A DNA stretch of 64,000 nucleotides. Origin: a virus. Below are positions 1-64,000 of the stretch, one piece after another. Location: the IMG/VR virus record IMGVR_UViG_3300042558_001959, positions 1 through 64,000 of that record. One strand, 5' to 3'. The notes beneath the pieces are model-generated. The model was not told where the DNA came from and did no database searches. It saw only the letters and a program-made list of their open reading frames with translations. Numbering within the stretch: position 1 is the first letter of the stretch; each line of letters opens with the position of its first letter. The position numbers and the translations under genes were made by a program.

Positions 1-19
1 AAGAAAGATGTAGTATGTT

Positions 20-433
20 ATGAATGATTGGAAAAAGTTTACAGATGTTAATGGTGATTTTCAGTTAGCTAATTTTTTATATAAAGGTATCAATGACCTT
101 ATGAAGCATTCTCTTGATATGGGAACACTTCTATCAAATGATCCCCATAAACTTAGAGCTTATAAAGAGCAAACTAAAAAGTTGTTTAAAAACAAATGGT
201 TTGAAATAGCTCAGGCTTTAGAATTCTTTGACATCATAGAAAAATGTATCTGCTACAATGAAGTTCAGGAAACTTATTGTGAAGTATGCAAGGGTGCAAG
301 ATATAAATTATCTTCATATTTAAACTCTGATGAAATTAGAGAAATTGGAATTTTCTTTAACGCGGCACAGAACGCAGACCTCGCAGGAAAACTGCAAAAA
401 GGTTTAATGAAAGCCTTGGATGAATTGTCCTAG
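20..433 (+). CDS. Hypothetical helical protein with CxxC pair
   Basis: I do not recognise this 137-aa protein. It looks mostly alpha-helical and charged, with a Cys-containing patch near residues 77-90 (C-I-C-Y then Y-C-E-V-C) that could bind a metal. The ATG at 20 is chosen because an in-frame TAG lies at 11-13, so little room exists for an earlier start. A purine-rich AAGAAAG at 1-7 is a weak ribosome-binding site. Its 3' end overlaps the next small gene by 14 bases, the arrangement expected for translational coupling inside an operon. Being just upstream of the packaging genes it could be related to packaging or to an unrelated upstream module cut off by the window edge. No function is assigned. 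Confidence 0.7.
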   Translation: MNDWKKFTDVNGDFQLANFLYKGINDLMKHSLDMGTLLSNDPHKLRAYKEQTKKLFKNKWFEIAQALEFFDIIEKCICYNEVQETYCEVCKGARYKLSSYLNSDEIREIGIFFNAAQNADLAGKLQKGLMKALDELS

Positions 434-590
434 ATGTGACAAGAAAACTGAAACAGTTAGTGAATATTATGATTTCAAAAGTGACTGTTTAGTTCGTGAT
501 GATTATTGTTCGTATTGCAAAAGTGCTACCATACAAAGGTTCTATTCAGATAGTTCCTATAGTACCGAATGGATTGATTTAAATGTCTAA
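420..590 (+). CDS. Small zinc-ribbon-like protein (56 aa)
   Basis: A 56-aa reading frame starts at ATG 420, inside the end of the preceding gene, and stops at 590, inside the start of the following gene. It carries two cysteine pairs, N-C-P-R-C near the N-terminus (residues 3-6) and C-S-Y-C about 25 residues later (residues 30-33), the spacing of a zinc ribbon. It fills what would otherwise be the only uncovered stretch (434-582) in this part of the window. The 14-base overlap upstream and 8-base overlap downstream are typical of coupled phage genes. Small zinc ribbons in phages may bind DNA or act as late transcription or assembly factors; here the fold is inferred only from the cysteines and the role is unknown. 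Confidence 0.65.
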   Translation: MNCPRCDKKTETVSEYYDFKSDCLVRDDYCSYCKSATIQRFYSDSSYSTEWIDLNV

Positions 591-1299
591 TATAGAAAAA
601 GCAAATAAAACTGATTTCATGAAACAGTTCGAGTCTTTACGCCCAGATCTTTTCTTCCCTGAAACATGGACTGATGATGAGAAAGAAAGAGCGGTTGAAT
701 TAGTTCGCCCACAAAAAACTAGGACTTCAATGTTCTCTTCTATTCCTATGAACTGCGAAGCAACGAAGTGTACATTCGCAGATACATGTCCGTTACTCAA
801 AGAAAATCTTGCGCCAAAAGGTAATCCATGTCCTATTGAAATGTCAATAGTTGCACAGTTCACAGCGGAGTATATGGAACAACTGGATGTGCAATCTGAT
901 AACTTAGTTGAAGTATCCATGATAAGAGACCTAGTAGATCAAGAAGTGCAGTACATTCGTAAAACTAAATTACTTGCAAAAGAACATTTCATTCAAGAAA
1001 ACATTATTGGCATTGACCATCAGGGTCAACCAATCATTAAGAAAGAACTTCACTTAGCCGTAGAACTAGAAGATCGTTTACACAAGCGCAGAAAAGATTT
1101 ACGCAATCAACTATTAGCAACGAGAGAAGCTAAAGCAAAGATTGGGCAGACTCAACTTGATACAGCTCAAGCAATTTCAGACATTATTCATAAAGTTCAG
1201 CATATTGAAATCGAAAGAGAAAAGCTTATTAAGAAGAAGCTTGGCACTTACGATAAAGATGACTACATCATAGTAGAAGAAGATAAGGAAGAGATTTAA
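583..1299 (+). CDS. Cysteine-cluster protein, candidate terminase small subunit
   Basis: A 238-aa protein with a short N-terminal region, a four-cysteine cluster (C58, C63, C69, C83; spacing Cx4Cx5Cx13C) and a long, highly charged helical C-terminal half (about residues 100-225) likely to form coiled coils. The cluster could hold zinc or an iron-sulfur centre. The following gene begins 2 bases after its stop. It lies upstream of the large terminase subunit, although three genes intervene. Position, size and a helical oligomerisation region fit a small terminase subunit, which recognises viral DNA and delivers it to the motor, but no helix-turn-helix is obvious, so this is inference. The ATG overlaps the end of the small zinc-ribbon gene. 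Confidence 0.5.
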   Translation: MSNIEKANKTDFMKQFESLRPDLFFPETWTDDEKERAVELVRPQKTRTSMFSSIPMNCEATKCTFADTCPLLKENLAPKGNPCPIEMSIVAQFTAEYMEQLDVQSDNLVEVSMIRDLVDQEVQYIRKTKLLAKEHFIQENIIGIDHQGQPIIKKELHLAVELEDRLHKRRKDLRNQLLATREAKAKIGQTQLDTAQAISDIIHKVQHIEIEREKLIKKKLGTYDKDDYIIVEEDKEEI

Positions 1300-1301
1300 A
1301 A

Positions 1302-4300
1302 ATGGCTAGGATAAGAGACAGCGCTCTGGCTAGGTCTAATCTAGTAAAAGCTCTTATGGATAATCTAGATCCCAAAGCTAGAGTGGGTCAAAAAATAACT
1401 CAAGATTCCTTTTTTCAACAAGCACCAATTACTGAAAGCCAGATGAATAAAGTATTTGGGACAGAAGATGAGTTCTTAGAAAGATATGGAAGATTCCAAA
1501 AAGATTACGAAGCGGCAATAAGTAATAAATTGAATCACGCTAAGGGTTCAACAGTAAATGTTGAATTGATGAAAAGGCAAGGTAAAACAGATTTATCAGT
1601 TTTAAATAGAGAAACTAGAGATAAACTATATAAATCATATATGAATGATGTCATGAGAATGGGTGATCTCATTAAAGAGGTAGGCTTACCAGCATATGAT
1701 ATGCCAAATGCAAACTTATACAAAGACTTATTTCAATTTTCAGTTGACAACGAACAAGGTATTGTCCATCCAGCTCAAATATTATTAAACAGAATGTCGG
1801 TTAACTTTGATCCTAATAAAAGGGGATTGGATTCACTAAATATTGGCAGCGGTGAACAAATGTCACATCGTTCATTATCGAACCTTTTTCATTCATCAAA
1901 AGGACGTAGCCCTGAAAAAATATTTGGGCAAACGCCGACTCAAGGTCAAACTTTAAAAATAGCTACTATAGATATTGAAACAACAGGAGTAGACATATTT
2001 TCTGATACAAGATCTATGACTATCGCTGAGTCGATATTGGACGACACTGGGCAAATAAGCAAGCCTACAACTCTTGAAGATTTTAACGTTTCTTTTCAAT
2101 CTAATAAATTATCTGGAGTAAATGTAACTACATTTGATACGAAGACTCAAAATCAGGCAGTAACATCCCTGACCGAACATCTAGCAAATGTTGAAGTTGG
2201 TACCACTTCAAAGCAAATGGGCGAAGGTGGCTCTACATATCTAGATGAAGTAGAAAGGTTTTTCAATAAGCTTCTTGAGGCAGACAGAGTTGCTGGTCAC
2301 AACCTTAACTTCGACATAGATCACATGATAAGCACTGCGATGAAGCAAGATGGTTTTGGATCTCATTTAGGGGCACAAAGAGCAATAGATCAATTCACCC
2401 AAAGGGCCATGGATGATAAGGAGTATTTTGTGGATACCCTTGAATCTACTAGGGCATATATTAAGAATCAGGCTGAACAAGCCACTAATCTTGGAAGCTA
2501 TTTGGACGGGGAGGCACGATCTAATGCCTATGTTAAAAATCTCTTTGCGCAAGAAACGCTAAGTAAAGTACACATTGGCGGTAGCGCATCATACGGATCA
2601 GTCACAAACTTAGCTCTCAATACTAACCTTTTTGAGTTAATAGAAAAAGATGGACAGGCAGAAGAATTATTTGGTTTAATCCAAAAAGGTTCACACGTAG
2701 CTGAAACTGACGTACACCTTCAGACGTACATAGGTAATTATGTGCAGTCAGGTAGATTAAAAATACGACCTATAGCTGATCAACAATCTATAGGTAAGAC
2801 TGCACAGGAAATAGCTGATGAAGCATTGGGGAAAACTGACTTTGGTAATTTTGCTAGATCAAAAATAGCTCAGTCTAGTGCAGTTAATGCAACGACAAAT
2901 ATTGCTAACGTGCAACACATGTCTGAAACAGTTTTCAAACATGTGAGAGATACGCCAAAAGGTTTGCAAGAAGTATCTTTATCATTATCTAGAGAACAGA
3001 TAAATCAAATGTCTGGATTAGGTCTTGTCGGCAATCAAACCAAACAAGGAACATTGGCATATCACAAGGCAACAAGTAATTCAGTTGAAGGATTCTATTT
3101 TGCAACATCACATGGTAAAAAAGAACTTCTTGATCAAACAGAATCTGAAAAAATAATTACTAAGATACTTGATGATGCTAGAAATGATACAGATTTTGCT
3201 TTAGGAGGATCTAGGAATCTTCCTAATATTACTGTAGGCAGTCTAACTGGTCCTAGGAATAGGGCTCTAGAATCCATTCTCGACACTGGAATTTCCTACG
3301 GACGTGCTTCGAAGATAGATGAATTAGCACGGATATCTACAGCAGTACTACCGACACATGGTGCAAGGCAAGCTGCTAGTGTTGCTGGTAGAAATTCCGC
3401 TACAATACAAGATGTTACAGATACCTTGGGAACTACATATAGGGAATTGGGAAGTGGTTTATCTCAGAGTGATCAAATGAGAGTTGCTCGAGGCAGAGCT
3501 CCAGCTCAGTCAGTTTTCCAACAAGGATTAAATAATTATGATCTTGGAAAAGCTGAACAGATAGCTAAAGCGTTTTCTGACATTGGGGATCCTTACGCAG
3601 GCGTAATGGACATGAATGACAGAGTCTATTCTACAATTATGTCTAGCGCCACGAGTAGCACGGCGCATGCGGCGAATAGGGCTGGACCTGCAGTCGGCTA
3701 TTTAGCAGAAGATATATCACATTCAGCTAAACCTAATCTTATATCTGAACTCGGAATGACCTTCTTTAAATCACAAAGAGATACAAAAGTTATTAATGCA
3801 ATAGCAACAGACACAGTTAACAAAGTACGTCTTCCTCCAGAAATAGCACGCGAAGCCCTAAGAATGATAAATCCTGACGATACAATAAAAAATGTAGGAA
3901 TATCCATTTTCAAAAATGCTAAAGCTGGAGGCGCAGACCAAGTTAACGCAGTTTGGCTAGTTGAAAAACAAATGAAGAAGGAATCAGAATCAAAACAACT
4001 TGCTAGAAATATATTAGAGATTATGCAGGATAGGGATAGGGTAATATCATTAATGGGAGGGGATGAAGCTAAGGTAGATGCTTCAGTACTATCCGCAGTT
4101 AGTGATGTGCAAGCTGCAGCAAAAGTTGGGCCGATGGGACCAACCGGATTGCCACAAATTGATGAGGTACAAGTTGAAAATTTGAATAGATCTATTAGAG
4201 ATAGAGGAATTGTCGTAGCTCATGCAGACGAAACGGCTTCCGCAGAAATTATATCTAATATCCGACAATTAGGTATTCCAACTGACAATGATGTGTTTCT

Positions 4301-4889
4301 AAATGTTAGAACAGCTTCAGAGCAGCGGACGGGTCATACGGCAGACAATTTTGTTGTTGGTCAATACTTTGATCGCGAAGCAGCAGAAGCTGCTGGATTA
4401 TCAGGTCAGGTGAAAGAAGCTGAAGAACTTGTAGATCTTGGCAATGGAAGAAAGATATCTAAGTCAGTACATAATGCTAATCAACTTACAGAGATGATAG
4501 AAGCAGATCCGTCTAGTGCTACAACAATTGGAAAAAATATTCGTCGTGGTAAATCTGGCCTTGAGGTTAATAAAGTAGCAGAATTCTATGCATCTCATAA
4601 AGTTAAAATGGGATACGGAGCATTAGGTTTAGGAATAGCAGCTACTGGTTACTATGCTTATAAAAAGGGTAGAGAAAAACAGCTTTATGAAGAAACCTTA
4701 CAACAACAGCCTACTGAAAGAAATATAACCACTGATGACATGAGGGTTTCAAGTAGAGTATTCAGCCAAGTCTCTTCTGTTAGAAAAGATCCATTAGTCA
4801 CTGCTGGAGTTGTTGGAAATCTAGATCGAGCAAAAATTGGGCATACTCAAATGGGCCCAAATAAATATAATCATCTTTTTGGAGGATAG
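1302..4889 (+). CDS. Giant virion-type protein with embedded DnaQ-like (DEDDh) exonuclease domain
   Basis: A 1195-aa protein. Residues about 218-475 carry all three motifs of DEDDh 3'-5' exonucleases: Exo I D-I-E-T-T-G (D224, E226), Exo II G-H-N-L-N-F-D (D338) and Exo III H-V-A-E-T-D (H465, D470). In this family (DnaQ/epsilon, exonuclease I, RNase T) these residues bind two metal ions and cleave DNA or RNA from 3' ends. The remaining about 900 residues are unrecognised, rich in Ser/Ala/Asn, and look like a phage structural protein. Near the C-terminus there is a single hydrophobic glycine-rich helix (about 1103-1120) followed by K-K-G and a polar tail of roughly 70 residues. The next two genes encode further glycine-rich membrane-like proteins, and the terminase follows. 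I infer a virion-packaged, possibly ejected nuclease; a free enzyme acting in replication is the alternative. Confidence 0.8.
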   Translation: MARIRDSALARSNLVKALMDNLDPKARVGQKITQDSFFQQAPITESQMNKVFGTEDEFLERYGRFQKDYEAAISNKLNHAKGSTVNVELMKRQGKTDLSVLNRETRDKLYKSYMNDVMRMGDLIKEVGLPAYDMPNANLYKDLFQFSVDNEQGIVHPAQILLNRMSVNFDPNKRGLDSLNIGSGEQMSHRSLSNLFHSSKGRSPEKIFGQTPTQGQTLKIATIDIETTGVDIFSDTRSMTIAESILDDTGQISKPTTLEDFNVSFQSNKLSGVNVTTFDTKTQNQAVTSLTEHLANVEVGTTSKQMGEGGSTYLDEVERFFNKLLEADRVAGHNLNFDIDHMISTAMKQDGFGSHLGAQRAIDQFTQRAMDDKEYFVDTLESTRAYIKNQAEQATNLGSYLDGEARSNAYVKNLFAQETLSKVHIGGSASYGSVTNLALNTNLFELIEKDGQAEELFGLIQKGSHVAETDVHLQTYIGNYVQSGRLKIRPIADQQSIGKTAQEIADEALGKTDFGNFARSKIAQSSAVNATTNIANVQHMSETVFKHVRDTPKGLQEVSLSLSREQINQMSGLGLVGNQTKQGTLAYHKATSNSVEGFYFATSHGKKELLDQTESEKIITKILDDARNDTDFALGGSRNLPNITVGSLTGPRNRALESILDTGISYGRASKIDELARISTAVLPTHGARQAASVAGRNSATIQDVTDTLGTTYRELGSGLSQSDQMRVARGRAPAQSVFQQGLNNYDLGKAEQIAKAFSDIGDPYAGVMDMNDRVYSTIMSSATSSTAHAANRAGPAVGYLAEDISHSAKPNLISELGMTFFKSQRDTKVINAIATDTVNKVRLPPEIAREALRMINPDDTIKNVGISIFKNAKAGGADQVNAVWLVEKQMKKESESKQLARNILEIMQDRDRVISLMGGDEAKVDASVLSAVSDVQAAAKVGPMGPTGLPQIDEVQVENLNRSIRDRGIVVAHADETASAEIISNIRQLGIPTDNDVFLNVRTASEQRTGHTADNFVVGQYFDREAAEAAGLSGQVKEAEELVDLGNGRKISKSVHNANQLTEMIEADPSSATTIGKNIRRGKSGLEVNKVAEFYASHKVKMGYGALGLGIAATGYYAYKKGREKQLYEETLQQQPTERNITTDDMRVSSRVFSQVSSVRKDPLVTAGVVGNLDRAKIGHTQMGPNKYNHLFGG

Positions 4890-4893
4890 CTAA

Positions 4894-5715
4894 ATGTCAA
4901 TTTTAAGCTCATTAGGGAGAGTAGCAGGAGGAGCAGGAGGAGCAGCTGGGAGAAGTTTGTCTCGTCTTGGTACGAATAGAGGATCCTTGATGGCAATTGG
5001 AGCTATTGCAGGAACTGCTGGTCTTGCAAGTAAAGTTGGCCCAGCAGCAAGAGATGCTGCATTGGAAGTTGGTCTTGGAGATGAAAATGCAGACAGATAC
5101 TTTATGGGAAGTAAATTTTCTGCCAGGTCATTAGTTGGTGCCGGAATAGGCGGTCCTTTAGGAACAGCTATCCAAATGACTAGCCCTAAAGACTTTACTA
5201 AAACTAATTCAATTTTACCTGGCGCACCAGGAGCAGCAGCCGGAGGGGCCATTATGGGCGGAACGCTCGGGGCTGCTGCAGGAGGAATGTTGGGCGCAAG
5301 AAAAGGAATTAAAAGCGGAGTAGCGGGAGCTCTAATAGGAGCCGTAGTTGGCGGAGGAATGGGTACACTCAGTGCTGACGGTATAGGTGGGCAAACGGTT
5401 GCTGGAGTTGGACTTGGAGGAGTAACAGGAGGCATAGGAGGGGCTTTATTAGGAGCGAAATCTGGCGGTAGTACATTTGGAAAAGTTGCTAAGGGAATAG
5501 TAGGTGGAGTTATGGGCGCAGGGATGGGAGCTACTATCGGTGGCGCTGCACCTATAACCGCAGCTGGAATTTCAACTAAATCTTATATGAACGACAACGC
5601 AGAGTTCTTTGCCAGTTCACCTTACTCTGGTAGAGGTACACAGCAAATAATGAATGACACGGGTGCGTCAGGTAATATAGTTCTAGGAATGCATAACTCC
5701 AGAAAGGGCTATTAA
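4894..5715 (+). CDS. Glycine-zipper membrane-associated virion protein
   Basis: A 273-aa protein dominated by glycine and alanine. From about residue 108 to 229 it consists of repeated GxxxG and GGxxG helices (for example A-A-G-G-A-I-M-G-G and G-A-L-I-G-A-V-V-G-G-G-M-G), a glycine-zipper pattern typical of helices that pack in or insert into membranes. The N-terminal part contains a second glycine-rich stretch at residues 9-16. The last about 40 residues are polar and end in H-N-S-R-K-G-Y. Proteins like this in phage genomes are often internal virion or DNA-ejection proteins. It sits between the exonuclease-domain protein and another basic glycine-rich protein with gaps of 4 and 2 bases. Function is inferred from composition only; no enzyme motif is visible. 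Confidence 0.65.
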   Translation: MSILSSLGRVAGGAGGAAGRSLSRLGTNRGSLMAIGAIAGTAGLASKVGPAARDAALEVGLGDENADRYFMGSKFSARSLVGAGIGGPLGTAIQMTSPKDFTKTNSILPGAPGAAAGGAIMGGTLGAAAGGMLGARKGIKSGVAGALIGAVVGGGMGTLSADGIGGQTVAGVGLGGVTGGIGGALLGAKSGGSTFGKVAKGIVGGVMGAGMGATIGGAAPITAAGISTKSYMNDNAEFFASSPYSGRGTQQIMNDTGASGNIVLGMHNSRKGY

Positions 5716-5717
5716 TA

Positions 5718-7409
5718 ATGGCAGTTATGAGAGAACAAGTAATGCAAGAAGCCATGGATACAGCTGGTGTCCAGGCACCTTTAGCAATGCGTATGACAGA
5801 AAATCTACCAGGTATAGCAACTTCCATAGGATTTAGCTCTGCAAGAGGATCTAACACCATAATGCGTGGTGGTTATATGGACTACAAACACGCAAAAGGG
5901 TCACGCATGGCCAATAAATTCAGGGTCATGGATCAAGATGGAGTTCTTTCGGCAAGAAATAAAGCTAATTTTGTTGGTGGAGGAAGGATAGCAGGTGGTC
6001 GTGGGATCCTTGGAAGGCGAGCAGAAAGACTTGCTACACAATCTGCCTCTACTGGCGCAGTAGGAGGCCTACTGGGGGCAAACCCAACTCAAAAAGCTGG
6101 ATTCTTCCGTGGAGCTAGAGTTAACACCTTGACTGCAAGACCAAGAGCTATGGGCCGTCTTCATTCAATAAGTACGATGGGCCAAGGTGGAATGTATTCT
6201 CCATTTGGCGCATCAGGTTTCTTAGGTAATACTAAAATGGGTAGAAAATTTGCTCAAAGCTCAGGATCAACTGCCGCCGCTGGAGAATCAGCATTTGGTC
6301 CAGGTTTACTTTCTTTTGTAAGTGCAGGTAGAAAAGCAGACCTATTGGAAAGAAGAGCTGCTGGATCAGGAGGACGTGCAGCCAGGGCACGAAAAAAATT
6401 AGATATATTAGATAGGAATATACGTAGTTTAGCTGCAATGAATAATCCAGGATTGATGGCTGAAAAAACACTTCCAGGAGTTCTTAGACATGATCTGACT
6501 ACGCAACTTCGAGTACCAGCTGGTCAAAGAGTTGTTATGAATGGAAGAACGTATACTGGTGGTCAATTTTTGCCAGGTGGCGGAGCTATGTTGGAACCAA
6601 ATGTTAAAACTGGAAGACTTCATGTCAGAAAAGGCAAATCTTTTGCTGGTACCAGTAAGGCAGGCCCCAAAATGTATTATGGAAAAGGAGCAGGCCCAGC
6701 TGGTAGAGCTGCAAGAAAAGGCGCAGGAATGATGGTGCCTTTCTCTAATCAATTTAGAGATGTTAATGTTCAATTCGGACAAAATATAAGCATTCTAGAC
6801 GACGGTCTGAAAAGTGGGTCTAGAGGTAACTTAATAGCATCATCCATGTCTGGCGAGGCAACTAGATATGCAGCTGGTTATTTCAGAGGAGCTCAGGGGT
6901 ATGCTCGTAAAGGTGGACTAGAAGGAAAAGCTTTGAGTGGCGCAGAAAAAGCAGTTGCCCAAATGGCAGAATCTTTAGGGCAAAAGCAAATTGCGGGCAA
7001 AGTTGGCTTAGAGGCAGCACATCATGTTCTAGAACAAGGCGCTTTTAAAACACTTGGCAGTAAAGGAGTCATGGAAGCACTAGGTACAAAATCTGGTGCA
7101 AAGGTACTTGGAGCTAGAGCAGCAGCAATGGCTATACCCGGATTGAATGTTATAGCTACAGCAGCCTTAGTCTATGACTTGGGTAAGATGGCAGGAGAAG
7201 TTGTCAAGAGCGGAATTAACTTAGCTAAAGACGCTGGAAAATCTTTACAAGGAGATATTTATAAACCATCATTTGGAATGGGGTATAAGGATACAGAAGC
7301 AGCAGCAACTTCAAGATCACGAGGAGTTATGGCTATTCAAAACTCTAGATTAAATGCAAGAAGTATGCTAGGATCAGAGGGCGCAATGATGGCTGCCCAC
7401 TATGGATGA
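5718..7409 (+). CDS. Basic glycine-rich virion protein with C-terminal membrane helix
   Basis: A 563-aa, strongly basic protein rich in Gly, Ala, Arg and Met, so it probably contacts nucleic acid or packs tightly in the particle. Most of the length is low-complexity (many G-R, A-R-G and G-G-R segments). A clear hydrophobic segment occurs at about residues 467-493, followed by a short helical region and a conserved-looking terminal stretch (about 536-563) with M-A-I-Q-N-S-R-L-N-A-R-S-M-L, a sequence style I associate with C-terminal tails of phage minor structural proteins. It follows the glycine-zipper gene by 2 bases and precedes the terminase start by 3 bases. No catalytic motif is recognised. 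An internal or ejected virion protein is the best guess. Confidence 0.6.
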   Translation: MAVMREQVMQEAMDTAGVQAPLAMRMTENLPGIATSIGFSSARGSNTIMRGGYMDYKHAKGSRMANKFRVMDQDGVLSARNKANFVGGGRIAGGRGILGRRAERLATQSASTGAVGGLLGANPTQKAGFFRGARVNTLTARPRAMGRLHSISTMGQGGMYSPFGASGFLGNTKMGRKFAQSSGSTAAAGESAFGPGLLSFVSAGRKADLLERRAAGSGGRAARARKKLDILDRNIRSLAAMNNPGLMAEKTLPGVLRHDLTTQLRVPAGQRVVMNGRTYTGGQFLPGGGAMLEPNVKTGRLHVRKGKSFAGTSKAGPKMYYGKGAGPAGRAARKGAGMMVPFSNQFRDVNVQFGQNISILDDGLKSGSRGNLIASSMSGEATRYAAGYFRGAQGYARKGGLEGKALSGAEKAVAQMAESLGQKQIAGKVGLEAAHHVLEQGAFKTLGSKGVMEALGTKSGAKVLGARAAAMAIPGLNVIATAALVYDLGKMAGEVVKSGINLAKDAGKSLQGDIYKPSFGMGYKDTEAAATSRSRGVMAIQNSRLNARSMLGSEGAMMAAHYG

Positions 7410-7412
7410 TTT

Positions 7413-9269
7413 ATGACTGTATCAAGTAAGACAAAACAATTTAGAGAATCTTTAGAAGCTCTTTCAAGAGAAGATCTTCTTGAAATAATCAAAGCACAAG
7501 ATCCTGAATTAATAAAACAAATTAATAGAATTGAATGGGTCTTTGAAAATAAGCTAAATCATTTGTCATGGAATGATGGAACGCCTGTATTGAATAGGCA
7601 ATTAAATAATCAAGAATTATCACTTCTTATAGATGAACCATTCGAATTAGATAAAGAATTATTATCTGCGGGAATTAGTTCAGAACATCAAAGGCAATTG
7701 CACGTCGCAAAAGATGCGGTTGTTTGGGCGAAACAATTTTTGCAAGCAGATCTGAGAGTATACCAAATTCTCATTTTGCGAGATCCATCTTTAAGAAAAG
7801 TTCTTAGAGCTGGTCGTCGTCTGGGTAAAACATTCAGTCTCGCAATACAACTATTGCATTATAGTTATACCCACAAAGATGGAAGATCATTGGTTATCGC
7901 GCCAATGAAAACTCAGGTAGAACTTATCTATCAAGAAATATTAAGAATATCAGCAAAAAATGAAGTAGTAACTAATTCTATTACCAGAAAAGTTACTAGC
8001 CCGCAGTTTATGATTCAGTTTTCTAATGGATCAACTATTAGATTCTTCACTTCTGGTATGAAGTCAGGCGGAAAGAGTGATGTTGCTCGTGGTCAGGAAG
8101 CACACTTAATTGTCCTTGACGAAATGGACTATATGCATGCGGACGACCTCGATGCACTATATGCTATGCTTCAGAAAACCGCAGAAGACCAACCAGACAA
8201 AGTAATGATCGGTGCATCTACTCCAACTGGTCGTAGAGAAAGATTTTGGGAATGGTGCAATAGTGCAAGATTTAAAGAGTTCTGGTTTCCATCATACTGT
8301 AATCCATTTTTCAGTAAAGAACAAGAAGAAGAATTTAGAGAACAATATTCTTCTAGTGGATATCGACATGAAATAGAAGCTGACTGGGGAGAAGACTCAG
8401 AAGGAGTATATCCAAGAAAGTTTATAGACAGGGCATTCGTATCTCCACCATGGAAGTATCATGCTGAGATTATGTCTGCTCGATCATTCCATGTAATTGG
8501 TGTTGACTGGGATAAGTATGGAGCAGGTACTAATATAGTCGTTTTAGAGGTCTGCGCTGACAACTATGAGGACCCAAGATTTAGGGGTAAAGTAAGACTG
8601 TACTATCGAGAAGAAATTAGTAAGTCTGAATACACGCTCACGCGCGCGGTAGATAGAATCATCGAACTTAATCAAATTTTTAATCCCAAACATATATATG
8701 TTGACCGTGGATATGGAGAAGTCCAAGTAGAACTATTAAGAAAATACGGCGTCGAAAATCCATCTTCAAAAATGAAAGAAAGAGTTAAGGGCATTGGATT
8801 TGGGGAGTCCATAGAAGTTCGAGATCCTTATACTAAATTAATGATTAAGAAAGAAATGAAACCTTATATGGTCGATAATCTTCGTCAGTATTTAGAGCGC
8901 GAAGATATACTATTTTCAGAAGATGATGAAGAAATGTATCTTCAATTAATTTCATATGTAGTTGTTAGAATGACCAGTAGTGGTAGACCAGTCTTTGAAG
9001 CTGGTGGATCAGCTGTAGACCACGCCCATGACGCCCTAATGCTGTCGCTGTTGGCTGTCACCCAAAACTATGGGGAATTTGCTAGAACCAATTATGCAGA
9101 CAAGACTCAATCATTTTCCAATGAGTTTTTTATGACTAAACCTGGTACTAAAGATGATGAAGAAGAGAAGAATCCCAGTAGTTTTATTACTGGAAGAGTT
9201 CAAGCTTTATCCACTGGGATGAGTCGCAAGAAGAATTCCAGTAGTCGAATCTCTAGAAAGATGTTTTAA
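7413..9269 (+). CDS. terL: Terminase large subunit (packaging ATPase and nuclease)
   Basis: The 618-aa motor protein that pumps DNA into the prohead and cuts concatemers. The ATPase half shows a Walker A motif R-A-G-R-R-L-G-K-T (residues 132-140), Walker B L-I-V-L-D-E-M-D (D236, E237) and a coupling motif G-A-S-T-P-T-G (267-273). The RNase H-like nuclease half has acidic residues at G-V-D-W-D (D365), Y-V-D-R-G-Y-G-E (D431) and H-A-H-D-A-L-M (D540). Length is at the upper end for the family. About 110 N-terminal helical residues precede the ATPase core. The ATG lies 3 bases after the previous stop. Unusually the portal gene is not next: an eight-kilobase fibre cassette separates them. Confidence 0.96.
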   Translation: MTVSSKTKQFRESLEALSREDLLEIIKAQDPELIKQINRIEWVFENKLNHLSWNDGTPVLNRQLNNQELSLLIDEPFELDKELLSAGISSEHQRQLHVAKDAVVWAKQFLQADLRVYQILILRDPSLRKVLRAGRRLGKTFSLAIQLLHYSYTHKDGRSLVIAPMKTQVELIYQEILRISAKNEVVTNSITRKVTSPQFMIQFSNGSTIRFFTSGMKSGGKSDVARGQEAHLIVLDEMDYMHADDLDALYAMLQKTAEDQPDKVMIGASTPTGRRERFWEWCNSARFKEFWFPSYCNPFFSKEQEEEFREQYSSSGYRHEIEADWGEDSEGVYPRKFIDRAFVSPPWKYHAEIMSARSFHVIGVDWDKYGAGTNIVVLEVCADNYEDPRFRGKVRLYYREEISKSEYTLTRAVDRIIELNQIFNPKHIYVDRGYGEVQVELLRKYGVENPSSKMKERVKGIGFGESIEVRDPYTKLMIKKEMKPYMVDNLRQYLEREDILFSEDDEEMYLQLISYVVVRMTSSGRPVFEAGGSAVDHAHDALMLSLLAVTQNYGEFARTNYADKTQSFSNEFFMTKPGTKDDEEEKNPSSFITGRVQALSTGMSRKKNSSSRISRKMF

Positions 9270-9277
9270 GGATTATT

Positions 9278-10954
9278 ATGTCTATAAACAATATCCAAAA
9301 TTACTCAACTGACTCCAAAGAAATATATGCAGATTATAAATTTGGCGACACTTTTTACAGAGACAAAACTGCTACAAATGAAAGGCCACCAGGTTTAGCA
9401 GCAATTCTTCCGAACGCTTCAGACTATAACTTTAGAACTGATTATTTTATTCCGTTAAGTTCTGTTAAGCAGCAGATATTAAATTCTGAAAATATGTTAG
9501 TCGGCACTAAAAATAATATAGAAAATAATTTATTAAGAAAAATATATATTAATCCATATCTTGATCCAGATCTTGAAGAATCCCACTTTAGAATTTGGAA
9601 CGAAGCATCGCCCCTAATGGATATCCCAGATAAAAAAGAAGAAACTGTTTTTCGCACAACTGAATTCATAGAAGATGACCAGATGAGCATCATGCCGATT
9701 ATTAATAACCCAGACACAGCAACAAAAGATAATCCACCAGGATATATATGTTTCGACGAATATTTATTTGCCGAAAGACACGCATCTACAGCAGGAAGAA
9801 GATTAGTTAATGAATATGATCAAGCCGTAACTCAAGCAACATTCTCATATTTTTATCAATTAAGAAAATTATTAAACTTATTTTTAAATGAAATTAGTTA
9901 TATTAAAAATTCACTACTACTTGATTTTGGGGATGAATATGAAAATCCAACACAGCAGCAAATCGCGTTACAATATGACACATGGGGGAAAATCGCAGTA
10001 CACTATTCGCAACGGATTGCAAAAACAATCGTTTCAAAGCCAGCAGAAATACCCGATGCCGAACTGGATAAGATATCTAAAAAACAAGCCGCTCAATTCC
10101 AAGCTTTTTTTGCGATTAGATTAAACGCAGTCGACGCTGAAATTAATGATCAAATAGCCTCACTAAAAAGAGATTTAGTAGATAATTGTGAAATATTTTA
10201 TAATAGATTTATTAGTCCGTCATTAAGAATATCTAAGGATATATCCAATCCGTTAGAATTTGATTTTTTAACAACCAGATTTTCTAAAGATAATCCAATG
10301 TTATCCGGAGAGTTAGTAGTCGCTACAAATCTGATAAAAGGAAACTTTGCCTCTATCCATGCGGACTGTATGCAGAGATTTGAAATGATGTCTGCACGCG
10401 TAGATTCCATGATGTCTTTAATTCACGAAAAAAGAAAGTACGCAAACTATATTTCTCAATTAGGAAACAAATCTGTCCAAAAAAGACAAGTTTTAAAAAC
10501 AGTAGAAAATGATATTTATTCTGCATTATTTAGAAATATTTATACTAATACCAATAGAAATAATACATTCCTATCTAGTCATTCGCGACTTGATGGATTA
10601 TTAGATAATGATCATCCTCAGTATTTATTAAAAGATAAAGGAAATATTACTGGAGATATATTCGTAGAAGAAGGAATTACTATAGATGGAGTTGACCTAA
10701 GTGAGCACGCGCACACGGGATCAGATGGTTCTCATCGAATTAAGTCTACAGATATCGATTATGATAATATTAGAATTCAAAATACAACTGACGCAATATA
10801 TGCCATCAAGCCTTTATCTGTAACAGTTGATGGATTTGTGTCTGATATAATTCCTGGCGGAATTCCAGTATTTGATACAATTATTTCTATTGAAGTAGAT
10901 GACATTACATTGAATACTCATGAATATGAAATTTTATATACGGAAGTAATTTAA
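9278..10954 (+). CDS. Tail-fibre or adhesin-type structural protein
   Basis: A 558-aa protein. The first about 430 residues are unrecognised, with helical stretches around residues 190-420. The C-terminal part has D-N-D-H-P-Q-Y-L-L (about residue 444) and V-D-L-S-E-H-A-H-T-G, short motifs that recur in tail-fibre and receptor-binding proteins of many phages, followed by a beta-rich ending. The gene starts 8 bases after the terminase, behind AAGGA. It heads a run of genes with adhesin domains, so it may be the proximal or baseplate-attached component of a fibre. A bridging or connector role cannot be excluded because the N-terminal domain has no recognised relative. Confidence 0.6.
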   Translation: MSINNIQNYSTDSKEIYADYKFGDTFYRDKTATNERPPGLAAILPNASDYNFRTDYFIPLSSVKQQILNSENMLVGTKNNIENNLLRKIYINPYLDPDLEESHFRIWNEASPLMDIPDKKEETVFRTTEFIEDDQMSIMPIINNPDTATKDNPPGYICFDEYLFAERHASTAGRRLVNEYDQAVTQATFSYFYQLRKLLNLFLNEISYIKNSLLLDFGDEYENPTQQQIALQYDTWGKIAVHYSQRIAKTIVSKPAEIPDAELDKISKKQAAQFQAFFAIRLNAVDAEINDQIASLKRDLVDNCEIFYNRFISPSLRISKDISNPLEFDFLTTRFSKDNPMLSGELVVATNLIKGNFASIHADCMQRFEMMSARVDSMMSLIHEKRKYANYISQLGNKSVQKRQVLKTVENDIYSALFRNIYTNTNRNNTFLSSHSRLDGLLDNDHPQYLLKDKGNITGDIFVEEGITIDGVDLSEHAHTGSDGSHRIKSTDIDYDNIRIQNTTDAIYAIKPLSVTVDGFVSDIIPGGIPVFDTIISIEVDDITLNTHEYEILYTEVI

Positions 10955-10955
10955 T

Positions 10956-11873
10956 ATGACATGGTTTAAATATTTTAAACAAGGAGAATCCACAGCTTAT
11001 TCTTATCCGCTCGTCAAAAGAACTATTAACAAGTTCACGCCTAATGATAAAATATTAAAAGATACATGGCTATTCATAGATGTAACTGATCTGGAAATAG
11101 AAAAATATTATAATAGTTCTTTAGATCTTTTAAACGACCATTCTTCATATCTAGTAGTTTATGAAACTATTGGGTCAGACTCTGAATTTACTCCAGTAAA
11201 TAATATCATTAATAATAATACGTTGTATTTTCAAGCTGCAGAAGATCATGCCGCAGATATAGAAACAATAAGTCAATATAGTATATATTACAAAACTGGA
11301 AACTTACGATACATTAAATTATTTAACTCTGAAGATTACCAAGTTACTTCAGCAGAACAAGCTGAATTTAATTCAGCATTCTCTCAAGTAGATGTAACTG
11401 ATTATGATGTAGTCGCTGGCTCGGAATCATCCTATAACTTTTCATTCATAAATTCAAACCTCGATTGGGATAACGGGCTTGCCTCAAATCCAGGCGCAAA
11501 ATTGTACTTTACTTTTACGGGACCAAGTATTCAGATATATGGAAATAAAGGACCAGATTACGGTAAATTTAAATTTAAATTAACCGGTTTACAAAATACA
11601 CAATTTCCCAATATGGAATTAGAGCTTGACTGGACAACTGTAGATTGTTATAATTCAGCGTCGCAACAAAATGTTCTTTTATATGAAAATAATGATTTAA
11701 ATTATCGAGATTATAATTTAGAACTTCAAACAATTGCCGATAAAAATATTATATCCTCTGGGAATAACGTTAAAATATCTTCTTATTCTTTTAGTTATAA
11801 TTTATACTTAACTATTGGCAAAGAAGAAATTAGTGATCAAGCAGTTTTTGTATCTATAGGTGGAATCAGATAA
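10956..11873 (+). CDS. Putative fibre protein with galactose-binding-like domain
   Basis: A 305-aa protein. Residues about 145-290 resemble a jelly-roll carbohydrate-binding sandwich: a segment Y-F-T-F-T-G-P-S-I-Q-I-Y-G followed by N-K-G-P-D-Y-G-K-F-K-F-K-L, which is the pattern seen in galactose-binding-like modules attached to sugar-active proteins and phage adhesins. The N-terminal part is unrecognised. The gene begins 1 base after its upstream neighbour and its stop lies just before the next start, so the fibre genes look co-translated. A role in binding the host surface is likely but the domain call rests on a short pattern and needs structural comparison. Confidence 0.55.
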   Translation: MTWFKYFKQGESTAYSYPLVKRTINKFTPNDKILKDTWLFIDVTDLEIEKYYNSSLDLLNDHSSYLVVYETIGSDSEFTPVNNIINNNTLYFQAAEDHAADIETISQYSIYYKTGNLRYIKLFNSEDYQVTSAEQAEFNSAFSQVDVTDYDVVAGSESSYNFSFINSNLDWDNGLASNPGAKLYFTFTGPSIQIYGNKGPDYGKFKFKLTGLQNTQFPNMELELDWTTVDCYNSASQQNVLLYENNDLNYRDYNLELQTIADKNIISSGNNVKISSYSFSYNLYLTIGKEEISDQAVFVSIGGIR

Positions 11874-11874
11874 C

Positions 11875-13527
11875 ATGGCTATTATAAAAAAGAAAATAGA
11901 AAATTTAAAGCCTGGAAAAGAATATGTTCTTACCGTCAGGGCTAAAAACTCTGATTTAAATGTTCTTTCTGATTATTCCGATACCATTAGATTTCAAGTT
12001 CCAACCGACACAACAACACCTTCTGCATTAACTAGTCTTCAACTTTTTGCTGGCTTAGAAAATGTTATGTTTGTTTTTGATTATAGCCAAGACTTAGATA
12101 TAAGTAGATATGAATATGAATTATATCAAAATTCTGATATGTCTGATGAAACTGGTCCATTAACTGGCTTCGCTGACGCCAATGTTTTCACTGTCAGAGT
12201 AAGTAATCTTCAATTAGAGGAAGAATATGATCCAGATGAGGGGCTTTTGCCTTTTTGGGGTAGAGCAAGAACTATCGACACAACCGGGAATGTAGGACCA
12301 TGGACTTCATTAGTTCAAACTGATCCACACACTCCTTTAATTGATAACCAATATATTGGATCTTTAACCGTTTCAAAATTAACTGCTGGAACAATTGGAT
12401 CACATACCATTAATCTTCTTGGAGCAAATTCAATTATCCAGTCCACTACTTATAGTGACACTTTTGGATTACAAGGGTGGCAGATTAAAGGAGATGGTAG
12501 TTTTAGTTTAGGTGGACCAGATGGTATTACGTATGACAATGACAGTATAACAATTGGATCTGATGTTCAGGTCCAAGCAAACTTAGCTGCAGATAGTATC
12601 AGTGTGGGTTCAGGCGGAAACCTGTTAAATATTAATGACTCCATAAATGCTGGTGCAGGTGGAATGACACTGGGCTCTGGAGGATTCAACTATTGGTACA
12701 CCAACGGACAGTTCAGAACTGGAAATGCGACTAATTTTGTTTCATGGAATGGTACAGCTCTATCTATAAGAGGAACCTTGCAGTTTGCAGATGGAACAAC
12801 TCCTGGGACATTTGATAACGGAGATCCGATTACTGGTGGAACAATTGCAGGACTAACTATAGCCCCTACAAAGATATACTTTGGAACAGGAACTTTTAAT
12901 AATGCGAACACAGCATTCTATGTTGACAACGCTGGTCAATTTTCCTTAAAAGATCAATTGAGTTGGAATGGAAATACTCTAACTATTGGCGGTACTGCAG
13001 CAACAAGTTTAATTACTGGGGCACAAGTAAACTCTAACGTAACCTCGATTAGTGGTGGAGTTATTACTACTGGAACAATCAATCTAGGTACTGTAAATGT
13101 TCAAACTGGATCGAGTGGAGCAAGACTGCAAATAAATTCAACAGGAATAAAAGCATTTAATGCCGCAGGAACGAATACTGTTTCAATAGGTTCAGATGGG
13201 GTAGCATCTTTTACTGGAGTAATATCTGCATCATCTGGATCAATAGGTGGCTGGAGCATAGGAACAGGAACAGATTCACTAGCAGCTTTTCCTGGTAGTA
13301 TTTTTGTGCAAAGTGGAGGAAATTTGGCACTTATGTCTCCAAGTGGAATAGCTTGGTTTAGTGGTGGAGTTGTTACACCAACTATCAGTGGCTTTACCAC
13401 TGGCGTGACAACTAATGGCGGAGCTTTAAATACTATGATTCTAAGAAATATCAAGTATAGTATGCCTGGTCAGGCTAATAACGGAAGGCCAACTGATGGC
13501 GCTATTGGAGATATATATCTTTCTTAG
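11875..13527 (+). CDS. Receptor-binding/tail fibre protein with fibronectin-like N-terminus
   Basis: A 550-aa protein from ATG 11875. That start is preferred over an in-frame GTG at 11860 because AGGTGG (11858-11863) sits at good distance from the ATG and the GTG would overlap the upstream gene. Residues 1-45 look like the end of a fibronectin type III fold (L-K-P-G-K-E-Y-V-L-T-V-R-A-K) and residues 50-145 like a second one. The rest is a repeat-rich beta structure with phrases such as L-T-A-G-T-I-G and A-F-Y-V-D-N-A-G-Q-F-S-L-K-D, widespread in phage fibre and host-specificity proteins. It probably trimerises and contributes to host recognition. Confidence 0.75.
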   Translation: MAIIKKKIENLKPGKEYVLTVRAKNSDLNVLSDYSDTIRFQVPTDTTTPSALTSLQLFAGLENVMFVFDYSQDLDISRYEYELYQNSDMSDETGPLTGFADANVFTVRVSNLQLEEEYDPDEGLLPFWGRARTIDTTGNVGPWTSLVQTDPHTPLIDNQYIGSLTVSKLTAGTIGSHTINLLGANSIIQSTTYSDTFGLQGWQIKGDGSFSLGGPDGITYDNDSITIGSDVQVQANLAADSISVGSGGNLLNINDSINAGAGGMTLGSGGFNYWYTNGQFRTGNATNFVSWNGTALSIRGTLQFADGTTPGTFDNGDPITGGTIAGLTIAPTKIYFGTGTFNNANTAFYVDNAGQFSLKDQLSWNGNTLTIGGTAATSLITGAQVNSNVTSISGGVITTGTINLGTVNVQTGSSGARLQINSTGIKAFNAAGTNTVSIGSDGVASFTGVISASSGSIGGWSIGTGTDSLAAFPGSIFVQSGGNLALMSPSGIAWFSGGVVTPTISGFTTGVTTNGGALNTMILRNIKYSMPGQANNGRPTDGAIGDIYLS

Positions 13528-13536
13528 GACTTTATT

Positions 13537-15690
13537 ATGACTATACAAATTAAAACAGGACCTGGAGCCAACGATTGGACAACTGTAACTAATCTACAAA
13601 TTAAAACAGGAGCTGGAGCTAATGATTGGGCAAGTGTTAATAAAGGAGAGATTAAAACTGGTGCGGGACCAAATGATTGGTCAACTTTTTATTCAAGAAT
13701 AACAAATAACACTCCTCCAGCGTTTAGCTTTGTAAGTGCAACTCCGACTTCTGTTACTGTTAGAGTCATAGCATCAGGTTCTGATAACAAAGAAGTTTAT
13801 GCGTATAGAACAAGTAACCCAGGAAACTTTCAGAGTAGCCCAGTTGATCCAACAACCAGCGCAATAAATCAAACATTTACTTTTTCTGATCTAAGTCCAG
13901 GAACGTCCTATAACTTTTCTAGTTACATCGCATTCTATGACGCAGAGGGAACTTTCATAGGATTTAGTGCGGTATCAACACTCAATGCCTCAACAGCATC
14001 CTATTCAAAAACAACTCCAACAACACCAATAAATACAGGAACAATCAGTTCCACAAAACTGTCATTTTCATCAAGCTCTAGCTCCAACTATTCAACTAAC
14101 GGAGTTGCAGCATATATTCGATTTGAAATATGGACAGAAAACGGAAGTGCACCGGTACAAGTACTTAATAGTAGTATTCTTCCCCTAGATAATACAACTG
14201 CTTCTAGAACAGTCCAATTTACTGGCTTGACGCCGAACACTCCATACTATTGTCGTGCAAGAACTTACTATGGATCGCCAGTAGACTCTTCTAGTACTTA
14301 TAGTTCTTTTTCTAGTGCAACAAGCACGTATCCACTTCATATTGCAACCATACCGTTTAGGATTGATCTATATACTTGGGATACCAATTTAGCCATACTT
14401 ACTGATATTAATGCGTATAATAACGGTAATGCAAAAATTCAGTGGGAATGGCAATATAGATCACGTGGTACTTTATCTTGGTTGGGAACTACTACATTCT
14501 TTGGAACTGAAGTTGTTACCGGAACTAGTACAAGTTATTATGGACAAAATTTCTCCGTAGTTCAAACAAGAGAATACCGATTTAGAGCAAGAGTATATTA
14601 TTCTGACCTTGGGATATATGGGCCATGGAGTAATAATGGACAGTACACTGAAGCAATAAGAGGAAAAACATGGACTACTAAAACTACTGGCTGGATATCA
14701 GCCAGTAGTACAACATCGAGTTCTAACGCCTCAGGATATTCTTCTTCCATGGGTTCAGATGGGAATCAAGGTTCTATATGGTTTTCTTATCCATATCGTA
14801 ATGTATCTGGAACTGCTACGGAGTTTAAAGTAATAACAGCCTTTGCGCGCACTGCCTATTATGCCCAAAACCTTTACTTTTTAGACTCCAATCACGCAAT
14901 TTCATCCTCATACCCATCAATTACTACGACAGTAACTAGCTTGAGATATGGCATTTCTTCTATAGCAAGAAGTACCGCGTACTCACCATATGTCATACTG
15001 GCTTTAGAGTCAGATTCAAGATGTATTCTACAATACGCAGATGAGGTTACCGTTGTAAGTAGCAGTAATAGCGCTTTTAATCAACGATACTTTGTGATGT
15101 CGTCTTCTGGATCAACGGTATTTTTAGCACCAAGAGGAACAACGCCAGCTAACAATACTAACTCTTTTGGTGGCACCTTATTTGTTTACAAAACAGCTGG
15201 TAATGATGTTAGCGTTTTTGGTGGAACTAGTAATTATACATCAGCGGCAGATAACTACTTTACACAAACCGATGGTGAATATGGAGCTGATGTTCCACTC
15301 TGTGTGGCATCAGGATCTGCGACATATACGATTCCTACAACTACCAAAGTATCATCCAGAGTGACAGAATCATTCTCGGCAAACTTTACTCCGTCATTAC
15401 CCGATGGTCATAGGAATGCAAAACTATATAAGTTCTCCATTAGGGTTGGCCCTACTGGTTCACCTCGAATATCTAGTCTCGTTGTTGATGGAATCAATTA
15501 TACACAATATGGTGATATAAATAATCTGTCGGCATATCAGACATATATAGTAACTCCAGATGTGCTAAACTCTCCACCGTATAATATATCTTTCGATATA
15601 GATTCAGCTCTTTATTCGGGCGATAATCTATACTATGCTACAGTAACAGAAGTGCAACTACAAGCAACCTATGAAACATTGGATGATTAA
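13537..15690 (+). CDS. Fibronectin-type adhesin with N-terminal triple repeat
   Basis: A 717-aa beta-rich protein. It opens with three tandem copies of a short unit built on I-K-T-G-x-G-x-N-D-W (residues about 3-50), then has two or three fibronectin type III-like domains: the first around residues 60-150 with L-S-P-G-T-S-Y-N-F-S-S-Y, the second around 160-265 with L-T-P-N-T-P-Y-Y-C-R-A-R-T, a third around 270-380. The remainder is Ser/Thr/Tyr-rich beta structure. Such architecture is common in phage adhesins that reach surface polysaccharide or protein. The start at ATG 13537 has AGGA upstream. No enzymatic motif is visible. Confidence 0.7.
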   Translation: MTIQIKTGPGANDWTTVTNLQIKTGAGANDWASVNKGEIKTGAGPNDWSTFYSRITNNTPPAFSFVSATPTSVTVRVIASGSDNKEVYAYRTSNPGNFQSSPVDPTTSAINQTFTFSDLSPGTSYNFSSYIAFYDAEGTFIGFSAVSTLNASTASYSKTTPTTPINTGTISSTKLSFSSSSSSNYSTNGVAAYIRFEIWTENGSAPVQVLNSSILPLDNTTASRTVQFTGLTPNTPYYCRARTYYGSPVDSSSTYSSFSSATSTYPLHIATIPFRIDLYTWDTNLAILTDINAYNNGNAKIQWEWQYRSRGTLSWLGTTTFFGTEVVTGTSTSYYGQNFSVVQTREYRFRARVYYSDLGIYGPWSNNGQYTEAIRGKTWTTKTTGWISASSTTSSSNASGYSSSMGSDGNQGSIWFSYPYRNVSGTATEFKVITAFARTAYYAQNLYFLDSNHAISSSYPSITTTVTSLRYGISSIARSTAYSPYVILALESDSRCILQYADEVTVVSSSNSAFNQRYFVMSSSGSTVFLAPRGTTPANNTNSFGGTLFVYKTAGNDVSVFGGTSNYTSAADNYFTQTDGEYGADVPLCVASGSATYTIPTTTKVSSRVTESFSANFTPSLPDGHRNAKLYKFSIRVGPTGSPRISSLVVDGINYTQYGDINNLSAYQTYIVTPDVLNSPPYNISFDIDSALYSGDNLYYATVTEVQLQATYETLDD
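13546..13680 (+). repeat. Triple tandem coding repeat
   Basis: Three imperfect copies of a unit coding for I-K-T-G-x-G-x-N-D-W at the start of an adhesin gene. Spacing is about 48 bases between the first two and about 45 between the last two. The first two copies are very similar in DNA sequence, suggesting fairly recent duplication. Confidence 0.8.
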
Positions 15691-15696
15691 AAAAAA

Positions 15697-16023
15697 ATGA
15701 AATATGTAACGTTTTGTCAATATAAGAATAATATAAATATATACGAAACTTTAGGTACCCTTTTCCCGTCTAGTGATAAAGCATTTTTTTTACTTAATTC
15801 TTATTTTGGTCAATTATCTATTTCCAAAGTTGATGATGATTTTGATTTTTCAAATTTGACAGAAGAATCAATTAACTTTTTTAATATTAAAATTCATTCA
15901 ATTGAAGAACTAAAAGAATTTGTAAATAATAATTCCGATTATTCATTAGAAGTTATGAATGGACGTAGGGATATATTCGACACAAGTACGCCCCCTCCGT
16001 TTGATGAATCAACTGAACATTAA
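15697..16023 (+). CDS. Small protein, paralogue of the next gene's N-terminal domain
   Basis: A 108-aa protein of unknown function. It shares its whole length with the first about 105 residues of the following protein: both begin M-K-Y-(V/I)-T-F, then share N-I-Y-(E/D), P-S-S-D, V-D-D-(D/N)-F and E-S-I-N-F-F-N-I-K-I. It looks like a stand-alone copy produced by tandem duplication, with a short Pro-rich tail. The start follows a run of A residues and no clear ribosome-binding site is visible, so it probably depends on coupling to the preceding gene, whose stop lies 6 bases upstream. It is associated with the fibre cassette and may be an accessory or chaperone-like protein. Confidence 0.65.
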   Translation: MKYVTFCQYKNNINIYETLGTLFPSSDKAFFLLNSYFGQLSISKVDDDFDFSNLTEESINFFNIKIHSIEELKEFVNNNSDYSLEVMNGRRDIFDTSTPPPFDESTEH

Positions 16024-16033
16024 GGTGTAATTT

Positions 16034-17176
16034 ATGAAATATATTACTTTTTTAAAAGAAAATCAAGCGATTAATATTTACGACGTTTTAAAAAAATACA
16101 TTCCTTCTTCTGATCAAATTATACTCGAAACGCATGAAGGGATAAGTGTGTCTCAAGTTGATGACAATTTTAAGATTTCTAATTTAAAAAAGGAATCAAT
16201 TAATTTTTTTAATATTAAAATTTATACTTTAAAACAATTAATCACATTTCTTAATAGTCAAGCCGGGATTCAAGCAAAAGCTATAGGGGAAAATTCAGAT
16301 ATTTTAACAATATCACATTCCTCTTTTGATGATTTAGTGGATAATAAAGACCAAGAAAAGCAACCGTATAATAACTGGGTCTGGAATAAAGATATGAATT
16401 GTTGGAGACCTCCAGTTGAGGAACCAAAGCTTTCAGTAGAGTTCACTTATTCATGGAATCAAAATAGACTTAACTGGGATATTGAATTAAGAAATCCATG
16501 CGAAAGAAAATATAGAGGCTTCCTATTGTGGAGAGCAGTTCCAACATATAGTGAAAGTTTTTATGGTGATGTTTGCTCTAATAATAATTATATGATTAAA
16601 AGTTTTGAAGACATAACTCATGGAACAATGGATTTTATGTCTAAAACAATTTCTAATCATGGAATACAAAGACTAGATGATAATCCCTTAGGTAAATTTA
16701 AGATTGTAACTAGACATGAAACAGTTTTAGATTTAGCACCACATGCAATTATCACATACGATGAAATTGATCAAGATTACATAGACCAATTTTCTAAAGA
16801 AGATTCAAAAAGTCTTTGGGCCATACACCCGCAGTGTATAGGCTCTACCTTGGAAGAATTGCTTAGACTTATCATAGAATGGGGTCTAGCGTATTTGGAG
16901 TTTGGCAATAGGGAACCAATAGCAGTGATTAGCGATAGGGTGCTCAGAGCGATTCAAATGCCCTTAGAAGTGAGAAATGCTTTACTAGAGATACCTGCAC
17001 AAACGGTAGAAAAGTATATCAAGAATGATTCCACACTACTTATTAAAGATCAAGAGGATCCGATAGTGCCAGAATTCGTTAAACATTGGATTATGGAAAT
17101 GTATCGAACATATTCTAAAAGACTAAATGATCAAGAAGTATACGTAAATACTCTGCTAGACTCCTATCCAATGTGA
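16034..17176 (+). CDS. Two-domain protein of the fibre cassette, function unknown
   Basis: A 380-aa protein. Residues 1-105 are homologous to the preceding small protein. Residues about 115-130 contain W-V-W-N-K-D-M-N-C-W-R-P-P-V, a Trp/Pro motif that resembles C-terminal motifs of proteins common in aquatic phages. Residues about 140-375 form an unrecognised domain with several Trp, Cys and His residues and a helical C-terminus. The start at 16034 is supported by AAGGTG at 16022-16027. Position at the end of the adhesin cassette suggests a fibre-assembly or adhesin-associated role; this is inference. An extended -10 promoter element overlaps its stop codon. Confidence 0.6.
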   Translation: MKYITFLKENQAINIYDVLKKYIPSSDQIILETHEGISVSQVDDNFKISNLKKESINFFNIKIYTLKQLITFLNSQAGIQAKAIGENSDILTISHSSFDDLVDNKDQEKQPYNNWVWNKDMNCWRPPVEEPKLSVEFTYSWNQNRLNWDIELRNPCERKYRGFLLWRAVPTYSESFYGDVCSNNNYMIKSFEDITHGTMDFMSKTISNHGIQRLDDNPLGKFKIVTRHETVLDLAPHAIITYDEIDQDYIDQFSKEDSKSLWAIHPQCIGSTLEELLRLIIEWGLAYLEFGNREPIAVISDRVLRAIQMPLEVRNALLEIPAQTVEKYIKNDSTLLIKDQEDPIVPEFVKHWIMEMYRTYSKRLNDQEVYVNTLLDSYPM

Positions 17177-17182
17177 TATAAT
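17174..17182 (+). promoter_or_regulatory. Extended -10 promoter candidate
   Basis: TGATATAAT matches the extended -10 consensus TGnTATAAT exactly and overlaps the stop codon of the preceding gene. It lies 36 bases before the next start codon. No good -35 hexamer is present at 16-18 bases upstream, which extended -10 promoters can tolerate. It would drive the small genes before the portal. Confidence 0.45.
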
Positions 17183-17212
17183 AATTGTTTAGAATTTTGA
17201 CGAAAGGTAAAT

Positions 17213-17404
17213 ATGGACGATTTAGATATTAACATTCTAGTTCAAACATTCAGCGAAAAAATTGGCCAGTTAACAACCGATTTGGTCATAAAAGAGGCAA
17301 CGATTAAGCAGCTGAACATCAAAGTCGCAAACTTAATCGCTGCAATGCAACCAGGTAAAACAGAAAAAACAATTAAACAAACAAAAACAGACAACTTTGA
17401 GTGA
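17213..17404 (+). CDS. Small coiled-coil protein (63 aa)
   Basis: A 63-aa protein with a heptad-like helical stretch at residues about 8-42 (hydrophobics spaced in L-T-T-D-L-V-I-K-E-A-T-I-K-Q-L) and a Lys/Thr-rich C-terminal tail. It has a reasonable ribosome-binding site (GAAAGG about 5 bases before ATG 17213). The pattern would suit a small oligomeric assembly factor or a scaffold-like peptide; there is no signal peptide or membrane segment. It stops next to the ribosome-binding site of the following small gene. I do not recognise a family. Confidence 0.6.
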   Translation: MDDLDINILVQTFSEKIGQLTTDLVIKEATIKQLNIKVANLIAAMQPGKTEKTIKQTKTDNFE

Positions 17405-17414
17405 GGTAAATAAA

Positions 17415-17624
17415 ATGTCAGAAGAAACAACTGAAATAATTGAAGAAATTCAAACAACTGAGCCAGTAGAAGCTAAGGAATTTTCAATTGAAATTAAGAT
17501 TTCAAATGCAAATCTCCAGTACAGAAGCGATTTTAATGAAGCAGAGACAATTTTTTGGATTGAAGCTGTTAAAAATATCATTATGAAAAACGCTTTTGAT
17601 AAAGCTAATCTCGACGTTAACTGA
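17415..17624 (+). CDS. Small acidic protein (69 aa)
   Basis: A 69-aa protein starting at ATG 17415, chosen over an upstream in-frame TTG at 17397 because GTGAGG lies 8-9 bases before the ATG. The N-terminal 25 residues are acidic and disordered (many E and T). The C-terminal 40 residues look folded, with S-I-E-I-K-I-S-N-A-N-L-Q-Y and an F-W-I-E-A-V-K-N helix. It is placed immediately upstream of the portal promoter region. No known family is recognised; a small head-assembly accessory protein is possible. Confidence 0.55.
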   Translation: MSEETTEIIEEIQTTEPVEAKEFSIEIKISNANLQYRSDFNEAETIFWIEAVKNIIMKNAFDKANLDVN

Positions 17625-17652
17625 TTAACTTATAAAAAAACACCACTTTAGC

Positions 17653-17658
17653 TACTAT
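17653..17658 (+). promoter_or_regulatory. -10-like TACTAT element before portal
   Basis: The 63-base gap before the portal gene holds TACTAT followed by an AT-rich stretch, 35 bases ahead of the portal ATG. The same hexamer occurs in three other long gaps of this window at similar distance from a start. No clear -35 box is seen. Confidence 0.4.
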
Positions 17659-17687
17659 TATATATAGTTTTCATATTGGAGAGATAC

Positions 17688-19346
17688 ATGGCAGTCTTTG
17701 ACTATTTGCCGTTTAGGCAAGTTGATAAAAATAATAATTTTACAGCCAAAGCACTAGATGGCGAAGAAATCAAATCAGTTAGTAGATCGATGAAAGTCGC
17801 ATCGTTAGCTCTCGGTTTTCAAGGTAATACTTATTTTTATAGCAAAAGATCTACATTCGAACCTTCTCCGTATGATTTCCATAGAATCATGCAGGCAGCT
17901 GACACCGATTCATATGTAAAGCAGGCTTTAAATAAATATAAAGAGTTATTCTGGAAAGAAAATTGGAAAATTGTAGGTGAAAATCCTGAAGCAATTTCCT
18001 ACTTATATCAAAGAATAGATTATATGGAATTGGCAATGAAGCGCCCTTTCTTAGATTTTCTAATAGAAGTCACAGATCATCTCTTTAAATATGGGAACGC
18101 ATTCATTGTTAAGGCACGTGGAGACATATCAGAATACTTTCCAAGTCCTTTAGAGGGAGTCAATGCTAGTCAGCCTGTTGTTGGTTATTACTTAATACCT
18201 ACTGAGCAAGTAAGGATTTTAAGAGATAGACACAATAGACCACAGAAGTATGAACAGAGCACAGATCCGCTGACGTATATGCCATCAGATCGTGACCCTG
18301 TATGGAGCGCAGACAAAGTCATTCATGTCTATATCGACAAGAAAACTGGCAGAGCATTTGGGACGCCATTCATAGAATCGGCCTTGGATGACATTGTCGC
18401 TCTTCGACAAATCGAAGAGGATATTCAAAACCTGGTTCATAGAGAACTATTCCCATTGTACAAGTACACCATAGGAACTGCAGATCAACCAGCAGAACCT
18501 CATGAGATAAGCACCGCTGGCCAAGAATTAGAAAATCTTAGAGCAGAAGGTGGATTGATTTTACCTTTCCGTCACAACATAGAAGTTATCGGGGCTGCCA
18601 ATACCGCACTCGATGCATCTAAGTATCTTGATCATTTTAAGGAAAGAGTATCTGTTGGATTGGGTGTTGCGCCTCATCACCTTGGTATGTCAATGGGCGG
18701 CGGTAACAGATCAATGACAGATAGATTGGATACAGCTCTTTACGACAAGGTCAAGCAATATCAAAAGCTTTTCTCTGAAATGGTAAGAGTACATTTGTTT
18801 AATGAGCTTTTACTTGAAGGTGGATTTGACCCTATGACTAATCCACTTGAAAGTGATGCGTCAGATCGTTGTTACTTTAAGTTCAACGAAATAGATGTTG
18901 ATACTCAAGTTAAAAAAGAAACTCATACTATTCAAAAGTTTACAAGTAATTTAATAGGACTGTCAGAAGCTAGAATGGAATTAGGCATGGACGCCGATCA
19001 CGATCCAAAAGATTTCTATGCAGCTATTCAATCACAAATTCAAATAAATGCGAATAAAAAACAAACAGAACTAAGTGCTTCACTGAAGTCTAAAGACGCC
19101 ACTATGAACGCCGACAAACAAGAGCCAGCACAAAAAGGTCAAACAAATCTTCCTAATAAAAGAAAAGGTGCGGGTAATGTAATTCGCCCGACTAATCAGC
19201 AGGGAAGAAGCAGCTCAGCAAATATTAGAAGATCAGATAACGCTTGGTTGACACTAGTTGAAAATGCGCTTGAATCAGAGTATACTATAGTTTATACAAA
19301 TGATGAAAAGGATGAAATCAATGTCGAACAAAATGATAATAAATAA
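17688..19346 (+). CDS. Portal protein
   Basis: A 552-aa protein of the portal family: the dodecameric ring at one capsid vertex through which DNA enters and leaves and on which the neck and tail assemble. Recognisable regions are L-F-K-Y-G-N-A-F-I-V-K-A near residue 140, the wing/stem region with Y-L-I-P-T-E-Q-V-R-I near 175, the helix-rich stretch around 220-260 with A-L-D-D-I-V-A-L-R-Q-I-E-E, and G-L-G-V-A-P-H-H-L-G-M-S-M-G-G-G around 325-340. The last about 100 residues are polar and disordered. ATG 17688 is preferred to an in-frame TTG at 17676 because GGAG lies just upstream. The end overlaps the next gene by 26 bases. Confidence 0.9.
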   Translation: MAVFDYLPFRQVDKNNNFTAKALDGEEIKSVSRSMKVASLALGFQGNTYFYSKRSTFEPSPYDFHRIMQAADTDSYVKQALNKYKELFWKENWKIVGENPEAISYLYQRIDYMELAMKRPFLDFLIEVTDHLFKYGNAFIVKARGDISEYFPSPLEGVNASQPVVGYYLIPTEQVRILRDRHNRPQKYEQSTDPLTYMPSDRDPVWSADKVIHVYIDKKTGRAFGTPFIESALDDIVALRQIEEDIQNLVHRELFPLYKYTIGTADQPAEPHEISTAGQELENLRAEGGLILPFRHNIEVIGAANTALDASKYLDHFKERVSVGLGVAPHHLGMSMGGGNRSMTDRLDTALYDKVKQYQKLFSEMVRVHLFNELLLEGGFDPMTNPLESDASDRCYFKFNEIDVDTQVKKETHTIQKFTSNLIGLSEARMELGMDADHDPKDFYAAIQSQIQINANKKQTELSASLKSKDATMNADKQEPAQKGQTNLPNKRKGAGNVIRPTNQQGRSSSANIRRSDNAWLTLVENALESEYTIVYTNDEKDEINVEQNDNK

Positions 19347-19620
19347 TGAAAAATTATCCCAATACCTAGGAACAGAAGACGCTGTTAAGGGCCTTCAAAA
19401 GGTCGTAGATAATGGTCAAACTAGATTAGCTCTTGAAGTAATTTTCGATATCATTACCCAGCTAATTGATAGAATCGATACACTTGAAGAGATTGTATCC
19501 ACTAAAGAAGATCTATCTCCTGAGCCCGCGCCTACACCCGCGCCCGCGCCCGCGCAAGAGAAACCAATTACGAAGGCAAAAGAAACTACCACTGAAATAT
19601 CAGAGGAAGAAAAGAAATAA
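19321..19620 (+). CDS. Small head protein with Pro/Ala tail
   Basis: A 99-aa protein whose ATG at 19321 lies inside the end of the portal gene, preceded by AAGGA (19308-19312) at ideal distance. Longer in-frame starts at 19300-19312 are possible but less well placed. Residues about 8-60 look helical; residues about 62-76 are a Pro-Ala repeat (P-A-P-T-P-A-P-A-P-A) encoded by a locally GC-rich CCCGCG repeat, and the end is acidic. The overlap with the portal suggests translational coupling and a stoichiometric link to it. Function unknown; a portal-associated or assembly protein is plausible. Confidence 0.6.
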   Translation: MSNKMIINNEKLSQYLGTEDAVKGLQKVVDNGQTRLALEVIFDIITQLIDRIDTLEEIVSTKEDLSPEPAPTPAPAPAQEKPITKAKETTTEISEEEKK

Positions 19621-19623
19621 TTC

Positions 19624-20403
19624 ATGAAACTCTTAATTGGGACTCCAATGTACAAGAGATCATGGATTCTTCCACATTGGATACGTTGCCTGATAAACCA
19701 ATCAGTTAATTTCAAGGAAATTGGTTTTGTTTTTGAAGTTTCTCCAGATGATAAAGAAACAATAGCTTCATTAGAAGCTTGGAAAAGATTCGATAAAAAT
19801 ATACCTTACTTTGAAATTAAGGTAAGAGAAGATATTCCTCATTTTGAACATTCAAACAATGGAAGACAATGGAATATATCTAAGTATGTAAATATGGTTT
19901 CTTTGAGAAACTCTCTATTGCAAACAGTTAGAGATATCCAACCAGATTATTATTTTAGTTTAGATTCAGATATTCTATTAACAAATCCAAATACAATAGA
20001 ACTATTAATAGCTCATATTAAAGCTGGAGCAGATGCAGTTAATCCACTCATGTTTATGACGCCAATTGGAACACTATATCCGAGCGTCATGGACTGGAGA
20101 CAGGATGATACATCAAAAGCTTATAGAAAAGAAAAATATGAACTTGGAACATATTTTCAATCAGATGTAATAATGGCTGCAAAAATGATGAGTAAAGATG
20201 TATACAACAACATCTCTTACGATGTTCATCAACAGGGTGAAGATGTCGGCTGGTCACTAGCTTGCAAAAAAGAAAATTTTAAGCTATACTGTGCATCGTA
20301 TATTTACGCTCCACATATTATGTCAGAAGTATTTTATCAGTCATTTCTCCAAAACGGAGATAATAGATATGAATCTTTATCAGACAACTATGCTAAAGTC
20401 TGA
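19624..20403 (+). CDS. GT-A fold glycosyltransferase-like protein
   Basis: A 259-aa protein with the layout of a GT-A glycosyltransferase: an N-terminal nucleotide-binding start (L-L-I-G-T-P-M-Y-K-R, residues 3-12), and a D-x-D motif in Y-Y-F-S-L-D-S-D-I-L-L (D114, D116) that would hold the metal and sugar nucleotide. Downstream W-R-Q-D-D and G-E-D-V-G-W resemble acceptor-side and catalytic motifs of these enzymes. The unusual point is its place, directly between portal and prohead protease, suggesting it may modify capsid or tail proteins or the cell surface. There is no signal peptide or membrane segment, so it should act in the cytoplasm. Sugar donor and acceptor cannot be told from sequence. 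Confidence 0.75.
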   Translation: MKLLIGTPMYKRSWILPHWIRCLINQSVNFKEIGFVFEVSPDDKETIASLEAWKRFDKNIPYFEIKVREDIPHFEHSNNGRQWNISKYVNMVSLRNSLLQTVRDIQPDYYFSLDSDILLTNPNTIELLIAHIKAGADAVNPLMFMTPIGTLYPSVMDWRQDDTSKAYRKEKYELGTYFQSDVIMAAKMMSKDVYNNISYDVHQQGEDVGWSLACKKENFKLYCASYIYAPHIMSEVFYQSFLQNGDNRYESLSDNYAKV

Positions 20404-20443
20404 TATATTCATATAAATTTGTTTAATGTTATAAAAATAAACT

Positions 20444-20449
20444 TACTAT
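20444..20449 (+). promoter_or_regulatory. -10-like TACTAT element before protease-scaffold
   Basis: TACTAT followed by ATAAAAA lies in the 80-base gap, 40 bases before the protease ATG. It matches the hexamer found before the portal, before the gene at 24132 and before the sheath. The gap is very AT-rich and has no clear terminator. Confidence 0.4.
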
Positions 20450-20483
20450 ATAAAAAAGAATTATACATCAATAGGTGATTTAC

Positions 20484-22106
20484 ATGTCATTTGACTTTAT
20501 AGAAAATTTTACATTAGAACTTCCTGACTTCTCTAAGTCGGATATCAATTTTTCAGAGTCATTTAATTCAAAGCACGGTTTAATAATAGAAGTCGCTGCA
20601 ATCCATGAGGGTCTCACTTCTAACTACAATAATTATTCCGCACAAGAATTAGAAAAAGCACTCCAATCATGGGTGGATCCATATCCAAAGCCAATCATCC
20701 TTAATCATGATTTAAATACAGAAGCTATTGGCAGGGTTATGGCTGCAAAAATGGACAAAGAAGAAGATGGTTCCTCATTCGTTCGTTTACAAATAGCAAT
20801 TACTGATCCCGTTGCTGCTCAAAAAGTTCTTGATAAGAGATACTTGACTGGCTCCGTTGGCGGAAGGGCTGGTAAAGCAGTCTGTAGCGTCTCAGGAGAA
20901 GATTTAGCAACAGAAGATGCATCAGGCAGGCCGAAGGTTGTAAAATACAAAAGAGGCAAAGTTTATAAAGGTAAACTCGCTTATGTAGATATGCAAGACA
21001 TTAGCTTTAAAGAGTATTCATTCGTCAATCAACCCGCAGATCAAAAGTCTGGCGTTAGATCCCTAAAAGCTGTTGATGGTAAAGCAGAGCTTTTTGATTC
21101 AGAAAATTGGATTGCACGAAGTAACGCATTTGTTTTAAGTATGGATAATGAGGATATCTTCTCAATTCAAGAGAATAGATCAATTCTTTCTGATATGAAG
21201 AAGAAAGAGTCTAAGCCAATTTATCTCCAACTAAAGGGAGCATTTCTAACGGCCCTGTCCATACAGGAGAACGAAAATTACAAATACAATGATAGTTCAT
21301 TACTATCTGATCAGAATAAAAATATCGATAATTGTCAGGAGAATTCCAATATGGATCAAGACACTAACGGCGATGATATCCTCGCTGCAGTCCAAGAATT
21401 AAGTGATGATCTTTCTACAATCTCAGTAGCTAAGGAATCAGAAGAATTAGAAGAGGCGATTGAATCAGAAGAAACGATTGAATCAGAAGTCGTTGTCACC
21501 GAGGCAGATTCCGAGACCACTGTAGAAGAAGTGGCTTCTGAGGAATCTGAGTCGAAAGAAAATGGATCTAAGGCTTTGCCTGAAGAAGCAGAAGAAATAG
21601 GTAATCAAGAAGTTGATTCAGCTAATTCATCTGAGGCCGAAGAAGATCAAGGGAAAGAAACAGCAGGAGCAGACCTCACTGACACAAATGTAGTCTCTGA
21701 GCAGGATGCAATTGCAAAAGCTAGAATTCAATCCCTTGAAGAAGAAAATAAAAAACTCAAGAGTGCATTACATAGAACATTGATTGAAAGAGTTGTTGAT
21801 ACTAGAATCGGACTTGGTTTTGAACTATCAGATGATCGTGAAAAACTAATCGAAGAGTATTCTACAAGAACAGCATCTTCTTTAGCTGATAGCCTGAGAG
21901 ATCTTGCTAAGACACCAAGTAAGTCTGGTAAAAGAATTGGCGAGATGTTGAATATGCCCACAATTGCTTCAGAAGCCGAAGTTTCGGTAAAAGAAGAAAA
22001 TGTGCTTACTATAGACATGGAAGAGGAGCCCATTAAGGCTTCAGATCCCAAAGAGTCTTTCGAACAAATTCTAGTTGATGCCCTTATGGGTAGACGTAAA
22101 CTTTAA
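20484..22106 (+). CDS. Prohead protease fused to scaffold domain
   Basis: A 540-aa protein from ATG 20484 (AGGTG at 20473-20477; an in-frame GTG at 20475 overlaps that site). Residues about 25-195 look like a herpes/HK97-type prohead protease: I-I-L-N-H-D (H75), Y-L-T-G-S-V-G-G (S124) and Y-S-F-V-N-Q-P-A-D (about 178-186), with the usual His-Ser spacing. The protease matures the capsid by cleaving scaffold and other proteins. Residues about 280-400 are extremely acidic, followed by a coiled coil (about 405-430) and a helical C-terminus ending in R-R-K-L, the composition of a capsid scaffold. A second start inside the gene probably produces the scaffold alone. The C-terminal helices probably bind the major capsid protein encoded two genes downstream. 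Confidence 0.85.
   Translation: MSFDFIENFTLELPDFSKSDINFSESFNSKHGLIIEVAAIHEGLTSNYNNYSAQELEKALQSWVDPYPKPIILNHDLNTEAIGRVMAAKMDKEEDGSSFVRLQIAITDPVAAQKVLDKRYLTGSVGGRAGKAVCSVSGEDLATEDASGRPKVVKYKRGKVYKGKLAYVDMQDISFKEYSFVNQPADQKSGVRSLKAVDGKAELFDSENWIARSNAFVLSMDNEDIFSIQENRSILSDMKKKESKPIYLQLKGAFLTALSIQENENYKYNDSSLLSDQNKNIDNCQENSNMDQDTNGDDILAAVQELSDDLSTISVAKESEELEEAIESEETIESEVVVTEADSETTVEEVASEESESKENGSKALPEEAEEIGNQEVDSANSSEAEEDQGKETAGADLTDTNVVSEQDAIAKARIQSLEEENKKLKSALHRTLIERVVDTRIGLGFELSDDREKLIEEYSTRTASSLADSLRDLAKTPSKSGKRIGEMLNMPTIASEAEVSVKEENVLTIDMEEEPIKASDPKESFEQILVDALMGRRKL
21337..21341 (+). promoter_or_regulatory. Internal ribosome-binding site for the scaffold
   Basis: AGGAG lies 9 bases before an in-frame ATG at 21351, inside the protease-scaffold gene and exactly at the border between the protease part and the acidic scaffold part. 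This is the layout of lambda C/Nu3, where a scaffold is translated from within the protease gene. Confidence 0.65.
21351..22106 (+). CDS. Capsid scaffold protein from nested in-frame start
   Basis: A predicted 251-aa product sharing the C-terminal 251 residues of the protease-scaffold protein, starting M-D-Q-D-T-N-G-D-D. It contains the Glu-rich acidic region, the coiled coil around S-L-E-E-E-N-K-K-L-K-S-A-L, and the helical end that probably binds the capsid protein. The strong AGGAG upstream and the exact domain boundary support independent translation, giving excess scaffold over protease as required for prohead assembly. This is inferred by analogy with lambda Nu3 and related phages; an independent product has not been shown here. 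Confidence 0.6.
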   Translation: MDQDTNGDDILAAVQELSDDLSTISVAKESEELEEAIESEETIESEVVVTEADSETTVEEVASEESESKENGSKALPEEAEEIGNQEVDSANSSEAEEDQGKETAGADLTDTNVVSEQDAIAKARIQSLEEENKKLKSALHRTLIERVVDTRIGLGFELSDDREKLIEEYSTRTASSLADSLRDLAKTPSKSGKRIGEMLNMPTIASEAEVSVKEENVLTIDMEEEPIKASDPKESFEQILVDALMGRRKL

Positions 22107-22123
22107 AACTAAGGAGATAAAAA

Positions 22124-22900
22124 ATGAGTTTAGCAAAATTTCGCAAAGTACACAGTAAGACCGGTTCTGGTCGCTTCGTTGTTTCCGAGGGCATAGCCCC
22201 CGCAGCATACCTGTTGCCGCACCCCGGTCTTCCTACTTGGTACTATGACAGTGAAGATGATCGCTTTGAAATCGTTATTCCAAAGGGAACTATTCTTTCA
22301 GTTATAGCCGATGCTAATGGTGACGCTCGCATTGTGCCTGCTAACGGTACAGGCTCAAGTAAGGTCTGGGGCGATGACATGAGCAATACAGCATGGGACC
22401 CCACAGCTGGTGCAACACCCGCTTACTCGTCCGGAGCAACTGACACAGTCACTGTGCCTGCTCGTTCGATTCCTATCGGTTGCGCACAGTATGATCTTTA
22501 CAGACCCTTCGATAAAGGTACCTCGCAAGGTGCTGGATTTATCACTCACGGCTATGTAGAGTATCCAATGGTCAGCGGTATTAACAATGACGTGACAGTT
22601 GGTTCAGTAGTTCGTTCCGACGTAATGGGACGTCCAGTATTGGCTGCAGCTACCGATTTCCTCGATAGCAGCTCCGTATACAGCTACTTGCAAGTAGGTA
22701 AGGTTGTCGAAGTCGAAAAGTTTGCTACAAACTTTGATGACGGCCTCCTCAGCTACATGCAGCTTCCATCAGATCCGGGTGCGTTGAAGACCGTTTATGA
22801 ACTTACCAAGGCTGGTCCTAATAATGGTAAGCTCGGTATTCGTTCGAATCTAGATGTAACTAATGTCATTGGTGCATTCCGCGTCAACCTGACACTCTAA
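22124..22900 (+). CDS. Candidate capsid decoration/stabilisation protein
   Basis: A 258-aa, beta-rich protein encoded between scaffold and major capsid protein, the usual place for a decoration protein that binds the outside of the expanded shell. It has strings such as I-V-I-P-K-G-T-I-L-S-V-I-A-D and I-P-I-G-C-A-Q-Y-D-L-Y, reminiscent of decoration proteins of lambda gpD type, and a C-terminal I-G-A-F-R-V-N-L. A strong AAGGAG precedes the ATG. Codon use is shifted to C/G-ending codons like the capsid, sheath and tube genes, which suggests high expression. A minor capsid or head-fibre base role is the alternative. Confidence 0.6.
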   Translation: MSLAKFRKVHSKTGSGRFVVSEGIAPAAYLLPHPGLPTWYYDSEDDRFEIVIPKGTILSVIADANGDARIVPANGTGSSKVWGDDMSNTAWDPTAGATPAYSSGATDTVTVPARSIPIGCAQYDLYRPFDKGTSQGAGFITHGYVEYPMVSGINNDVTVGSVVRSDVMGRPVLAAATDFLDSSSVYSYLQVGKVVEVEKFATNFDDGLLSYMQLPSDPGALKTVYELTKAGPNNGKLGIRSNLDVTNVIGAFRVNLTL

Positions 22901-22923
22901 TAAAAAAGAAACAATAACACAGG

Positions 22924-22935
22924 AGGAATATTCCT
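22924..22935 (+). promoter_or_regulatory. Perfect palindrome between ribosome-binding site and capsid start
   Basis: AGGAATATTCCT is a perfect 12-base palindrome overlapping the AGGAGG (22921-22926) of the major capsid gene and ending 3 bases before its ATG. In RNA it could only form a small hairpin, but it lies exactly where it could affect ribosome access, or it may be a protein-binding site. Confidence 0.4.
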
Positions 22936-22938
22936 AAG

Positions 22939-23997
22939 ATGACTAAGACAATCCAAGAGCTCCTCTCGGGTCTCCCAGCTTGGGAGACAGCAATGACCGA
23001 GGACGGGTATATCGACGCAGACAATAGAGTAACAATTAAGGAAGCTTTTGCATCGTCAGACGCAGCAGCACTTTTCCCGAAAGTTCTCTCACGTACGCTC
23101 AGAGAAGCAGCAGAGCCACAGCTTTTAGTGACTCCATTGCTTTCCACTGTTCGTCTCGGCAAGGGACGTTCATTGGAATTCCCGGCCGTCAATGCTATTC
23201 AAGCTGCTGAGATCCCAGAAGGACAAGAGTATCCAGAACAAGCACTCGCTTTCGCAAAGCAGGTAGAGGGCAAAGTCTCAAAGAAGGGCGTTAAGCTTTC
23301 TTTTACAGAAGAAGTGATCGCTGATTCACTTTGGGACATTGTTGGTCTACATGTTCGCGCAGCTGGCCGTGCTATGGCTCGCCTTAAGGAGCAAATTGCT
23401 TTGAGCCGATTTAAAGATGCAGCTACAATCGTTTTTGACAACGATAGTGGTTCATACGATGACACAACCGGTCTTGACATTAATGGCGCTGCCAATAAGA
23501 CAGTCAAGTGGGACGATATCATCGACATGGCTGCCGTTCTCATGGCTGAAAACCATATTCCAACAGACTTTATTCTACACCCCCTCATGTGGTCGATCTT
23601 CCTCAAGGATGCCATCTTCCATCAAGGTGGCGCAGCATCAGGCGTTGGAACAAGCTGGGGCTATCGTCCCCAGTCTGCAGATGGCGCTTTGAATCAGACT
23701 GCCCCTATGGGACTGAACGTTATTGTTTCTCCTTTCGTTAGCTTCACAGCTAAGAGTGGTGCAACAGCAGCTAAGTCAGACCTCTTCCTCATCGACCGTA
23801 ATGAAGTCGGAACACTTCTCGTCAAAGACGAGATGAGTACCGATCAGTTCGACGATCCGGGCCGCGATATTCGCCAGCTCAAGATGAAAGAGCGTTACGA
23901 CATCGTGATGCTGGGTGATGGTGAAGGTATCACTGTTGCTAAGAACGTCAGACTCAGCCGTAACTACGAAGTACAGGTTACTAACGACATAGCCTGA
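22939..23997 (+). CDS. Major capsid protein (HK97 fold)
   Basis: A 352-aa protein matching the major capsid protein family in size, position and pattern: N-terminal arm, E-P-Q-L-L-V-T-P-L-L (about residues 58-67), an E-loop-like stretch through E-I-P-E-G-Q-E-Y-P (about 92-100), the long spine helix region around 125-155 and H-P-L-M-W-S-I-F-L in the A/P domain (about 214-222), ending with beta strands. It forms the hexamers and pentamers of the shell. AGGAGG precedes the ATG at a rather long 12-base distance with a palindrome between. Codons are unusually C/G-ending, consistent with very high expression. A strong terminator follows. Confidence 0.9.
   Translation: MTKTIQELLSGLPAWETAMTEDGYIDADNRVTIKEAFASSDAAALFPKVLSRTLREAAEPQLLVTPLLSTVRLGKGRSLEFPAVNAIQAAEIPEGQEYPEQALAFAKQVEGKVSKKGVKLSFTEEVIADSLWDIVGLHVRAAGRAMARLKEQIALSRFKDAATIVFDNDSGSYDDTTGLDINGAANKTVKWDDIIDMAAVLMAENHIPTDFILHPLMWSIFLKDAIFHQGGAASGVGTSWGYRPQSADGALNQTAPMGLNVIVSPFVSFTAKSGATAAKSDLFLIDRNEVGTLLVKDEMSTDQFDDPGRDIRQLKMKERYDIVMLGDGEGITVAKNVRLSRNYEVQVTNDIA
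22970..22988 (+). promoter_or_regulatory. GC-rich hairpin early in the capsid coding sequence
   Basis: GTCTCCCA and TGGGAGAC pair perfectly (8 bp) around a 3-base GCT loop, about 30-50 bases after the capsid start codon. A stable hairpin this close to a start can influence initiation or bind a regulatory protein. It may also be a chance result of the codons used. Confidence 0.4.
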
Positions 23998-24041
23998 TAG
24001 AAACCTTAGGGTCGTTATAGTTACAAATTACCCTGAAGCTT

Positions 24042-24079
24042 GGGGGCGGTAGAGAAATCTACTGCCCCCTCTGCTTTTT
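24042..24079 (+). terminator. Rho-independent terminator after the capsid gene
   Basis: An 11-bp stem (24042-24052 with 24059-24069, one G-U pair) closes a 6-base AGAAAT loop and is followed by TCTG and TTTTT (24075-24079). An upstream smaller hairpin (24005-24012 with 24030-24038, one bulge) precedes it. It ends the head operon and insulates the capsid message from the next unit. Confidence 0.9.
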
Positions 24080-24094
24080 ATTGAATTGATTTAT

Positions 24095-24100
24095 TACTAT
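24095..24100 (+). promoter_or_regulatory. -10-like TACTAT element after the capsid terminator
   Basis: TACTAT lies 37 bases before the GTG start of the next gene and about 16 bases after the terminator T-run, so a new transcription unit probably begins here. No convincing -35 element is seen. Confidence 0.45.
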
Positions 24101-24131
24101 TACAATAGGTTTTGAATTTGGAGTGTGTTGA

Positions 24132-24905
24132 GTGGCCTTATATCTTATTGATAACGCTACAGTAAGCGTTAATACTGTTAATATTAAATTCGGTAGGACT
24201 ATTAAAATAGCATCCTTAGTTGATGCAAATTTTTTAGTATATACTGACGCAGCTACACCTGTTCAGATAAATTCCCCATTTAGGACTATTAACACTATTA
24301 CTGATTATAATCAGATTAGTAGAACTTTAACTTTATATTGGGATGTCATTCTACCCGGTAATATAGACTATGTTGTCCGCGTTCAAAATTTACTAGATTC
24401 CTCGGGTATGACTGTCCCTGAAGAAAGAATCAGTTTCACGAGTCAAACACAGTCAGCAACTCCGTCAATCCTACAGGAAAGTAAAGCTACTGTTTTAAAT
24501 GAAGTTTTAGTAGAAGATAAATCTATTAGAACAGATATTGAAACTGGTTATCAAATATTAGCTAAAAATCCTAATTTCTATATAGAATCTGTCAGTCCAA
24601 ATAATGGAGATTTTTATATAGGAAATGATGAGAATAATGGAAGAACTATTATCTCATTTAGTTCTCGCCCAGCATCAAACTTTTTAACCAGTAAGTATTT
24701 TAAAGCACAACGTAAGAAGATGCAAAAAACGCCAACCAGGTGGGAAACGCTTCCTACCCAAGTGTCCATGCATTCATGGAAACCAGATGTTTATATAGAT
24801 TTTCCATCTACCGACGCAACTCCGGTTTATTACACAGATAGCAAGACTTATTTCGAGACTGGATATAAATATAGAGTTATTGTCTCTTCGGAAGTCGGCA
24901 TATAA
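24132..24905 (+). CDS. Ig-like domain protein of the head/neck module
   Basis: A 257-aa protein with a GTG start at 24132, supported by GGAG at 24120-24123. Residues 1-105 have the alternating strand pattern of an immunoglobulin-like domain of the type used in surface-layer and phage accessory proteins (V-N-T-V-N-I-K-F then T-L-T-L-Y-W-D-V and Y-V-V-R-V). The C-terminal 150 residues are unrecognised. It starts the transcription unit after the capsid terminator and overlaps the next gene by 1 base. A head accessory, decoration or neck role is inferred from position. Confidence 0.55.
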   Translation: MALYLIDNATVSVNTVNIKFGRTIKIASLVDANFLVYTDAATPVQINSPFRTINTITDYNQISRTLTLYWDVILPGNIDYVVRVQNLLDSSGMTVPEERISFTSQTQSATPSILQESKATVLNEVLVEDKSIRTDIETGYQILAKNPNFYIESVSPNNGDFYIGNDENNGRTIISFSSRPASNFLTSKYFKAQRKKMQKTPTRWETLPTQVSMHSWKPDVYIDFPSTDATPVYYTDSKTYFETGYKYRVIVSSEVGI

Positions 24906-25315
24906 TGGCTAATTCATTATATGCAAAAGGCAAAGAAGGCTTATTGGAAGGCCTATTTGACTTGACTGACAATAATATAAAAATTGCGTTAGTAAAAAAT
25001 ACTTATACAGTAAATTTAAGTACACATGAATTCTTGTCAAGCATTAGTGAAGATTCAGTCGCAGCAACTACTAGTTTACTAGCCGGAAAAACAACAGCTT
25101 CTGGTGTCTTTGACGCTGATAATATTACGGTAGAAGATTACGGGACTAGCGGTTTTGCCTATCTGGTTTTATATAAGGATACTGGAGTTAGATCTACATC
25201 AAGGCTTTTGGCCTACATAGATACAGCCACAGGTTTGCCAGTAGCTGCTACTGCTAGTCCTATCTCCATCACAATTAGCTGGAGTAACGATCAATATAAA
25301 ATTTTTTCATTGTAA
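24905..25315 (+). CDS. Conserved phage structural protein (136 aa)
   Basis: A 136-aa protein belonging to a family I recognise from many tailed phages as an uncharacterised virion protein: opening S-L-Y-A-K-G-K-E-G-L-L-E-G, then I-K-I-A-L-V-K-N-T-Y-T-V-N-L, T-H-E-F-L-S, G-V-F-D-A-D-N-I-T-V, and a C-terminal I-T-I-S-W-S-N-D-Q-Y-K-I-F-S-L. It is predicted to be a small beta-rich protein. Its start overlaps the previous stop by 1 base (TAATG junction), so the two are coupled. The exact role in the particle is not established to my knowledge. Confidence 0.65.
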   Translation: MANSLYAKGKEGLLEGLFDLTDNNIKIALVKNTYTVNLSTHEFLSSISEDSVAATTSLLAGKTTASGVFDADNITVEDYGTSGFAYLVLYKDTGVRSTSRLLAYIDTATGLPVAATASPISITISWSNDQYKIFSL

Positions 25316-25324
25316 AGGAAAATA

Positions 25325-25663
25325 ATGAGCACCCAGTATCCCGCAGCGTTGGATATATTGATTAATCCGACATCGTCTGACCCACTCAATTCAGCAACAG
25401 TACCCCACCATCAACAACACGCTAACGCAAATGACGCCATTGAAGCCATACAAACGGTTATTGGATTAAATCCAGCAGGCAGTCATTTAACAGTAAAAGA
25501 TAGAATAATATCTGCAGAAACTGCAATTACTACTCAATCAGTTTTAAATGGATTGACTGACGTTACTATTACCACAGTGAACTCAGGTAATATTTTGCGT
25601 TACAACGGTTCAGCTTGGGTGAACCACCCCGAAGAAAATCTTACCGATGGAGGAAATTTTTAA
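25325..25663 (+). CDS. Small fibre-associated protein (112 aa)
   Basis: A 112-aa protein with H-H-Q-Q-H-A-N-A-N-D-A-I-E-A-I-Q in the middle (about residues 28-43), a short helical motif often seen near the N-terminus of phage fibre proteins where it leads into the trimeric shaft, and a C-terminal stretch L-N-G-L-T-D-V-T-I-T-T-V-N-S-G-N-I-L-R-Y that is also fibre-like. It probably anchors or extends the large fibre encoded next. The start has GGAAAATA upstream. Role is inferred from motifs and neighbour. Confidence 0.6.
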   Translation: MSTQYPAALDILINPTSSDPLNSATVPHHQQHANANDAIEAIQTVIGLNPAGSHLTVKDRIISAETAITTQSVLNGLTDVTITTVNSGNILRYNGSAWVNHPEENLTDGGNF

Positions 25664-25665
25664 TC

Positions 25666-27852
25666 ATGTCTAATACAATCAGAATTAAAAGAAGAGCGGT
25701 TGGAGGAATATCTGGAGCTCCAGGATCTTTAGAAAACGCAGAATTAGCTTTTACAGAAGTAGACGACGTACTCTATTATGGAAAAGGAACCTCAGGAGCT
25801 GGAGGAACAGGTACTCCCATAGCTATTGCTGGCCCTGGCGCATTTACTACATTAACTAGTACTCAAACTATTTCTGGAAATAAAACATTTTCTGGAACAG
25901 TAGCCTTAGGATCTTCTGCAACTGCAACAACACAAACAGCAGGAGATAATAGCACAAAAGTCGCAACAACCGGTTATGTAGATTCTGCCGTAACTGCTGC
26001 TACATATAACTTTACTTTAGCAGGTGATTCGGGATCTTCACAAACAATCGATGACGCAGAAACCGTAACTATATCTGGTGGAACTGGGCTTTCATCAATA
26101 GCATCATCTACAAATACCATAACCCTACATCTTGACAATACAACAGTTACTGCTGGTTCATATGGTTCAGCTAGTGCAATCCCAACTTTCACAGTTGACG
26201 CTCAAGGCCGTTTGTCTGCAGCAGGGACAGCTTCTATTTCTACTTCATTTACAGTAGATGCAGACAACGGTGACAATTTAACAATTTCTGGTGGAGATAC
26301 CTTCACTATAATTGGTGGCATAGGCTTAACATCGGTTGCCTCCGCAACTGACACACTTACTTTAGATCTTGACAACACTACAGTAACAGCTGGCTCATAC
26401 GGCGGTGCTGCATCAGTCGGTAGCTTCACGGTTGACGCTCAGGGTCGTTTAACTGCAGCAAGTTCGACAACTATAGAAATTGCTCTTGGAACTAATACCT
26501 CAGGAAGTTATGTAGCAACAATAACTGGTGGAACTGGTGTTACTTCTTCTGCAGCAACAACAGGTGAGGGAACAACTCACACATTATCTATTGGTCAAGA
26601 TGTAGCAACCTCTGCAAGTGTAACATTTGCAGGGCTTACACTCAATAGTGGAAGCATGGTTTTTGAAGGTGCAACTGCAAATGACTTTGAAACAACTCTT
26701 GCAGTCACAGATCCAACTGCAGACCGCACTATCACTCTGCCAGATGCAACAGGTACGGTTGCACTTACTAATAATAAGCTTTCGGATTTTGCAGCAACTT
26801 CCTCAGCAGAACTTGCTGGAATTATATCGGATGAAACTGGTACTGGAGCACTTGTATTTGCTAACACGCCAACTCTTGTAACGCCAAACATTGGCGCTGC
26901 CACTGGCACGTCTCTTGTCCTTTCTGGCGATCTAACAGTTAACGGTACAACAACTACAATCAATTCAACTACCGTAACTGTTGACGATAAGAATCTTGAA
27001 CTTGGCTCAAGCGCCTCTCCGACAGACGCAGGTGCCGATGGTGGTGGCATCACTCTTAAGGGTGATACAGACAAGACTTTTAACTGGGTTGATGCAACTG
27101 ACGCATGGACGTCTTCAGAAAATCTTAATCTTCTGACGGGCAAGTCATTGTTAATTGCTGGAACGTCTGTACTTTCTGGCTCAACTCTTGGCTCAGGAGT
27201 AACTGCCTCAAGCCTTACTTCAGTTGGAATAATTGCAACTGGCACTTGGAATGGCACAACCATAGCAATAGCTAATGGTGGAACTGGAGCTACAGATGCT
27301 GGAGCAGCTAGAACTGCTCTTGGCCTAGCTATTGGCACTGATGTTCAGGCATACAACGCTACACTCGCTGCAGTGGCTGGTGGAACCTATTCTGGCGATG
27401 ACAGTATTACGACTGTAGGAACTATCGCAGTTGGTACCTGGAATGGTACAGTAATCGGTTCAACTTATGGTGGAACCGGAGTAAATAATGGAGCTAGTAC
27501 CATTACTCTTGGTGGCAACCTTGTTACATCTGGAGCTAATGCAATAACTTTCACCTCGACTGGAACAACAGGCGTAACTCTTCCAACATCTGGAACTCTT
27601 GCCACTTTAGCTGGATTTGAAAGTCTTACAAATAAGACAATTGATTCGTCCAATATAGGCGCAACAACTAAAGGCACAGGAGCTTTCACTACCTTAACCT
27701 CAAACGGTGCTACAACATTTACTGCAGCAACAGCGTCATCATCTTACACAACTGGTACTTTAGTTGTGACTGGTGGAATCGGAGTCTCAGGCGCATTGTA
27801 CGGAAATGGCAGTACATTAAGTGGTTTCTCCATTGATTGTGGAACATTCTAA
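25666..27852 (+). CDS. Repeat-rich fibre protein (head or tail fibre)
   Basis: A 728-aa protein from ATG 25666 (ATGGAGGA 12 or more bases upstream; a longer frame from 25615 would overlap the previous gene). The N-terminal 45 residues (I-R-I-K-R-R-A-V-G-G and E-L-A-F-T-E-V) are typical of phage fibre proteins. The rest is made of Gly/Thr/Ser-rich beta repeats, including two about 31-residue copies containing T-V-D-A-Q-G-R-L-(S/T)-A-A, and later phrases such as L-T-N-K-T-I-D-S-S-N-I-G typical of trimeric fibres. The Gly/Ser content and repeats suggest recombination-prone diversification. It is encoded among head and neck genes, so a head fibre is as possible as a tail fibre. Confidence 0.7.
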   Translation: MSNTIRIKRRAVGGISGAPGSLENAELAFTEVDDVLYYGKGTSGAGGTGTPIAIAGPGAFTTLTSTQTISGNKTFSGTVALGSSATATTQTAGDNSTKVATTGYVDSAVTAATYNFTLAGDSGSSQTIDDAETVTISGGTGLSSIASSTNTITLHLDNTTVTAGSYGSASAIPTFTVDAQGRLSAAGTASISTSFTVDADNGDNLTISGGDTFTIIGGIGLTSVASATDTLTLDLDNTTVTAGSYGGAASVGSFTVDAQGRLTAASSTTIEIALGTNTSGSYVATITGGTGVTSSAATTGEGTTHTLSIGQDVATSASVTFAGLTLNSGSMVFEGATANDFETTLAVTDPTADRTITLPDATGTVALTNNKLSDFAATSSAELAGIISDETGTGALVFANTPTLVTPNIGAATGTSLVLSGDLTVNGTTTTINSTTVTVDDKNLELGSSASPTDAGADGGGITLKGDTDKTFNWVDATDAWTSSENLNLLTGKSLLIAGTSVLSGSTLGSGVTASSLTSVGIIATGTWNGTTIAIANGGTGATDAGAARTALGLAIGTDVQAYNATLAAVAGGTYSGDDSITTVGTIAVGTWNGTVIGSTYGGTGVNNGASTITLGGNLVTSGANAITFTSTGTTGVTLPTSGTLATLAGFESLTNKTIDSSNIGATTKGTGAFTTLTSNGATTFTAATASSSYTTGTLVVTGGIGVSGALYGNGSTLSGFSIDCGTF
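26131..26223 (+). repeat. 93-base fibre repeat, copy 1
   Basis: Codes for L-D-N-T-T-V-T-A-G-S-Y-G followed by F-T-V-D-A-Q-G-R-L-S-A-A. It is repeated at 26368-26460 in the same frame. Confidence 0.8.
26368..26460 (+). repeat. 93-base fibre repeat, copy 2
   Basis: Same length and protein pattern as the copy at 26131-26223, with many silent differences, so the duplication is not recent or has been kept by protein-level selection. Confidence 0.8.
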
Positions 27853-27865
27853 TAAAAGGATTTAG

Positions 27866-28318
27866 ATGCTCTACAATGGAGATATAGCCTATAACCAAGC
27901 TCATTTTAATTATAGTGGTGTATATGTAGTTTCTCCTGAGTCTTTTGGAATAACTACTAATTTTGGTGGCCTAAAAGTATTAGGCGTTATTGTCATATCA
28001 CCACCGTCTGTAAATAGCACATTAGTTTTTGTTGATAGTCATTCTGTTCTTACCCCAAGTGGAATATTAGAAAATACAGAAACTTCATCCTCAATGACAT
28101 TCGCCATGTTTGACGGTTACGGGTCTTCGGAGATAGATATAATAAACGCAGACGCCTTTGCTATCTCAAGTCTGGATAGCGAAGAAATATATAGCTCTGG
28201 CTATATAGCAATATCAATAGATAAGAATGAAGCTTATGCTATTTCCAGTGCAGAAAGTATTATTCTAGAGGACAACTCAGCTGGAACAATTAACGTTACT
28301 ATTATATCTAACGCATAA
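27866..28318 (+). CDS. Hypothetical beta-rich protein
   Basis: A 150-aa protein with alternating hydrophobic strands (for example V-L-G-V-I-V-I-S and I-N-V-T-I-I-S-N at the end) and many Ser, Ile and acidic residues. No membrane helix or signal peptide is clear. AAGGA precedes ATG 27866 by 5 bases. It sits between a fibre gene and the head-tail connector, suggesting a virion accessory protein, such as a fibre tip, fibre chaperone or decoration protein. I recognise no family and assign no function. Confidence 0.55.
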   Translation: MLYNGDIAYNQAHFNYSGVYVVSPESFGITTNFGGLKVLGVIVISPPSVNSTLVFVDSHSVLTPSGILENTETSSSMTFAMFDGYGSSEIDIINADAFAISSLDSEEIYSSGYIAISIDKNEAYAISSAESIILEDNSAGTINVTIISNA

Positions 28319-28333
28319 AACAAGAGGTAAAAA

Positions 28334-29212
28334 ATGTCAACAGATAGAGTTGTAGTCAGTGACACAGTTAGAATAACTGTAAAATTTAAAGATATTGACG
28401 CCAATGGAAATGAAGTAGCATTATCTCCTGTAGCCAATCCACAAGTAATAATAAAAAACTCTTCCAATGCAACTGTAGTCACAGATACTTCTAGCCAAAT
28501 ATCTAGTTCAATATTTTACTTTGATTACACTCCAACTATAGCCGATACATATACAGTTAAGTTTACTGGCATATTAGCTAATTCTAATACTGTAGTTATA
28601 GAACAAAGATTATACGTTAGTTCCACAGTAGAAGAATATCAGCCAACAGTAACTCTCAAAAATGATGAGACTATTACTTTTGCCCCAGATGTGGCACCTC
28701 TTTACATCGACCCTGAGCAATTACTCTCTTATTTCCCTGACGCAACGATGTTAGAAATAGGCGAAATTGCCCACAACTTCTCTAATGAGGTTAAAGGCAT
28801 CTATAGTCTCATAGAGACCGACGACGGTAGTGATCTGTCATTTATTGTATATGAATACATTAAAGCTGCTACAGCGTGTGAGCTAAGTAGAACATACGGT
28901 TATGGCAGTGATGATGAAATATCTATAAGCCTTGGGGATTTCAGCCTCACAAATAAGTCTATACCAAGGAATAAAGTTACAAGAGACAATGCCACCACAT
29001 GGTGCCAAATTGCCACAGCTCTTAGAAAAGAAATGTTATCAAATAGAGTTAGTCCAATGGGATTCCAGATGAAAGGCTTACCAAGTGCTGGTCCGTTTTA
29101 TTCTGGTGGACAAATTGCTCATCTTACTGATAGAGATTTGTATGGTGTAGTAAGAACTGTCCCAGCGAGTCATGACCCTATGCCCAATAGAGGTTTGAGA
29201 AGCCGTGATTGA
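28334..29212 (+). CDS. Head-tail connector/adaptor with N-terminal Ig-like domain
   Basis: A 292-aa protein with two parts. Residues 1-100 are an immunoglobulin-like beta domain (V-R-I-T-V-K-F, then F-Y-F-D-Y-T-P and Y-T-V-K-F-T-G). Residues about 120-292 look like an adaptor of the gp6/gp15 type that binds the portal ring: Y-I-D-P-E-Q-L-L-S-Y-F-P-D-A at about 125-138, then helices with Y-E-Y-I-K-A-A-T-A-C-E-L-S. Its place before a head-closure-like gene and a sheath-like gene supports a neck role. Its 3' end overlaps the next gene by 8 bases. The connector call is inference from motif and order. Confidence 0.6.
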   Translation: MSTDRVVVSDTVRITVKFKDIDANGNEVALSPVANPQVIIKNSSNATVVTDTSSQISSSIFYFDYTPTIADTYTVKFTGILANSNTVVIEQRLYVSSTVEEYQPTVTLKNDETITFAPDVAPLYIDPEQLLSYFPDATMLEIGEIAHNFSNEVKGIYSLIETDDGSDLSFIVYEYIKAATACELSRTYGYGSDDEISISLGDFSLTNKSIPRNKVTRDNATTWCQIATALRKEMLSNRVSPMGFQMKGLPSAGPFYSGGQIAHLTDRDLYGVVRTVPASHDPMPNRGLRSRD

Positions 29213-29576
29213 TGTCAAGAAAACTTTCAAAAAGATTCTTAGAGAATGGGGACATAACGTTCATATTCAAAGAATACTTGCAAATGGAAATCATTATAAT
29301 CAATTCGAGTTAGTCACAACTAGGCAGGTTGGCCAATCGGGGGCCGTGAATTCTAATTCAACACAAGAATATGATGAAGGTCTTTTGACAAAATATGATG
29401 CAGTATATTATTTTGAAGACATCGTTTACCCTAAAGAGGGTGATAGAATATATGAGAATTATTCCGCCAAAGCAACAAAAAACTATACAATGTTCAAGAT
29501 TGATGCTATCACTGCAGTAAGAGGCAGACATGGTAAGATTAATTATTGGATAGTTGGCGCAACTAGAGAGAAATAA
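29205..29576 (+). CDS. Candidate head-closure (stopper) protein
   Basis: A 123-aa basic protein with a GTG start at 29205, overlapping the upstream gene by 8 bases, GAGG at 29190-29193. Size, a beta-barrel-like strand pattern (Y-Y-F-E-D-I-V-Y-P-K-E-G-D-R-I-Y-E, about residues 68-84) and position between connector and sheath fit a head-closure protein of the SPP1 gp16 / lambda FII type, which plugs the portal until the tail attaches. The internal phrase P-K-E-G-D-R-I is common in such small neck barrels. Assignment is by order and size; no diagnostic residue is known to me. Confidence 0.5.
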   Translation: MIDVKKTFKKILREWGHNVHIQRILANGNHYNQFELVTTRQVGQSGAVNSNSTQEYDEGLLTKYDAVYYFEDIVYPKEGDRIYENYSAKATKNYTMFKIDAITAVRGRHGKINYWIVGATREK

Positions 29577-29577
29577 T

Positions 29578-31173
29578 ATGTTAATAGTTAGCAGAGGTCA
29601 GTCGGTACAATTTAAATTTATATTTATTTCAGAAGGAAATATATATGACCCAACCGCCAATTCAACACCATTAGACATATATTTTTCTGTTATTAGAGGA
29701 GAGTATGGTAGCGGTCCAGTAATAGATGGTCCATATTCTTATTTAATTCAAGAAGAAAATCCTTCAGGACCTATTTATATTGAAAAAAGTAATTCTAAAG
29801 AATTTACTTTTTATTACCAAATTCCAGATAAATTATATGAGGGAATTTATTCTGTTATTGCACAAACAACTAACTCCACTGGAAATTTAAACATAAGTGC
29901 AAAGTTTCAAGTTAAAGGTGAAGTATCGACTTTAAGTCCAATAGTTATTTCCCCAAATAAAAGTACCGTAGTAAACTATAAGCCAAGTTATGAACAGTTA
30001 AACTCAAATAATACTAGTACGATTTTATTAATTGGCCACGCAAATGGAATGGAATTTAATAACCCCGTTAATGTTAGGTCAATGCAAAGTGCTATTGATC
30101 TTCTTGGGGCAGATCTTTCCAGCCCCCTGCTAAGAGGTGTATTTGATGCATACGCTGCAGGAGCTAGGGATATTATGATTTGCGCAACAGCTCCCATGTC
30201 TGAATATGTGGATAAATATTCTGACAGAAATATTTCCAATACTCTATTTGACAGAAACGCCGCCACACCCAGTGAATATACTTTTTATGAAAAATATTAT
30301 GAAAGATTAGAAGAAACATATTCAATAATTAAAGATTTAGATTTTATTGATATTATTGTTCCACTAGAAACTTCCATTATTAAAACAGGTGGAGTTGATT
30401 TTATAACCCAGTTAGCTGATTATTGCGCTGATTTCCACAACACTACTGGCTATGTCCAAATTGGAATAATAGGATCAAGAAGTGGTGGCGTTACATCTCC
30501 AGATATTGATTTATTAGAGGCAAATTCTGTCCTAACTGATAAATTAACTACAATAAATATGACTGGTCAAATTTCTTCTGATAATGGAAGATTTGTCATT
30601 CCAGTATATGGTGAAGCTGTATACCAGCACGATCAAATAAAAACATCTTACGTTTCGTCCATAGCAGCATCGCTAGCGGGAATGTTCGCCTCAAGACCAC
30701 TAAATATGGGTCTCATTAGAACAAGAATACCAGGAGCAATGTCATTGTATGGATCAGACTTATCCCAATCTGAATATCAAAGATTAGATGACATAGGAGT
30801 CAATACTATATATAGAGGAAAAAAGACTAGAAGATCTGTTCCATTTGAAGTCTATTTAACCAATGAGTATACCCTTTCTGATCCAGAATCCACCCTGCAC
30901 AAAGCGGCACAAATGAGACTCGTAGCTCTTCTAGTAAGCAGAATCAGAGGATATGGGTACAAAGCTATCGGTCAACTAGGATACGATAAGGTAGTAGACG
31001 ATGTAAGATCTTTATTAGAATCTTTAAAAAGCGATAAAATTATAGTTAGTTATTCTTTTAACGTAGAAGTAAGTAGTACCACTGTTGGAAGTATAATATT
31101 CTACATAGAAGTTCTTTCTGCCCTAGGGTTAAAGAAAATTGACTTTGCCTTATCAACAGGACCAGGAGTTTAA
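29578..31173 (+). CDS. Tail sheath-like protein with N-terminal Ig-like domain
   Basis: A 531-aa protein from ATG 29578, 1 base after the previous stop. Residues 1-115 are an immunoglobulin-like extension. Residues about 125-531 show a contractile sheath pattern: T-I-L-L-I-G-H-A-N-G near 145, a domain with L-R-G-V-F-D-A-Y-A-A-G-A-R-D-I-M-I-C near 190, A-S-L-A-G-M-F-A-S-R-P near 370 and a C-terminal V-S-Y-S-F-N-V-E-V plus strands as in sheath handshake regions. A second sheath gene, shorter and much more strongly codon-biased, follows at 32185, so this one is probably a minor sheath-like neck or terminal component. Confidence 0.7.
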   Translation: MLIVSRGQSVQFKFIFISEGNIYDPTANSTPLDIYFSVIRGEYGSGPVIDGPYSYLIQEENPSGPIYIEKSNSKEFTFYYQIPDKLYEGIYSVIAQTTNSTGNLNISAKFQVKGEVSTLSPIVISPNKSTVVNYKPSYEQLNSNNTSTILLIGHANGMEFNNPVNVRSMQSAIDLLGADLSSPLLRGVFDAYAAGARDIMICATAPMSEYVDKYSDRNISNTLFDRNAATPSEYTFYEKYYERLEETYSIIKDLDFIDIIVPLETSIIKTGGVDFITQLADYCADFHNTTGYVQIGIIGSRSGGVTSPDIDLLEANSVLTDKLTTINMTGQISSDNGRFVIPVYGEAVYQHDQIKTSYVSSIAASLAGMFASRPLNMGLIRTRIPGAMSLYGSDLSQSEYQRLDDIGVNTIYRGKKTRRSVPFEVYLTNEYTLSDPESTLHKAAQMRLVALLVSRIRGYGYKAIGQLGYDKVVDDVRSLLESLKSDKIIVSYSFNVEVSSTTVGSIIFYIEVLSALGLKKIDFALSTGPGV

Positions 31174-31174
31174 T

Positions 31175-32071
31175 ATGGCATATATAAATAGAGGCTTTCC
31201 TTCTCACGGAAGAAAAAGTAGATTTACTGAACCAATTTGGGCTAGTCAACTAAAAGATTCAGTACTCCAATCTCCAGGCTACCGAAGACTGGATGAGAAT
31301 GGCGTAGAAGAAATATATTCTGGCAATCTAAGTTATCTCGAATTTATAGGTTTAGTTAAAAAAATATGGGAAGAAAGTTATCCTACGATACCCATTCTTC
31401 CTAGTGGTATCAATAGAGAGACTAGTAGTACCTATTCTGATACAATGACATCTAGCACTCAAGTTAGTGAAATATCTTCTGCGCCAGCGTCATCAAGTTC
31501 TGGATTAACAGCTTTAGAAGAATTTCCAGCAATTATTGTTTATTCTTTGGAATTAAGAAAAACTCATACTACAGAGCCAAAGCCTAGAATGAGACAAAAT
31601 GTATTGGAAAATACTGTAACAGTATATGGTCAAAAATTTCAAAATATAGTTTCATTTTCAGTTCTCACAAAAGTGGGAACATTCCAAAATGATAATATTA
31701 CAACAACTAGAGACGATCTCGATGCATCGGTGCTGGCCGATCAAGTTATAGAAGCTTTTGAAGATTTTATGTTGGAATATACTCCAGTCTTCAAAGCTTC
31801 TGGCGCTTCGGAGTTAGTGTATTCTAGAAGACTTTCCGATTCTGAAATAAATAGAGATGGAAAAGACCTGCATAAAAGAACTGTAACCTATATGTTAACT
31901 ACAGAAAAAACATTTGCAATTAAGAATGAAAGAATCCAGAAGATCGCAGTGGATGCAAGAACTTGGATGGCATATGAAAGAAGTATCGTTGAATCATTAG
32001 CGACACCAAATTTTGAAGATGTCACTATAAATATAGTTGACTTACAACAATCTGCCAGCCCAAATTACTAG
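31175..32071 (+). CDS. Candidate tail terminator/tail-completion protein
   Basis: A 298-aa protein from ATG 31175 with AGGAG 6 bases upstream. The N-terminal 60 residues are basic, residues about 80-110 a Ser/Thr-rich linker, and residues about 112-298 a folded domain with F-P-A-I-I-V-Y-S-L-E-L-R-K, V-Y-G-Q-K-F-Q-N-I-V-S-F and a long helix. Position between the two sheath genes fits a tail-completion or tail-terminator protein that caps tube and sheath. It is followed by a 113-base gap with a promoter-like element. Function is inferred from synteny; I cannot name the family with certainty. Confidence 0.5.
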   Translation: MAYINRGFPSHGRKSRFTEPIWASQLKDSVLQSPGYRRLDENGVEEIYSGNLSYLEFIGLVKKIWEESYPTIPILPSGINRETSSTYSDTMTSSTQVSEISSAPASSSSGLTALEEFPAIIVYSLELRKTHTTEPKPRMRQNVLENTVTVYGQKFQNIVSFSVLTKVGTFQNDNITTTRDDLDASVLADQVIEAFEDFMLEYTPVFKASGASELVYSRRLSDSEINRDGKDLHKRTVTYMLTTEKTFAIKNERIQKIAVDARTWMAYERSIVESLATPNFEDVTINIVDLQQSASPNY

Positions 32072-32130
32072 TCAAACCTATATATTTATCTTCAGATAAA
32101 ATGTTTGTGAAGTTGTTTTTATAACTTGTC

Positions 32131-32139
32131 TGTTACTAT
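32131..32139 (+). promoter_or_regulatory. Extended -10 promoter candidate before the sheath
   Basis: TGTTACTAT (TGnTACTAT) sits 51 bases before the sheath ATG, with a TTGTTT about 15 bases upstream as a poor -35. It shares the TACTAT hexamer with three other gaps and would drive the sheath-tube unit. Confidence 0.5.
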
Positions 32140-32184
32140 AAATGAAGATTCTAAAAGATTCCTAATCGGAGGTCTAAAAATAAT

Positions 32185-33459
32185 ATGGCTATACCTGGAG
32201 TAACAACCTTAATAAGAGATCGTTTTTACAGTGTGTCGAGACAAGACGCACCTGTTGGTCCGAGAATTGTAACCATTGCAAAGCGCAGCACTGCTGACGG
32301 CACTGGTGGAGTTCCCGACCTTGACATAGTTAGAGTATCAAACGAAGCTGATGCAATTACCGCATTTGGCAACGGATCAGATGCACACCGCGCATTTGTG
32401 GAGTTGGTCACCGCTGGCGCTGAAAGAATTTTCGTTGTTCCGCTTCCAAGCGATACAATATTCGATCATTCACTCTGCACAGTAACAAGTTCAACCTTTG
32501 GTGGATCTGTTTTTGATGCAGCTTTTGTTGCAGCAGAATCAGCAGTCCCGGATATTATCATCCCTTGGGGCCGTGGCTCAGATCCGAATGACTGGTCGCT
32601 GAATGCAACTGCCACGCCTAGCGATGACAGAGAATTTGGTTTCCACGCCGACAACAATACCGCCTATGCAACAAACTGGGCCTATAAGGTTGCAGTTAAG
32701 GCTAAGGAAATTTCAGAAAGCACAAACCCTTGCATAGCCGTTATGGGCGTTAAGCCTTTCTTGGTAAGTCAAGCTGAAGGCGGAGCTGCTACTTACGAAA
32801 GAATGACTCCAAGTCAAATAGCAACTAAAATTAACTTGTCTGGATTGCCAGACAGAGATTCTGGAGATGCATGGAAGACAGTCGGACCGTACGTCACCAT
32901 TATCGCCACTGAGATCAAGCCAGTTAACTATTCATCAGGAACAACACAATTTGGCTATTCAAATGGTGCAGCCTTTTTGGCAGCTTCAATGAGTAGACTT
33001 CCTTCATATAGTTCAGTAGTTAACAAGCCACTTTACAACGTTGAGGCTCTTCGTTATGCTCCAACAAGAACTCAGCAGCAAGCTTTGAGTACAAAGGGCA
33101 TCAATACTGTTGTTCTTAATTTTAATAAAGTAGCAGTTTTTGGTGAAGGCTTGACATTCGGCCAGTCAACATCAGATTACACGCGTTTGTCAACAAAGAG
33201 AATTGTTGACGAAGCTTCTCTTGTCATTAGACAAGTTTGCCAGAAGTTTATTGGTGAGCCATCAAATATTCAAGTTCGTAATGCGATGGAAACAGCAATT
33301 ACTTCTGGTCTAAGAGGAATGCAGCTCATGGGTGCTTTATTGGGAAGCGATTTTACAGTTTCGTATGTTCCCAACCAAAATAAAGCGATTGTTGACCTCG
33401 TTTTAACACCTGCCTTCGAACTTAAAACAATCGAAGTCCAGGTAGCCATTAACTTATAA
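32185..33459 (+). CDS. Major tail sheath protein
   Basis: A 424-aa contractile sheath subunit. It starts M-A-I-P-G-V-T-T-L-I-R-D-R, as sheath proteins often do, has N-E-A-D-A-I-T-A-F-G near residue 55 and A-F-V-E-L-V-T-A-G-A-E-R-I-F-V-V near 74-89, and ends in the usual C-terminal domain (about 330-424) with an I-R-Q-V-C-Q-K-F-I-G-E-P helix and final strand E-V-Q-V-A-I-N-L. CGGAGGT precedes the start by 12 bases. C/G-rich codons and its own promoter-like element suggest it is the abundant sheath; contraction drives the tube through the envelope. Confidence 0.9.
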   Translation: MAIPGVTTLIRDRFYSVSRQDAPVGPRIVTIAKRSTADGTGGVPDLDIVRVSNEADAITAFGNGSDAHRAFVELVTAGAERIFVVPLPSDTIFDHSLCTVTSSTFGGSVFDAAFVAAESAVPDIIIPWGRGSDPNDWSLNATATPSDDREFGFHADNNTAYATNWAYKVAVKAKEISESTNPCIAVMGVKPFLVSQAEGGAATYERMTPSQIATKINLSGLPDRDSGDAWKTVGPYVTIIATEIKPVNYSSGTTQFGYSNGAAFLAASMSRLPSYSSVVNKPLYNVEALRYAPTRTQQQALSTKGINTVVLNFNKVAVFGEGLTFGQSTSDYTRLSTKRIVDEASLVIRQVCQKFIGEPSNIQVRNAMETAITSGLRGMQLMGALLGSDFTVSYVPNQNKAIVDLVLTPAFELKTIEVQVAINL

Positions 33460-33484
33460 TATACCGATTGGAGGGTAATTCAAA

Positions 33485-34162
33485 ATGGCAACTGAAGATT
33501 ATACATCAGTAAATAAATACCTAAATACCTACACCACCTTCTCAGGTGCAGACATTGTAGCCACTTTTGGTGGAATTGAAATTGGTGCTCTTTCGGGCAT
33601 TACTTTCTCTGTCACTAGAGAAAAAGCTCCCATTTACACAATGGGTTCACCTAATCCTCGTTCTTTTTCAAGAGGAAAAAGAGGTATTGCAGGCTCATTA
33701 ATTTTCACAGTTTTTGATCGCCCAGCGTTGTATACAATGTTGGACAAGAACCGTGCGAATGGTGATCCGACACAGGTTTTCTACACAAGAAGTCATAACG
33801 CACTTCCTGGCGATACATCTTACAAATATCGCGGAATAGCCGATGTCAATGATCAGGCGCTCAGTGTTGTAAAGAAAGTTCCTTACTACGCTGACCAGAT
33901 TCCTCCTTTTGATATCACTATCACATTTGTAAACGAGTATGGCCAATCTGCCGTTAGATCGATCTATGGTTGCGAACTTTTGAACGAAGGTTCAGGCGCT
34001 TCAATGGATGACATCGTCATTGAAGAAACAATGACTTATGTTGCTCGTGAACTCGGCCCGATGTACACAATCAAAACAGATGGTCTCATTGATAATATGG
34101 ACGTTGATGCTCTTGACTTTATTCAGTCAAACGCTCTTAAGTCAGATATTATCAGACCCTAA
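33485..34162 (+). CDS. Tail tube protein 1 (major)
   Basis: A 225-aa protein directly after the sheath, where the tube gene is expected. It shares with the next two proteins a core of G-A-D-I-V-A-T, S-F-S-R-G-K-R-G-I-A-G-S-L-I-F-T-V-F (about residues 59-78), P-P-F-D-I-T-I-T-F-V-N-E-Y-G-Q-S-A (about 139-155) and a final E-E-T-M-T-Y-V-A-R-E-L-G. The tube forms the channel for DNA and is pushed out on contraction. A strong GGAGG and C/G-rich codons suggest this is the abundant copy. A hairpin follows the gene. Confidence 0.85.
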   Translation: MATEDYTSVNKYLNTYTTFSGADIVATFGGIEIGALSGITFSVTREKAPIYTMGSPNPRSFSRGKRGIAGSLIFTVFDRPALYTMLDKNRANGDPTQVFYTRSHNALPGDTSYKYRGIADVNDQALSVVKKVPYYADQIPPFDITITFVNEYGQSAVRSIYGCELLNEGSGASMDDIVIEETMTYVARELGPMYTIKTDGLIDNMDVDALDFIQSNALKSDIIRP

Positions 34163-34187
34163 TAGAAACTACTTTAGGTTGACAGGT

Positions 34188-34214
34188 GTGCACGGGGGAT
34201 CTTCCTCCGTGCAC
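34188..34214 (+). terminator. Hairpin after the tube gene, probable terminator or attenuator
   Basis: A 12-bp GC-rich stem with one G-U pair (34188-34199 with 34203-34214) closes a 3-base loop. Only ATTTCATT follows, so the T-run is weak. It may stop or trim transcription, lowering expression of the next tube paralogues relative to sheath and tube. Confidence 0.6.
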
Positions 34215-34238
34215 ATTTCATTATAAGGACAAGGAACA

Positions 34239-34973
34239 ATGACAGAACTTTTTACTGGAAGACCAAAAATTATTGTTGAACCGCCACAGGACACCGAACC
34301 TCGTGGGACCTACAATCCAAACACCGGTCTTCAGAATATATCATTCTCAGGAGCAGATGCCGTAGCAACAATGATTATCCCAGTTATAGGTGAAGACGGA
34401 AAAATCACTAATGATGGTGACGTTATCGAATTGGGCGAACTGCAAACATTGTCGTATTCAATACATAGAGAAAATTCTCCCGTTAGAACTCTTGGGCACG
34501 TAAATGTAAGAGGCTTCATTAAAGGTGGAAGAACAATAGCTGGAAGCTTAATATTTACCGTTTTTAATGAGTATGCATTTTATAAAATTAAAAAATATAG
34601 AGAACTTCTAGCCAGAAGAAACGGCTTCTTCGCTCCACTGGCGGACATGCTTCCACCATTTGATATAGTAATTTCTTTCTTCAATGAGTATGGCCAATCT
34701 GCAAAAATGAAGATCTTTGGTATTACTATAGTAGATGAAGGTCAAACAGTATCAATTGAGGACATAATTACAGAACAGACTTACACCTATATGGCTCGTG
34801 GCATTCAACCTATGGTGAAAATGGATATTAGTTCTGAAATAGACTCAACGAAAGATCCAGCAGTAACCCAAAGAGATGTGCAAATATCTAGAAATATATT
34901 TGGTGACGAAGCTGTAGATAAAATATCTGAATTTTATAATCAAAATATGGTAGAACGTATCATCCCAATATGA
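34239..34973 (+). CDS. Tail tube paralogue 2
   Basis: A 244-aa paralogue of the preceding tube protein: G-A-D-A-V-A-T, F-I-K-G-G-R-T-I-A-G-S-L-I-F-T-V-F (about residues 88-104), P-P-F-D-I-V-I-S-F-F-N-E-Y-G-Q-S-A (about 145-161) and I-T-E-Q-T-Y-T-Y-M-A-R-G. It has a longer N-terminus, an insertion before strand 2 with E-D-G-K-I-T-N-D-G-D, and about 35 extra C-terminal residues. Codon use is AT-rich, unlike the first tube gene, so it is probably made in fewer copies: perhaps a tube initiator, a tube end ring or a baseplate-proximal layer. AAGGA precedes the ATG. Confidence 0.75.
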   Translation: MTELFTGRPKIIVEPPQDTEPRGTYNPNTGLQNISFSGADAVATMIIPVIGEDGKITNDGDVIELGELQTLSYSIHRENSPVRTLGHVNVRGFIKGGRTIAGSLIFTVFNEYAFYKIKKYRELLARRNGFFAPLADMLPPFDIVISFFNEYGQSAKMKIFGITIVDEGQTVSIEDIITEQTYTYMARGIQPMVKMDISSEIDSTKDPAVTQRDVQISRNIFGDEAVDKISEFYNQNMVERIIPI

Positions 34974-35002
34974 TAGAAAACATCGTTAGATAGCAGGTAA
35001 TA

Positions 35003-35968
35003 ATGTCGGAATCAAGATTAGATAATAAAAAGTTTTGGAAATTTGATAAAGAATACGATCCTTTATCAAATCATATAGATAGAGTCTACGCAGGTAGAGC
35101 ACCAGACACTGACAAAACTTTTAATAATTATTATGATTACTACTTCAGTGGAGAAGATGTAAGAGTTTACATTGATGGTCTTTTTGGCCCGGAAGATGAA
35201 TTAGATATTGCTTCCTTTTCCTATTCCGTTAGGCAGGAAAAGCAACCTGTTTACGGATTCTGGTCATATAATTATGATACTGTCATGCTTGGTTCAAGAA
35301 TCATTAGTGGTGAAATAAGCATATTTACCAGGTATCCGCGCAGAATGACAGAGCTTCTAGAAAAAGCAGCAAAATCTCGAGTGATGAATAAAGATGTTAG
35401 GACACCAAAAGACACAATTGTTTCACGATTAGATTCACAACTTTCTTCAAGCGATGAAAGTAATATAGAAAAATTTTGGGCCTATAGTCAATTGGATAGA
35501 ATAACTTCTGACCCGGCAGTTTCTGGATATGACACTACCAATATATTCAGCGCCCATCCACCATTCAATTTTGTTATCTTGTACGGACTAGAAGAAACAG
35601 CATTAAGTCCATTTAGTGCTAATACTTCTGAAGATACAAGTACTTCTAGTTATTTAAACAATCAAATGTCTTTTGACGTTAATCAAAGAACTATTAAAAT
35701 GGACAATAAAGTAAGTCCAATGAAAACAATACTTCAGCAAGTTAATCTAATGAATATGTCAACAACCTATAGCCCAGGAGGAATGGCAATTGGTGAAAGT
35801 TACCAATTCATAGCTAGAGATTATTATTTTACTGAAGCAAAGCTTGATTTTATAAAAGGAATGTCTGCAAATAATACTTCAGATTCTGATGCGCCATCTA
35901 ATATTGATCCTGATTCAACAACATTTGATCAGTTGTTGCGAGATCCAAGTACTAGCTGGAGCTTTTAA
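35003..35968 (+). CDS. Tail tube paralogue 3, diverged
   Basis: A 321-aa protein with the same general plan as the two tube proteins but much diverged: residues about 50-110 carry G-E-D-V-R-V-Y-I-D-G-L-F-G, S-Y-S-V-R-Q-E-K-Q-P-V-Y-G and S-R-I-I-S-G-E-I-S-I-F-T-R-Y, and residues about 187-200 P-P-F-N-F-V-I-L-Y-G-L. A 50-residue insertion rich in Ser and Asp separates strands and the C-terminus is acidic. It may be a tube-baseplate adaptor or tube tip ring. The start follows CAGGT. The pairing with sheath, tube and chaperone genes keeps it in the tail unit. Confidence 0.65.
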   Translation: MSESRLDNKKFWKFDKEYDPLSNHIDRVYAGRAPDTDKTFNNYYDYYFSGEDVRVYIDGLFGPEDELDIASFSYSVRQEKQPVYGFWSYNYDTVMLGSRIISGEISIFTRYPRRMTELLEKAAKSRVMNKDVRTPKDTIVSRLDSQLSSSDESNIEKFWAYSQLDRITSDPAVSGYDTTNIFSAHPPFNFVILYGLEETALSPFSANTSEDTSTSSYLNNQMSFDVNQRTIKMDNKVSPMKTILQQVNLMNMSTTYSPGGMAIGESYQFIARDYYFTEAKLDFIKGMSANNTSDSDAPSNIDPDSTTFDQLLRDPSTSWSF

Positions 35969-35984
35969 TTTTAGTGATTTATAA

Positions 35985-36013
35985 TTGAAAAAAAAGTAAT
36001 TTTATGATATTAT
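35985..36013 (+). promoter_or_regulatory. Sigma70-type promoter before the chaperone genes
   Basis: TTGAAA (35985-35990), a 17-base spacer and TGATATTAT (36005-36013), an extended -10, form the best promoter in the window. It lies 37 bases before the first chaperone ATG. Confidence 0.7.
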
Positions 36014-36044
36014 GTACTGATACATACTAAGGAGAAACATTAAT

Positions 36045-36593
36045 ATGACAAATCAAAGAAAAGTAGTAATAGGAGATACCCCAGAGGATATCAAAAATTT
36101 AGGTTTTGATGAAGCAGTCACATTGGTTACAACCGATGATCCAGATGCCATCGACGTAAGAGCTCAGGAAGCAATCGAAGAATACGATCTCGATCTTGAA
36201 GTTGAAGAGTCAAAAGATATTGAAGATCTGGCAGATGATGTAGAAATTTGGGACGGTGGCCCCAACGCTGGAATGATTAAACAATGGAAGCAACATTACG
36301 GAGACGTTTACGTTACATCCATTTCTTATGATAAGCATATTGTTTGGCGAGTACTGAATCGAGTTGAATACAAGCAGGTTGTTAAGAAGATGGAGCAATT
36401 GGTCCAGGGTGGACAGCTTACTTCTGCTGAAGCTAACATGTGGAACGAAGAAGCTATCACAGAACTTTGCGTGCTTTATCCTAAGTACGACAAAAAAACA
36501 GCACTTGGAGTCATGGCTGGTATGCCATCTCTTATTGCTCAAGAAGTGCTCGAAGCTTCAGGCTTTGTTGCCCTTGAGGTTAGACAACTCTAA
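36045..36593 (+). CDS. Tail assembly chaperone 1
   Basis: A 182-aa protein between tube and giant tail genes, the standard place for chaperones that coat the tape measure during tail assembly. Residues about 1-70 are acidic and probably flexible. Residues about 75-180 are homologous to the next protein, with Y-G-D-V-Y-V, I-V-W-R-V-L-N-R-V-E-Y and S-L-I-A-Q-E-V-L-E-A-S-G. AAGGAG and a good promoter precede it and its codons are rather C/G-rich, so it is expected to be abundant. In many phages a frameshift fuses the pair; here the next gene is separate. Confidence 0.75.
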   Translation: MTNQRKVVIGDTPEDIKNLGFDEAVTLVTTDDPDAIDVRAQEAIEEYDLDLEVEESKDIEDLADDVEIWDGGPNAGMIKQWKQHYGDVYVTSISYDKHIVWRVLNRVEYKQVVKKMEQLVQGGQLTSAEANMWNEEAITELCVLYPKYDKKTALGVMAGMPSLIAQEVLEASGFVALEVRQL

Positions 36594-36597
36594 TTAG

Positions 36598-37221
36598 ATG
36601 CTAGACAGCCAATTAATCTTTGATCTTAAAAACAGATATGGAAATATCTATTCTGTTAATATTAAAAATAAAGATATAATTTTTAGAGAACTAACATTTA
36701 AAGAATATAATAAAATTCTTTATTATAAAGATCTGGAAGATTTTTCTTCGGCTGATGTTGAAGATCTAGTCTTAGAATTTACGATTGTTTATCCTGAAGA
36801 TTTTGATATTGCTCGAATACCTCCTGGGAATGTTTCTTCTTTAGCCCAGGAGGTATTAGATATATCTGGGATAACTTCTGCAAAACTTGCAAAAAGAATT
36901 CTTCAAGAAAAAAGAGAAGAAGCAACAGAAGTTAAAAATTTAATGAAAGCCTTTGTTCTCGCTACTATAAGTACATACAGCCCAGAGCAATTAGACGAAA
37001 TGACTTTTTCTCAATTAGCAGAAAGAGTTGCCCTAGCTGAAAAAATAATAGAAATTAAACAAGGCATTAACGGCATTGAATCTACTAATCTAACTCTTCA
37101 GTTGATAGATCCTGAAGAAGAGTTAGAAAAACAGAAAATGCATGCAGCACGACATAATCTGTCTAAGATGCCAGGAACATCAACATATGAAGACCCCATC
37201 GCTCAAAAACTATGGGGATAA
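36598..37221 (+). CDS. Tail assembly chaperone 2
   Basis: A 207-aa paralogue of the preceding chaperone: Y-G-N-I-Y-S, I-I-F-R-E-L-T-F-K-E-Y near residues 28-38 and S-S-L-A-Q-E-V-L-D-I-S-G near 80-91, with an added C-terminal helical region (about 95-207) that may bind the tape measure. It begins 4 bases after the previous stop without a clear ribosome-binding site, so it is probably translated by coupling. A TAG in its frame just before the ATG rules out a simple frameshift fusion with gene 1. AT-rich codons suggest lower expression than gene 1. Confidence 0.75.
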   Translation: MLDSQLIFDLKNRYGNIYSVNIKNKDIIFRELTFKEYNKILYYKDLEDFSSADVEDLVLEFTIVYPEDFDIARIPPGNVSSLAQEVLDISGITSAKLAKRILQEKREEATEVKNLMKAFVLATISTYSPEQLDEMTFSQLAERVALAEKIIEIKQGINGIESTNLTLQLIDPEEELEKQKMHAARHNLSKMPGTSTYEDPIAQKLWG

Positions 37222-37238
37222 TAATCTAGGGAGTTAGA

Positions 37239-40200
37239 TTGATACGCGATCCAGGGCCAATACAAAACTTAGGATACGGTGTAACGTCTAGAGATTTGCC
37301 CATAAATGAGGGTGAATCTGAAGGTACAGCATCAAACTCTGGAATGATTAGCAGGGCCTTAAATGGCCATCCTATAATGAAATTCTTTGCCTCGACGGCT
37401 ACTGTAATGGTAGCTTCTGGTGTAGCTTCAAAAGTCACTAAGCGTGGTGGATTAAAACTAGCAAAGTTTTTACAAACTTCTTCTGACAATGGCAAACCAC
37501 TTGCAACAAAAATGGTTAAAAGCGCTGTTGAAATTCGTCGCCATTTAGATGAGCTGCAAGGTGTTAGCAGGTATGTAGAAGGTGAAAGCGATGTTTATTC
37601 CAAGTTAGTATATGAGCGCCAAGGGCAGCTAACTACTGGATATGATGGAATTGTTAGCGAAAGACATGGCTATCAATACCTAACTAAAGAAGAAAAAAAT
37701 CTTGCAGGATCTAACTTTTTGGGCAATGAGCCTCCAGCCGTATGGCAATATAGGGATGAGCTACAACAGAGATTGGTCCGAGCTGGCCGAAGAATGCCCT
37801 ACGAATTACCAGCAATGTATGGTGCGCAAAAAGCAATTGTCGACCCAATCTTTGGAGAACGCGAAGAAGGTCAGAGAAAAATAAAATGGTATAACCCAGC
37901 AGATGTGATTGCTGATTTCACCAAGTCATCATTAACTATGATGGCCACTATGATAGCGCCATTTGAAGGCGCAGGAGCAGCATTAGGAGCTGGCAAGAGT
38001 TCGTTAAATACCCTGAGGTATTCAATGAACGATATGCGAAATCTAACTCCTTTTAATAAAAAATTACGTCAAGGTTTTGTTGATGTAACAGAAACTTTGG
38101 CAGATGTCGGTCACGACTTTGCCACTATGACTAACAAATTTCTAAAAAGTTCTGCACAAACTTCAGGAGCACTTAGCACTGCCACTAAGGCTTACACGCA
38201 AAATCAACAGGGTTTCGTACAAAATCTCCAGAGCCTTAGACATGGAGTCAAGGCGGCACGCGATGCAGAGATAGCACAGGGAGCTTCTAGGCAGGCTATA
38301 AATAAGGCTGGAGCTAATGCATTCTTCAAGGGCTTCAAAGACGCTTCTGGTGAAACTTCAGCATCTATCACAGAACTCCCCTCCGCATTCCGTGGATTAA
38401 GAAAAGCATTTGTTGCTGGTAAAGAAGAATACAAGAATTTAGGAAGAGGTTATGACGCCTTAGAAAATTCAATTGCTCACGCTAGAGTATTGAAGTCAAT
38501 GGGGGGCACCCCTCAAGCTGCACAAACGCTAGAAAGCGCAATGCACAAAATTCAGTCCCAGCATTCTAGTAGGTTGTCTAGTTTTGCAAGAGGAGTGAGG
38601 ATAATGGGCGGAGGGGGCCCAGGCAATGAATCCCTTCCAAGATCTAACTTTGCATATAATCAACAGACTGACGCTTTTAAAGATCTTCTTCAGGATCAGT
38701 TGATATCAAGAGGGCTTGACGGTAAGCAGGCTAAACAATTTACAGATTACTTAAAGGTGCGACTACCAAGATCCAATATGGAAAGCACCAATATAATAAC
38801 TATTGGTAAAACTAAAATTTATGAAGAAGGCGCAGACGCAGCAAGCCTAAGTGAAGACTTTTTTTCAAGAGTAATACAAAGATACAAGGGAGTCTCTGGC
38901 GGTAAAACTTTTGAGGATGCAATTCAACCCAACGCGCTCAAGAACTCAGTTGAAGACGCAAGAGATATATTTGCTTCTAAGGAATTCCAAAAAGGTTTAA
39001 ATAATAAAATAGAAAAAAACTGGAATAAATTTTATAGAGATGATTTAACTACAATTGGTGGCGGAATACTCAAGCCAATGAAGGCTAACTATAATGATTT
39101 CACTGGCCCACAAACTGCAGCTAAAACAGAATTTTTGCAAAGAAAAACTGCTCAAACATTAGGAATAAATTTAACAGATAGCACTGGGCGACAAGTATCC
39201 AATGACATAGTCACAGCGGGCTTGAGAAAACGTGGTTTTGATCCAAATCAATTTACAGACTTAAGAGCTTTCTTAATTAAGAATCGTCAAATGACTTCTG
39301 GTGTTTCTGGCGGTGGACATAATCTATTCGGATTAAAATCTTTAACAATTGACGAAGCTCGACAATCTGGACGCTTCTCTCATATGTCAGAACCAGAACA
39401 AAAGATAATCCACGACTTAGCTTCAAGAATGGCTATTAACGATCCAGTTTCTAAATCAATTGGATTTAGCAAAATGGATGGAGTATATCAATCTAGATCC
39501 GGTCAAATATTAGATTTTACATCAGTTAAATCTACATTTTCTAAAACAGCAAACTTTTTTGCTTCAGAGTTTAAGATCCCAATTCTAGGATTCAATCCAG
39601 CTGACCTATTTGGATATAGGTCATTCTCGGAAATGGCCAATAGATCACCACTACAGTATGTATCATCTAGATCTGTCCAACCGTTTATGCCTGAGGGAGC
39701 TAGTACTAAATCTGATTTCCATATGTGGTTTAAAACAAAAGGCTCCAAGGGTAAATTAATGGCCTTTGATACAGATAATGTATCGGAAACAATTCATAGT
39801 TCTTTGATGAGTGGAACCTATAGAGCACTGCCCACGAATACCACAGACCTGCTAACAAGACATACTCGTTTTGCGGCAAATATGCAGGGTCAAACAATTA
39901 ATGAGATTAGAGATTCAAGCGGTTCAAAATTTTTAGATAGAATTCTTGGTGGAGAAAGAGCATTACGTTTCAAGAAAAAAATGAGCATTGATCCTGAACA
40001 ACCAAACTCATTGTTCGGACTAGCTTCTAGGTTTAAGAATCGTTCTACGGATTTAAGTAATAATGGAGTTATGGCTCGACTATTATCTGGCGATGACTTG
40101 AAATATAATTCTGGCGGAAAAGAAAGATTAATAAAAATAGACAAACAAACAAGTGGAGGGCTTCGTGTAGTAGATGATCTGGGAAATGTAGTAGATGATT

Positions 40201-43200
40201 TTTCTGAAGCAGATCTCTTAAGGGGAATGCACTCTTTGTCTAAAGAATCCCTTAGATATGGCACTCCAGTCAAGGTAATGAAAGAACTAGAAACTCTTAA
40301 CCCAGGTCTATTCACATTTGGAGGAAGAACTGCTAGCTCAATCGAAACAGCAGAAGACGCTGTCAAGTTCGCAGATGATTTATTAGCAGCTCAAAAACTA
40401 GTGTCTCAACAACTCAGGAGACAGGGCGTAGACCCAACAATGTTGAACGCTTCTTCATCGAGAATAAGAAATTTAAAGGATTCTACTAATCTCAATGCAA
40501 TGTCGCAAATGGCGGAAAAGTCTCCGACTATTACCACTAAATTAGATCAATTAAAAAATGAAATATTTAGGTACATTTCTCAATCTAATCAAATGCAAGC
40601 AGGTAGCAGTGGAAATATATTCATCGAAATGCAAACCGTTGTTGACAAATTAATTAAATCTGGAGCCATCAGTTCATCGGAGAGAGTTGAAGCTCAAGCA
40701 GCAGCTCTGTCCACTATGTTCAACATGAGTGCATTTAAAACATTTAAACACTCGGCTGGGAATTTAGAAAACGCTCGTGCTGGTGCAGTAGAGATGTTTG
40801 AACTTTCAAGATCCAATAACGGTAGTTTAAAGAGTATGTTTGACCCCTTTGCTAAGTCAGAGATGAGCAAAATTTCTACGGGTATTCGTAAAAAATTCTC
40901 ACCACTAGTTTCCTTAAAACAAAAAGCACTCGGGACATCTGGGTATCAGGCGGATGATTTAGCTGTAGACCCACTTGGTTCTGGGCAAAGTATAACTGTT
41001 GTTCCAACTTTTGGAACAGTTTTTGGAAGAGATCCAATGGGTGCGATCAAAAGCGCAATTGGATTAACAACGTATTCTGATCCACAAAGTTTCTCTACCG
41101 CGAGCATACCAGTTTCTCAGGGCGTAGAAAGACTAAATAGATATTTCGGTACACTGGGGATGCAGTTAAATGTTTCTGACTTTAAGGGACCACTAGACCT
41201 TTTTGCAACAGGAATGGTTGGCAAGAGGGTACTGCCAATGTATGCAGCTGGAGTTACGGCACTTACTGTAGATAGAACAATGGGTGGGATGGTCAATGAA
41301 AAGGATGACAGAGGAGAAAGGGTCTATTCGCCATTAGTATTGGGCCAGGTAGCAAAAGGTGCGATGGAACTGCAGTCTTTATCTGCAGGGCTGACTCCTG
41401 GTGGTATGACATATGACGAAAAGAAAGAGCAATTGGTTGAGGGAGAAGTACCAATAAGACAAGGAAGATTTTGGCCTTTAGGTAATACTCCATTTAAAGG
41501 TGGAAAGATCCAGTATTACAGGCCTTCTTGGTATCGAAAACTTCAAGCAGGCGCCATGTTCACCAGTGATACATACGGAAGTCCAGCTGAAAAATTCTTA
41601 TTTTATAATGATATTTCGCCACTAAGACCATTAGATCCTTATAGATTTGAACGTAAGCACTACGAAGACAGACCATACCCAGTCAGCGGTGAATATTTTA
41701 CCGGTCCTTTTGGTCCACTTGTCCCACTCGCAAATATGACAGTCGGAAAACTACTAAAGCCTCAAGTGCTAATGCACGAGGATGAAACAGCACAAGGATT
41801 GGCTAATTATACAAATGCAGGTCAATCTGGGGCCTATGACGCGTCTGCGTATGGAATGACTTCAAGCTACATAGACGGAGTGGGGTTCACAAGAGATATG
41901 GCTGGAGGGCCCCCTGGAATGCCCCTGACTGGCTCTGGGGCAATGACAGCTAGGCCTGGTTCACCAATCGGCTCCAGCGGAGCTACAGGCATCTCTGGGG
42001 TCAACTCAATGTTGGCTAGCAGAGCTGGAAGTACCGGCGCTGCTGGGTCGATGGTTAGGTCTTCACTAAAAGATGTAAACTCTCAATACAGCGATTTAGC
42101 TTATGGTCCACCCAAGGTGTCTGGCGTAATGGCTCCCAGAATAGTCGGAGCTGGTGCTCCGTTAGAACCCAGTACTAGTTCCTTCCAGGCAGGTGAGCTT
42201 GGATTCAGAATGCAAGAAATGGCTGGTATCTATGGTTTTGGTTTTGGCAATTTAAGAAAATCATTAGGATTTGGTCAGCAAGATTATCAGCCTCAAAGAA
42301 GCGTTTTGCAGTCGGCATCAAAAGCTTATGGAAGTACTCGAGCATTTTGGGATTTAAATCTTGGAGGATTAGGAGACGCACCGCTGGGCAACAGAGAAGG
42401 ATTGGGCAACCTGGAATTCTCTGAAATTGTTAGAAGATTTATTCCAAAAGAAAGAACTGGCGTAGACTATATAAACCCAATAGAAAACACAATGGGTAAA
42501 CAGTATCCATTCCTTCCTGGTTCTGAATATTTTACGGACTTCACTAGAGGAGATCCATACACTAAGGTGCAAGAAGGTGAACTGAGACTACCGGGAGTAG
42601 GGTATGAAAGGTTTAATAGATTAAATCCAGATTCAACTGGATCATACGGCGCATTAGATCAATTGAAAATATTAGGAGATGTTGCGCCATATTCTCAGCA
42701 ATATAAAACATTAGATAAAAAAATTGACAGCATGGATTTAGGTCCCGCTGAAAGAAATAAAGTAGCTGATATAAGATCCCAAGTTGAAAGTATGGCAACT
42801 AAAAATGAATTTACTGATTATAAATACAAGGGGTCATCAGCTGAAGAAATGGGGCAACATCCATTAAAATTTGGCGCAGGAAGAATTGGCGAATATATAG
42901 CTCATTCCGACAACTTTGCTATTAACAAAACAATAGGAAAAAGAACAGCTACTGAAGATTGGGAAAGGAAGCATGTATATGGTGCTACGTTCCCTGAATG
43001 GCAAAGACCATACGATAGTTATATCAAACCAATGATTGACAAATCTACACAAAGAGATCCCATAACAGCAGCGACTGGACTAGGTATTGCCGGATCACTT
43101 TTTGGCAGAACAGCTAAAGCTAAACTGCTGGGAACAGCGGTTGGTGTGACTACCGGTCTGGCAGCATCAACATACGGGCAGGCTTCAGAATTAATAACTG

Positions 43201-43877
43201 GTGAAAGATTTATACCGAAGCAAAGAAAAAAAGAATTAGCATTAGAAGAATATTCGGACATCTTAAATTATGTAAAAAATAAAAGATTAGAAACTATGGC
43301 TAAATCTTCAGGGGATGAAAAAGCAGCATTAGACTATGGGATGGCTGCAAAAAGAACAATGTATGGTGCGGATCTTTATGGTAAAGACATTGATACATTA
43401 TCTCTATCTATTCCAAAAAGAAAAAGAGAACACTTTAAAGCCATGCTTAATGCTCCAGAAGGAGAAAGGGGCAGGATACTCTCTACTGCAGGACGTCTAG
43501 AGAGAAGAATATATGAAGCATCATGGGGTATGAATGTTGAACAAAGACCAGATCTCGACGATTATTTTACACGGCATGAACTACCGGATGCGTCATGGGA
43601 AGGATGGCACCCCAACACAAACTTAGAACAAGTAAAAATTAAAACAGGAGAATCTATGGGTATAGAAATGTCTCAAATGGGATATTTCCCTCAGCAGATT
43701 CGTGAAGCAAATTTAGCTAATCCTAGTTATCCCCAATTTGGGAAAAGCAGCGATGGAAATAGCACTCTTGATAAATTGCGCCAACTGATGAATGGATTTG
43801 GATTTTCCGGAAGTGTTACTCCAGTTATGAATCCTTTTGGCTCACAGGGCATTGACGTTTCGGCGGGAGTTAGATAA
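37239..43877 (+). CDS. Giant tail protein in tape-measure position (2212 aa)
   Basis: The first giant gene after the chaperones, where the tape measure protein is expected. A TTG start at 37239 is supported by AGGGAG 5 bases upstream. It has a hydrophobic N-terminal helix (about residues 44-65), a block W-Y-N-P-A-D-V-I near 220, another membrane-like segment (about 229-250), long helical stretches, a Trp/Tyr/Pro-rich block around 1411-1490 (Y-Y-R-P-S-W-Y-R-K-L and L-R-P-L-D-P-Y), a Gly/Ser/Pro linker (about 1554-1605) and a glycine-rich hydrophobic segment (about 1942-1985). No lysozyme or peptidase motif is recognised. It may set tail length, be ejected to form a membrane channel, or both. 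It ends overlapping the next start by 1 base. Confidence 0.65.
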   Translation: MIRDPGPIQNLGYGVTSRDLPINEGESEGTASNSGMISRALNGHPIMKFFASTATVMVASGVASKVTKRGGLKLAKFLQTSSDNGKPLATKMVKSAVEIRRHLDELQGVSRYVEGESDVYSKLVYERQGQLTTGYDGIVSERHGYQYLTKEEKNLAGSNFLGNEPPAVWQYRDELQQRLVRAGRRMPYELPAMYGAQKAIVDPIFGEREEGQRKIKWYNPADVIADFTKSSLTMMATMIAPFEGAGAALGAGKSSLNTLRYSMNDMRNLTPFNKKLRQGFVDVTETLADVGHDFATMTNKFLKSSAQTSGALSTATKAYTQNQQGFVQNLQSLRHGVKAARDAEIAQGASRQAINKAGANAFFKGFKDASGETSASITELPSAFRGLRKAFVAGKEEYKNLGRGYDALENSIAHARVLKSMGGTPQAAQTLESAMHKIQSQHSSRLSSFARGVRIMGGGGPGNESLPRSNFAYNQQTDAFKDLLQDQLISRGLDGKQAKQFTDYLKVRLPRSNMESTNIITIGKTKIYEEGADAASLSEDFFSRVIQRYKGVSGGKTFEDAIQPNALKNSVEDARDIFASKEFQKGLNNKIEKNWNKFYRDDLTTIGGGILKPMKANYNDFTGPQTAAKTEFLQRKTAQTLGINLTDSTGRQVSNDIVTAGLRKRGFDPNQFTDLRAFLIKNRQMTSGVSGGGHNLFGLKSLTIDEARQSGRFSHMSEPEQKIIHDLASRMAINDPVSKSIGFSKMDGVYQSRSGQILDFTSVKSTFSKTANFFASEFKIPILGFNPADLFGYRSFSEMANRSPLQYVSSRSVQPFMPEGASTKSDFHMWFKTKGSKGKLMAFDTDNVSETIHSSLMSGTYRALPTNTTDLLTRHTRFAANMQGQTINEIRDSSGSKFLDRILGGERALRFKKKMSIDPEQPNSLFGLASRFKNRSTDLSNNGVMARLLSGDDLKYNSGGKERLIKIDKQTSGGLRVVDDLGNVVDDFSEADLLRGMHSLSKESLRYGTPVKVMKELETLNPGLFTFGGRTASSIETAEDAVKFADDLLAAQKLVSQQLRRQGVDPTMLNASSSRIRNLKDSTNLNAMSQMAEKSPTITTKLDQLKNEIFRYISQSNQMQAGSSGNIFIEMQTVVDKLIKSGAISSSERVEAQAAALSTMFNMSAFKTFKHSAGNLENARAGAVEMFELSRSNNGSLKSMFDPFAKSEMSKISTGIRKKFSPLVSLKQKALGTSGYQADDLAVDPLGSGQSITVVPTFGTVFGRDPMGAIKSAIGLTTYSDPQSFSTASIPVSQGVERLNRYFGTLGMQLNVSDFKGPLDLFATGMVGKRVLPMYAAGVTALTVDRTMGGMVNEKDDRGERVYSPLVLGQVAKGAMELQSLSAGLTPGGMTYDEKKEQLVEGEVPIRQGRFWPLGNTPFKGGKIQYYRPSWYRKLQAGAMFTSDTYGSPAEKFLFYNDISPLRPLDPYRFERKHYEDRPYPVSGEYFTGPFGPLVPLANMTVGKLLKPQVLMHEDETAQGLANYTNAGQSGAYDASAYGMTSSYIDGVGFTRDMAGGPPGMPLTGSGAMTARPGSPIGSSGATGISGVNSMLASRAGSTGAAGSMVRSSLKDVNSQYSDLAYGPPKVSGVMAPRIVGAGAPLEPSTSSFQAGELGFRMQEMAGIYGFGFGNLRKSLGFGQQDYQPQRSVLQSASKAYGSTRAFWDLNLGGLGDAPLGNREGLGNLEFSEIVRRFIPKERTGVDYINPIENTMGKQYPFLPGSEYFTDFTRGDPYTKVQEGELRLPGVGYERFNRLNPDSTGSYGALDQLKILGDVAPYSQQYKTLDKKIDSMDLGPAERNKVADIRSQVESMATKNEFTDYKYKGSSAEEMGQHPLKFGAGRIGEYIAHSDNFAINKTIGKRTATEDWERKHVYGATFPEWQRPYDSYIKPMIDKSTQRDPITAATGLGIAGSLFGRTAKAKLLGTAVGVTTGLAASTYGQASELITGERFIPKQRKKELALEEYSDILNYVKNKRLETMAKSSGDEKAALDYGMAAKRTMYGADLYGKDIDTLSLSIPKRKREHFKAMLNAPEGERGRILSTAGRLERRIYEASWGMNVEQRPDLDDYFTRHELPDASWEGWHPNTNLEQVKIKTGESMGIEMSQMGYFPQQIREANLANPSYPQFGKSSDGNSTLDKLRQLMNGFGFSGSVTPVMNPFGSQGIDVSAGVR

Positions 43878-46800
43878 TGGTAGATATTAATAGAATGTAC
43901 GACACCCTTCCAGAGAGAATGGCTGCCGCAAGATCTGCTTTGATGAGAACGTCTTATGGCATGGGTAATGCTATAAAGATAGAACCTGATGGAGATGAAA
44001 TAAAATTCGTCTTGAGTGCTACTGGTGAATCATTCAAATCTATCGACAGAGCCTTTGCTCGAGCAGGTACACTAAGAATTTCTCAATTTAACAATTTAGA
44101 CAGTAAACCAGGACAGTCAAGATTAGGCAGTAAAGTAAGTGGTATGGCTGAAATAATGGCTGACGTAAAAAGCAAATCACAGACATTCTCAGCGAGCCAA
44201 ATCAAATTACTGCAAGATGCCGGAATTGACGTAAGTTCAATAAAAGATATGCAGGTAGATTTGTTAACTCTCCATGAAGACAAAGGTGGAGTTAAAAATA
44301 TTGCTATGGAGATAGACAAACTGAGAAAACGTGGTTCGCTGCAGGGGATAACTGTTATTGATGATGAAAGCGCAAGATTGATAACCATGAGAGCTGGAGG
44401 TAACATGCTAACTAGTTATCAGTCCAATCTACTCTTATCCGTGACAGGTCATGATATGTTGGATCCAGGGGTAATGTCCGAGAAGGTTCTTAGCAAGAAT
44501 CCAAATAAACTTAGATCTGGAAGACTAGTCGACCATTTGTTGAAAATACCCAAAAGATTTAGGTCATTAGCCTCTGAAAGAGAAGTATCTTTAGCAGGTG
44601 GTGATTTAGAAAACTTTGTTGGGAAAAGAGGAAGTTCTACTTTTAGCGCGTCCATATTTGTGCCAGATCCTCAGTATGAGTTATTGAAAAAAATGACCTA
44701 TCAAGGAACTGATAAAACAAAAGCTTTTGGAAACACCATGAGAGGTAAGGAGTTAGCGGCTTATTATAAGAACGTAGATGCAGAAGATTTTGTTGGAAGC
44801 ATACTGAACCAATTTACTAAAAAGCAAAGAACAGAATTTGAAAATGTTATACGTTCCGCAGACTTTGCATACAAAGAAACAAATAAAACTGGCAAGTTTG
44901 CTAGTGATCAGTTAATGAAACATTTAGAAACAAATTTTATTAATGGAGACAAAAAACGAGCAAGTCTTGTAAAACAATTATTTGACAATATCGAATTTGC
45001 GTACGACGGATCTGATTTGATGAATGCGAAAAAGATCTCTGGATATACCGACACAACGATGCGCAAAGAAATAAATGTTCTGAAAAACAAATTAAAAAAT
45101 GCGCAGCAAGGTTTAGGTAAACCTCTCTCTTCTCAGGAGATGGAAGATCTAGCAATAAGAATAAAGCAGTTGGAAAATATTAAAGGACAGACTTCTAGGG
45201 CTCAAGCTACTGGAGGACTTGACCAGTTCACCATCAGAGGCCACGCTGCTAAATACGGAGATTTGAAAACAGCTGGTCAAGCAGTAGAATTCGACAAGCA
45301 ATTAGAAAAATATACAATGATTGCCAGTAAATTTGCATTTAAGCCAGAATTAGGTTTTGCAGGAAAAACTGATATATTAACTTTAAGCGGAATGGGCTCA
45401 GGGCGCGAGTTAGTGTATTCGGATCCAGTATCGGCTGCCTTTCATCCGGAAGTTTTTGCTGATCGAGCAACACTGGACGCAATGGAACAAAGAGGCCAAA
45501 GTGTTCTTCGAGAATTCGAAAGCGCAATCAACAGTGGCACAGTGCCCCGTAAGGTAAGGGCGATGCTAGAAGAAGCATCACAGCGCGATATAAGTCATCT
45601 CCCATCACATTCACGTCTTTCTGCGGTGAGAAATAAAGAATTTGCTAATTCCATATTAGACATGATGAGGAGTGGCGTTAGTCCAAAGCAAAATCCAACA
45701 ATGATGAACATGATGCACACCTTCTTTGCAACAGAGGCATTTAGAATGAAGGGCGACTTCATGCAAATGGTTGTTCCTGACACTCATCGTTTTGCAATTG
45801 ACAGTGAAGCAATTTTAATGGGAACCGAAAAAGGAAAGATGATTCTGAATAAAGGCAGGGGATATGATCGTATATCGATAGAGGGTTTAGGCGATGTAAA
45901 ACACGACATATTAAAGTTTAGAGTTAGTGGCCATAAAATGATGTTGCCGGCTGACTCTATTGGTAAATACAGACATGCTCTTGGTGGATTCGACTTAGAC
46001 GACAAGGTGTTAGAAAAAGTTTTAACATATAAAGATAATCAAGGATTAACTCGATTAGGGTTCAACATTAGTCGTCAGCCATCTGGCCCGGAAGAATTAA
46101 TATTTGCTAGAATGAATATGGATCAAGATACTATTAGGGGTCTATTTGGGGGTAGGGAAGATTCTTCTTCAGTTATGGAATTTAGAAAATCCTTAGACTC
46201 TTTAACACAATCAACTAGCAATACAGCCCATAAAAAAACGTACAGAATTCTTCAAGACATACTAGATGGTAAACATACTGACCAAACAACTGTTAAAGGA
46301 CAAATTGTCAAAAAAGACAAAACACTATCCTTAAATCATATAGATGATTTTGAACAAGCTATAGTAAATGTTTTTGGAGATTTAGAAGCACGTGGAGTAA
46401 CTACAATACAAAAATTAGACATAAAAAGAGCGGAAAAAATAAAAAGATATGGGTCTTCTACATTGAGTGTCAAAGATTTAAGCAAACGACCAGATTATAC
46501 TAGAGAAGGAATATTTAAAGCTTTTATAGAATCAGGTTCTTTTGACATGAAGGATGATTTCCTGGAAACAATGAGAGCAAACAATTTTGATCAAAAAATG
46601 ATAAATAAATTTTCAAAAGCCGCAGATTTTGAAGAAATGCTAAAGATGATGGAATCCACCTATGAGACAGACCCGGCTCTGCGGGCAATTTTTCAGACAG
46701 CAATAGATGATTTTAGTGTCAAAAAAGCTATTGAAGGTGGAGATATTCTTGGAGTGTACGTCAATAGATCGATGACAGTTGGCAGTGTATTGAATCAATA

Positions 46801-48745
46801 TGAAGCATTCTTAAATGATGCAGGTACCTCTAAAGCAACCAAAGAGTACATGCTGAAAAACTATAAGATTGGCCTACTAGCACAGGACGAGGCAATTGAC
46901 GCCTCCGTTGGTGTAAGTTTTGCCTCCTCGAGGAATCTATCTCAAAATGTAGGAAGCCTTCTATCTTCAGCTGATAATGCTAATTATATGAAAGATGTAG
47001 GAGTTCAAAAAGCGCTAGTAAAATTAGGACTGTCTGGAGCAGATTTAGGGCTTGACGTTTTTGGTGAACAAAGCATCGAGGGACTAGGAAAAATGATTGG
47101 CTTCTCGCGCGCAGTTGGCTCCTCTGACGATAGTCTTCTATTAGGTATTGATGAGTTTCTACTGAAAGATAGAATTAGAGACACAGACACAAAATCTATA
47201 TTAGACAATATGATTACAGGTATGGAAGACGCTCAAAGGCAAGGGCTTGCAACAGCTGTTGATTTAGACAAAACATTAAAAGAATTAAAAGATATATCCG
47301 CTTCTAATGATGCAAGTAAGATTAAAGAGGAATTAATAAAAAGAATTGGCCTAAACGCAGACCACTCATTTGCATCAATATCCAGGGTGCATGACGTAGG
47401 CGTTCGATATTCTTCATATCTTGATTCTGTGAACAGGTCCTCAATATCTAGGATTCCATCTGACGACATTTTATCTTCAACACGAACTTCTAGGGAAGCT
47501 GATTCAGTTGCTCGATCAATTATTGCTACCCATAAGGATGAGCTAGATAGGATATTCAATACGACCACAGATAGCATTAAGACAATGAATCAAACTGAAT
47601 TATTTAATCACTCTGCACTTTTGGATAATATAGGCGAAAAGGTACTAAGAGATATAGGTCAAGCTTCTCAATTAGTCGGAATGTCATCAGTAGATTTAGT
47701 AAATGCAATAGATAAAGTAACAGCTGGAACTAGAGTTGATATTGGAGGCTTAAGACATTTAACGTCGCTGCAAGCAGGAGAGCTACCAGAGGACGCGGAA
47801 AGGGCAGCTAAAGCAATACAAGATGTTAGAACGTACAGAAGAGTAAAACATTATGAATCTTTTGATCAAGATTACGCCAATCAAGTCAGAGCTAGCCTCG
47901 GAAATAAAGGCACTATGGAGGACTTGGAAATAGAAGCTAAAAAAAGACTAAAGTCCGTGAAAGAAGCCCAGCAAAGAATAGATGACGGCACGAACACAAT
48001 GCTCGATATCTTCGAAACAACTAACGAACAAAATGATGTTTTTAGAGCTTTACTAGGTCAGTCAGATGAAATTGCTGACGATTTGGTACGAGGAAACGCT
48101 AATCATCAGGTAGCATTAATAAGAGCTCAAATGCAAAAAGATGAACTAGCGCAAGCTGGATTAATAAATATTGATCCATCGACAGGCCTAATAGATGATG
48201 TAACACCAGGGACCCTAGGAACAGCTGGTGTATTAGATGCTGATGCTGCCAGAACAGCATTTGGAGATGATGGACTAGCTGATAATATCATTAATTCAAT
48301 TACAGACCTAGACGATGGACTCGTAGAGAACAAAGCAGTATATAAAAGAATAGGCGAAAAAATGGGAGATCTTAAAGATCTTTTCAAAAATCCTACTATC
48401 AAGAAAGGCGCCCTGGCAATTGGAGGCTTAATAGCAGGAAGCTTGGCCTATTCAGAGATCAGGGATAGGACTCACGAAGATATGGCTGGCCCCCCACTAC
48501 TTCCAGGCGGATCCGCCTATGAAAGCGGTTATCCAAATCGAGTTCCACAAATTGGCACCTTTGGAGGACCAGGTTATGATCCTGGCGTCAGTTACAAAGT
48601 AAACTTATATGGAGACCAAGACACCGTCGGAAGATTTAATGCTGCTGCAGGAGGGTTAGTTAATGGCAATATCAACACTACTATGTATAATAGAATCCCC
48701 AATGTAGCCCAGGATCCATATGCGGAAATGGCAGCCAATTATTAA
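43877..48745 (+). CDS. Giant virion protein with RNA polymerase-like barrel motifs (hypothesis)
   Basis: A 1622-aa protein starting at ATG 43877, overlapping the previous stop by 1 base. Most of it is unrecognised and helical. One region stands out: F-T-I-R-(x5)-Y-G-D-L-K near residues 451-464 with K464 and K485, then V-V-P-D-T-H-R-F-A-I-D (632-642) and L-G-G-F-D-L-D-D-K (702-710). The order resembles the two-barrel core of QDE-1/YonO-type RNA polymerases, in which one barrel supplies lysines and the other P-x-x-H-R and D-x-D-G-D. Here the metal motif is D-L-D-D-K, so it differs at the final Asp. A hydrophobic helix (about 1511-1527) and an about 95-residue polar tail end the protein. It could equally be an uncharacterised tail or ejection protein. 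Confidence 0.55.
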   Translation: MVDINRMYDTLPERMAAARSALMRTSYGMGNAIKIEPDGDEIKFVLSATGESFKSIDRAFARAGTLRISQFNNLDSKPGQSRLGSKVSGMAEIMADVKSKSQTFSASQIKLLQDAGIDVSSIKDMQVDLLTLHEDKGGVKNIAMEIDKLRKRGSLQGITVIDDESARLITMRAGGNMLTSYQSNLLLSVTGHDMLDPGVMSEKVLSKNPNKLRSGRLVDHLLKIPKRFRSLASEREVSLAGGDLENFVGKRGSSTFSASIFVPDPQYELLKKMTYQGTDKTKAFGNTMRGKELAAYYKNVDAEDFVGSILNQFTKKQRTEFENVIRSADFAYKETNKTGKFASDQLMKHLETNFINGDKKRASLVKQLFDNIEFAYDGSDLMNAKKISGYTDTTMRKEINVLKNKLKNAQQGLGKPLSSQEMEDLAIRIKQLENIKGQTSRAQATGGLDQFTIRGHAAKYGDLKTAGQAVEFDKQLEKYTMIASKFAFKPELGFAGKTDILTLSGMGSGRELVYSDPVSAAFHPEVFADRATLDAMEQRGQSVLREFESAINSGTVPRKVRAMLEEASQRDISHLPSHSRLSAVRNKEFANSILDMMRSGVSPKQNPTMMNMMHTFFATEAFRMKGDFMQMVVPDTHRFAIDSEAILMGTEKGKMILNKGRGYDRISIEGLGDVKHDILKFRVSGHKMMLPADSIGKYRHALGGFDLDDKVLEKVLTYKDNQGLTRLGFNISRQPSGPEELIFARMNMDQDTIRGLFGGREDSSSVMEFRKSLDSLTQSTSNTAHKKTYRILQDILDGKHTDQTTVKGQIVKKDKTLSLNHIDDFEQAIVNVFGDLEARGVTTIQKLDIKRAEKIKRYGSSTLSVKDLSKRPDYTREGIFKAFIESGSFDMKDDFLETMRANNFDQKMINKFSKAADFEEMLKMMESTYETDPALRAIFQTAIDDFSVKKAIEGGDILGVYVNRSMTVGSVLNQYEAFLNDAGTSKATKEYMLKNYKIGLLAQDEAIDASVGVSFASSRNLSQNVGSLLSSADNANYMKDVGVQKALVKLGLSGADLGLDVFGEQSIEGLGKMIGFSRAVGSSDDSLLLGIDEFLLKDRIRDTDTKSILDNMITGMEDAQRQGLATAVDLDKTLKELKDISASNDASKIKEELIKRIGLNADHSFASISRVHDVGVRYSSYLDSVNRSSISRIPSDDILSSTRTSREADSVARSIIATHKDELDRIFNTTTDSIKTMNQTELFNHSALLDNIGEKVLRDIGQASQLVGMSSVDLVNAIDKVTAGTRVDIGGLRHLTSLQAGELPEDAERAAKAIQDVRTYRRVKHYESFDQDYANQVRASLGNKGTMEDLEIEAKKRLKSVKEAQQRIDDGTNTMLDIFETTNEQNDVFRALLGQSDEIADDLVRGNANHQVALIRAQMQKDELAQAGLINIDPSTGLIDDVTPGTLGTAGVLDADAARTAFGDDGLADNIINSITDLDDGLVENKAVYKRIGEKMGDLKDLFKNPTIKKGALAIGGLIAGSLAYSEIRDRTHEDMAGPPLLPGGSAYESGYPNRVPQIGTFGGPGYDPGVSYKVNLYGDQDTVGRFNAAAGGLVNGNINTTMYNRIPNVAQDPYAEMAANY

Positions 48746-48757
48746 GGTTAGGTATTT

Positions 48758-49201
48758 ATGATTTTTGGTGCAGGTGACCAAAATAAAAAACTGAGTAGTG
48801 CAGCTGGTCGTCCAAAAGATACATCTTATAGAAAACAAAATGCAGATGCTTACTCAGGTAAGATCTCTTCCAGTAAGTCTTCTGCAAATAAAACTATTGG
48901 TGAATCAAAAGCTACTGTTAGAAAATCTAATTCTGCCAAGCTAAAAGGCTCATACGAAGGCCTGCAGAATAGTTCCTCCACTGTCCTACAAATGGATGGT
49001 GTGGGCTATGACAATAAAGCTATACAAAATGCCCGATATAATAAAAACCAAGTATCTCATAATAATGAAAACTTTAATTTTAATATGGCACCTGTTGATA
49101 AAAACTATAGTATAATGGATAATTACAGTTCGATGTCTGCGACTGGATCATCTAGTAATAAAATTAGCAATATAGTTAAAAATAATATGATGTTTAAATA
49201 G
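48758..49201 (+). CDS. Small basic Ser/Asn-rich protein (147 aa)
   Basis: A 147-aa protein with no recognised domain. It is rich in Ser, Lys and Asn, with S-K-S-S-A-N-K-T and K-A-T-V-R-K-S-N in the first half, and is predicted to be largely disordered. It lies between two giant virion genes (12 and 9 bases away) so is probably made with them. It could be a small ejection, linker or DNA-binding component. The start at ATG 48758 has TTAGGT upstream. Confidence 0.55.
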   Translation: MIFGAGDQNKKLSSAAGRPKDTSYRKQNADAYSGKISSSKSSANKTIGESKATVRKSNSAKLKGSYEGLQNSSSTVLQMDGVGYDNKAIQNARYNKNQVSHNNENFNFNMAPVDKNYSIMDNYSSMSATGSSSNKISNIVKNNMMFK

Positions 49202-49210
49202 GAAAATTAC

Positions 49211-52200
49211 ATGGCTATCAGTCCCCAATCATTTAACGCGCTAACAACATTAAAAAGCAATAATGCGCTAGATTCACTTGCGAGGTATATTGACCTATTA
49301 TTGGATCCCTCAATAGGGAATGATGAAGAGACATCTTATACTCCGTACAGTGAGGCAGATCAATATCTTAAAATGAGAGATCTCATTAAAGATGGATCCG
49401 GAGAATTTAATTCTAATTCAGAAAAAATTGAGTTAAAAGATTATGATTTAAATTTATCTCAATTAATATTTTTAGATGAAAATGACCAAATAGCAGTCGA
49501 TGCGTATAGTTCATGCATAGCCACTCTTGTAGGAAATGCAGTTGCTAAAACGTGGACAGAAGACATATTGAGGTTTTATGCAACGGAATATGAGCTAACT
49601 CCATCTACAACAATGGCTCAAATAAGAGTTCATTTTTATCAAAATAATTTTATTAATGCTAAGTATGACCAAAACGTTTTTATCATATTTGGTTTTAGAA
49701 TATATAGATGTTTTTTGGAATTTGTTAAAAGTAGAATATCTTCATTTAAAGATTCTAATACAGAAAATCCTGAAGACGCAACTGATGGTGAAGAGAGGGA
49801 TAATTCAGAAGATACGGTTATAGAATCAGATATTGGACAGCTTGAAGATATTTATAGTCTATTTTCCTTAGGTTCATATTATCCTGGAGTTTTGGAAAGA
49901 ACTTTTAAGGGAAGAAATTTAGATGGTATTACATATGAAAATTATGAATCATCCCTTAAGTATGTCAATAGTTTTAGTAGAGTTTTTTCAAATTTAAATC
50001 TTGAAGGATTGAATGGTTTAGCAGAACAGTCATCTGGAAGAAATAATTTTGAAACTATAATGAATAAAATAGAAGAAATTGGCCTACTCCACCTAGCATC
50101 TTATGCCTATGAAATATCAGAGTTTGCAAAGAAAAGGCTTAGAAATAAATTTACACTGAAGAGATCTGCAAATGATGTAGTAGATCCTACTGTAGATCTA
50201 CCCTGGTTAATTTCATTAGGCGAAGTAATACAAAGGTTGAAACATGATCCCTTAACTTTTGCAGCGATAAGTTTTTACTTCCCAAGTTTAACAACCTTCC
50301 TGGTCGATGCACTAGCAGTTGTTGGAGATTATTCCGATAATGGTAAAGGCGGAGGAGAAGAAGATACCCTCAATAACGCAGATGACTTTGCATTATCTTT
50401 AGAAAAAGCTTTTGGTGTTACCTCTGTACTTACAGCTACTGATTATGGAAACTTTGTTGCCATTGGTCAAACTGCAAGAGCAATTTTCCAGATGGCTTAC
50501 AAGTTCACTAATACATCGCAACGTATTCAAAATGTATTGAAGACATCACCATTCAGAGCTAATATAGCTCCAAATACTCCAGATAATTTTCACCTAAGAT
50601 TGGGTGCAGCAAACTTCTATGTTCCCCCTGTATCAATAGATGTAAATTCTAATTTTAAAACTGGAAGCCTTACTGGTGCGGCCATTAGGCAGAAGAACAG
50701 TCCTAAGTTTAATTCTGGATATAAAGAGACCAGTATTAGAATGAGATTGTTTTTTCCAAACTATGAAGAAATTTGGGGATTGTCAGTAGACGCCTTGTCG
50801 AGAATAGATTTAAATGATACATTTAAAATTGATTTTAAAAATGGTGGAGATACTGAAATAAAGATAGATAAATTTCTTTCCTCACTAAGAGGCCTAGTCG
50901 CGGCGTTTAAATATTCTCCAATTCTCCCTATTAAGAATAATTACTTAAATACTGTTCACGGAATAACAGCAGTAGCCCTTTCTAGTATGAGTATTTCAAC
51001 TATTCCAAATTATCCTTTTGCACTCGCTGTTGATATTGAATTATTGAATTTTAATCACCAACCATTTCTTCCAATGATCAAAGACTTTAATCAAGCAATT
51101 CATTGGGGTAAATATCGTCATTATATGGGCAAGGCCGCAGGACATCTTCATGACTATGTTAATGAAGAATTTCTATTAAAGCAGTCTGATGTAAAAGAAG
51201 TGGATTTAACCGCTAAAACTGTTACTGGAAAAACTGTAACTGACTTTGGTTTTGCTATTGGCATAACTGATTCTGATATTGACACAGATCCTGAAACACC
51301 CGCAGTTCCGCCGAATGTATTTGATAATGATGTATTAAATATTAACGTAATTTCTGAATGGAAAAATGGAAACAATATTTCTCTATTTGCCCCAGCTGAA
51401 ACTCAAACAAAGATTTATTTGCCTGATACATCTTCATTCAGAACTAAACAGGAAAAAACGTTAACTGATCTAGGGCAAAATACTTGGCAAGGAATACTTT
51501 CTAGGTTTGGCATAGATATTAATCAATCAGAATCATATGGGGTGTCTTTAGCAGAAGTTCAAGATATATCACTTTCAGACTCTTATTCTAAATCAATAGC
51601 GAATACAATAAAAGATTCTATAGATATATTGACAGCCGGTATTACATCAGACGATAAAGCTGAACAGATATATGCGTTTTTTGTCACCTCATTTATTGCT
51701 GAAAATAAAAGCATCACTAAGACTCAAGCAGATTGGCTAAAGAATAACTTTAATACTTCAGCAGCGGATTATCCTGAACAGGGCACATACATTTTCCAAG
51801 GAAAGTTTATAAATAATGTATCCCTTAATGGTATGAAAGATTCATTCACTGATATTTCAAGAGATCCAGTATCTTACTTAGACTTAATAAAGAGTGGAAT
51901 AACTGAAGAAAAGATACGTAAACTTGGAATTCCAGATCTTACAGATGAAATGAGAACTTCTATTGAAAAAAGTGTTCAAAATGAATTAGCTCAAGCATTT
52001 AGTGTGTCTTTATATCAAAGATTTTTTATGAGTGGGCCTATTCAATCTTTAATGGAAGCAGCAAGAGCCAAAGGTAATTACAATATAGATGAAGATGGAA
52101 ATGTAATTAGGGAAAGTGGTTACTCATTCAAAGAATGGGAAGTTCCGATGATACGGGTTGACTTAGATCCTCATGCCGTGATTATTAATGGCGTGACAGT

Positions 52201-55200
52201 ATCCATGGGTAACAGCCTGGCTAAATTACAAATACAAATGCAAGATGAGCCAACCTATCAGCACATTGGTGGCAGGGACAGCAGTATCAGTATATCTATG
52301 ACTGTAATTGGTGAAAAAGAATTAATTAAATTAAAAAATGTTTTTGATCATATATCTAATTTAGCAAGACTAGAGCACGCTACTGGAGTAATTGGCTTCT
52401 TAGGTATTAAGAATATTATTACGGCACTGTGCGGAATTAAATATGTCTTACCACTAAGTTATAATGTTAGTACGATACCTAATTATCCTCACGCATACAG
52501 TGTCCAATTAACTCTAATAGACTTTGACATATTCCAACAAAAACGAGAAGAACTTAGCAGTACTCAGCAAAAAGAATTAATACAACAATTCAGTACAAAG
52601 AAAAATCCATTTTTAAGAATTAAACAATTCTGGGGAACGTTCAATGCGTATCCAGATTTTCCTTTAAGTTTAAAAAATTCTGACGGAGATGTTGTAGGGC
52701 ATTTAGATCCAGATTATTACTTCAGAAGTTTTGAAATGTTTGATAGAGATGTAGTAAACAGCTTTAGTACACAGCATTCAAAAATTCAAGACTATAATTT
52801 TGATACTCATTCCGATGGTTCAGGTGGATGGGGCGGTGAAGGTTCTGATGGCTTAGGGATAACTGCAAAAATATTAGAATTTATTCAGTTATACAATAAT
52901 AGAGAAGATACTATAGCTTCTTCAGACGTTGTGCAGCAAATGAAAGATTACATAATTGCAAATCAAATTGGATTATCTAGATTTATTCATTTACTAAGAA
53001 ATGTTGTTACCGGCAACACAGACTATAGCAGTGCTACAAATGTGCAACTATTGACTGATTTCATTACATTAACTGAAGAAACTAGTGAAACAAATCCATT
53101 CTTTGATGCAGTTACTCCAGCTCGTTTTCAGCAGGGAGACTTATCTCCGAATGATGCAGCAAACGCTAATTCTATTGAAGCAGCTTTGAGCGGAGCCTTT
53201 AACATACAAGGTGAAGAATTTGTCAGTTTTGATCCAGATGAAGTTGATTTTCATAAACAAATTTTTACAGTACCTGCATCAGATCCAGCTGATATATTAG
53301 ATAATAAAATTCCATCGATCTTGCAAACTGCAGCAGGCACTCATTTTGGATATATTAGTAGAGACAATGGTAGATTCTACTTAACCGCTAATGGCACGAA
53401 TATTAAGAAGGTCACCGATGAAAGTGATTCCGCCAATTCAGGGGTTACCAAATTTTCATCTAATTTCATAAAAGATGTACAGACTCCAGAAACTGGAAAT
53501 ACCACTGTTAATACAGGTGTCTCTGGGGCAAAAGCAGTTTCTGAATACCAAAACGCCTATACAGGTGATGTGCAATCACATTGGGAGACTATGATGGTCG
53601 ATGCATCTTACCGAGATGTGTCAGGCCGAATGCTACGCGCGTTTCCAACATATATGTTATGGTTAATAGATGAAGGCGGTATGTTTGCGGGCGTTAAACT
53701 GTTCGACAACTTCTATGGTCTACAATCTATTATTGACTTCTCTGTAGTAAGCTCAGAAGATTTATTAGGTGATACTTTAATTTTCAGAGTTTCTAATCTT
53801 TACAGTAAATTAACAAAGAATGAATCTAGTAAAATATTTAACCCTAATGATACTGAAGGAAATAATGACCCACTTTCTTTAACTGATGGTTTAAGTTCTA
53901 TTATTGAAAGAACTTTAAATATGTCAAAAAATATTCTTGGACATATGAGAAATGAATATGTTGTTGATATAGCTAATATACGATTAAAGCCAGGAGTAAG
54001 GGTTCATTTAAGAGCAGGTTATGGATCAAATCCAAACTCACTGCAAACTCTTTTCAATGGAGTTATTACCAATGTTGAACAAGGTGAAATTGTCACAATT
54101 ACAGCACAGTCAGACGCAATTGAATTAGGCGCAGTAATCAATTCAGTAAATAAAAAAGGCAGTAGCGGAAAGATCGATGGCGGCGTTGATACTGGCATGT
54201 ATATGTCAGAGCCTAGAGACTTAATGGTAAGACTACTTTCTATGGGCGCTTCTAGGACAAGAGAAGCTATAGCTCATGCGACAAGAGGAACAGTATTTTC
54301 TGAAAATAGATTTGGCATTAGACACTTTGGCAATATTTTGTATGAGCCATTGACTACAGGAGAGCGGGCAAAGAATGACGCTGTTCGGGATAGTATAACT
54401 GGAGCATTTAGTATTGCTGGAAGCAATAATAGTTTCATGAATAAAGCTGTTGGAATTACCGAGGGTTTTAGCATGAATTATAGAGGCAATACATTTTCCG
54501 CAGTTAGCCAATTATTTGCTAACTTCTGCGCTCAAGTAGATCTTGAAATATATAAAAGAAATATTTATCCCGGAAATGGAACGGGCATTGCTCAATTTCT
54601 TGGTGGTGACCTAGATGATGGATGGTCTACGGCATCATCTCTTACCCAAGAAAATAGCCACAATGAAAGAATGGAAGGCTATCTTGGCAGGTTGACCGAT
54701 AGAACTTGGAATGACTTAATTTCTAATTCAGAGTTAGAAAATGATGGCCTATTAGATACTGGAGCAAATAGCACATTAGATTTCTTAACAGAAGATAACC
54801 AACTTGTAAATTCAGAAGGAAGAGCTGGATTAGTCAAAGGTTTATTCGGCGCTGGTATAACCGCAGGAGTTTTTGCACTAGGAGGACCGGTTACTGCAGC
54901 CATAGCTGGATCAGGGTTGCTTGGAGTACTACGTGGCAGAGGTGGAACTAATCTATTCAGAACTATGGGAATTATATCTCCTAATTCTGATGATGATTTA
55001 CCCGGTTTTGACGAAGTCTCGTTTAAAGCTCAAACTTATATGAGAACTGTTTGGGATTTATTTCAAATGTGCGCAAGATTGCTACCTAATTATATTGTAG
55101 CGGTTAGACCATTTGAAGATAGGTCGACAGTATTTTATGGCAAACCACATTGGCTTTATACATCTGGTGTAGTCCCAATTACAACAGGTTTTCCTGGGCA

Positions 55201-58200
55201 AGAAAAAGCTGAGGAATTAGGAATCATTCCTCCTCAGATGAAGCAACCAGATCAAGATCTTATATCTATTTTAGATAAAATCAATAAAGACTCCAACCCC
55301 CTTGCTGACTACGCAGCCTTTTTTCAAGCATCAGAGCCAAGTCAAACAATTCAGGATATGTCTCAATCCATGTTAACTTCTGGTGGCGTCTACGCACCTA
55401 CATCAAAAGTAGCTGGAAAAATATTAAACTTTTATTCAGAACCGTCTATGACATATTACGATCCATCTGACACAACTAAAATATTAGCTAAATTGCCAGT
55501 ATCTAAAGGTTATGTTAATGTTGGTTTACACTTACCAGTAGGAGTCGTTGGTGGCGGAACAGAAGATACCCTAGCTATACAACAAGATAAACATAAGCAG
55601 CTGCCCAATCTTCCGCCAAGATACAGTTTCCCATACTTTACCGCAAATGAAGATCTCCCTGACGATCAATTAATTAATGCTCCGTTTATTTCTTTGGCAC
55701 GTGATATCAAAGATCATATGGACGACAGTGATGGAGATCATATAACTGAAGGTAATAAGGACTATTATAATAATTTATTAAAACTTCAAAGTTTAGAATA
55801 TATTTTCTTTGAAGAAACAAAACAAACACTGATCCCGTCTGATGACACCATTAATCTTGATAATCCATTAAATTTTGGACAACTTAATCAAGAAGCAATA
55901 AAATTATATCCAGAAGCACGAAAAGTAATGGTCCCGCTGCCAAGAATAGATCTCTCGACTAATGCAGCAGGGTCTATTGGTTCAGGTGTAATAAAAAAAG
56001 AAAATGTTGATGATGATTTTTCTTTTGAATATCAATCAGATAATTATGGAGAATTAACCTATAAGGAATGGGGTACTCCAGCTACAGCTGAAGACGAACA
56101 ATTCTATATAGCCATGAGATGGCCATATAACCCAGTCTCCCAGAGTGAAACCAATAGAACTGGCGCAGATGAAGATACTATTAGTCAATTTAAATCTAAT
56201 TATGATTTTGAAGATCTATATGGAACAGTAAAAGATTATAAATCTAGAAAAGTTTTAGTTTACAACCCTACCAATAGAAGAGCGGTGGTTTGTCGTCCAG
56301 CATACTTCTTATGGGGTAGTCAAAAAACAATTAGTGGAGTTGATAGTGACGGCACCGCTAAGGATTATCAATTGTCTGATGCAGTAGTGTCGCCAGATGC
56401 AGCTTATTACTTAGGTGTAATTACACGAAATTCTAAAGAAGAAGACATGGTCGTCTCTAGGGCAGCACAGGGTGGTGGTGGAGATATGAATAACTGGAGA
56501 AATTCTGGATTTAGACCTTATCCCATTATGCAAGAATGCTTTATGGCATTTGTTCCGGATAATGTTCCTGTTGGAGTTATAGCAGATGCAGTTGCACCAG
56601 TGTCAGACTTCTCATTAAAGGGTGAAAATGGAGAAAAAATTGAGGGAGATGAAGTTCAGTTAATTGGTTTTGGATCCTTTAAACCAAAAGAAGGTGATGT
56701 AAATTATGCAATACAAAGAACAGCATCAGGAGATAGAAGTGGTTCGGCAGATACGATAGAAAGAAGAGCTATCGCCATAAATGATTCATTAAATGCGTAT
56801 AAGCCATTGGATACTAATATGGTATCAAATGTCGAAGGTTTGCAATACGGCGGTAATGCATTAAATGTCGTAAAAGAAGGTGATCAAAAAACTTATTTCC
56901 AGGCCGTCATAGATGCTACTGGCGATGACTATGATAGTCTAAAAAGAGATAATCTCTATGAAATACTAGATGATGAATTAACTACAACGGGAGGTGATTC
57001 TGGAACTGGAAGAGTTTCATTTGCTCCAGTTTATTCTCCGTTAGATATAGTTAGCGTTGAGGCTAGATCATATTATGATGAAAACTTTGATGCCTCAGTG
57101 TCAGTCATTGCTGGAGATGGCAGAACCTTAAGGCAGGCTGAAGATATCTGGGATCAATTTAGATTTGGTTATCATAATTATGAAAGTGTTAAACAAATAT
57201 TTTTTGATGCGTTTAGTTTAGACCCTGATAACGAAAATGAATTTCCAGAGTTTTATAAAAATATACTTACTGGATCTGGAATTATTGCAAATCCTATCGC
57301 AAAATTCAATGATACTACTGGAAATGGTTCAGCTGGAGCTTTAGATGAGTTCTCAATTCTATTGGGTTCAGATTTTGTAAATAATTTACAAAGTACAAAT
57401 AATTCTTCCAGTGAATCTAGTGCAGATAGTACTTCCAACCAAAACTTTAAGGAAGCTATTGAGTTTGCTAGAGCAAATTATATTGATACCAGTATAGATA
57501 AAGGTGGAATAGTAGAATACTTTAATGCAGTTGTTGTTAAGTCATTGACTTCAATTAACAAGAACTTCTTAGACAATGCCACTGTTAATAACGTATTGAG
57601 CTTTAGTCTTTCCGCAGATACAGATAACCCAACACTAAAATCTGAGTTGGCTAAAAAAATTAAAACACCAAAACAACTATTTTTATTAATGGTTGGCATC
57701 TTTAGACAAAGAATGTGGGAAGATCCGTATGCAAGAGCTTGGCTAGTGCTTAAGCCAGATAGAAAGAAAACTGGGGATGATCAATGGAGCTTTAAACCAG
57801 TGGATAAAATATTTAGAGCGTTTATTGATCCATATAGCGATTACGCTAAGCCGGGTAAAAATGATAAATTTTTGAAATTATTAGCTGCGACAAAAGGCGA
57901 AGGGAATAGTTCAACTAATATCGTTGGGGAAAGCGCCGACGGAATTAATGATTTTTGGAACGCAAACGTAGGACCAATCTTTACCGCTATAGGAGATGGT
58001 TTAACAGGCCTAATGTCAATGTTTCAATTGTCTATGCAACAAATGGGCTACGCCCTGTCCGAAGCAGGTAACTTTAAAAAGCAAGCAAACATTTTGAATA
58101 AAGCACTTAACGATTCCATTTATTATTCGCTAGGAAGACCTGGAACACTTCTTAGAGCTGTAGATAATCCATTTACTAGAGAATATGGAGAACCAGTTAT

Positions 58201-60397
58201 AGAGGTGCGTGAACCATTCCAGAGACTTCATTACATAAGTTCTTTCTCCCACATCTTGTCTAATGAAATACAAGAAAATATCAACGGCGTTGCAACAACT
58301 GTTACAGCCGTATCAGACGGAAAATATCCTGTCACTGTAGCTTTAGATAAGGGTGCTCCAGCTGAAAGGCAAGTCGAGAAAACTATTGAAACTGGACTAT
58401 ACTTTGACAATATGACTGGTTCTGGATTTACTGGATTTCTACACCCGTTAATGCACCCGCTCGAAACAATCAGCGGAATTGCAAAAAATGTCCAAGGAGC
58501 TCCTGATGAATTATCTGCAAGAAGAGTTGCACTGTCTCACTTAAAAGAATCAATTAAAGATATTTATGGTGGAGAATTAATAGTTATTGGAAACTCAGAT
58601 ATTAGACCGCACGATTTAATTTATTTGGCTGACGTTTATGAGAGAATGTATGGCATATTCGAAGTTGAACAAGTCGTTCATCACTTTACAGCAGAATTAG
58701 GGTACATAACGTCAATAACACCTAATGCTCTAGTTACAGTAAATGACCCAGCAAGATGGTTTATGACATCTTGGATTCATTCTTGGATGAACGTTCAAAC
58801 AATTCGAAATGATACTAGAATGTATTTAAGTAGAATTAGATCGGGAAACTCAGGAGTATCTGTTGGCGGAAATGTATCTATGGATGCCCTTGGAGAAGCA
58901 CTGTCCCCTCAACTATTAGGCGGATTGCAATTCACTCATGGTTCGAGCGCTTTAGTGAAAGATGTTATGGCTAACCAAACTGCGCAAAGTTTGCCAGACG
59001 CCAAGGATCAGCTAATAGCCCTTGCCTCAGCTAATGGAGGAGGTGCAGGTGTAGGGTTTAAAATGTTGGCCGGTGGCCTAGCAGCAGGTGCCCTTCTAGG
59101 AGCAGTAACCCCAATAGGTTTAGTCGGCGCAGCAATAGGTGGGCCTCTAGTCGGGCAACTTGCATGGAAAGGGTGGAGTTGGATTAGGGATAAAGTTCTT
59201 GATCAGCATGGTTGTTATGTTCAATATTTAAGTAAAAACGGTCAACCAATGGACGCAGGGCTCTCTTATAATCAGGGAATGGTTGTCGGAAAGTATCATT
59301 CTAAGGCACTTCTTCCGGGAATACTTGGCGTTAGAGCTAAAGTCAGAACGCCAGAAGGGAATGCGTATATTAGAAGCGATGATCTATTCAAGAGTCTTGG
59401 ATGGAATGAAAGTCAAATTACAGACCTGGTTAGATATGTAAGTTATGAAAACGCTCTAGTGCACGCGCGCGTTCTTAAGATGGCAGGACTTGGTCCAGAA
59501 AAAGCTGGGCTTGAACCACAATTTAAAGTACTGTGTAAAGTAATTCACTTCGTGGACGGTGACACAATTGAAGTAGAAGACGTATTATCTGGAGCTACTT
59601 TTAAAGTTCGTTTTGATGGAATGAATACATCTGAAATTAATACCATGGAAGGTAAAGTTGGATATCCAGATACTCCAGCAAATCCAATAACTGCGAATGA
59701 TACTATTAGTTTATTAGATCTTTCCACTCCTGGTGGTAAAGCTAAACTGTTTACAACAAAAGCTTTGACAGATAAAATTTTTGTTCTTAGAGTTAATCCA
59801 ACTAGAGTTGGAAAGACCGCTGTATTAGAACAGGACTATGAGGCTGGAGCATCTCAAAATATTGATGCAAATTATGTGAGAGATGTATTTCAAAGAACAA
59901 TTGGAACAATATTCTATTATCTACCAGAAGTAAATATAGAAAAACATAAAATAAATATTAGAAATTTATTTAGAAGCAATCAAGAATCTTTGGATACTGT
60001 GCAAACAAAAGTGCAAGATTCTATGTATGATGAATCGCCTTTTAGAGTCAAATTTAATGAAATTTATAGCAAGATAGCTAATACTGTAAAAGAAGACTAT
60101 TTTGATGATTTAGATAATCTAGATCCATTACACGGACTGTCCGAACAATATGTAAAGAAATATAATATTTTAGTTTATATGAAAATATTAGAAGAAATTT
60201 ATAACGTAGTTTCAGAATGGCCTCAAGTTAGCTGGGATGAATATTATGAAGATGGACATCCATACACACTAAACTGGGAACTAGTAGTCAATAACTTAGC
60301 TAGAGTCTACGTTGCAGATCTTCAAGCAGAATCAGATTCTGTAACGACTGCTGAAGAATCAGCCGCAATGCCAATCGTAGTAGGAGGAACTGTATAA
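49211..60397 (+). CDS. Baseplate/hub megaprotein with C-terminal SNase-like domain (3728 aa)
   Basis: A single 3728-aa reading frame. The N-terminal 400 residues are helical. Two copies of a baseplate-type domain follow (about 450-640 and 985-1115), each with S-T-I-P-N-Y-P. Residues about 1490-1645 look like a tail-hub domain of the gpD/gp27 kind (V-R-V-H-L-R-A-G-Y-G, then F-N-G-V-I-T-N-V). Glycine-rich hydrophobic stretches lie at about 1874-1912 and 3277-3315. Residues about 3440-3530 resemble staphylococcal nuclease: F-V-D-G-D-T-I-E-V (D3449), R3467, and N-T-S-E (3472-3475), where nuclease usually has D-T-P-E. The about 200 C-terminal residues are helical and acidic. Probably the central baseplate hub; whether the nuclease domain is active is unknown. 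Confidence 0.75.
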   Translation: MAISPQSFNALTTLKSNNALDSLARYIDLLLDPSIGNDEETSYTPYSEADQYLKMRDLIKDGSGEFNSNSEKIELKDYDLNLSQLIFLDENDQIAVDAYSSCIATLVGNAVAKTWTEDILRFYATEYELTPSTTMAQIRVHFYQNNFINAKYDQNVFIIFGFRIYRCFLEFVKSRISSFKDSNTENPEDATDGEERDNSEDTVIESDIGQLEDIYSLFSLGSYYPGVLERTFKGRNLDGITYENYESSLKYVNSFSRVFSNLNLEGLNGLAEQSSGRNNFETIMNKIEEIGLLHLASYAYEISEFAKKRLRNKFTLKRSANDVVDPTVDLPWLISLGEVIQRLKHDPLTFAAISFYFPSLTTFLVDALAVVGDYSDNGKGGGEEDTLNNADDFALSLEKAFGVTSVLTATDYGNFVAIGQTARAIFQMAYKFTNTSQRIQNVLKTSPFRANIAPNTPDNFHLRLGAANFYVPPVSIDVNSNFKTGSLTGAAIRQKNSPKFNSGYKETSIRMRLFFPNYEEIWGLSVDALSRIDLNDTFKIDFKNGGDTEIKIDKFLSSLRGLVAAFKYSPILPIKNNYLNTVHGITAVALSSMSISTIPNYPFALAVDIELLNFNHQPFLPMIKDFNQAIHWGKYRHYMGKAAGHLHDYVNEEFLLKQSDVKEVDLTAKTVTGKTVTDFGFAIGITDSDIDTDPETPAVPPNVFDNDVLNINVISEWKNGNNISLFAPAETQTKIYLPDTSSFRTKQEKTLTDLGQNTWQGILSRFGIDINQSESYGVSLAEVQDISLSDSYSKSIANTIKDSIDILTAGITSDDKAEQIYAFFVTSFIAENKSITKTQADWLKNNFNTSAADYPEQGTYIFQGKFINNVSLNGMKDSFTDISRDPVSYLDLIKSGITEEKIRKLGIPDLTDEMRTSIEKSVQNELAQAFSVSLYQRFFMSGPIQSLMEAARAKGNYNIDEDGNVIRESGYSFKEWEVPMIRVDLDPHAVIINGVTVSMGNSLAKLQIQMQDEPTYQHIGGRDSSISISMTVIGEKELIKLKNVFDHISNLARLEHATGVIGFLGIKNIITALCGIKYVLPLSYNVSTIPNYPHAYSVQLTLIDFDIFQQKREELSSTQQKELIQQFSTKKNPFLRIKQFWGTFNAYPDFPLSLKNSDGDVVGHLDPDYYFRSFEMFDRDVVNSFSTQHSKIQDYNFDTHSDGSGGWGGEGSDGLGITAKILEFIQLYNNREDTIASSDVVQQMKDYIIANQIGLSRFIHLLRNVVTGNTDYSSATNVQLLTDFITLTEETSETNPFFDAVTPARFQQGDLSPNDAANANSIEAALSGAFNIQGEEFVSFDPDEVDFHKQIFTVPASDPADILDNKIPSILQTAAGTHFGYISRDNGRFYLTANGTNIKKVTDESDSANSGVTKFSSNFIKDVQTPETGNTTVNTGVSGAKAVSEYQNAYTGDVQSHWETMMVDASYRDVSGRMLRAFPTYMLWLIDEGGMFAGVKLFDNFYGLQSIIDFSVVSSEDLLGDTLIFRVSNLYSKLTKNESSKIFNPNDTEGNNDPLSLTDGLSSIIERTLNMSKNILGHMRNEYVVDIANIRLKPGVRVHLRAGYGSNPNSLQTLFNGVITNVEQGEIVTITAQSDAIELGAVINSVNKKGSSGKIDGGVDTGMYMSEPRDLMVRLLSMGASRTREAIAHATRGTVFSENRFGIRHFGNILYEPLTTGERAKNDAVRDSITGAFSIAGSNNSFMNKAVGITEGFSMNYRGNTFSAVSQLFANFCAQVDLEIYKRNIYPGNGTGIAQFLGGDLDDGWSTASSLTQENSHNERMEGYLGRLTDRTWNDLISNSELENDGLLDTGANSTLDFLTEDNQLVNSEGRAGLVKGLFGAGITAGVFALGGPVTAAIAGSGLLGVLRGRGGTNLFRTMGIISPNSDDDLPGFDEVSFKAQTYMRTVWDLFQMCARLLPNYIVAVRPFEDRSTVFYGKPHWLYTSGVVPITTGFPGQEKAEELGIIPPQMKQPDQDLISILDKINKDSNPLADYAAFFQASEPSQTIQDMSQSMLTSGGVYAPTSKVAGKILNFYSEPSMTYYDPSDTTKILAKLPVSKGYVNVGLHLPVGVVGGGTEDTLAIQQDKHKQLPNLPPRYSFPYFTANEDLPDDQLINAPFISLARDIKDHMDDSDGDHITEGNKDYYNNLLKLQSLEYIFFEETKQTLIPSDDTINLDNPLNFGQLNQEAIKLYPEARKVMVPLPRIDLSTNAAGSIGSGVIKKENVDDDFSFEYQSDNYGELTYKEWGTPATAEDEQFYIAMRWPYNPVSQSETNRTGADEDTISQFKSNYDFEDLYGTVKDYKSRKVLVYNPTNRRAVVCRPAYFLWGSQKTISGVDSDGTAKDYQLSDAVVSPDAAYYLGVITRNSKEEDMVVSRAAQGGGGDMNNWRNSGFRPYPIMQECFMAFVPDNVPVGVIADAVAPVSDFSLKGENGEKIEGDEVQLIGFGSFKPKEGDVNYAIQRTASGDRSGSADTIERRAIAINDSLNAYKPLDTNMVSNVEGLQYGGNALNVVKEGDQKTYFQAVIDATGDDYDSLKRDNLYEILDDELTTTGGDSGTGRVSFAPVYSPLDIVSVEARSYYDENFDASVSVIAGDGRTLRQAEDIWDQFRFGYHNYESVKQIFFDAFSLDPDNENEFPEFYKNILTGSGIIANPIAKFNDTTGNGSAGALDEFSILLGSDFVNNLQSTNNSSSESSADSTSNQNFKEAIEFARANYIDTSIDKGGIVEYFNAVVVKSLTSINKNFLDNATVNNVLSFSLSADTDNPTLKSELAKKIKTPKQLFLLMVGIFRQRMWEDPYARAWLVLKPDRKKTGDDQWSFKPVDKIFRAFIDPYSDYAKPGKNDKFLKLLAATKGEGNSSTNIVGESADGINDFWNANVGPIFTAIGDGLTGLMSMFQLSMQQMGYALSEAGNFKKQANILNKALNDSIYYSLGRPGTLLRAVDNPFTREYGEPVIEVREPFQRLHYISSFSHILSNEIQENINGVATTVTAVSDGKYPVTVALDKGAPAERQVEKTIETGLYFDNMTGSGFTGFLHPLMHPLETISGIAKNVQGAPDELSARRVALSHLKESIKDIYGGELIVIGNSDIRPHDLIYLADVYERMYGIFEVEQVVHHFTAELGYITSITPNALVTVNDPARWFMTSWIHSWMNVQTIRNDTRMYLSRIRSGNSGVSVGGNVSMDALGEALSPQLLGGLQFTHGSSALVKDVMANQTAQSLPDAKDQLIALASANGGGAGVGFKMLAGGLAAGALLGAVTPIGLVGAAIGGPLVGQLAWKGWSWIRDKVLDQHGCYVQYLSKNGQPMDAGLSYNQGMVVGKYHSKALLPGILGVRAKVRTPEGNAYIRSDDLFKSLGWNESQITDLVRYVSYENALVHARVLKMAGLGPEKAGLEPQFKVLCKVIHFVDGDTIEVEDVLSGATFKVRFDGMNTSEINTMEGKVGYPDTPANPITANDTISLLDLSTPGGKAKLFTTKALTDKIFVLRVNPTRVGKTAVLEQDYEAGASQNIDANYVRDVFQRTIGTIFYYLPEVNIEKHKINIRNLFRSNQESLDTVQTKVQDSMYDESPFRVKFNEIYSKIANTVKEDYFDDLDNLDPLHGLSEQYVKKYNILVYMKILEEIYNVVSEWPQVSWDEYYEDGHPYTLNWELVVNNLARVYVADLQAESDSVTTAEESAAMPIVVGGTV

Positions 60398-60398
60398 T

Positions 60399-62576
60399 AT
60401 GGTTAACATTGACAAAAGCCAAATGGCAAACTCTAAGTCGATAACAAATGCTATTTTTGATAGTTATTATCCAAAAAGTAAAAATTTTCCAAATGGAAAA
60501 ATTGTTGTTGAAAATACAACTTTTGGCAAAAATGGAGTTTCTGGCAAAACTCTTACTAGCCGAACCATATCAGAGGCTATATCTGGAGATGTTTTATATA
60601 GGTCCCCAAAATTTGCAACTACTTTTTATAATAAATCGATTGGGAGTTCTTTAAACTCCCTAATCACCGCCGGCTCGGAATCAACTTTTGATTCAACTTC
60701 AACTCTAGTAATTGAAAATCCAGAAGGTGGTACTTATACAAATGCTGATGGAGCCACAGAGACTGCGAAGCTTAGGGGAGGTGCTGCGTTTGCTAGGATA
60801 CTTGCAGAAAGTATTGTAGGGAAACAAGGCGGCAGTTCTTTTATTGAAGAAGCGGAAGGAAACCTGTACGATAATTATGTGTCTTTTGAAACCCAATCAA
60901 AAGAAGCTGGCACAGAAAATCATGGAGATACGCCACCCAATACTGATTCAGGAAATCCAAGTGCTGGAGGAAGAATGGTTATGTTAACTAATAACAGCAC
61001 AGTAGAAGAACGGGCATGGCACGCTGAAAGAGCACTCGTTTTAGCCAATATAGGATACGCGGGTAATAGTAGTTATCTAAAATCTGGTTGGCCTTTTGAT
61101 ATTCCAAATGGATTACGTGACTTGGGAACTAAAGATGGAGGAACTGAATTCCCTCTTGTGGATCAAAGTTCAAATATCATTATAATTCCACCAGAAATTA
61201 TCGACGCTGATCCGCAAACGGCGTATATTTGTCCAGCAATAATTGAATTTTTTATTTTACTAAGTACAAAAATTAAGTTTAGTGGCGGTTTTGGAATGAC
61301 TAGGTGGTCAGATAGTCCAGGAAAGAACAGTATGACAGAGGGTAATACACTTTCTGCACATGGTTTTGGTAGAGCATTCGATCTTATGAACGGAACATCT
61401 CTATCCGGAACATTCTACGATCTGGAAAGCCTAAATTTAGATACATTTAGAGGCTTTATGGACATGTTCCTAACTGCTATAAACTCATTCCCCATGCATC
61501 TAATTCCAGACCTGTTAGGTTTTGATGATCGACTAAAAACTGAATATGGAGTTAGTGAGGACAAAGACGCAGACGACGCAGCGATAAAACTAAGATTTCC
61601 TAACTTAAAACACGTTAGATGGTTTCCAGACAGCGGTCATAGAAATCACCTCCATATTGCATTTTCCCCCGCAAGGTCAGGGATATACACTGGACCAGGA
61701 GGAGCTTTTACTACTGGTCCTCCAGCAACACCCGCCACAGTGCCAGGTTCAACTATTGACTTCGGCTTTGGTATAGGTATAACTCCAGGAAATATTCTTG
61801 ATTCCAAATATACTAAAAGCTATAAAGTACCTAATACTGGAGAATTAAGTCAAGATGAAATTTTCCAACTTCTCGCAGGGACAATAGCTTACCCAGAATT
61901 GGCAGCTCTATTTACTGCAATAACTGCTAGAGAAGGCAATGTCGGCAGTTGGAACCCAAGAATACTTAATAGCAGAGATTATTCTTTTGGTTGTTTTCAA
62001 ATTAATTTGTTAGCTCACGGAAAAAAAACATATATGACACCACTCCCAACGGTAGCAATTACAGAAGGTTGGAAATTGGCTGCAACAGCGTGGGAATATT
62101 TTGGACTGACAAACTTTGATCAATGGGAATCTTTTTTCACGAGTATAGCTAAATCTAAAGCCAATGAAAAAACTCCAGCTTATATAACGGATAGTAGAAA
62201 TTCAACTAGTGATCGATTGTGGATACCGATAAATCAAGCATTCATGCTGTATAAAATGGCTAGTGGTCGAGATCCAGTTTATCCACTTCCAGCAGACCAG
62301 AAATTAGGACAAATTCCAGAAATGCAACATGTACTTCAGCCATGGGGGGATTATGGGGGCGCTCCAGGAAGCGGGGCACCTACTTATGGCCCAATTAGTA
62401 ATGTTAAATGGTCAGACGCTGTAGGGGTTTATCTAAGAAATACGAATCAAACAGAAGAAACCTTAAAGGCGTGGGTAAGAAGATATTTTGCCTTTGCAGG
62501 CAATGGGGCCACATCCAGATCTGCTCCAGTAATAGAGAGATGGATGAACGGCGAAATGTTCACAGGAAGACTATGA
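60399..62576 (+). CDS. Tail lysin: M15-like peptidase plus lytic transglycosylase
   Basis: A 725-aa cell-wall-degrading tail protein, starting 1 base after the megaprotein stop with AGGAGG 11 bases upstream. Residues about 205-430 resemble an M15 (D,D-carboxypeptidase/endopeptidase) zinc peptidase: S-A-H-G-F-G-R-A-F-D (H321, D328) and G-H-R-N-H-L-H (H414, H417, H419). Residues about 495-660 resemble a lysozyme-like transglycosylase: A-R-E-G-N (likely catalytic E512) and Y-S-F-G-C-F-Q-I-N-L. The first 200 residues are unrecognised and may attach to the hub. It would cut both peptide and glycan strands of peptidoglycan so the tube can cross the wall. Confidence 0.8.
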   Translation: MVNIDKSQMANSKSITNAIFDSYYPKSKNFPNGKIVVENTTFGKNGVSGKTLTSRTISEAISGDVLYRSPKFATTFYNKSIGSSLNSLITAGSESTFDSTSTLVIENPEGGTYTNADGATETAKLRGGAAFARILAESIVGKQGGSSFIEEAEGNLYDNYVSFETQSKEAGTENHGDTPPNTDSGNPSAGGRMVMLTNNSTVEERAWHAERALVLANIGYAGNSSYLKSGWPFDIPNGLRDLGTKDGGTEFPLVDQSSNIIIIPPEIIDADPQTAYICPAIIEFFILLSTKIKFSGGFGMTRWSDSPGKNSMTEGNTLSAHGFGRAFDLMNGTSLSGTFYDLESLNLDTFRGFMDMFLTAINSFPMHLIPDLLGFDDRLKTEYGVSEDKDADDAAIKLRFPNLKHVRWFPDSGHRNHLHIAFSPARSGIYTGPGGAFTTGPPATPATVPGSTIDFGFGIGITPGNILDSKYTKSYKVPNTGELSQDEIFQLLAGTIAYPELAALFTAITAREGNVGSWNPRILNSRDYSFGCFQINLLAHGKKTYMTPLPTVAITEGWKLAATAWEYFGLTNFDQWESFFTSIAKSKANEKTPAYITDSRNSTSDRLWIPINQAFMLYKMASGRDPVYPLPADQKLGQIPEMQHVLQPWGDYGGAPGSGAPTYGPISNVKWSDAVGVYLRNTNQTEETLKAWVRRYFAFAGNGATSRSAPVIERWMNGEMFTGRL

Positions 62577-62591
62577 GAGGACTAAATAAAA

Positions 62592-62960
62592 ATGCCAGGT
62601 AATTATCCAAAATTTGATAAAAAAATACAAGATCAAATAGACAACGTATCTATGCAAAAGTCCAGGACAAGACCTGGAATTATAGTCAGTTACAATAGGG
62701 CAAGTAGTACAGCTGATGTTATCTTAGATGAACAATACTCTGAAAATATGGGAAACGTTTTAAAAAATGTACCCTGCCCATTAGTCAAAGGAGTTCAATC
62801 AGTTTCACCCACCCTAGGGACAAGATGCTTAATAGGGTTTAGAGATACAAATGAATCAAATCCATATATACTTAATTTTTTTGATGATGTTGCAACTAAT
62901 AAATTTTACATAAGAAATTCTGTAGTAAATACTGGAATACCTAGATTTATGGTGCACTAA
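62592..62960 (+). CDS. OB-fold baseplate spike/hub protein (gp5/gpV-like)
   Basis: A 122-aa protein with the strand pattern of the OB-fold found at the N-terminus of phage spikes: R-P-G-I-I-V-S-Y-N-R-A-S-S-T-A-D-V (about residues 27-43), N-V-P-C-P-L-V-K-G-V (about 59-68) and L-G-T-R-C-L-I-G-F-R-D. It probably joins the hub to the needle, and there is no enzymatic domain, unlike T4 gp5. It ends overlapping the next start by 1 base. AGAGGA precedes ATG 62592. Confidence 0.75.
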   Translation: MPGNYPKFDKKIQDQIDNVSMQKSRTRPGIIVSYNRASSTADVILDEQYSENMGNVLKNVPCPLVKGVQSVSPTLGTRCLIGFRDTNESNPYILNFFDDVATNKFYIRNSVVNTGIPRFMVH

Positions 62961-63613
62961 TGGATATCTTAGATACTGGAGCTATGAATAGACGGAATAA
63001 ACAGGAAATGAATTTTCCAGTTGAATCAGAAGTCCAAAAAAGAAAAGAATTTTCTGATAGAGAAGTTGGATTAACTCACCCTGATTTATCTAGTTTTATA
63101 CGATTAAATGATCAGGGAGATATAGAGATCTTTGCTGCCCCCGGAGTTGGAATAGTCATCAGTGGTAGATCTAAGAGTATATCCTTATTCGGAGATCAAA
63201 TTAGAATGCACTGTAACGAGGACGGACTTAGGTGGAATAATTATAATTTTAACTATTCTTCATCTGATTACTCGGAACCTACGTTGGTCAAACTAAACTA
63301 TAAGAATATTCATTCAGCTCAAAATGGTATTTCATATTATTTAGATAGGATGAACGATTTAGAAGATCAGGAAAATCAAAAGACCATTACTATATCTGGT
63401 GACTATGGTTTTAATCAAGAGCAGATAATACCTCAGCAGACGTATACTTCGGAGGATAACTTGTCCGATTTAACTTTTGAACAAGTTGGACTGCTAGAAG
63501 CATACTCTTCCAATTATTCGAAAGAGCATATCGATCTAATGGTAAAATACATTAGAGAAGGTCTTACTTTTGACCAATCTCACCTAAGGGCATTAAGGGA
63601 AATGAATGAGTGA
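62960..63613 (+). CDS. Spike-associated beta-rich protein
   Basis: A 217-aa protein that overlaps the OB-fold gene by 1 base. Residues about 45-85 (F-I-R-L-N-D-Q-G-D-I-E-I-F-A-A, then G-I-V-I-S-G-R-S-K-S-I-S-L) have short repeating strands like a membrane-piercing beta-helix or its base; the C-terminal part (about 120-217) is helical and charged. With the OB-fold protein it probably forms the spike that first contacts the cell envelope. The link is inferred from order and strand pattern; no tip metal-binding H-x-H motif is seen. Confidence 0.55.
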   Translation: MDILDTGAMNRRNKQEMNFPVESEVQKRKEFSDREVGLTHPDLSSFIRLNDQGDIEIFAAPGVGIVISGRSKSISLFGDQIRMHCNEDGLRWNNYNFNYSSSDYSEPTLVKLNYKNIHSAQNGISYYLDRMNDLEDQENQKTITISGDYGFNQEQIIPQQTYTSEDNLSDLTFEQVGLLEAYSSNYSKEHIDLMVKYIREGLTFDQSHLRALREMNE

Positions 63614-63986
63614 TTTATATTTTACACTAAATGGAGACATATTAATTGGTGGCAATAAGGATATCGTTTTAACTAACTCCTCCATGCAGAGCGATGTACA
63701 ACAGGCTTATATTAGGCTAATGACAGAGCCTGGAGATTTTTACATATATCCACTGTTAGGCATTGATTTATCTTTACTATATGGAATGCCCCAGTCTGCA
63801 GAAACCGGAGAATTTGGCAAAAAGCTAATTCAAACAGGATTGCAAAGAGAAGGTATTTTTAAGGGTAGAAATATTAAAATAGATTCAGTTCCTACCAGTA
63901 AGGATACTATTCGTTTTGATGTTCATATAATTTCAGATATTGATCAACCAGTAGTTCTATCTGTTAGTCAGACTTTAGGAGCATAA
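63606..63986 (+). CDS. Baseplate wedge protein (T4 gp25-like)
   Basis: A 126-aa protein of the gp25/W family, the sheath-polymerisation starter in the baseplate wedge. Typical features are I-L-I-G-G-N-K-D-I-V-L-T-N (about residues 11-23), D-V-Q-Q-A-Y-I-R-L-M-T-E-P-G-D-F (about 30-45) and P-L-L-G-I-D-L-S (about 49-56). Size matches the family. The start overlaps the previous gene by 8 bases and the next gene begins immediately after its stop, as is common before the gpJ/gp6-like wedge protein. Confidence 0.85.
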   Translation: MSDLYFTLNGDILIGGNKDIVLTNSSMQSDVQQAYIRLMTEPGDFYIYPLLGIDLSLLYGMPQSAETGEFGKKLIQTGLQREGIFKGRNIKIDSVPTSKDTIRFDVHIISDIDQPVVLSVSQTLGA

Positions 63987-64000
63987 ATGGCTATTTACGG
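63987..64000 (+). CDS. Start of the next gene, cut by the window edge
   Basis: ATG at 63987, directly after the stop of the wedge protein, opens M-A-I-Y. By phage gene order this should be a baseplate J/gp6-like protein, but only four codons are visible. Confidence 0.5.

Follow-up and report, generated by a model that had tools for sequence, protein, structure and literature searches.

Known two-barrel polymerases and the P0001 protein

YonO and gp66 of crAss-like phages carry the D-x-D-x-D triad, and the cellular QDE-1/RDR2 family has the motifs LGxISN and AVDxxK. YonO and gp66 are described as single chains with two barrels (PMC7824862, PMC10770324), and YonO-like enzymes have been named in 0305phi8-36 and c-st (PMC7824862). 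The two barrels of Neurospora crassa QDE-1, DPBB1 and DPBB2, are placed at residues 690-792 and 916-1018, and its active-site residues are K743, K767, D1007, D1009, and D1011 (PMC1750930). The closest precedent in the literature found is the tape measure protein of Thermus phage P23-45. This protein, gp96, is reported as a 5002-aa tape measure with an N-terminal polymerase carrying DFDGD, and the fused virion polymerase is proposed to act during DNA entry (PMC10770324).

The protein analyzed here, P0001, resembles gp96 in being a predicted two-barrel polymerase within a giant phage tail-module protein, but it is only 1622 aa long, has DLDDK instead of DFDGD, and its activity is putative. It probably represents a virion protein of the tail module that is homologous to single-chain RNA polymerases with two barrels. 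No description of P0001-type proteins was found in the openly licensed literature.

Gene and genomic context

The window, that is, the whole 64-kb stretch of DNA analyzed, belongs to a record of an uncultured virus of 101,980 bases. It contains a myovirus structural block with genes for the large terminase, portal, major head protein, and two tail sheath proteins. The P0001 gene is placed between the tail sheath and tube-position genes on one side and a baseplate-type giant on the other (Table 1). Its start codon overlaps the stop codon of the P0003 gene (junction TAATG), and one small protein is encoded between P0001 and the baseplate giant, whose last 2465 aa match phages KLEB27-3 and MTATph1 in tblastn. 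The ORF given in an earlier sequence-only reading of this DNA was present, together with its four motifs, FTIR (from residue 451), YGDLK (460-464), VVPDTHRFAID (from residue 632), and LGGFDLDDK (from residue 702), each found once in the protein.

In the region 29554-35968, the two tail sheath genes are accompanied by three paralogues matching phrog_9206 (named major head protein); we read these as occupying the tail tube position. Besides phrog_20474, which is named endolysin, the baseplate giant matched phrog_8809; part of its sequence close to the end looks, by eye, like a staphylococcal-nuclease motif.

Table 1. Features of P0001 and its neighbors, in nucleotide positions of the window
Feature	Position	Strand	Evidence or remark
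P0003, 2212-aa companion, syntenic marker directly upstream of P0001	37239..43877	+	relatives in MTATph1, KLEB27-3
P0001, 1622-aa two-barrel polymerase-like tail-module protein	43877..48745	+	ORF (ATG), relatives, AlphaFold of residues 1-1170
First barrel strands (predicted), lysine-bearing, residues 451-504	45227..45388	+	model secondary structure
K464, first invariant lysine	45266..45268	+	65/65 rows
K489, second invariant lysine	45341..45343	+	65/65 rows
Second barrel (predicted), residues 622-746	45740..46114	+	strand-strand-strand-helix-D loop-strand order
R638, strand before presumed catalytic loop	45788..45790	+	65/66 rows
D706-L-D708-D709-K710, variant metal-binding loop (putative)	45992..46006	+	D706, D708, D709 67/67 each
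R733-Q-P735, conserved motif after loop	46073..46081	+	R733, P735 67/67; Q734 64/67
L958-G-x-Y-x-N963, possible bridge-helix region (inferred)	46748..46765	+	G959 59/59, N963 53/55
A-I-D1008, possible trigger-loop region (inferred)	46892..46900	+	D1008 54/54
Conserved C-terminal tail, about residues 1485-1622, GPPLLPGGSAYE	48329..48742	+	columns 1538-1549 invariant or nearly so in 30 rows
3728-aa baseplate-type giant, second syntenic marker, downstream of P0001	49211..60397	+	phrog_20474 at 3.2e-117

Relatives of P0001

Searches of 50,697 phage records with P0001 (tblastn) and of its core DNA (blastn) gave no matches. PHROGs and Pfam contained no meaningful family match for P0001, and the cellular RdRP family PF05183 did not match it at E up to 1. 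When 30 family members were compared with Pfam, no polymerase, PF05183 included, was among the 25 of 52 families listed, and no polymerase was found among PDB sequences by phmmer or by a profile search with the P0001 family. A pattern scan of genome contigs matched 247 stretches, none of which was confirmed.

Relatives were reached through the upstream neighbor. P0003 had relatives in the phage collection in MTATph1, KLEB27-3, and, weakly, ME3, and a search of viral contigs with a profile of its C-terminus brought up 214 relatives. Eighty of these were kept; a further related-locus search kept 80 of 155. Among 80 loci, 79 chosen by a P0003-type neighbor and one (L004) included as a P0001 relative, the downstream ORF carried [GS][GT][FY]D-x-D-D at 76. 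The four loci without the motif (L013, L031, L032, and L040) had only 312-795 aa there, and three of them run off the contig. P0001 is one member of a large family of proteins encoded in tail modules, which has no name so far.

An early alignment consisted only of long motif-bearing ORFs (or L062 and L086), and its conservation figures were biased and not used. After a 95 percent cut, 33 of its 51 sequences were kept and served as the source of the later family profile. Two checks involved no selection for the motif at the point of choice, namely the 80 loci taken by gene position and the hits of the family profile; since this profile was itself built from motif-bearing sequences, counting by gene position gives the cleaner figure. 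The profile hits formed 88 non-redundant fragments at 90 percent. From these, most rows of a 70-row alignment (A6) were picked by hand, omitting short pieces and the near-identical L002; P0001 of the window and L069 were added, and two loci contributed two rows each. Identity to P0001 in this alignment ranged from 18 to 83 percent and was only 18-39 percent in 66 of the 69 rows of relatives. The core alignment used 63 of the 64 core rows listed.

Predicted fold

AlphaFold modeled residues 1-1170, with the family alignment, at a mean pLDDT of 87.0 and pTM of 0.87, and the 326-residue core (residues 440-765) alone at a pLDDT of 85.8 and pTM of 0.79. In the second barrel, a strand with R638 (636-643) is followed by strands 678-684 and 687-690, a helix (692-702), the D loop, and strand 710-719. 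The catalytic barrel of the beta-prime subunit has the same order of elements. From the structural alignment of the core described below, a pair of double-psi beta barrels is predicted in this single chain.

Foldseek gave no significant match in PDB to the long model, although QDE-1 came first (E 0.85); for the core, the best E was 1.2, and no polymerase was among the 50 matches listed. Among predicted viral proteins, it found three at E up to 0.001, all uncharacterized and from uncultured Caudovirales. With a second structural aligner, ranks 1-7 for the core were all QDE-1 or RDR2 (208-225 residues, rmsd 4.0-5.9, Z 5.8-5.0), while rank 8 was an unrelated protein (Z 4.1, 65 residues). With the long model as query, the 50 matches listed included nine QDE-1/RDR2 entries aligned over 459-514 residues (Z 4.8-6.5), the remaining ones covering at most 111 residues; rank 1 was one of these shorter alignments, to an unrelated protein (Z 6.6, 57 residues). 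All these values are middling, and the aligner warns that Z below 8 may reflect a common arrangement; the structural case rests on agreement with the residue pattern.

The alignment of the core to N. crassa QDE-1 starts at residues 726-729 and ends at 1019-1026, given as aligned ranges rather than residue pairs. The range 726-1026 takes in most of DPBB1, all of DPBB2, and the active-site residues K743, K767, D1007, D1009, and D1011. The two-barrel polymerase fold that the sequence-only reading had suspected is supported by the core model, with QDE-1, one of the three comparisons it named, as a match; the other two, YonO and crAss-like gp66, were absent among the structural and sequence matches listed. 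The structure of P23-45 gp96 was likewise absent from the matches listed by Foldseek and the second aligner for both models. QDE-1/RDR2 are the best structural matches of the predicted P0001 core, across most of both barrels, and have a similar lysine spacing. Unlike these cellular proteins with DLDGD, P0001 has DLDDK, is encoded by a phage tail gene, and shows no detectable sequence similarity to them. P0001 is very likely a homologue of two-barrel polymerases.

Conservation of the putative active-site residues

In 5,000 shuffles of P0001, D.D[GD][DK] occurred in 1,337, and the loose ordered whole pattern in 15. Bare motifs were too common in the shuffles, and conservation was therefore used as the test, counting only rows of the 70-row alignment with a residue at the column. 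By this measure, part of the motif pattern is raised far above chance.

The acidic residues of D-L-D-D-K, on whose conservation the sequence-only reading had made itself depend, were kept in every row (Table 1), and K464 and R638, which it had also named, were conserved. Other parts of its pattern did not hold: within the supposed F-x-I-R element, F451 was found in 4/65 and I453 in 9/65 rows (R454 in 63/64), K485, one of the further lysines it had listed, in 16/65, and H637 in 4/66. The predicted first barrel has two conserved basic residues, K464 and K489. They are 25 residues apart, compared with 24 for K743 and K767 of QDE-1.

Across all family-profile hits, redundant ones kept, K464, K489, D706, D708, and D709 were each present in 199/199 sequences and R638 in 185/190. 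Position 710 was K in 62, S in 3, D in 1, and E in 1 of 67 rows of the 70-row alignment, and K in 182, E in 9, S in 8, D in 1, and H in 1 of the 201 profile hits. Over 206 loci with a match, some of them on the same contig, the loop read DLDDK at 162, DFDDK at 16, DLDDE at 9, DLDDS at 8, DMDDK at 2, and DHDDD and DLDDH at one each; at the other 7, no such loop was present in any ORF of at least 300 aa. What is new is the metal site itself, which in the sequence has D-x-D-D-K in place of D-x-D-x-D. The guess that metal binding is perhaps altered was right as far as the sequence goes.

Conservation continued beyond the loop. E740 (67/67) and D1092 (53/53) were invariant in the 70-row alignment, and the LGxYxN and AID motifs recall LGxISN and AVDxxK of the QDE-1/RDR2 family. 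In 10/54 rows, but not in P0001, a lysine occurs close to the possible trigger-loop position. When P0001 was compared with three relatives, the stretch 440-765 had diverged less at the amino-acid level than the flanking parts (1-439 and 766-1170) in every pair; in one pair, the C-terminal part, 1171-1622, had changed less still. Taken together, prediction and conservation make the assignment to the two-barrel homologues well supported.

Syntenic proteins in other phages

In Bacillus phage KLEB27-3, the place before the baseplate giant is occupied by gp034 (L006:8124-15428), annotated as a structural protein, which contains NRYPTI...ADYDGD. Its residues 1877-1944, with the motif inside, touch Pfam RNA_pol_Rpb1_2 with an E of 0.015, which falls short of the curated threshold. 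The syntenic sample comprised 18 ORFs of 17 records, hand-picked, with KLEB27-3 added and further records taken from the KLEB27-3-side scan. Omitted from it were repeats (L096 and L098), records with the ORF cut off (L093, L100, and L104), and L105, L109, and L111, in which the first downstream ORF has 1236-1242 aa and no catalytic motif; MTATph1 stands outside this count, with transposon genes at this position. R-x-P followed by D-x-D-x-D was found in 14 of the 17 records, as D-x-D-G-D in 13 and as D-I-D-A-D in one (L097). L114 contains DYDGD, and L094 and L110 have neither R-x-P nor D-x-D-x-D.

When a profile of 12 syntenic proteins was searched against PDB sequences, the six matches with E up to 1 were all RNA polymerase subunits (best E 0.035), and PF00623 touched 4 of the 12 (best E 0.0056). 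Like the KLEB27-3 gp034 type, P0001 lies between a P0003-type protein and the baseplate giant and has a similar C-terminal tail. Unlike P0001, the gp034 type has R-x-P...D-x-D-G-D, an extra N-terminal part, and, as a rule, 2300-3300 aa. With hhalign, the P0001 family gave no core match to gp034 or to a 15-row syntenic set (the 18 ORFs minus the two of L110 and the one of L114), and its C-terminal tail matched that of the KLEB27-3-type proteins weakly, at a probability of 4-5 percent. Since the cores have no detectable sequence similarity, the argument for shared ancestry comes from gene position and fold and, weakly, from the C-terminal tail. A circular permutation of the second barrel was considered, since R-Q-P follows the loop in P0001 and R-x-P precedes it in the D-x-D-G-D proteins. 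Used as a query in viral contigs, gp034 gave no matches, and no paper on KLEB27-3 or MTATph1 was found in the openly licensed literature.

In gp034 and its relatives among L090-L116, the catalytic motif occurs in proteins annotated as structural or unannotated. Conserved acidic residues near the N-terminus of gp034-type proteins recall a DnaQ-type exonuclease, and the counterpart in Moorella phage MTATph1 has an RNase_T match at 5.4e-5. In this phage, a transposase gene and an IstB-like gene of IS21 type (L007:12960-15202) occupy the place where the polymerase core is expected, the exonuclease-domain part being left upstream of the transposon genes and the tail part downstream.

In 0305phi8-36, orf146, the gene before the hub, is assigned as the tape measure, and the polymerase gene described in the same source, orf99, is a separate one (PMC2147016). 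L094 is probably this phage: its ORF at 11965-19578, the probable gp146, lacks R-x-P...D-x-D-x-D, and a transglycosylase, as reported for gp147, is weakly matched by the ORF that follows (E 0.0068). P0001 is like gp146 in being long, in its place before a hub-type gene, and in its conserved last residues, but differs from the L094 protein, which has no intact catalytic motif.

Possible activity and alternative explanations

Because the D-x-D-x-D triad was not found, P0001 is not filed as an ordinary two-barrel member, though it may work like one. Residue invariance, the models, the QDE-1/RDR2 ranks, D-x-D-x-D in syntenic proteins, the lysine spacing, and the low divergence of the core favor a polymerase. 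The altered triad, middling Z, the lack of Foldseek significance and of core profile similarity to the syntenic proteins, and the absence of a lysine at the possible trigger-loop position count against it. In plant RDR2, G833E or glycine instead of D834 in DLDGD is reported to cause loss of function (PMC8713982), so D-x-D-D-K may be dead. The invariant D-x-D-D and both lysines speak for a working site, while RDR2 genetics and the structural scores speak against certainty. Going by these sequence features, we lean towards a catalytically active P0001. It is an evenly balanced proposition that the family forms a widespread group of virion RNA polymerases in phages with a re-spaced triad, D-x-D-D, where cellular and known viral two-barrel RNA polymerases have D-x-D-x-D.

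The main rival is an inactive metal-binding tail protein. P0001 would then be a former virion polymerase that now serves as a structural protein, as a tape measure, or as a pore protein that is ejected, its aspartates binding only a structural metal. Consistent with this, the fifth triad position is not always D but varies among K, S, E, H, and D, and 0305phi8-36 is described with a tape measure at the same gene position and a polymerase gene elsewhere (PMC2147016), its probable record L094 lacking the motif there. However, K464, K489, D706, D708, and D709 are invariant among relatives of 18-39 percent identity, which is how active sites behave, and, to judge from L094, the sequence of the site is not kept once the site is lost. 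We consider such an inactive protein rather unlikely. A two-barrel nucleotidyl transferase with another job, such as synthesis of primers, RNA-templated synthesis, or DNA synthesis during entry, would fit the closest folds, which are those of RNA-templated QDE-1/RDR2, and the reported use of both RNA and DNA templates by QDE-1 (PMC2950127), but all six PDB matches of the syntenic-protein profile are RNA polymerases, and this explanation is very improbable. An ordinary giant tail protein with coincidental motifs, although compatible with the middling Z and the lack of meaningful Pfam or PHROGs matches and of a sequence-profile link to known polymerases, is hardly credible, as conservation falls on the predicted active-site residues, the two-barrel matches stand apart from unrelated ones, and syntenic proteins carry D-x-D-x-D.

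As an active virion polymerase, P0001 would be carried in the particle, ejected with the DNA, and could start transcription of the first phage genes, as the P23-45 proposal and the gene position suggest. Metal A may be held by D706, D708, and a shifted D709, replacing D-x-D-x-D, and the first barrel would supply K464 and K489. A second polymerase was looked for in possibly fragmentary records: PF00623 was found in none of 10 (control 14/14), PF05183 in none of 4, where the control gave no signal anywhere either, and the A8 profile, run with no positive control, in none of 7.

The P0001 family adds a large unannotated group of tail-module polymerase homologues and represents a natural experiment in which the metal site of two-barrel polymerases has been altered. 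If it is active, the triad of these enzymes can be re-spaced; if it is dead, a polymerase became a tail part, and the fact that its active-site residues are still fixed would call for a separate explanation. With the KLEB27-3-type D-x-D-G-D proteins, a virion polymerase is testable at once in a cultured phage.

Interrupted reading frames in relatives

Some relatives have a broken reading frame. In L038 (13739-13800), and at the same place in L039, L048, and L233, an in-frame TGA is located just after the second barrel, and the remainder continues in the +1 frame in these four distinct sequences. The break is possibly a programmed +1 frameshift or a split gene; L045 and L051, related to the L038 group, are uninterrupted. 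The idea that all ORF breaks are true gene splits was rejected, since several look like frameshifts. In L076 (13300-13345), stop and start codons one base apart separate parts of 610 and 364 aa; the former matches the profile to about the first barrel and the latter holds the second barrel, a split that resembles the division between beta and beta-prime.
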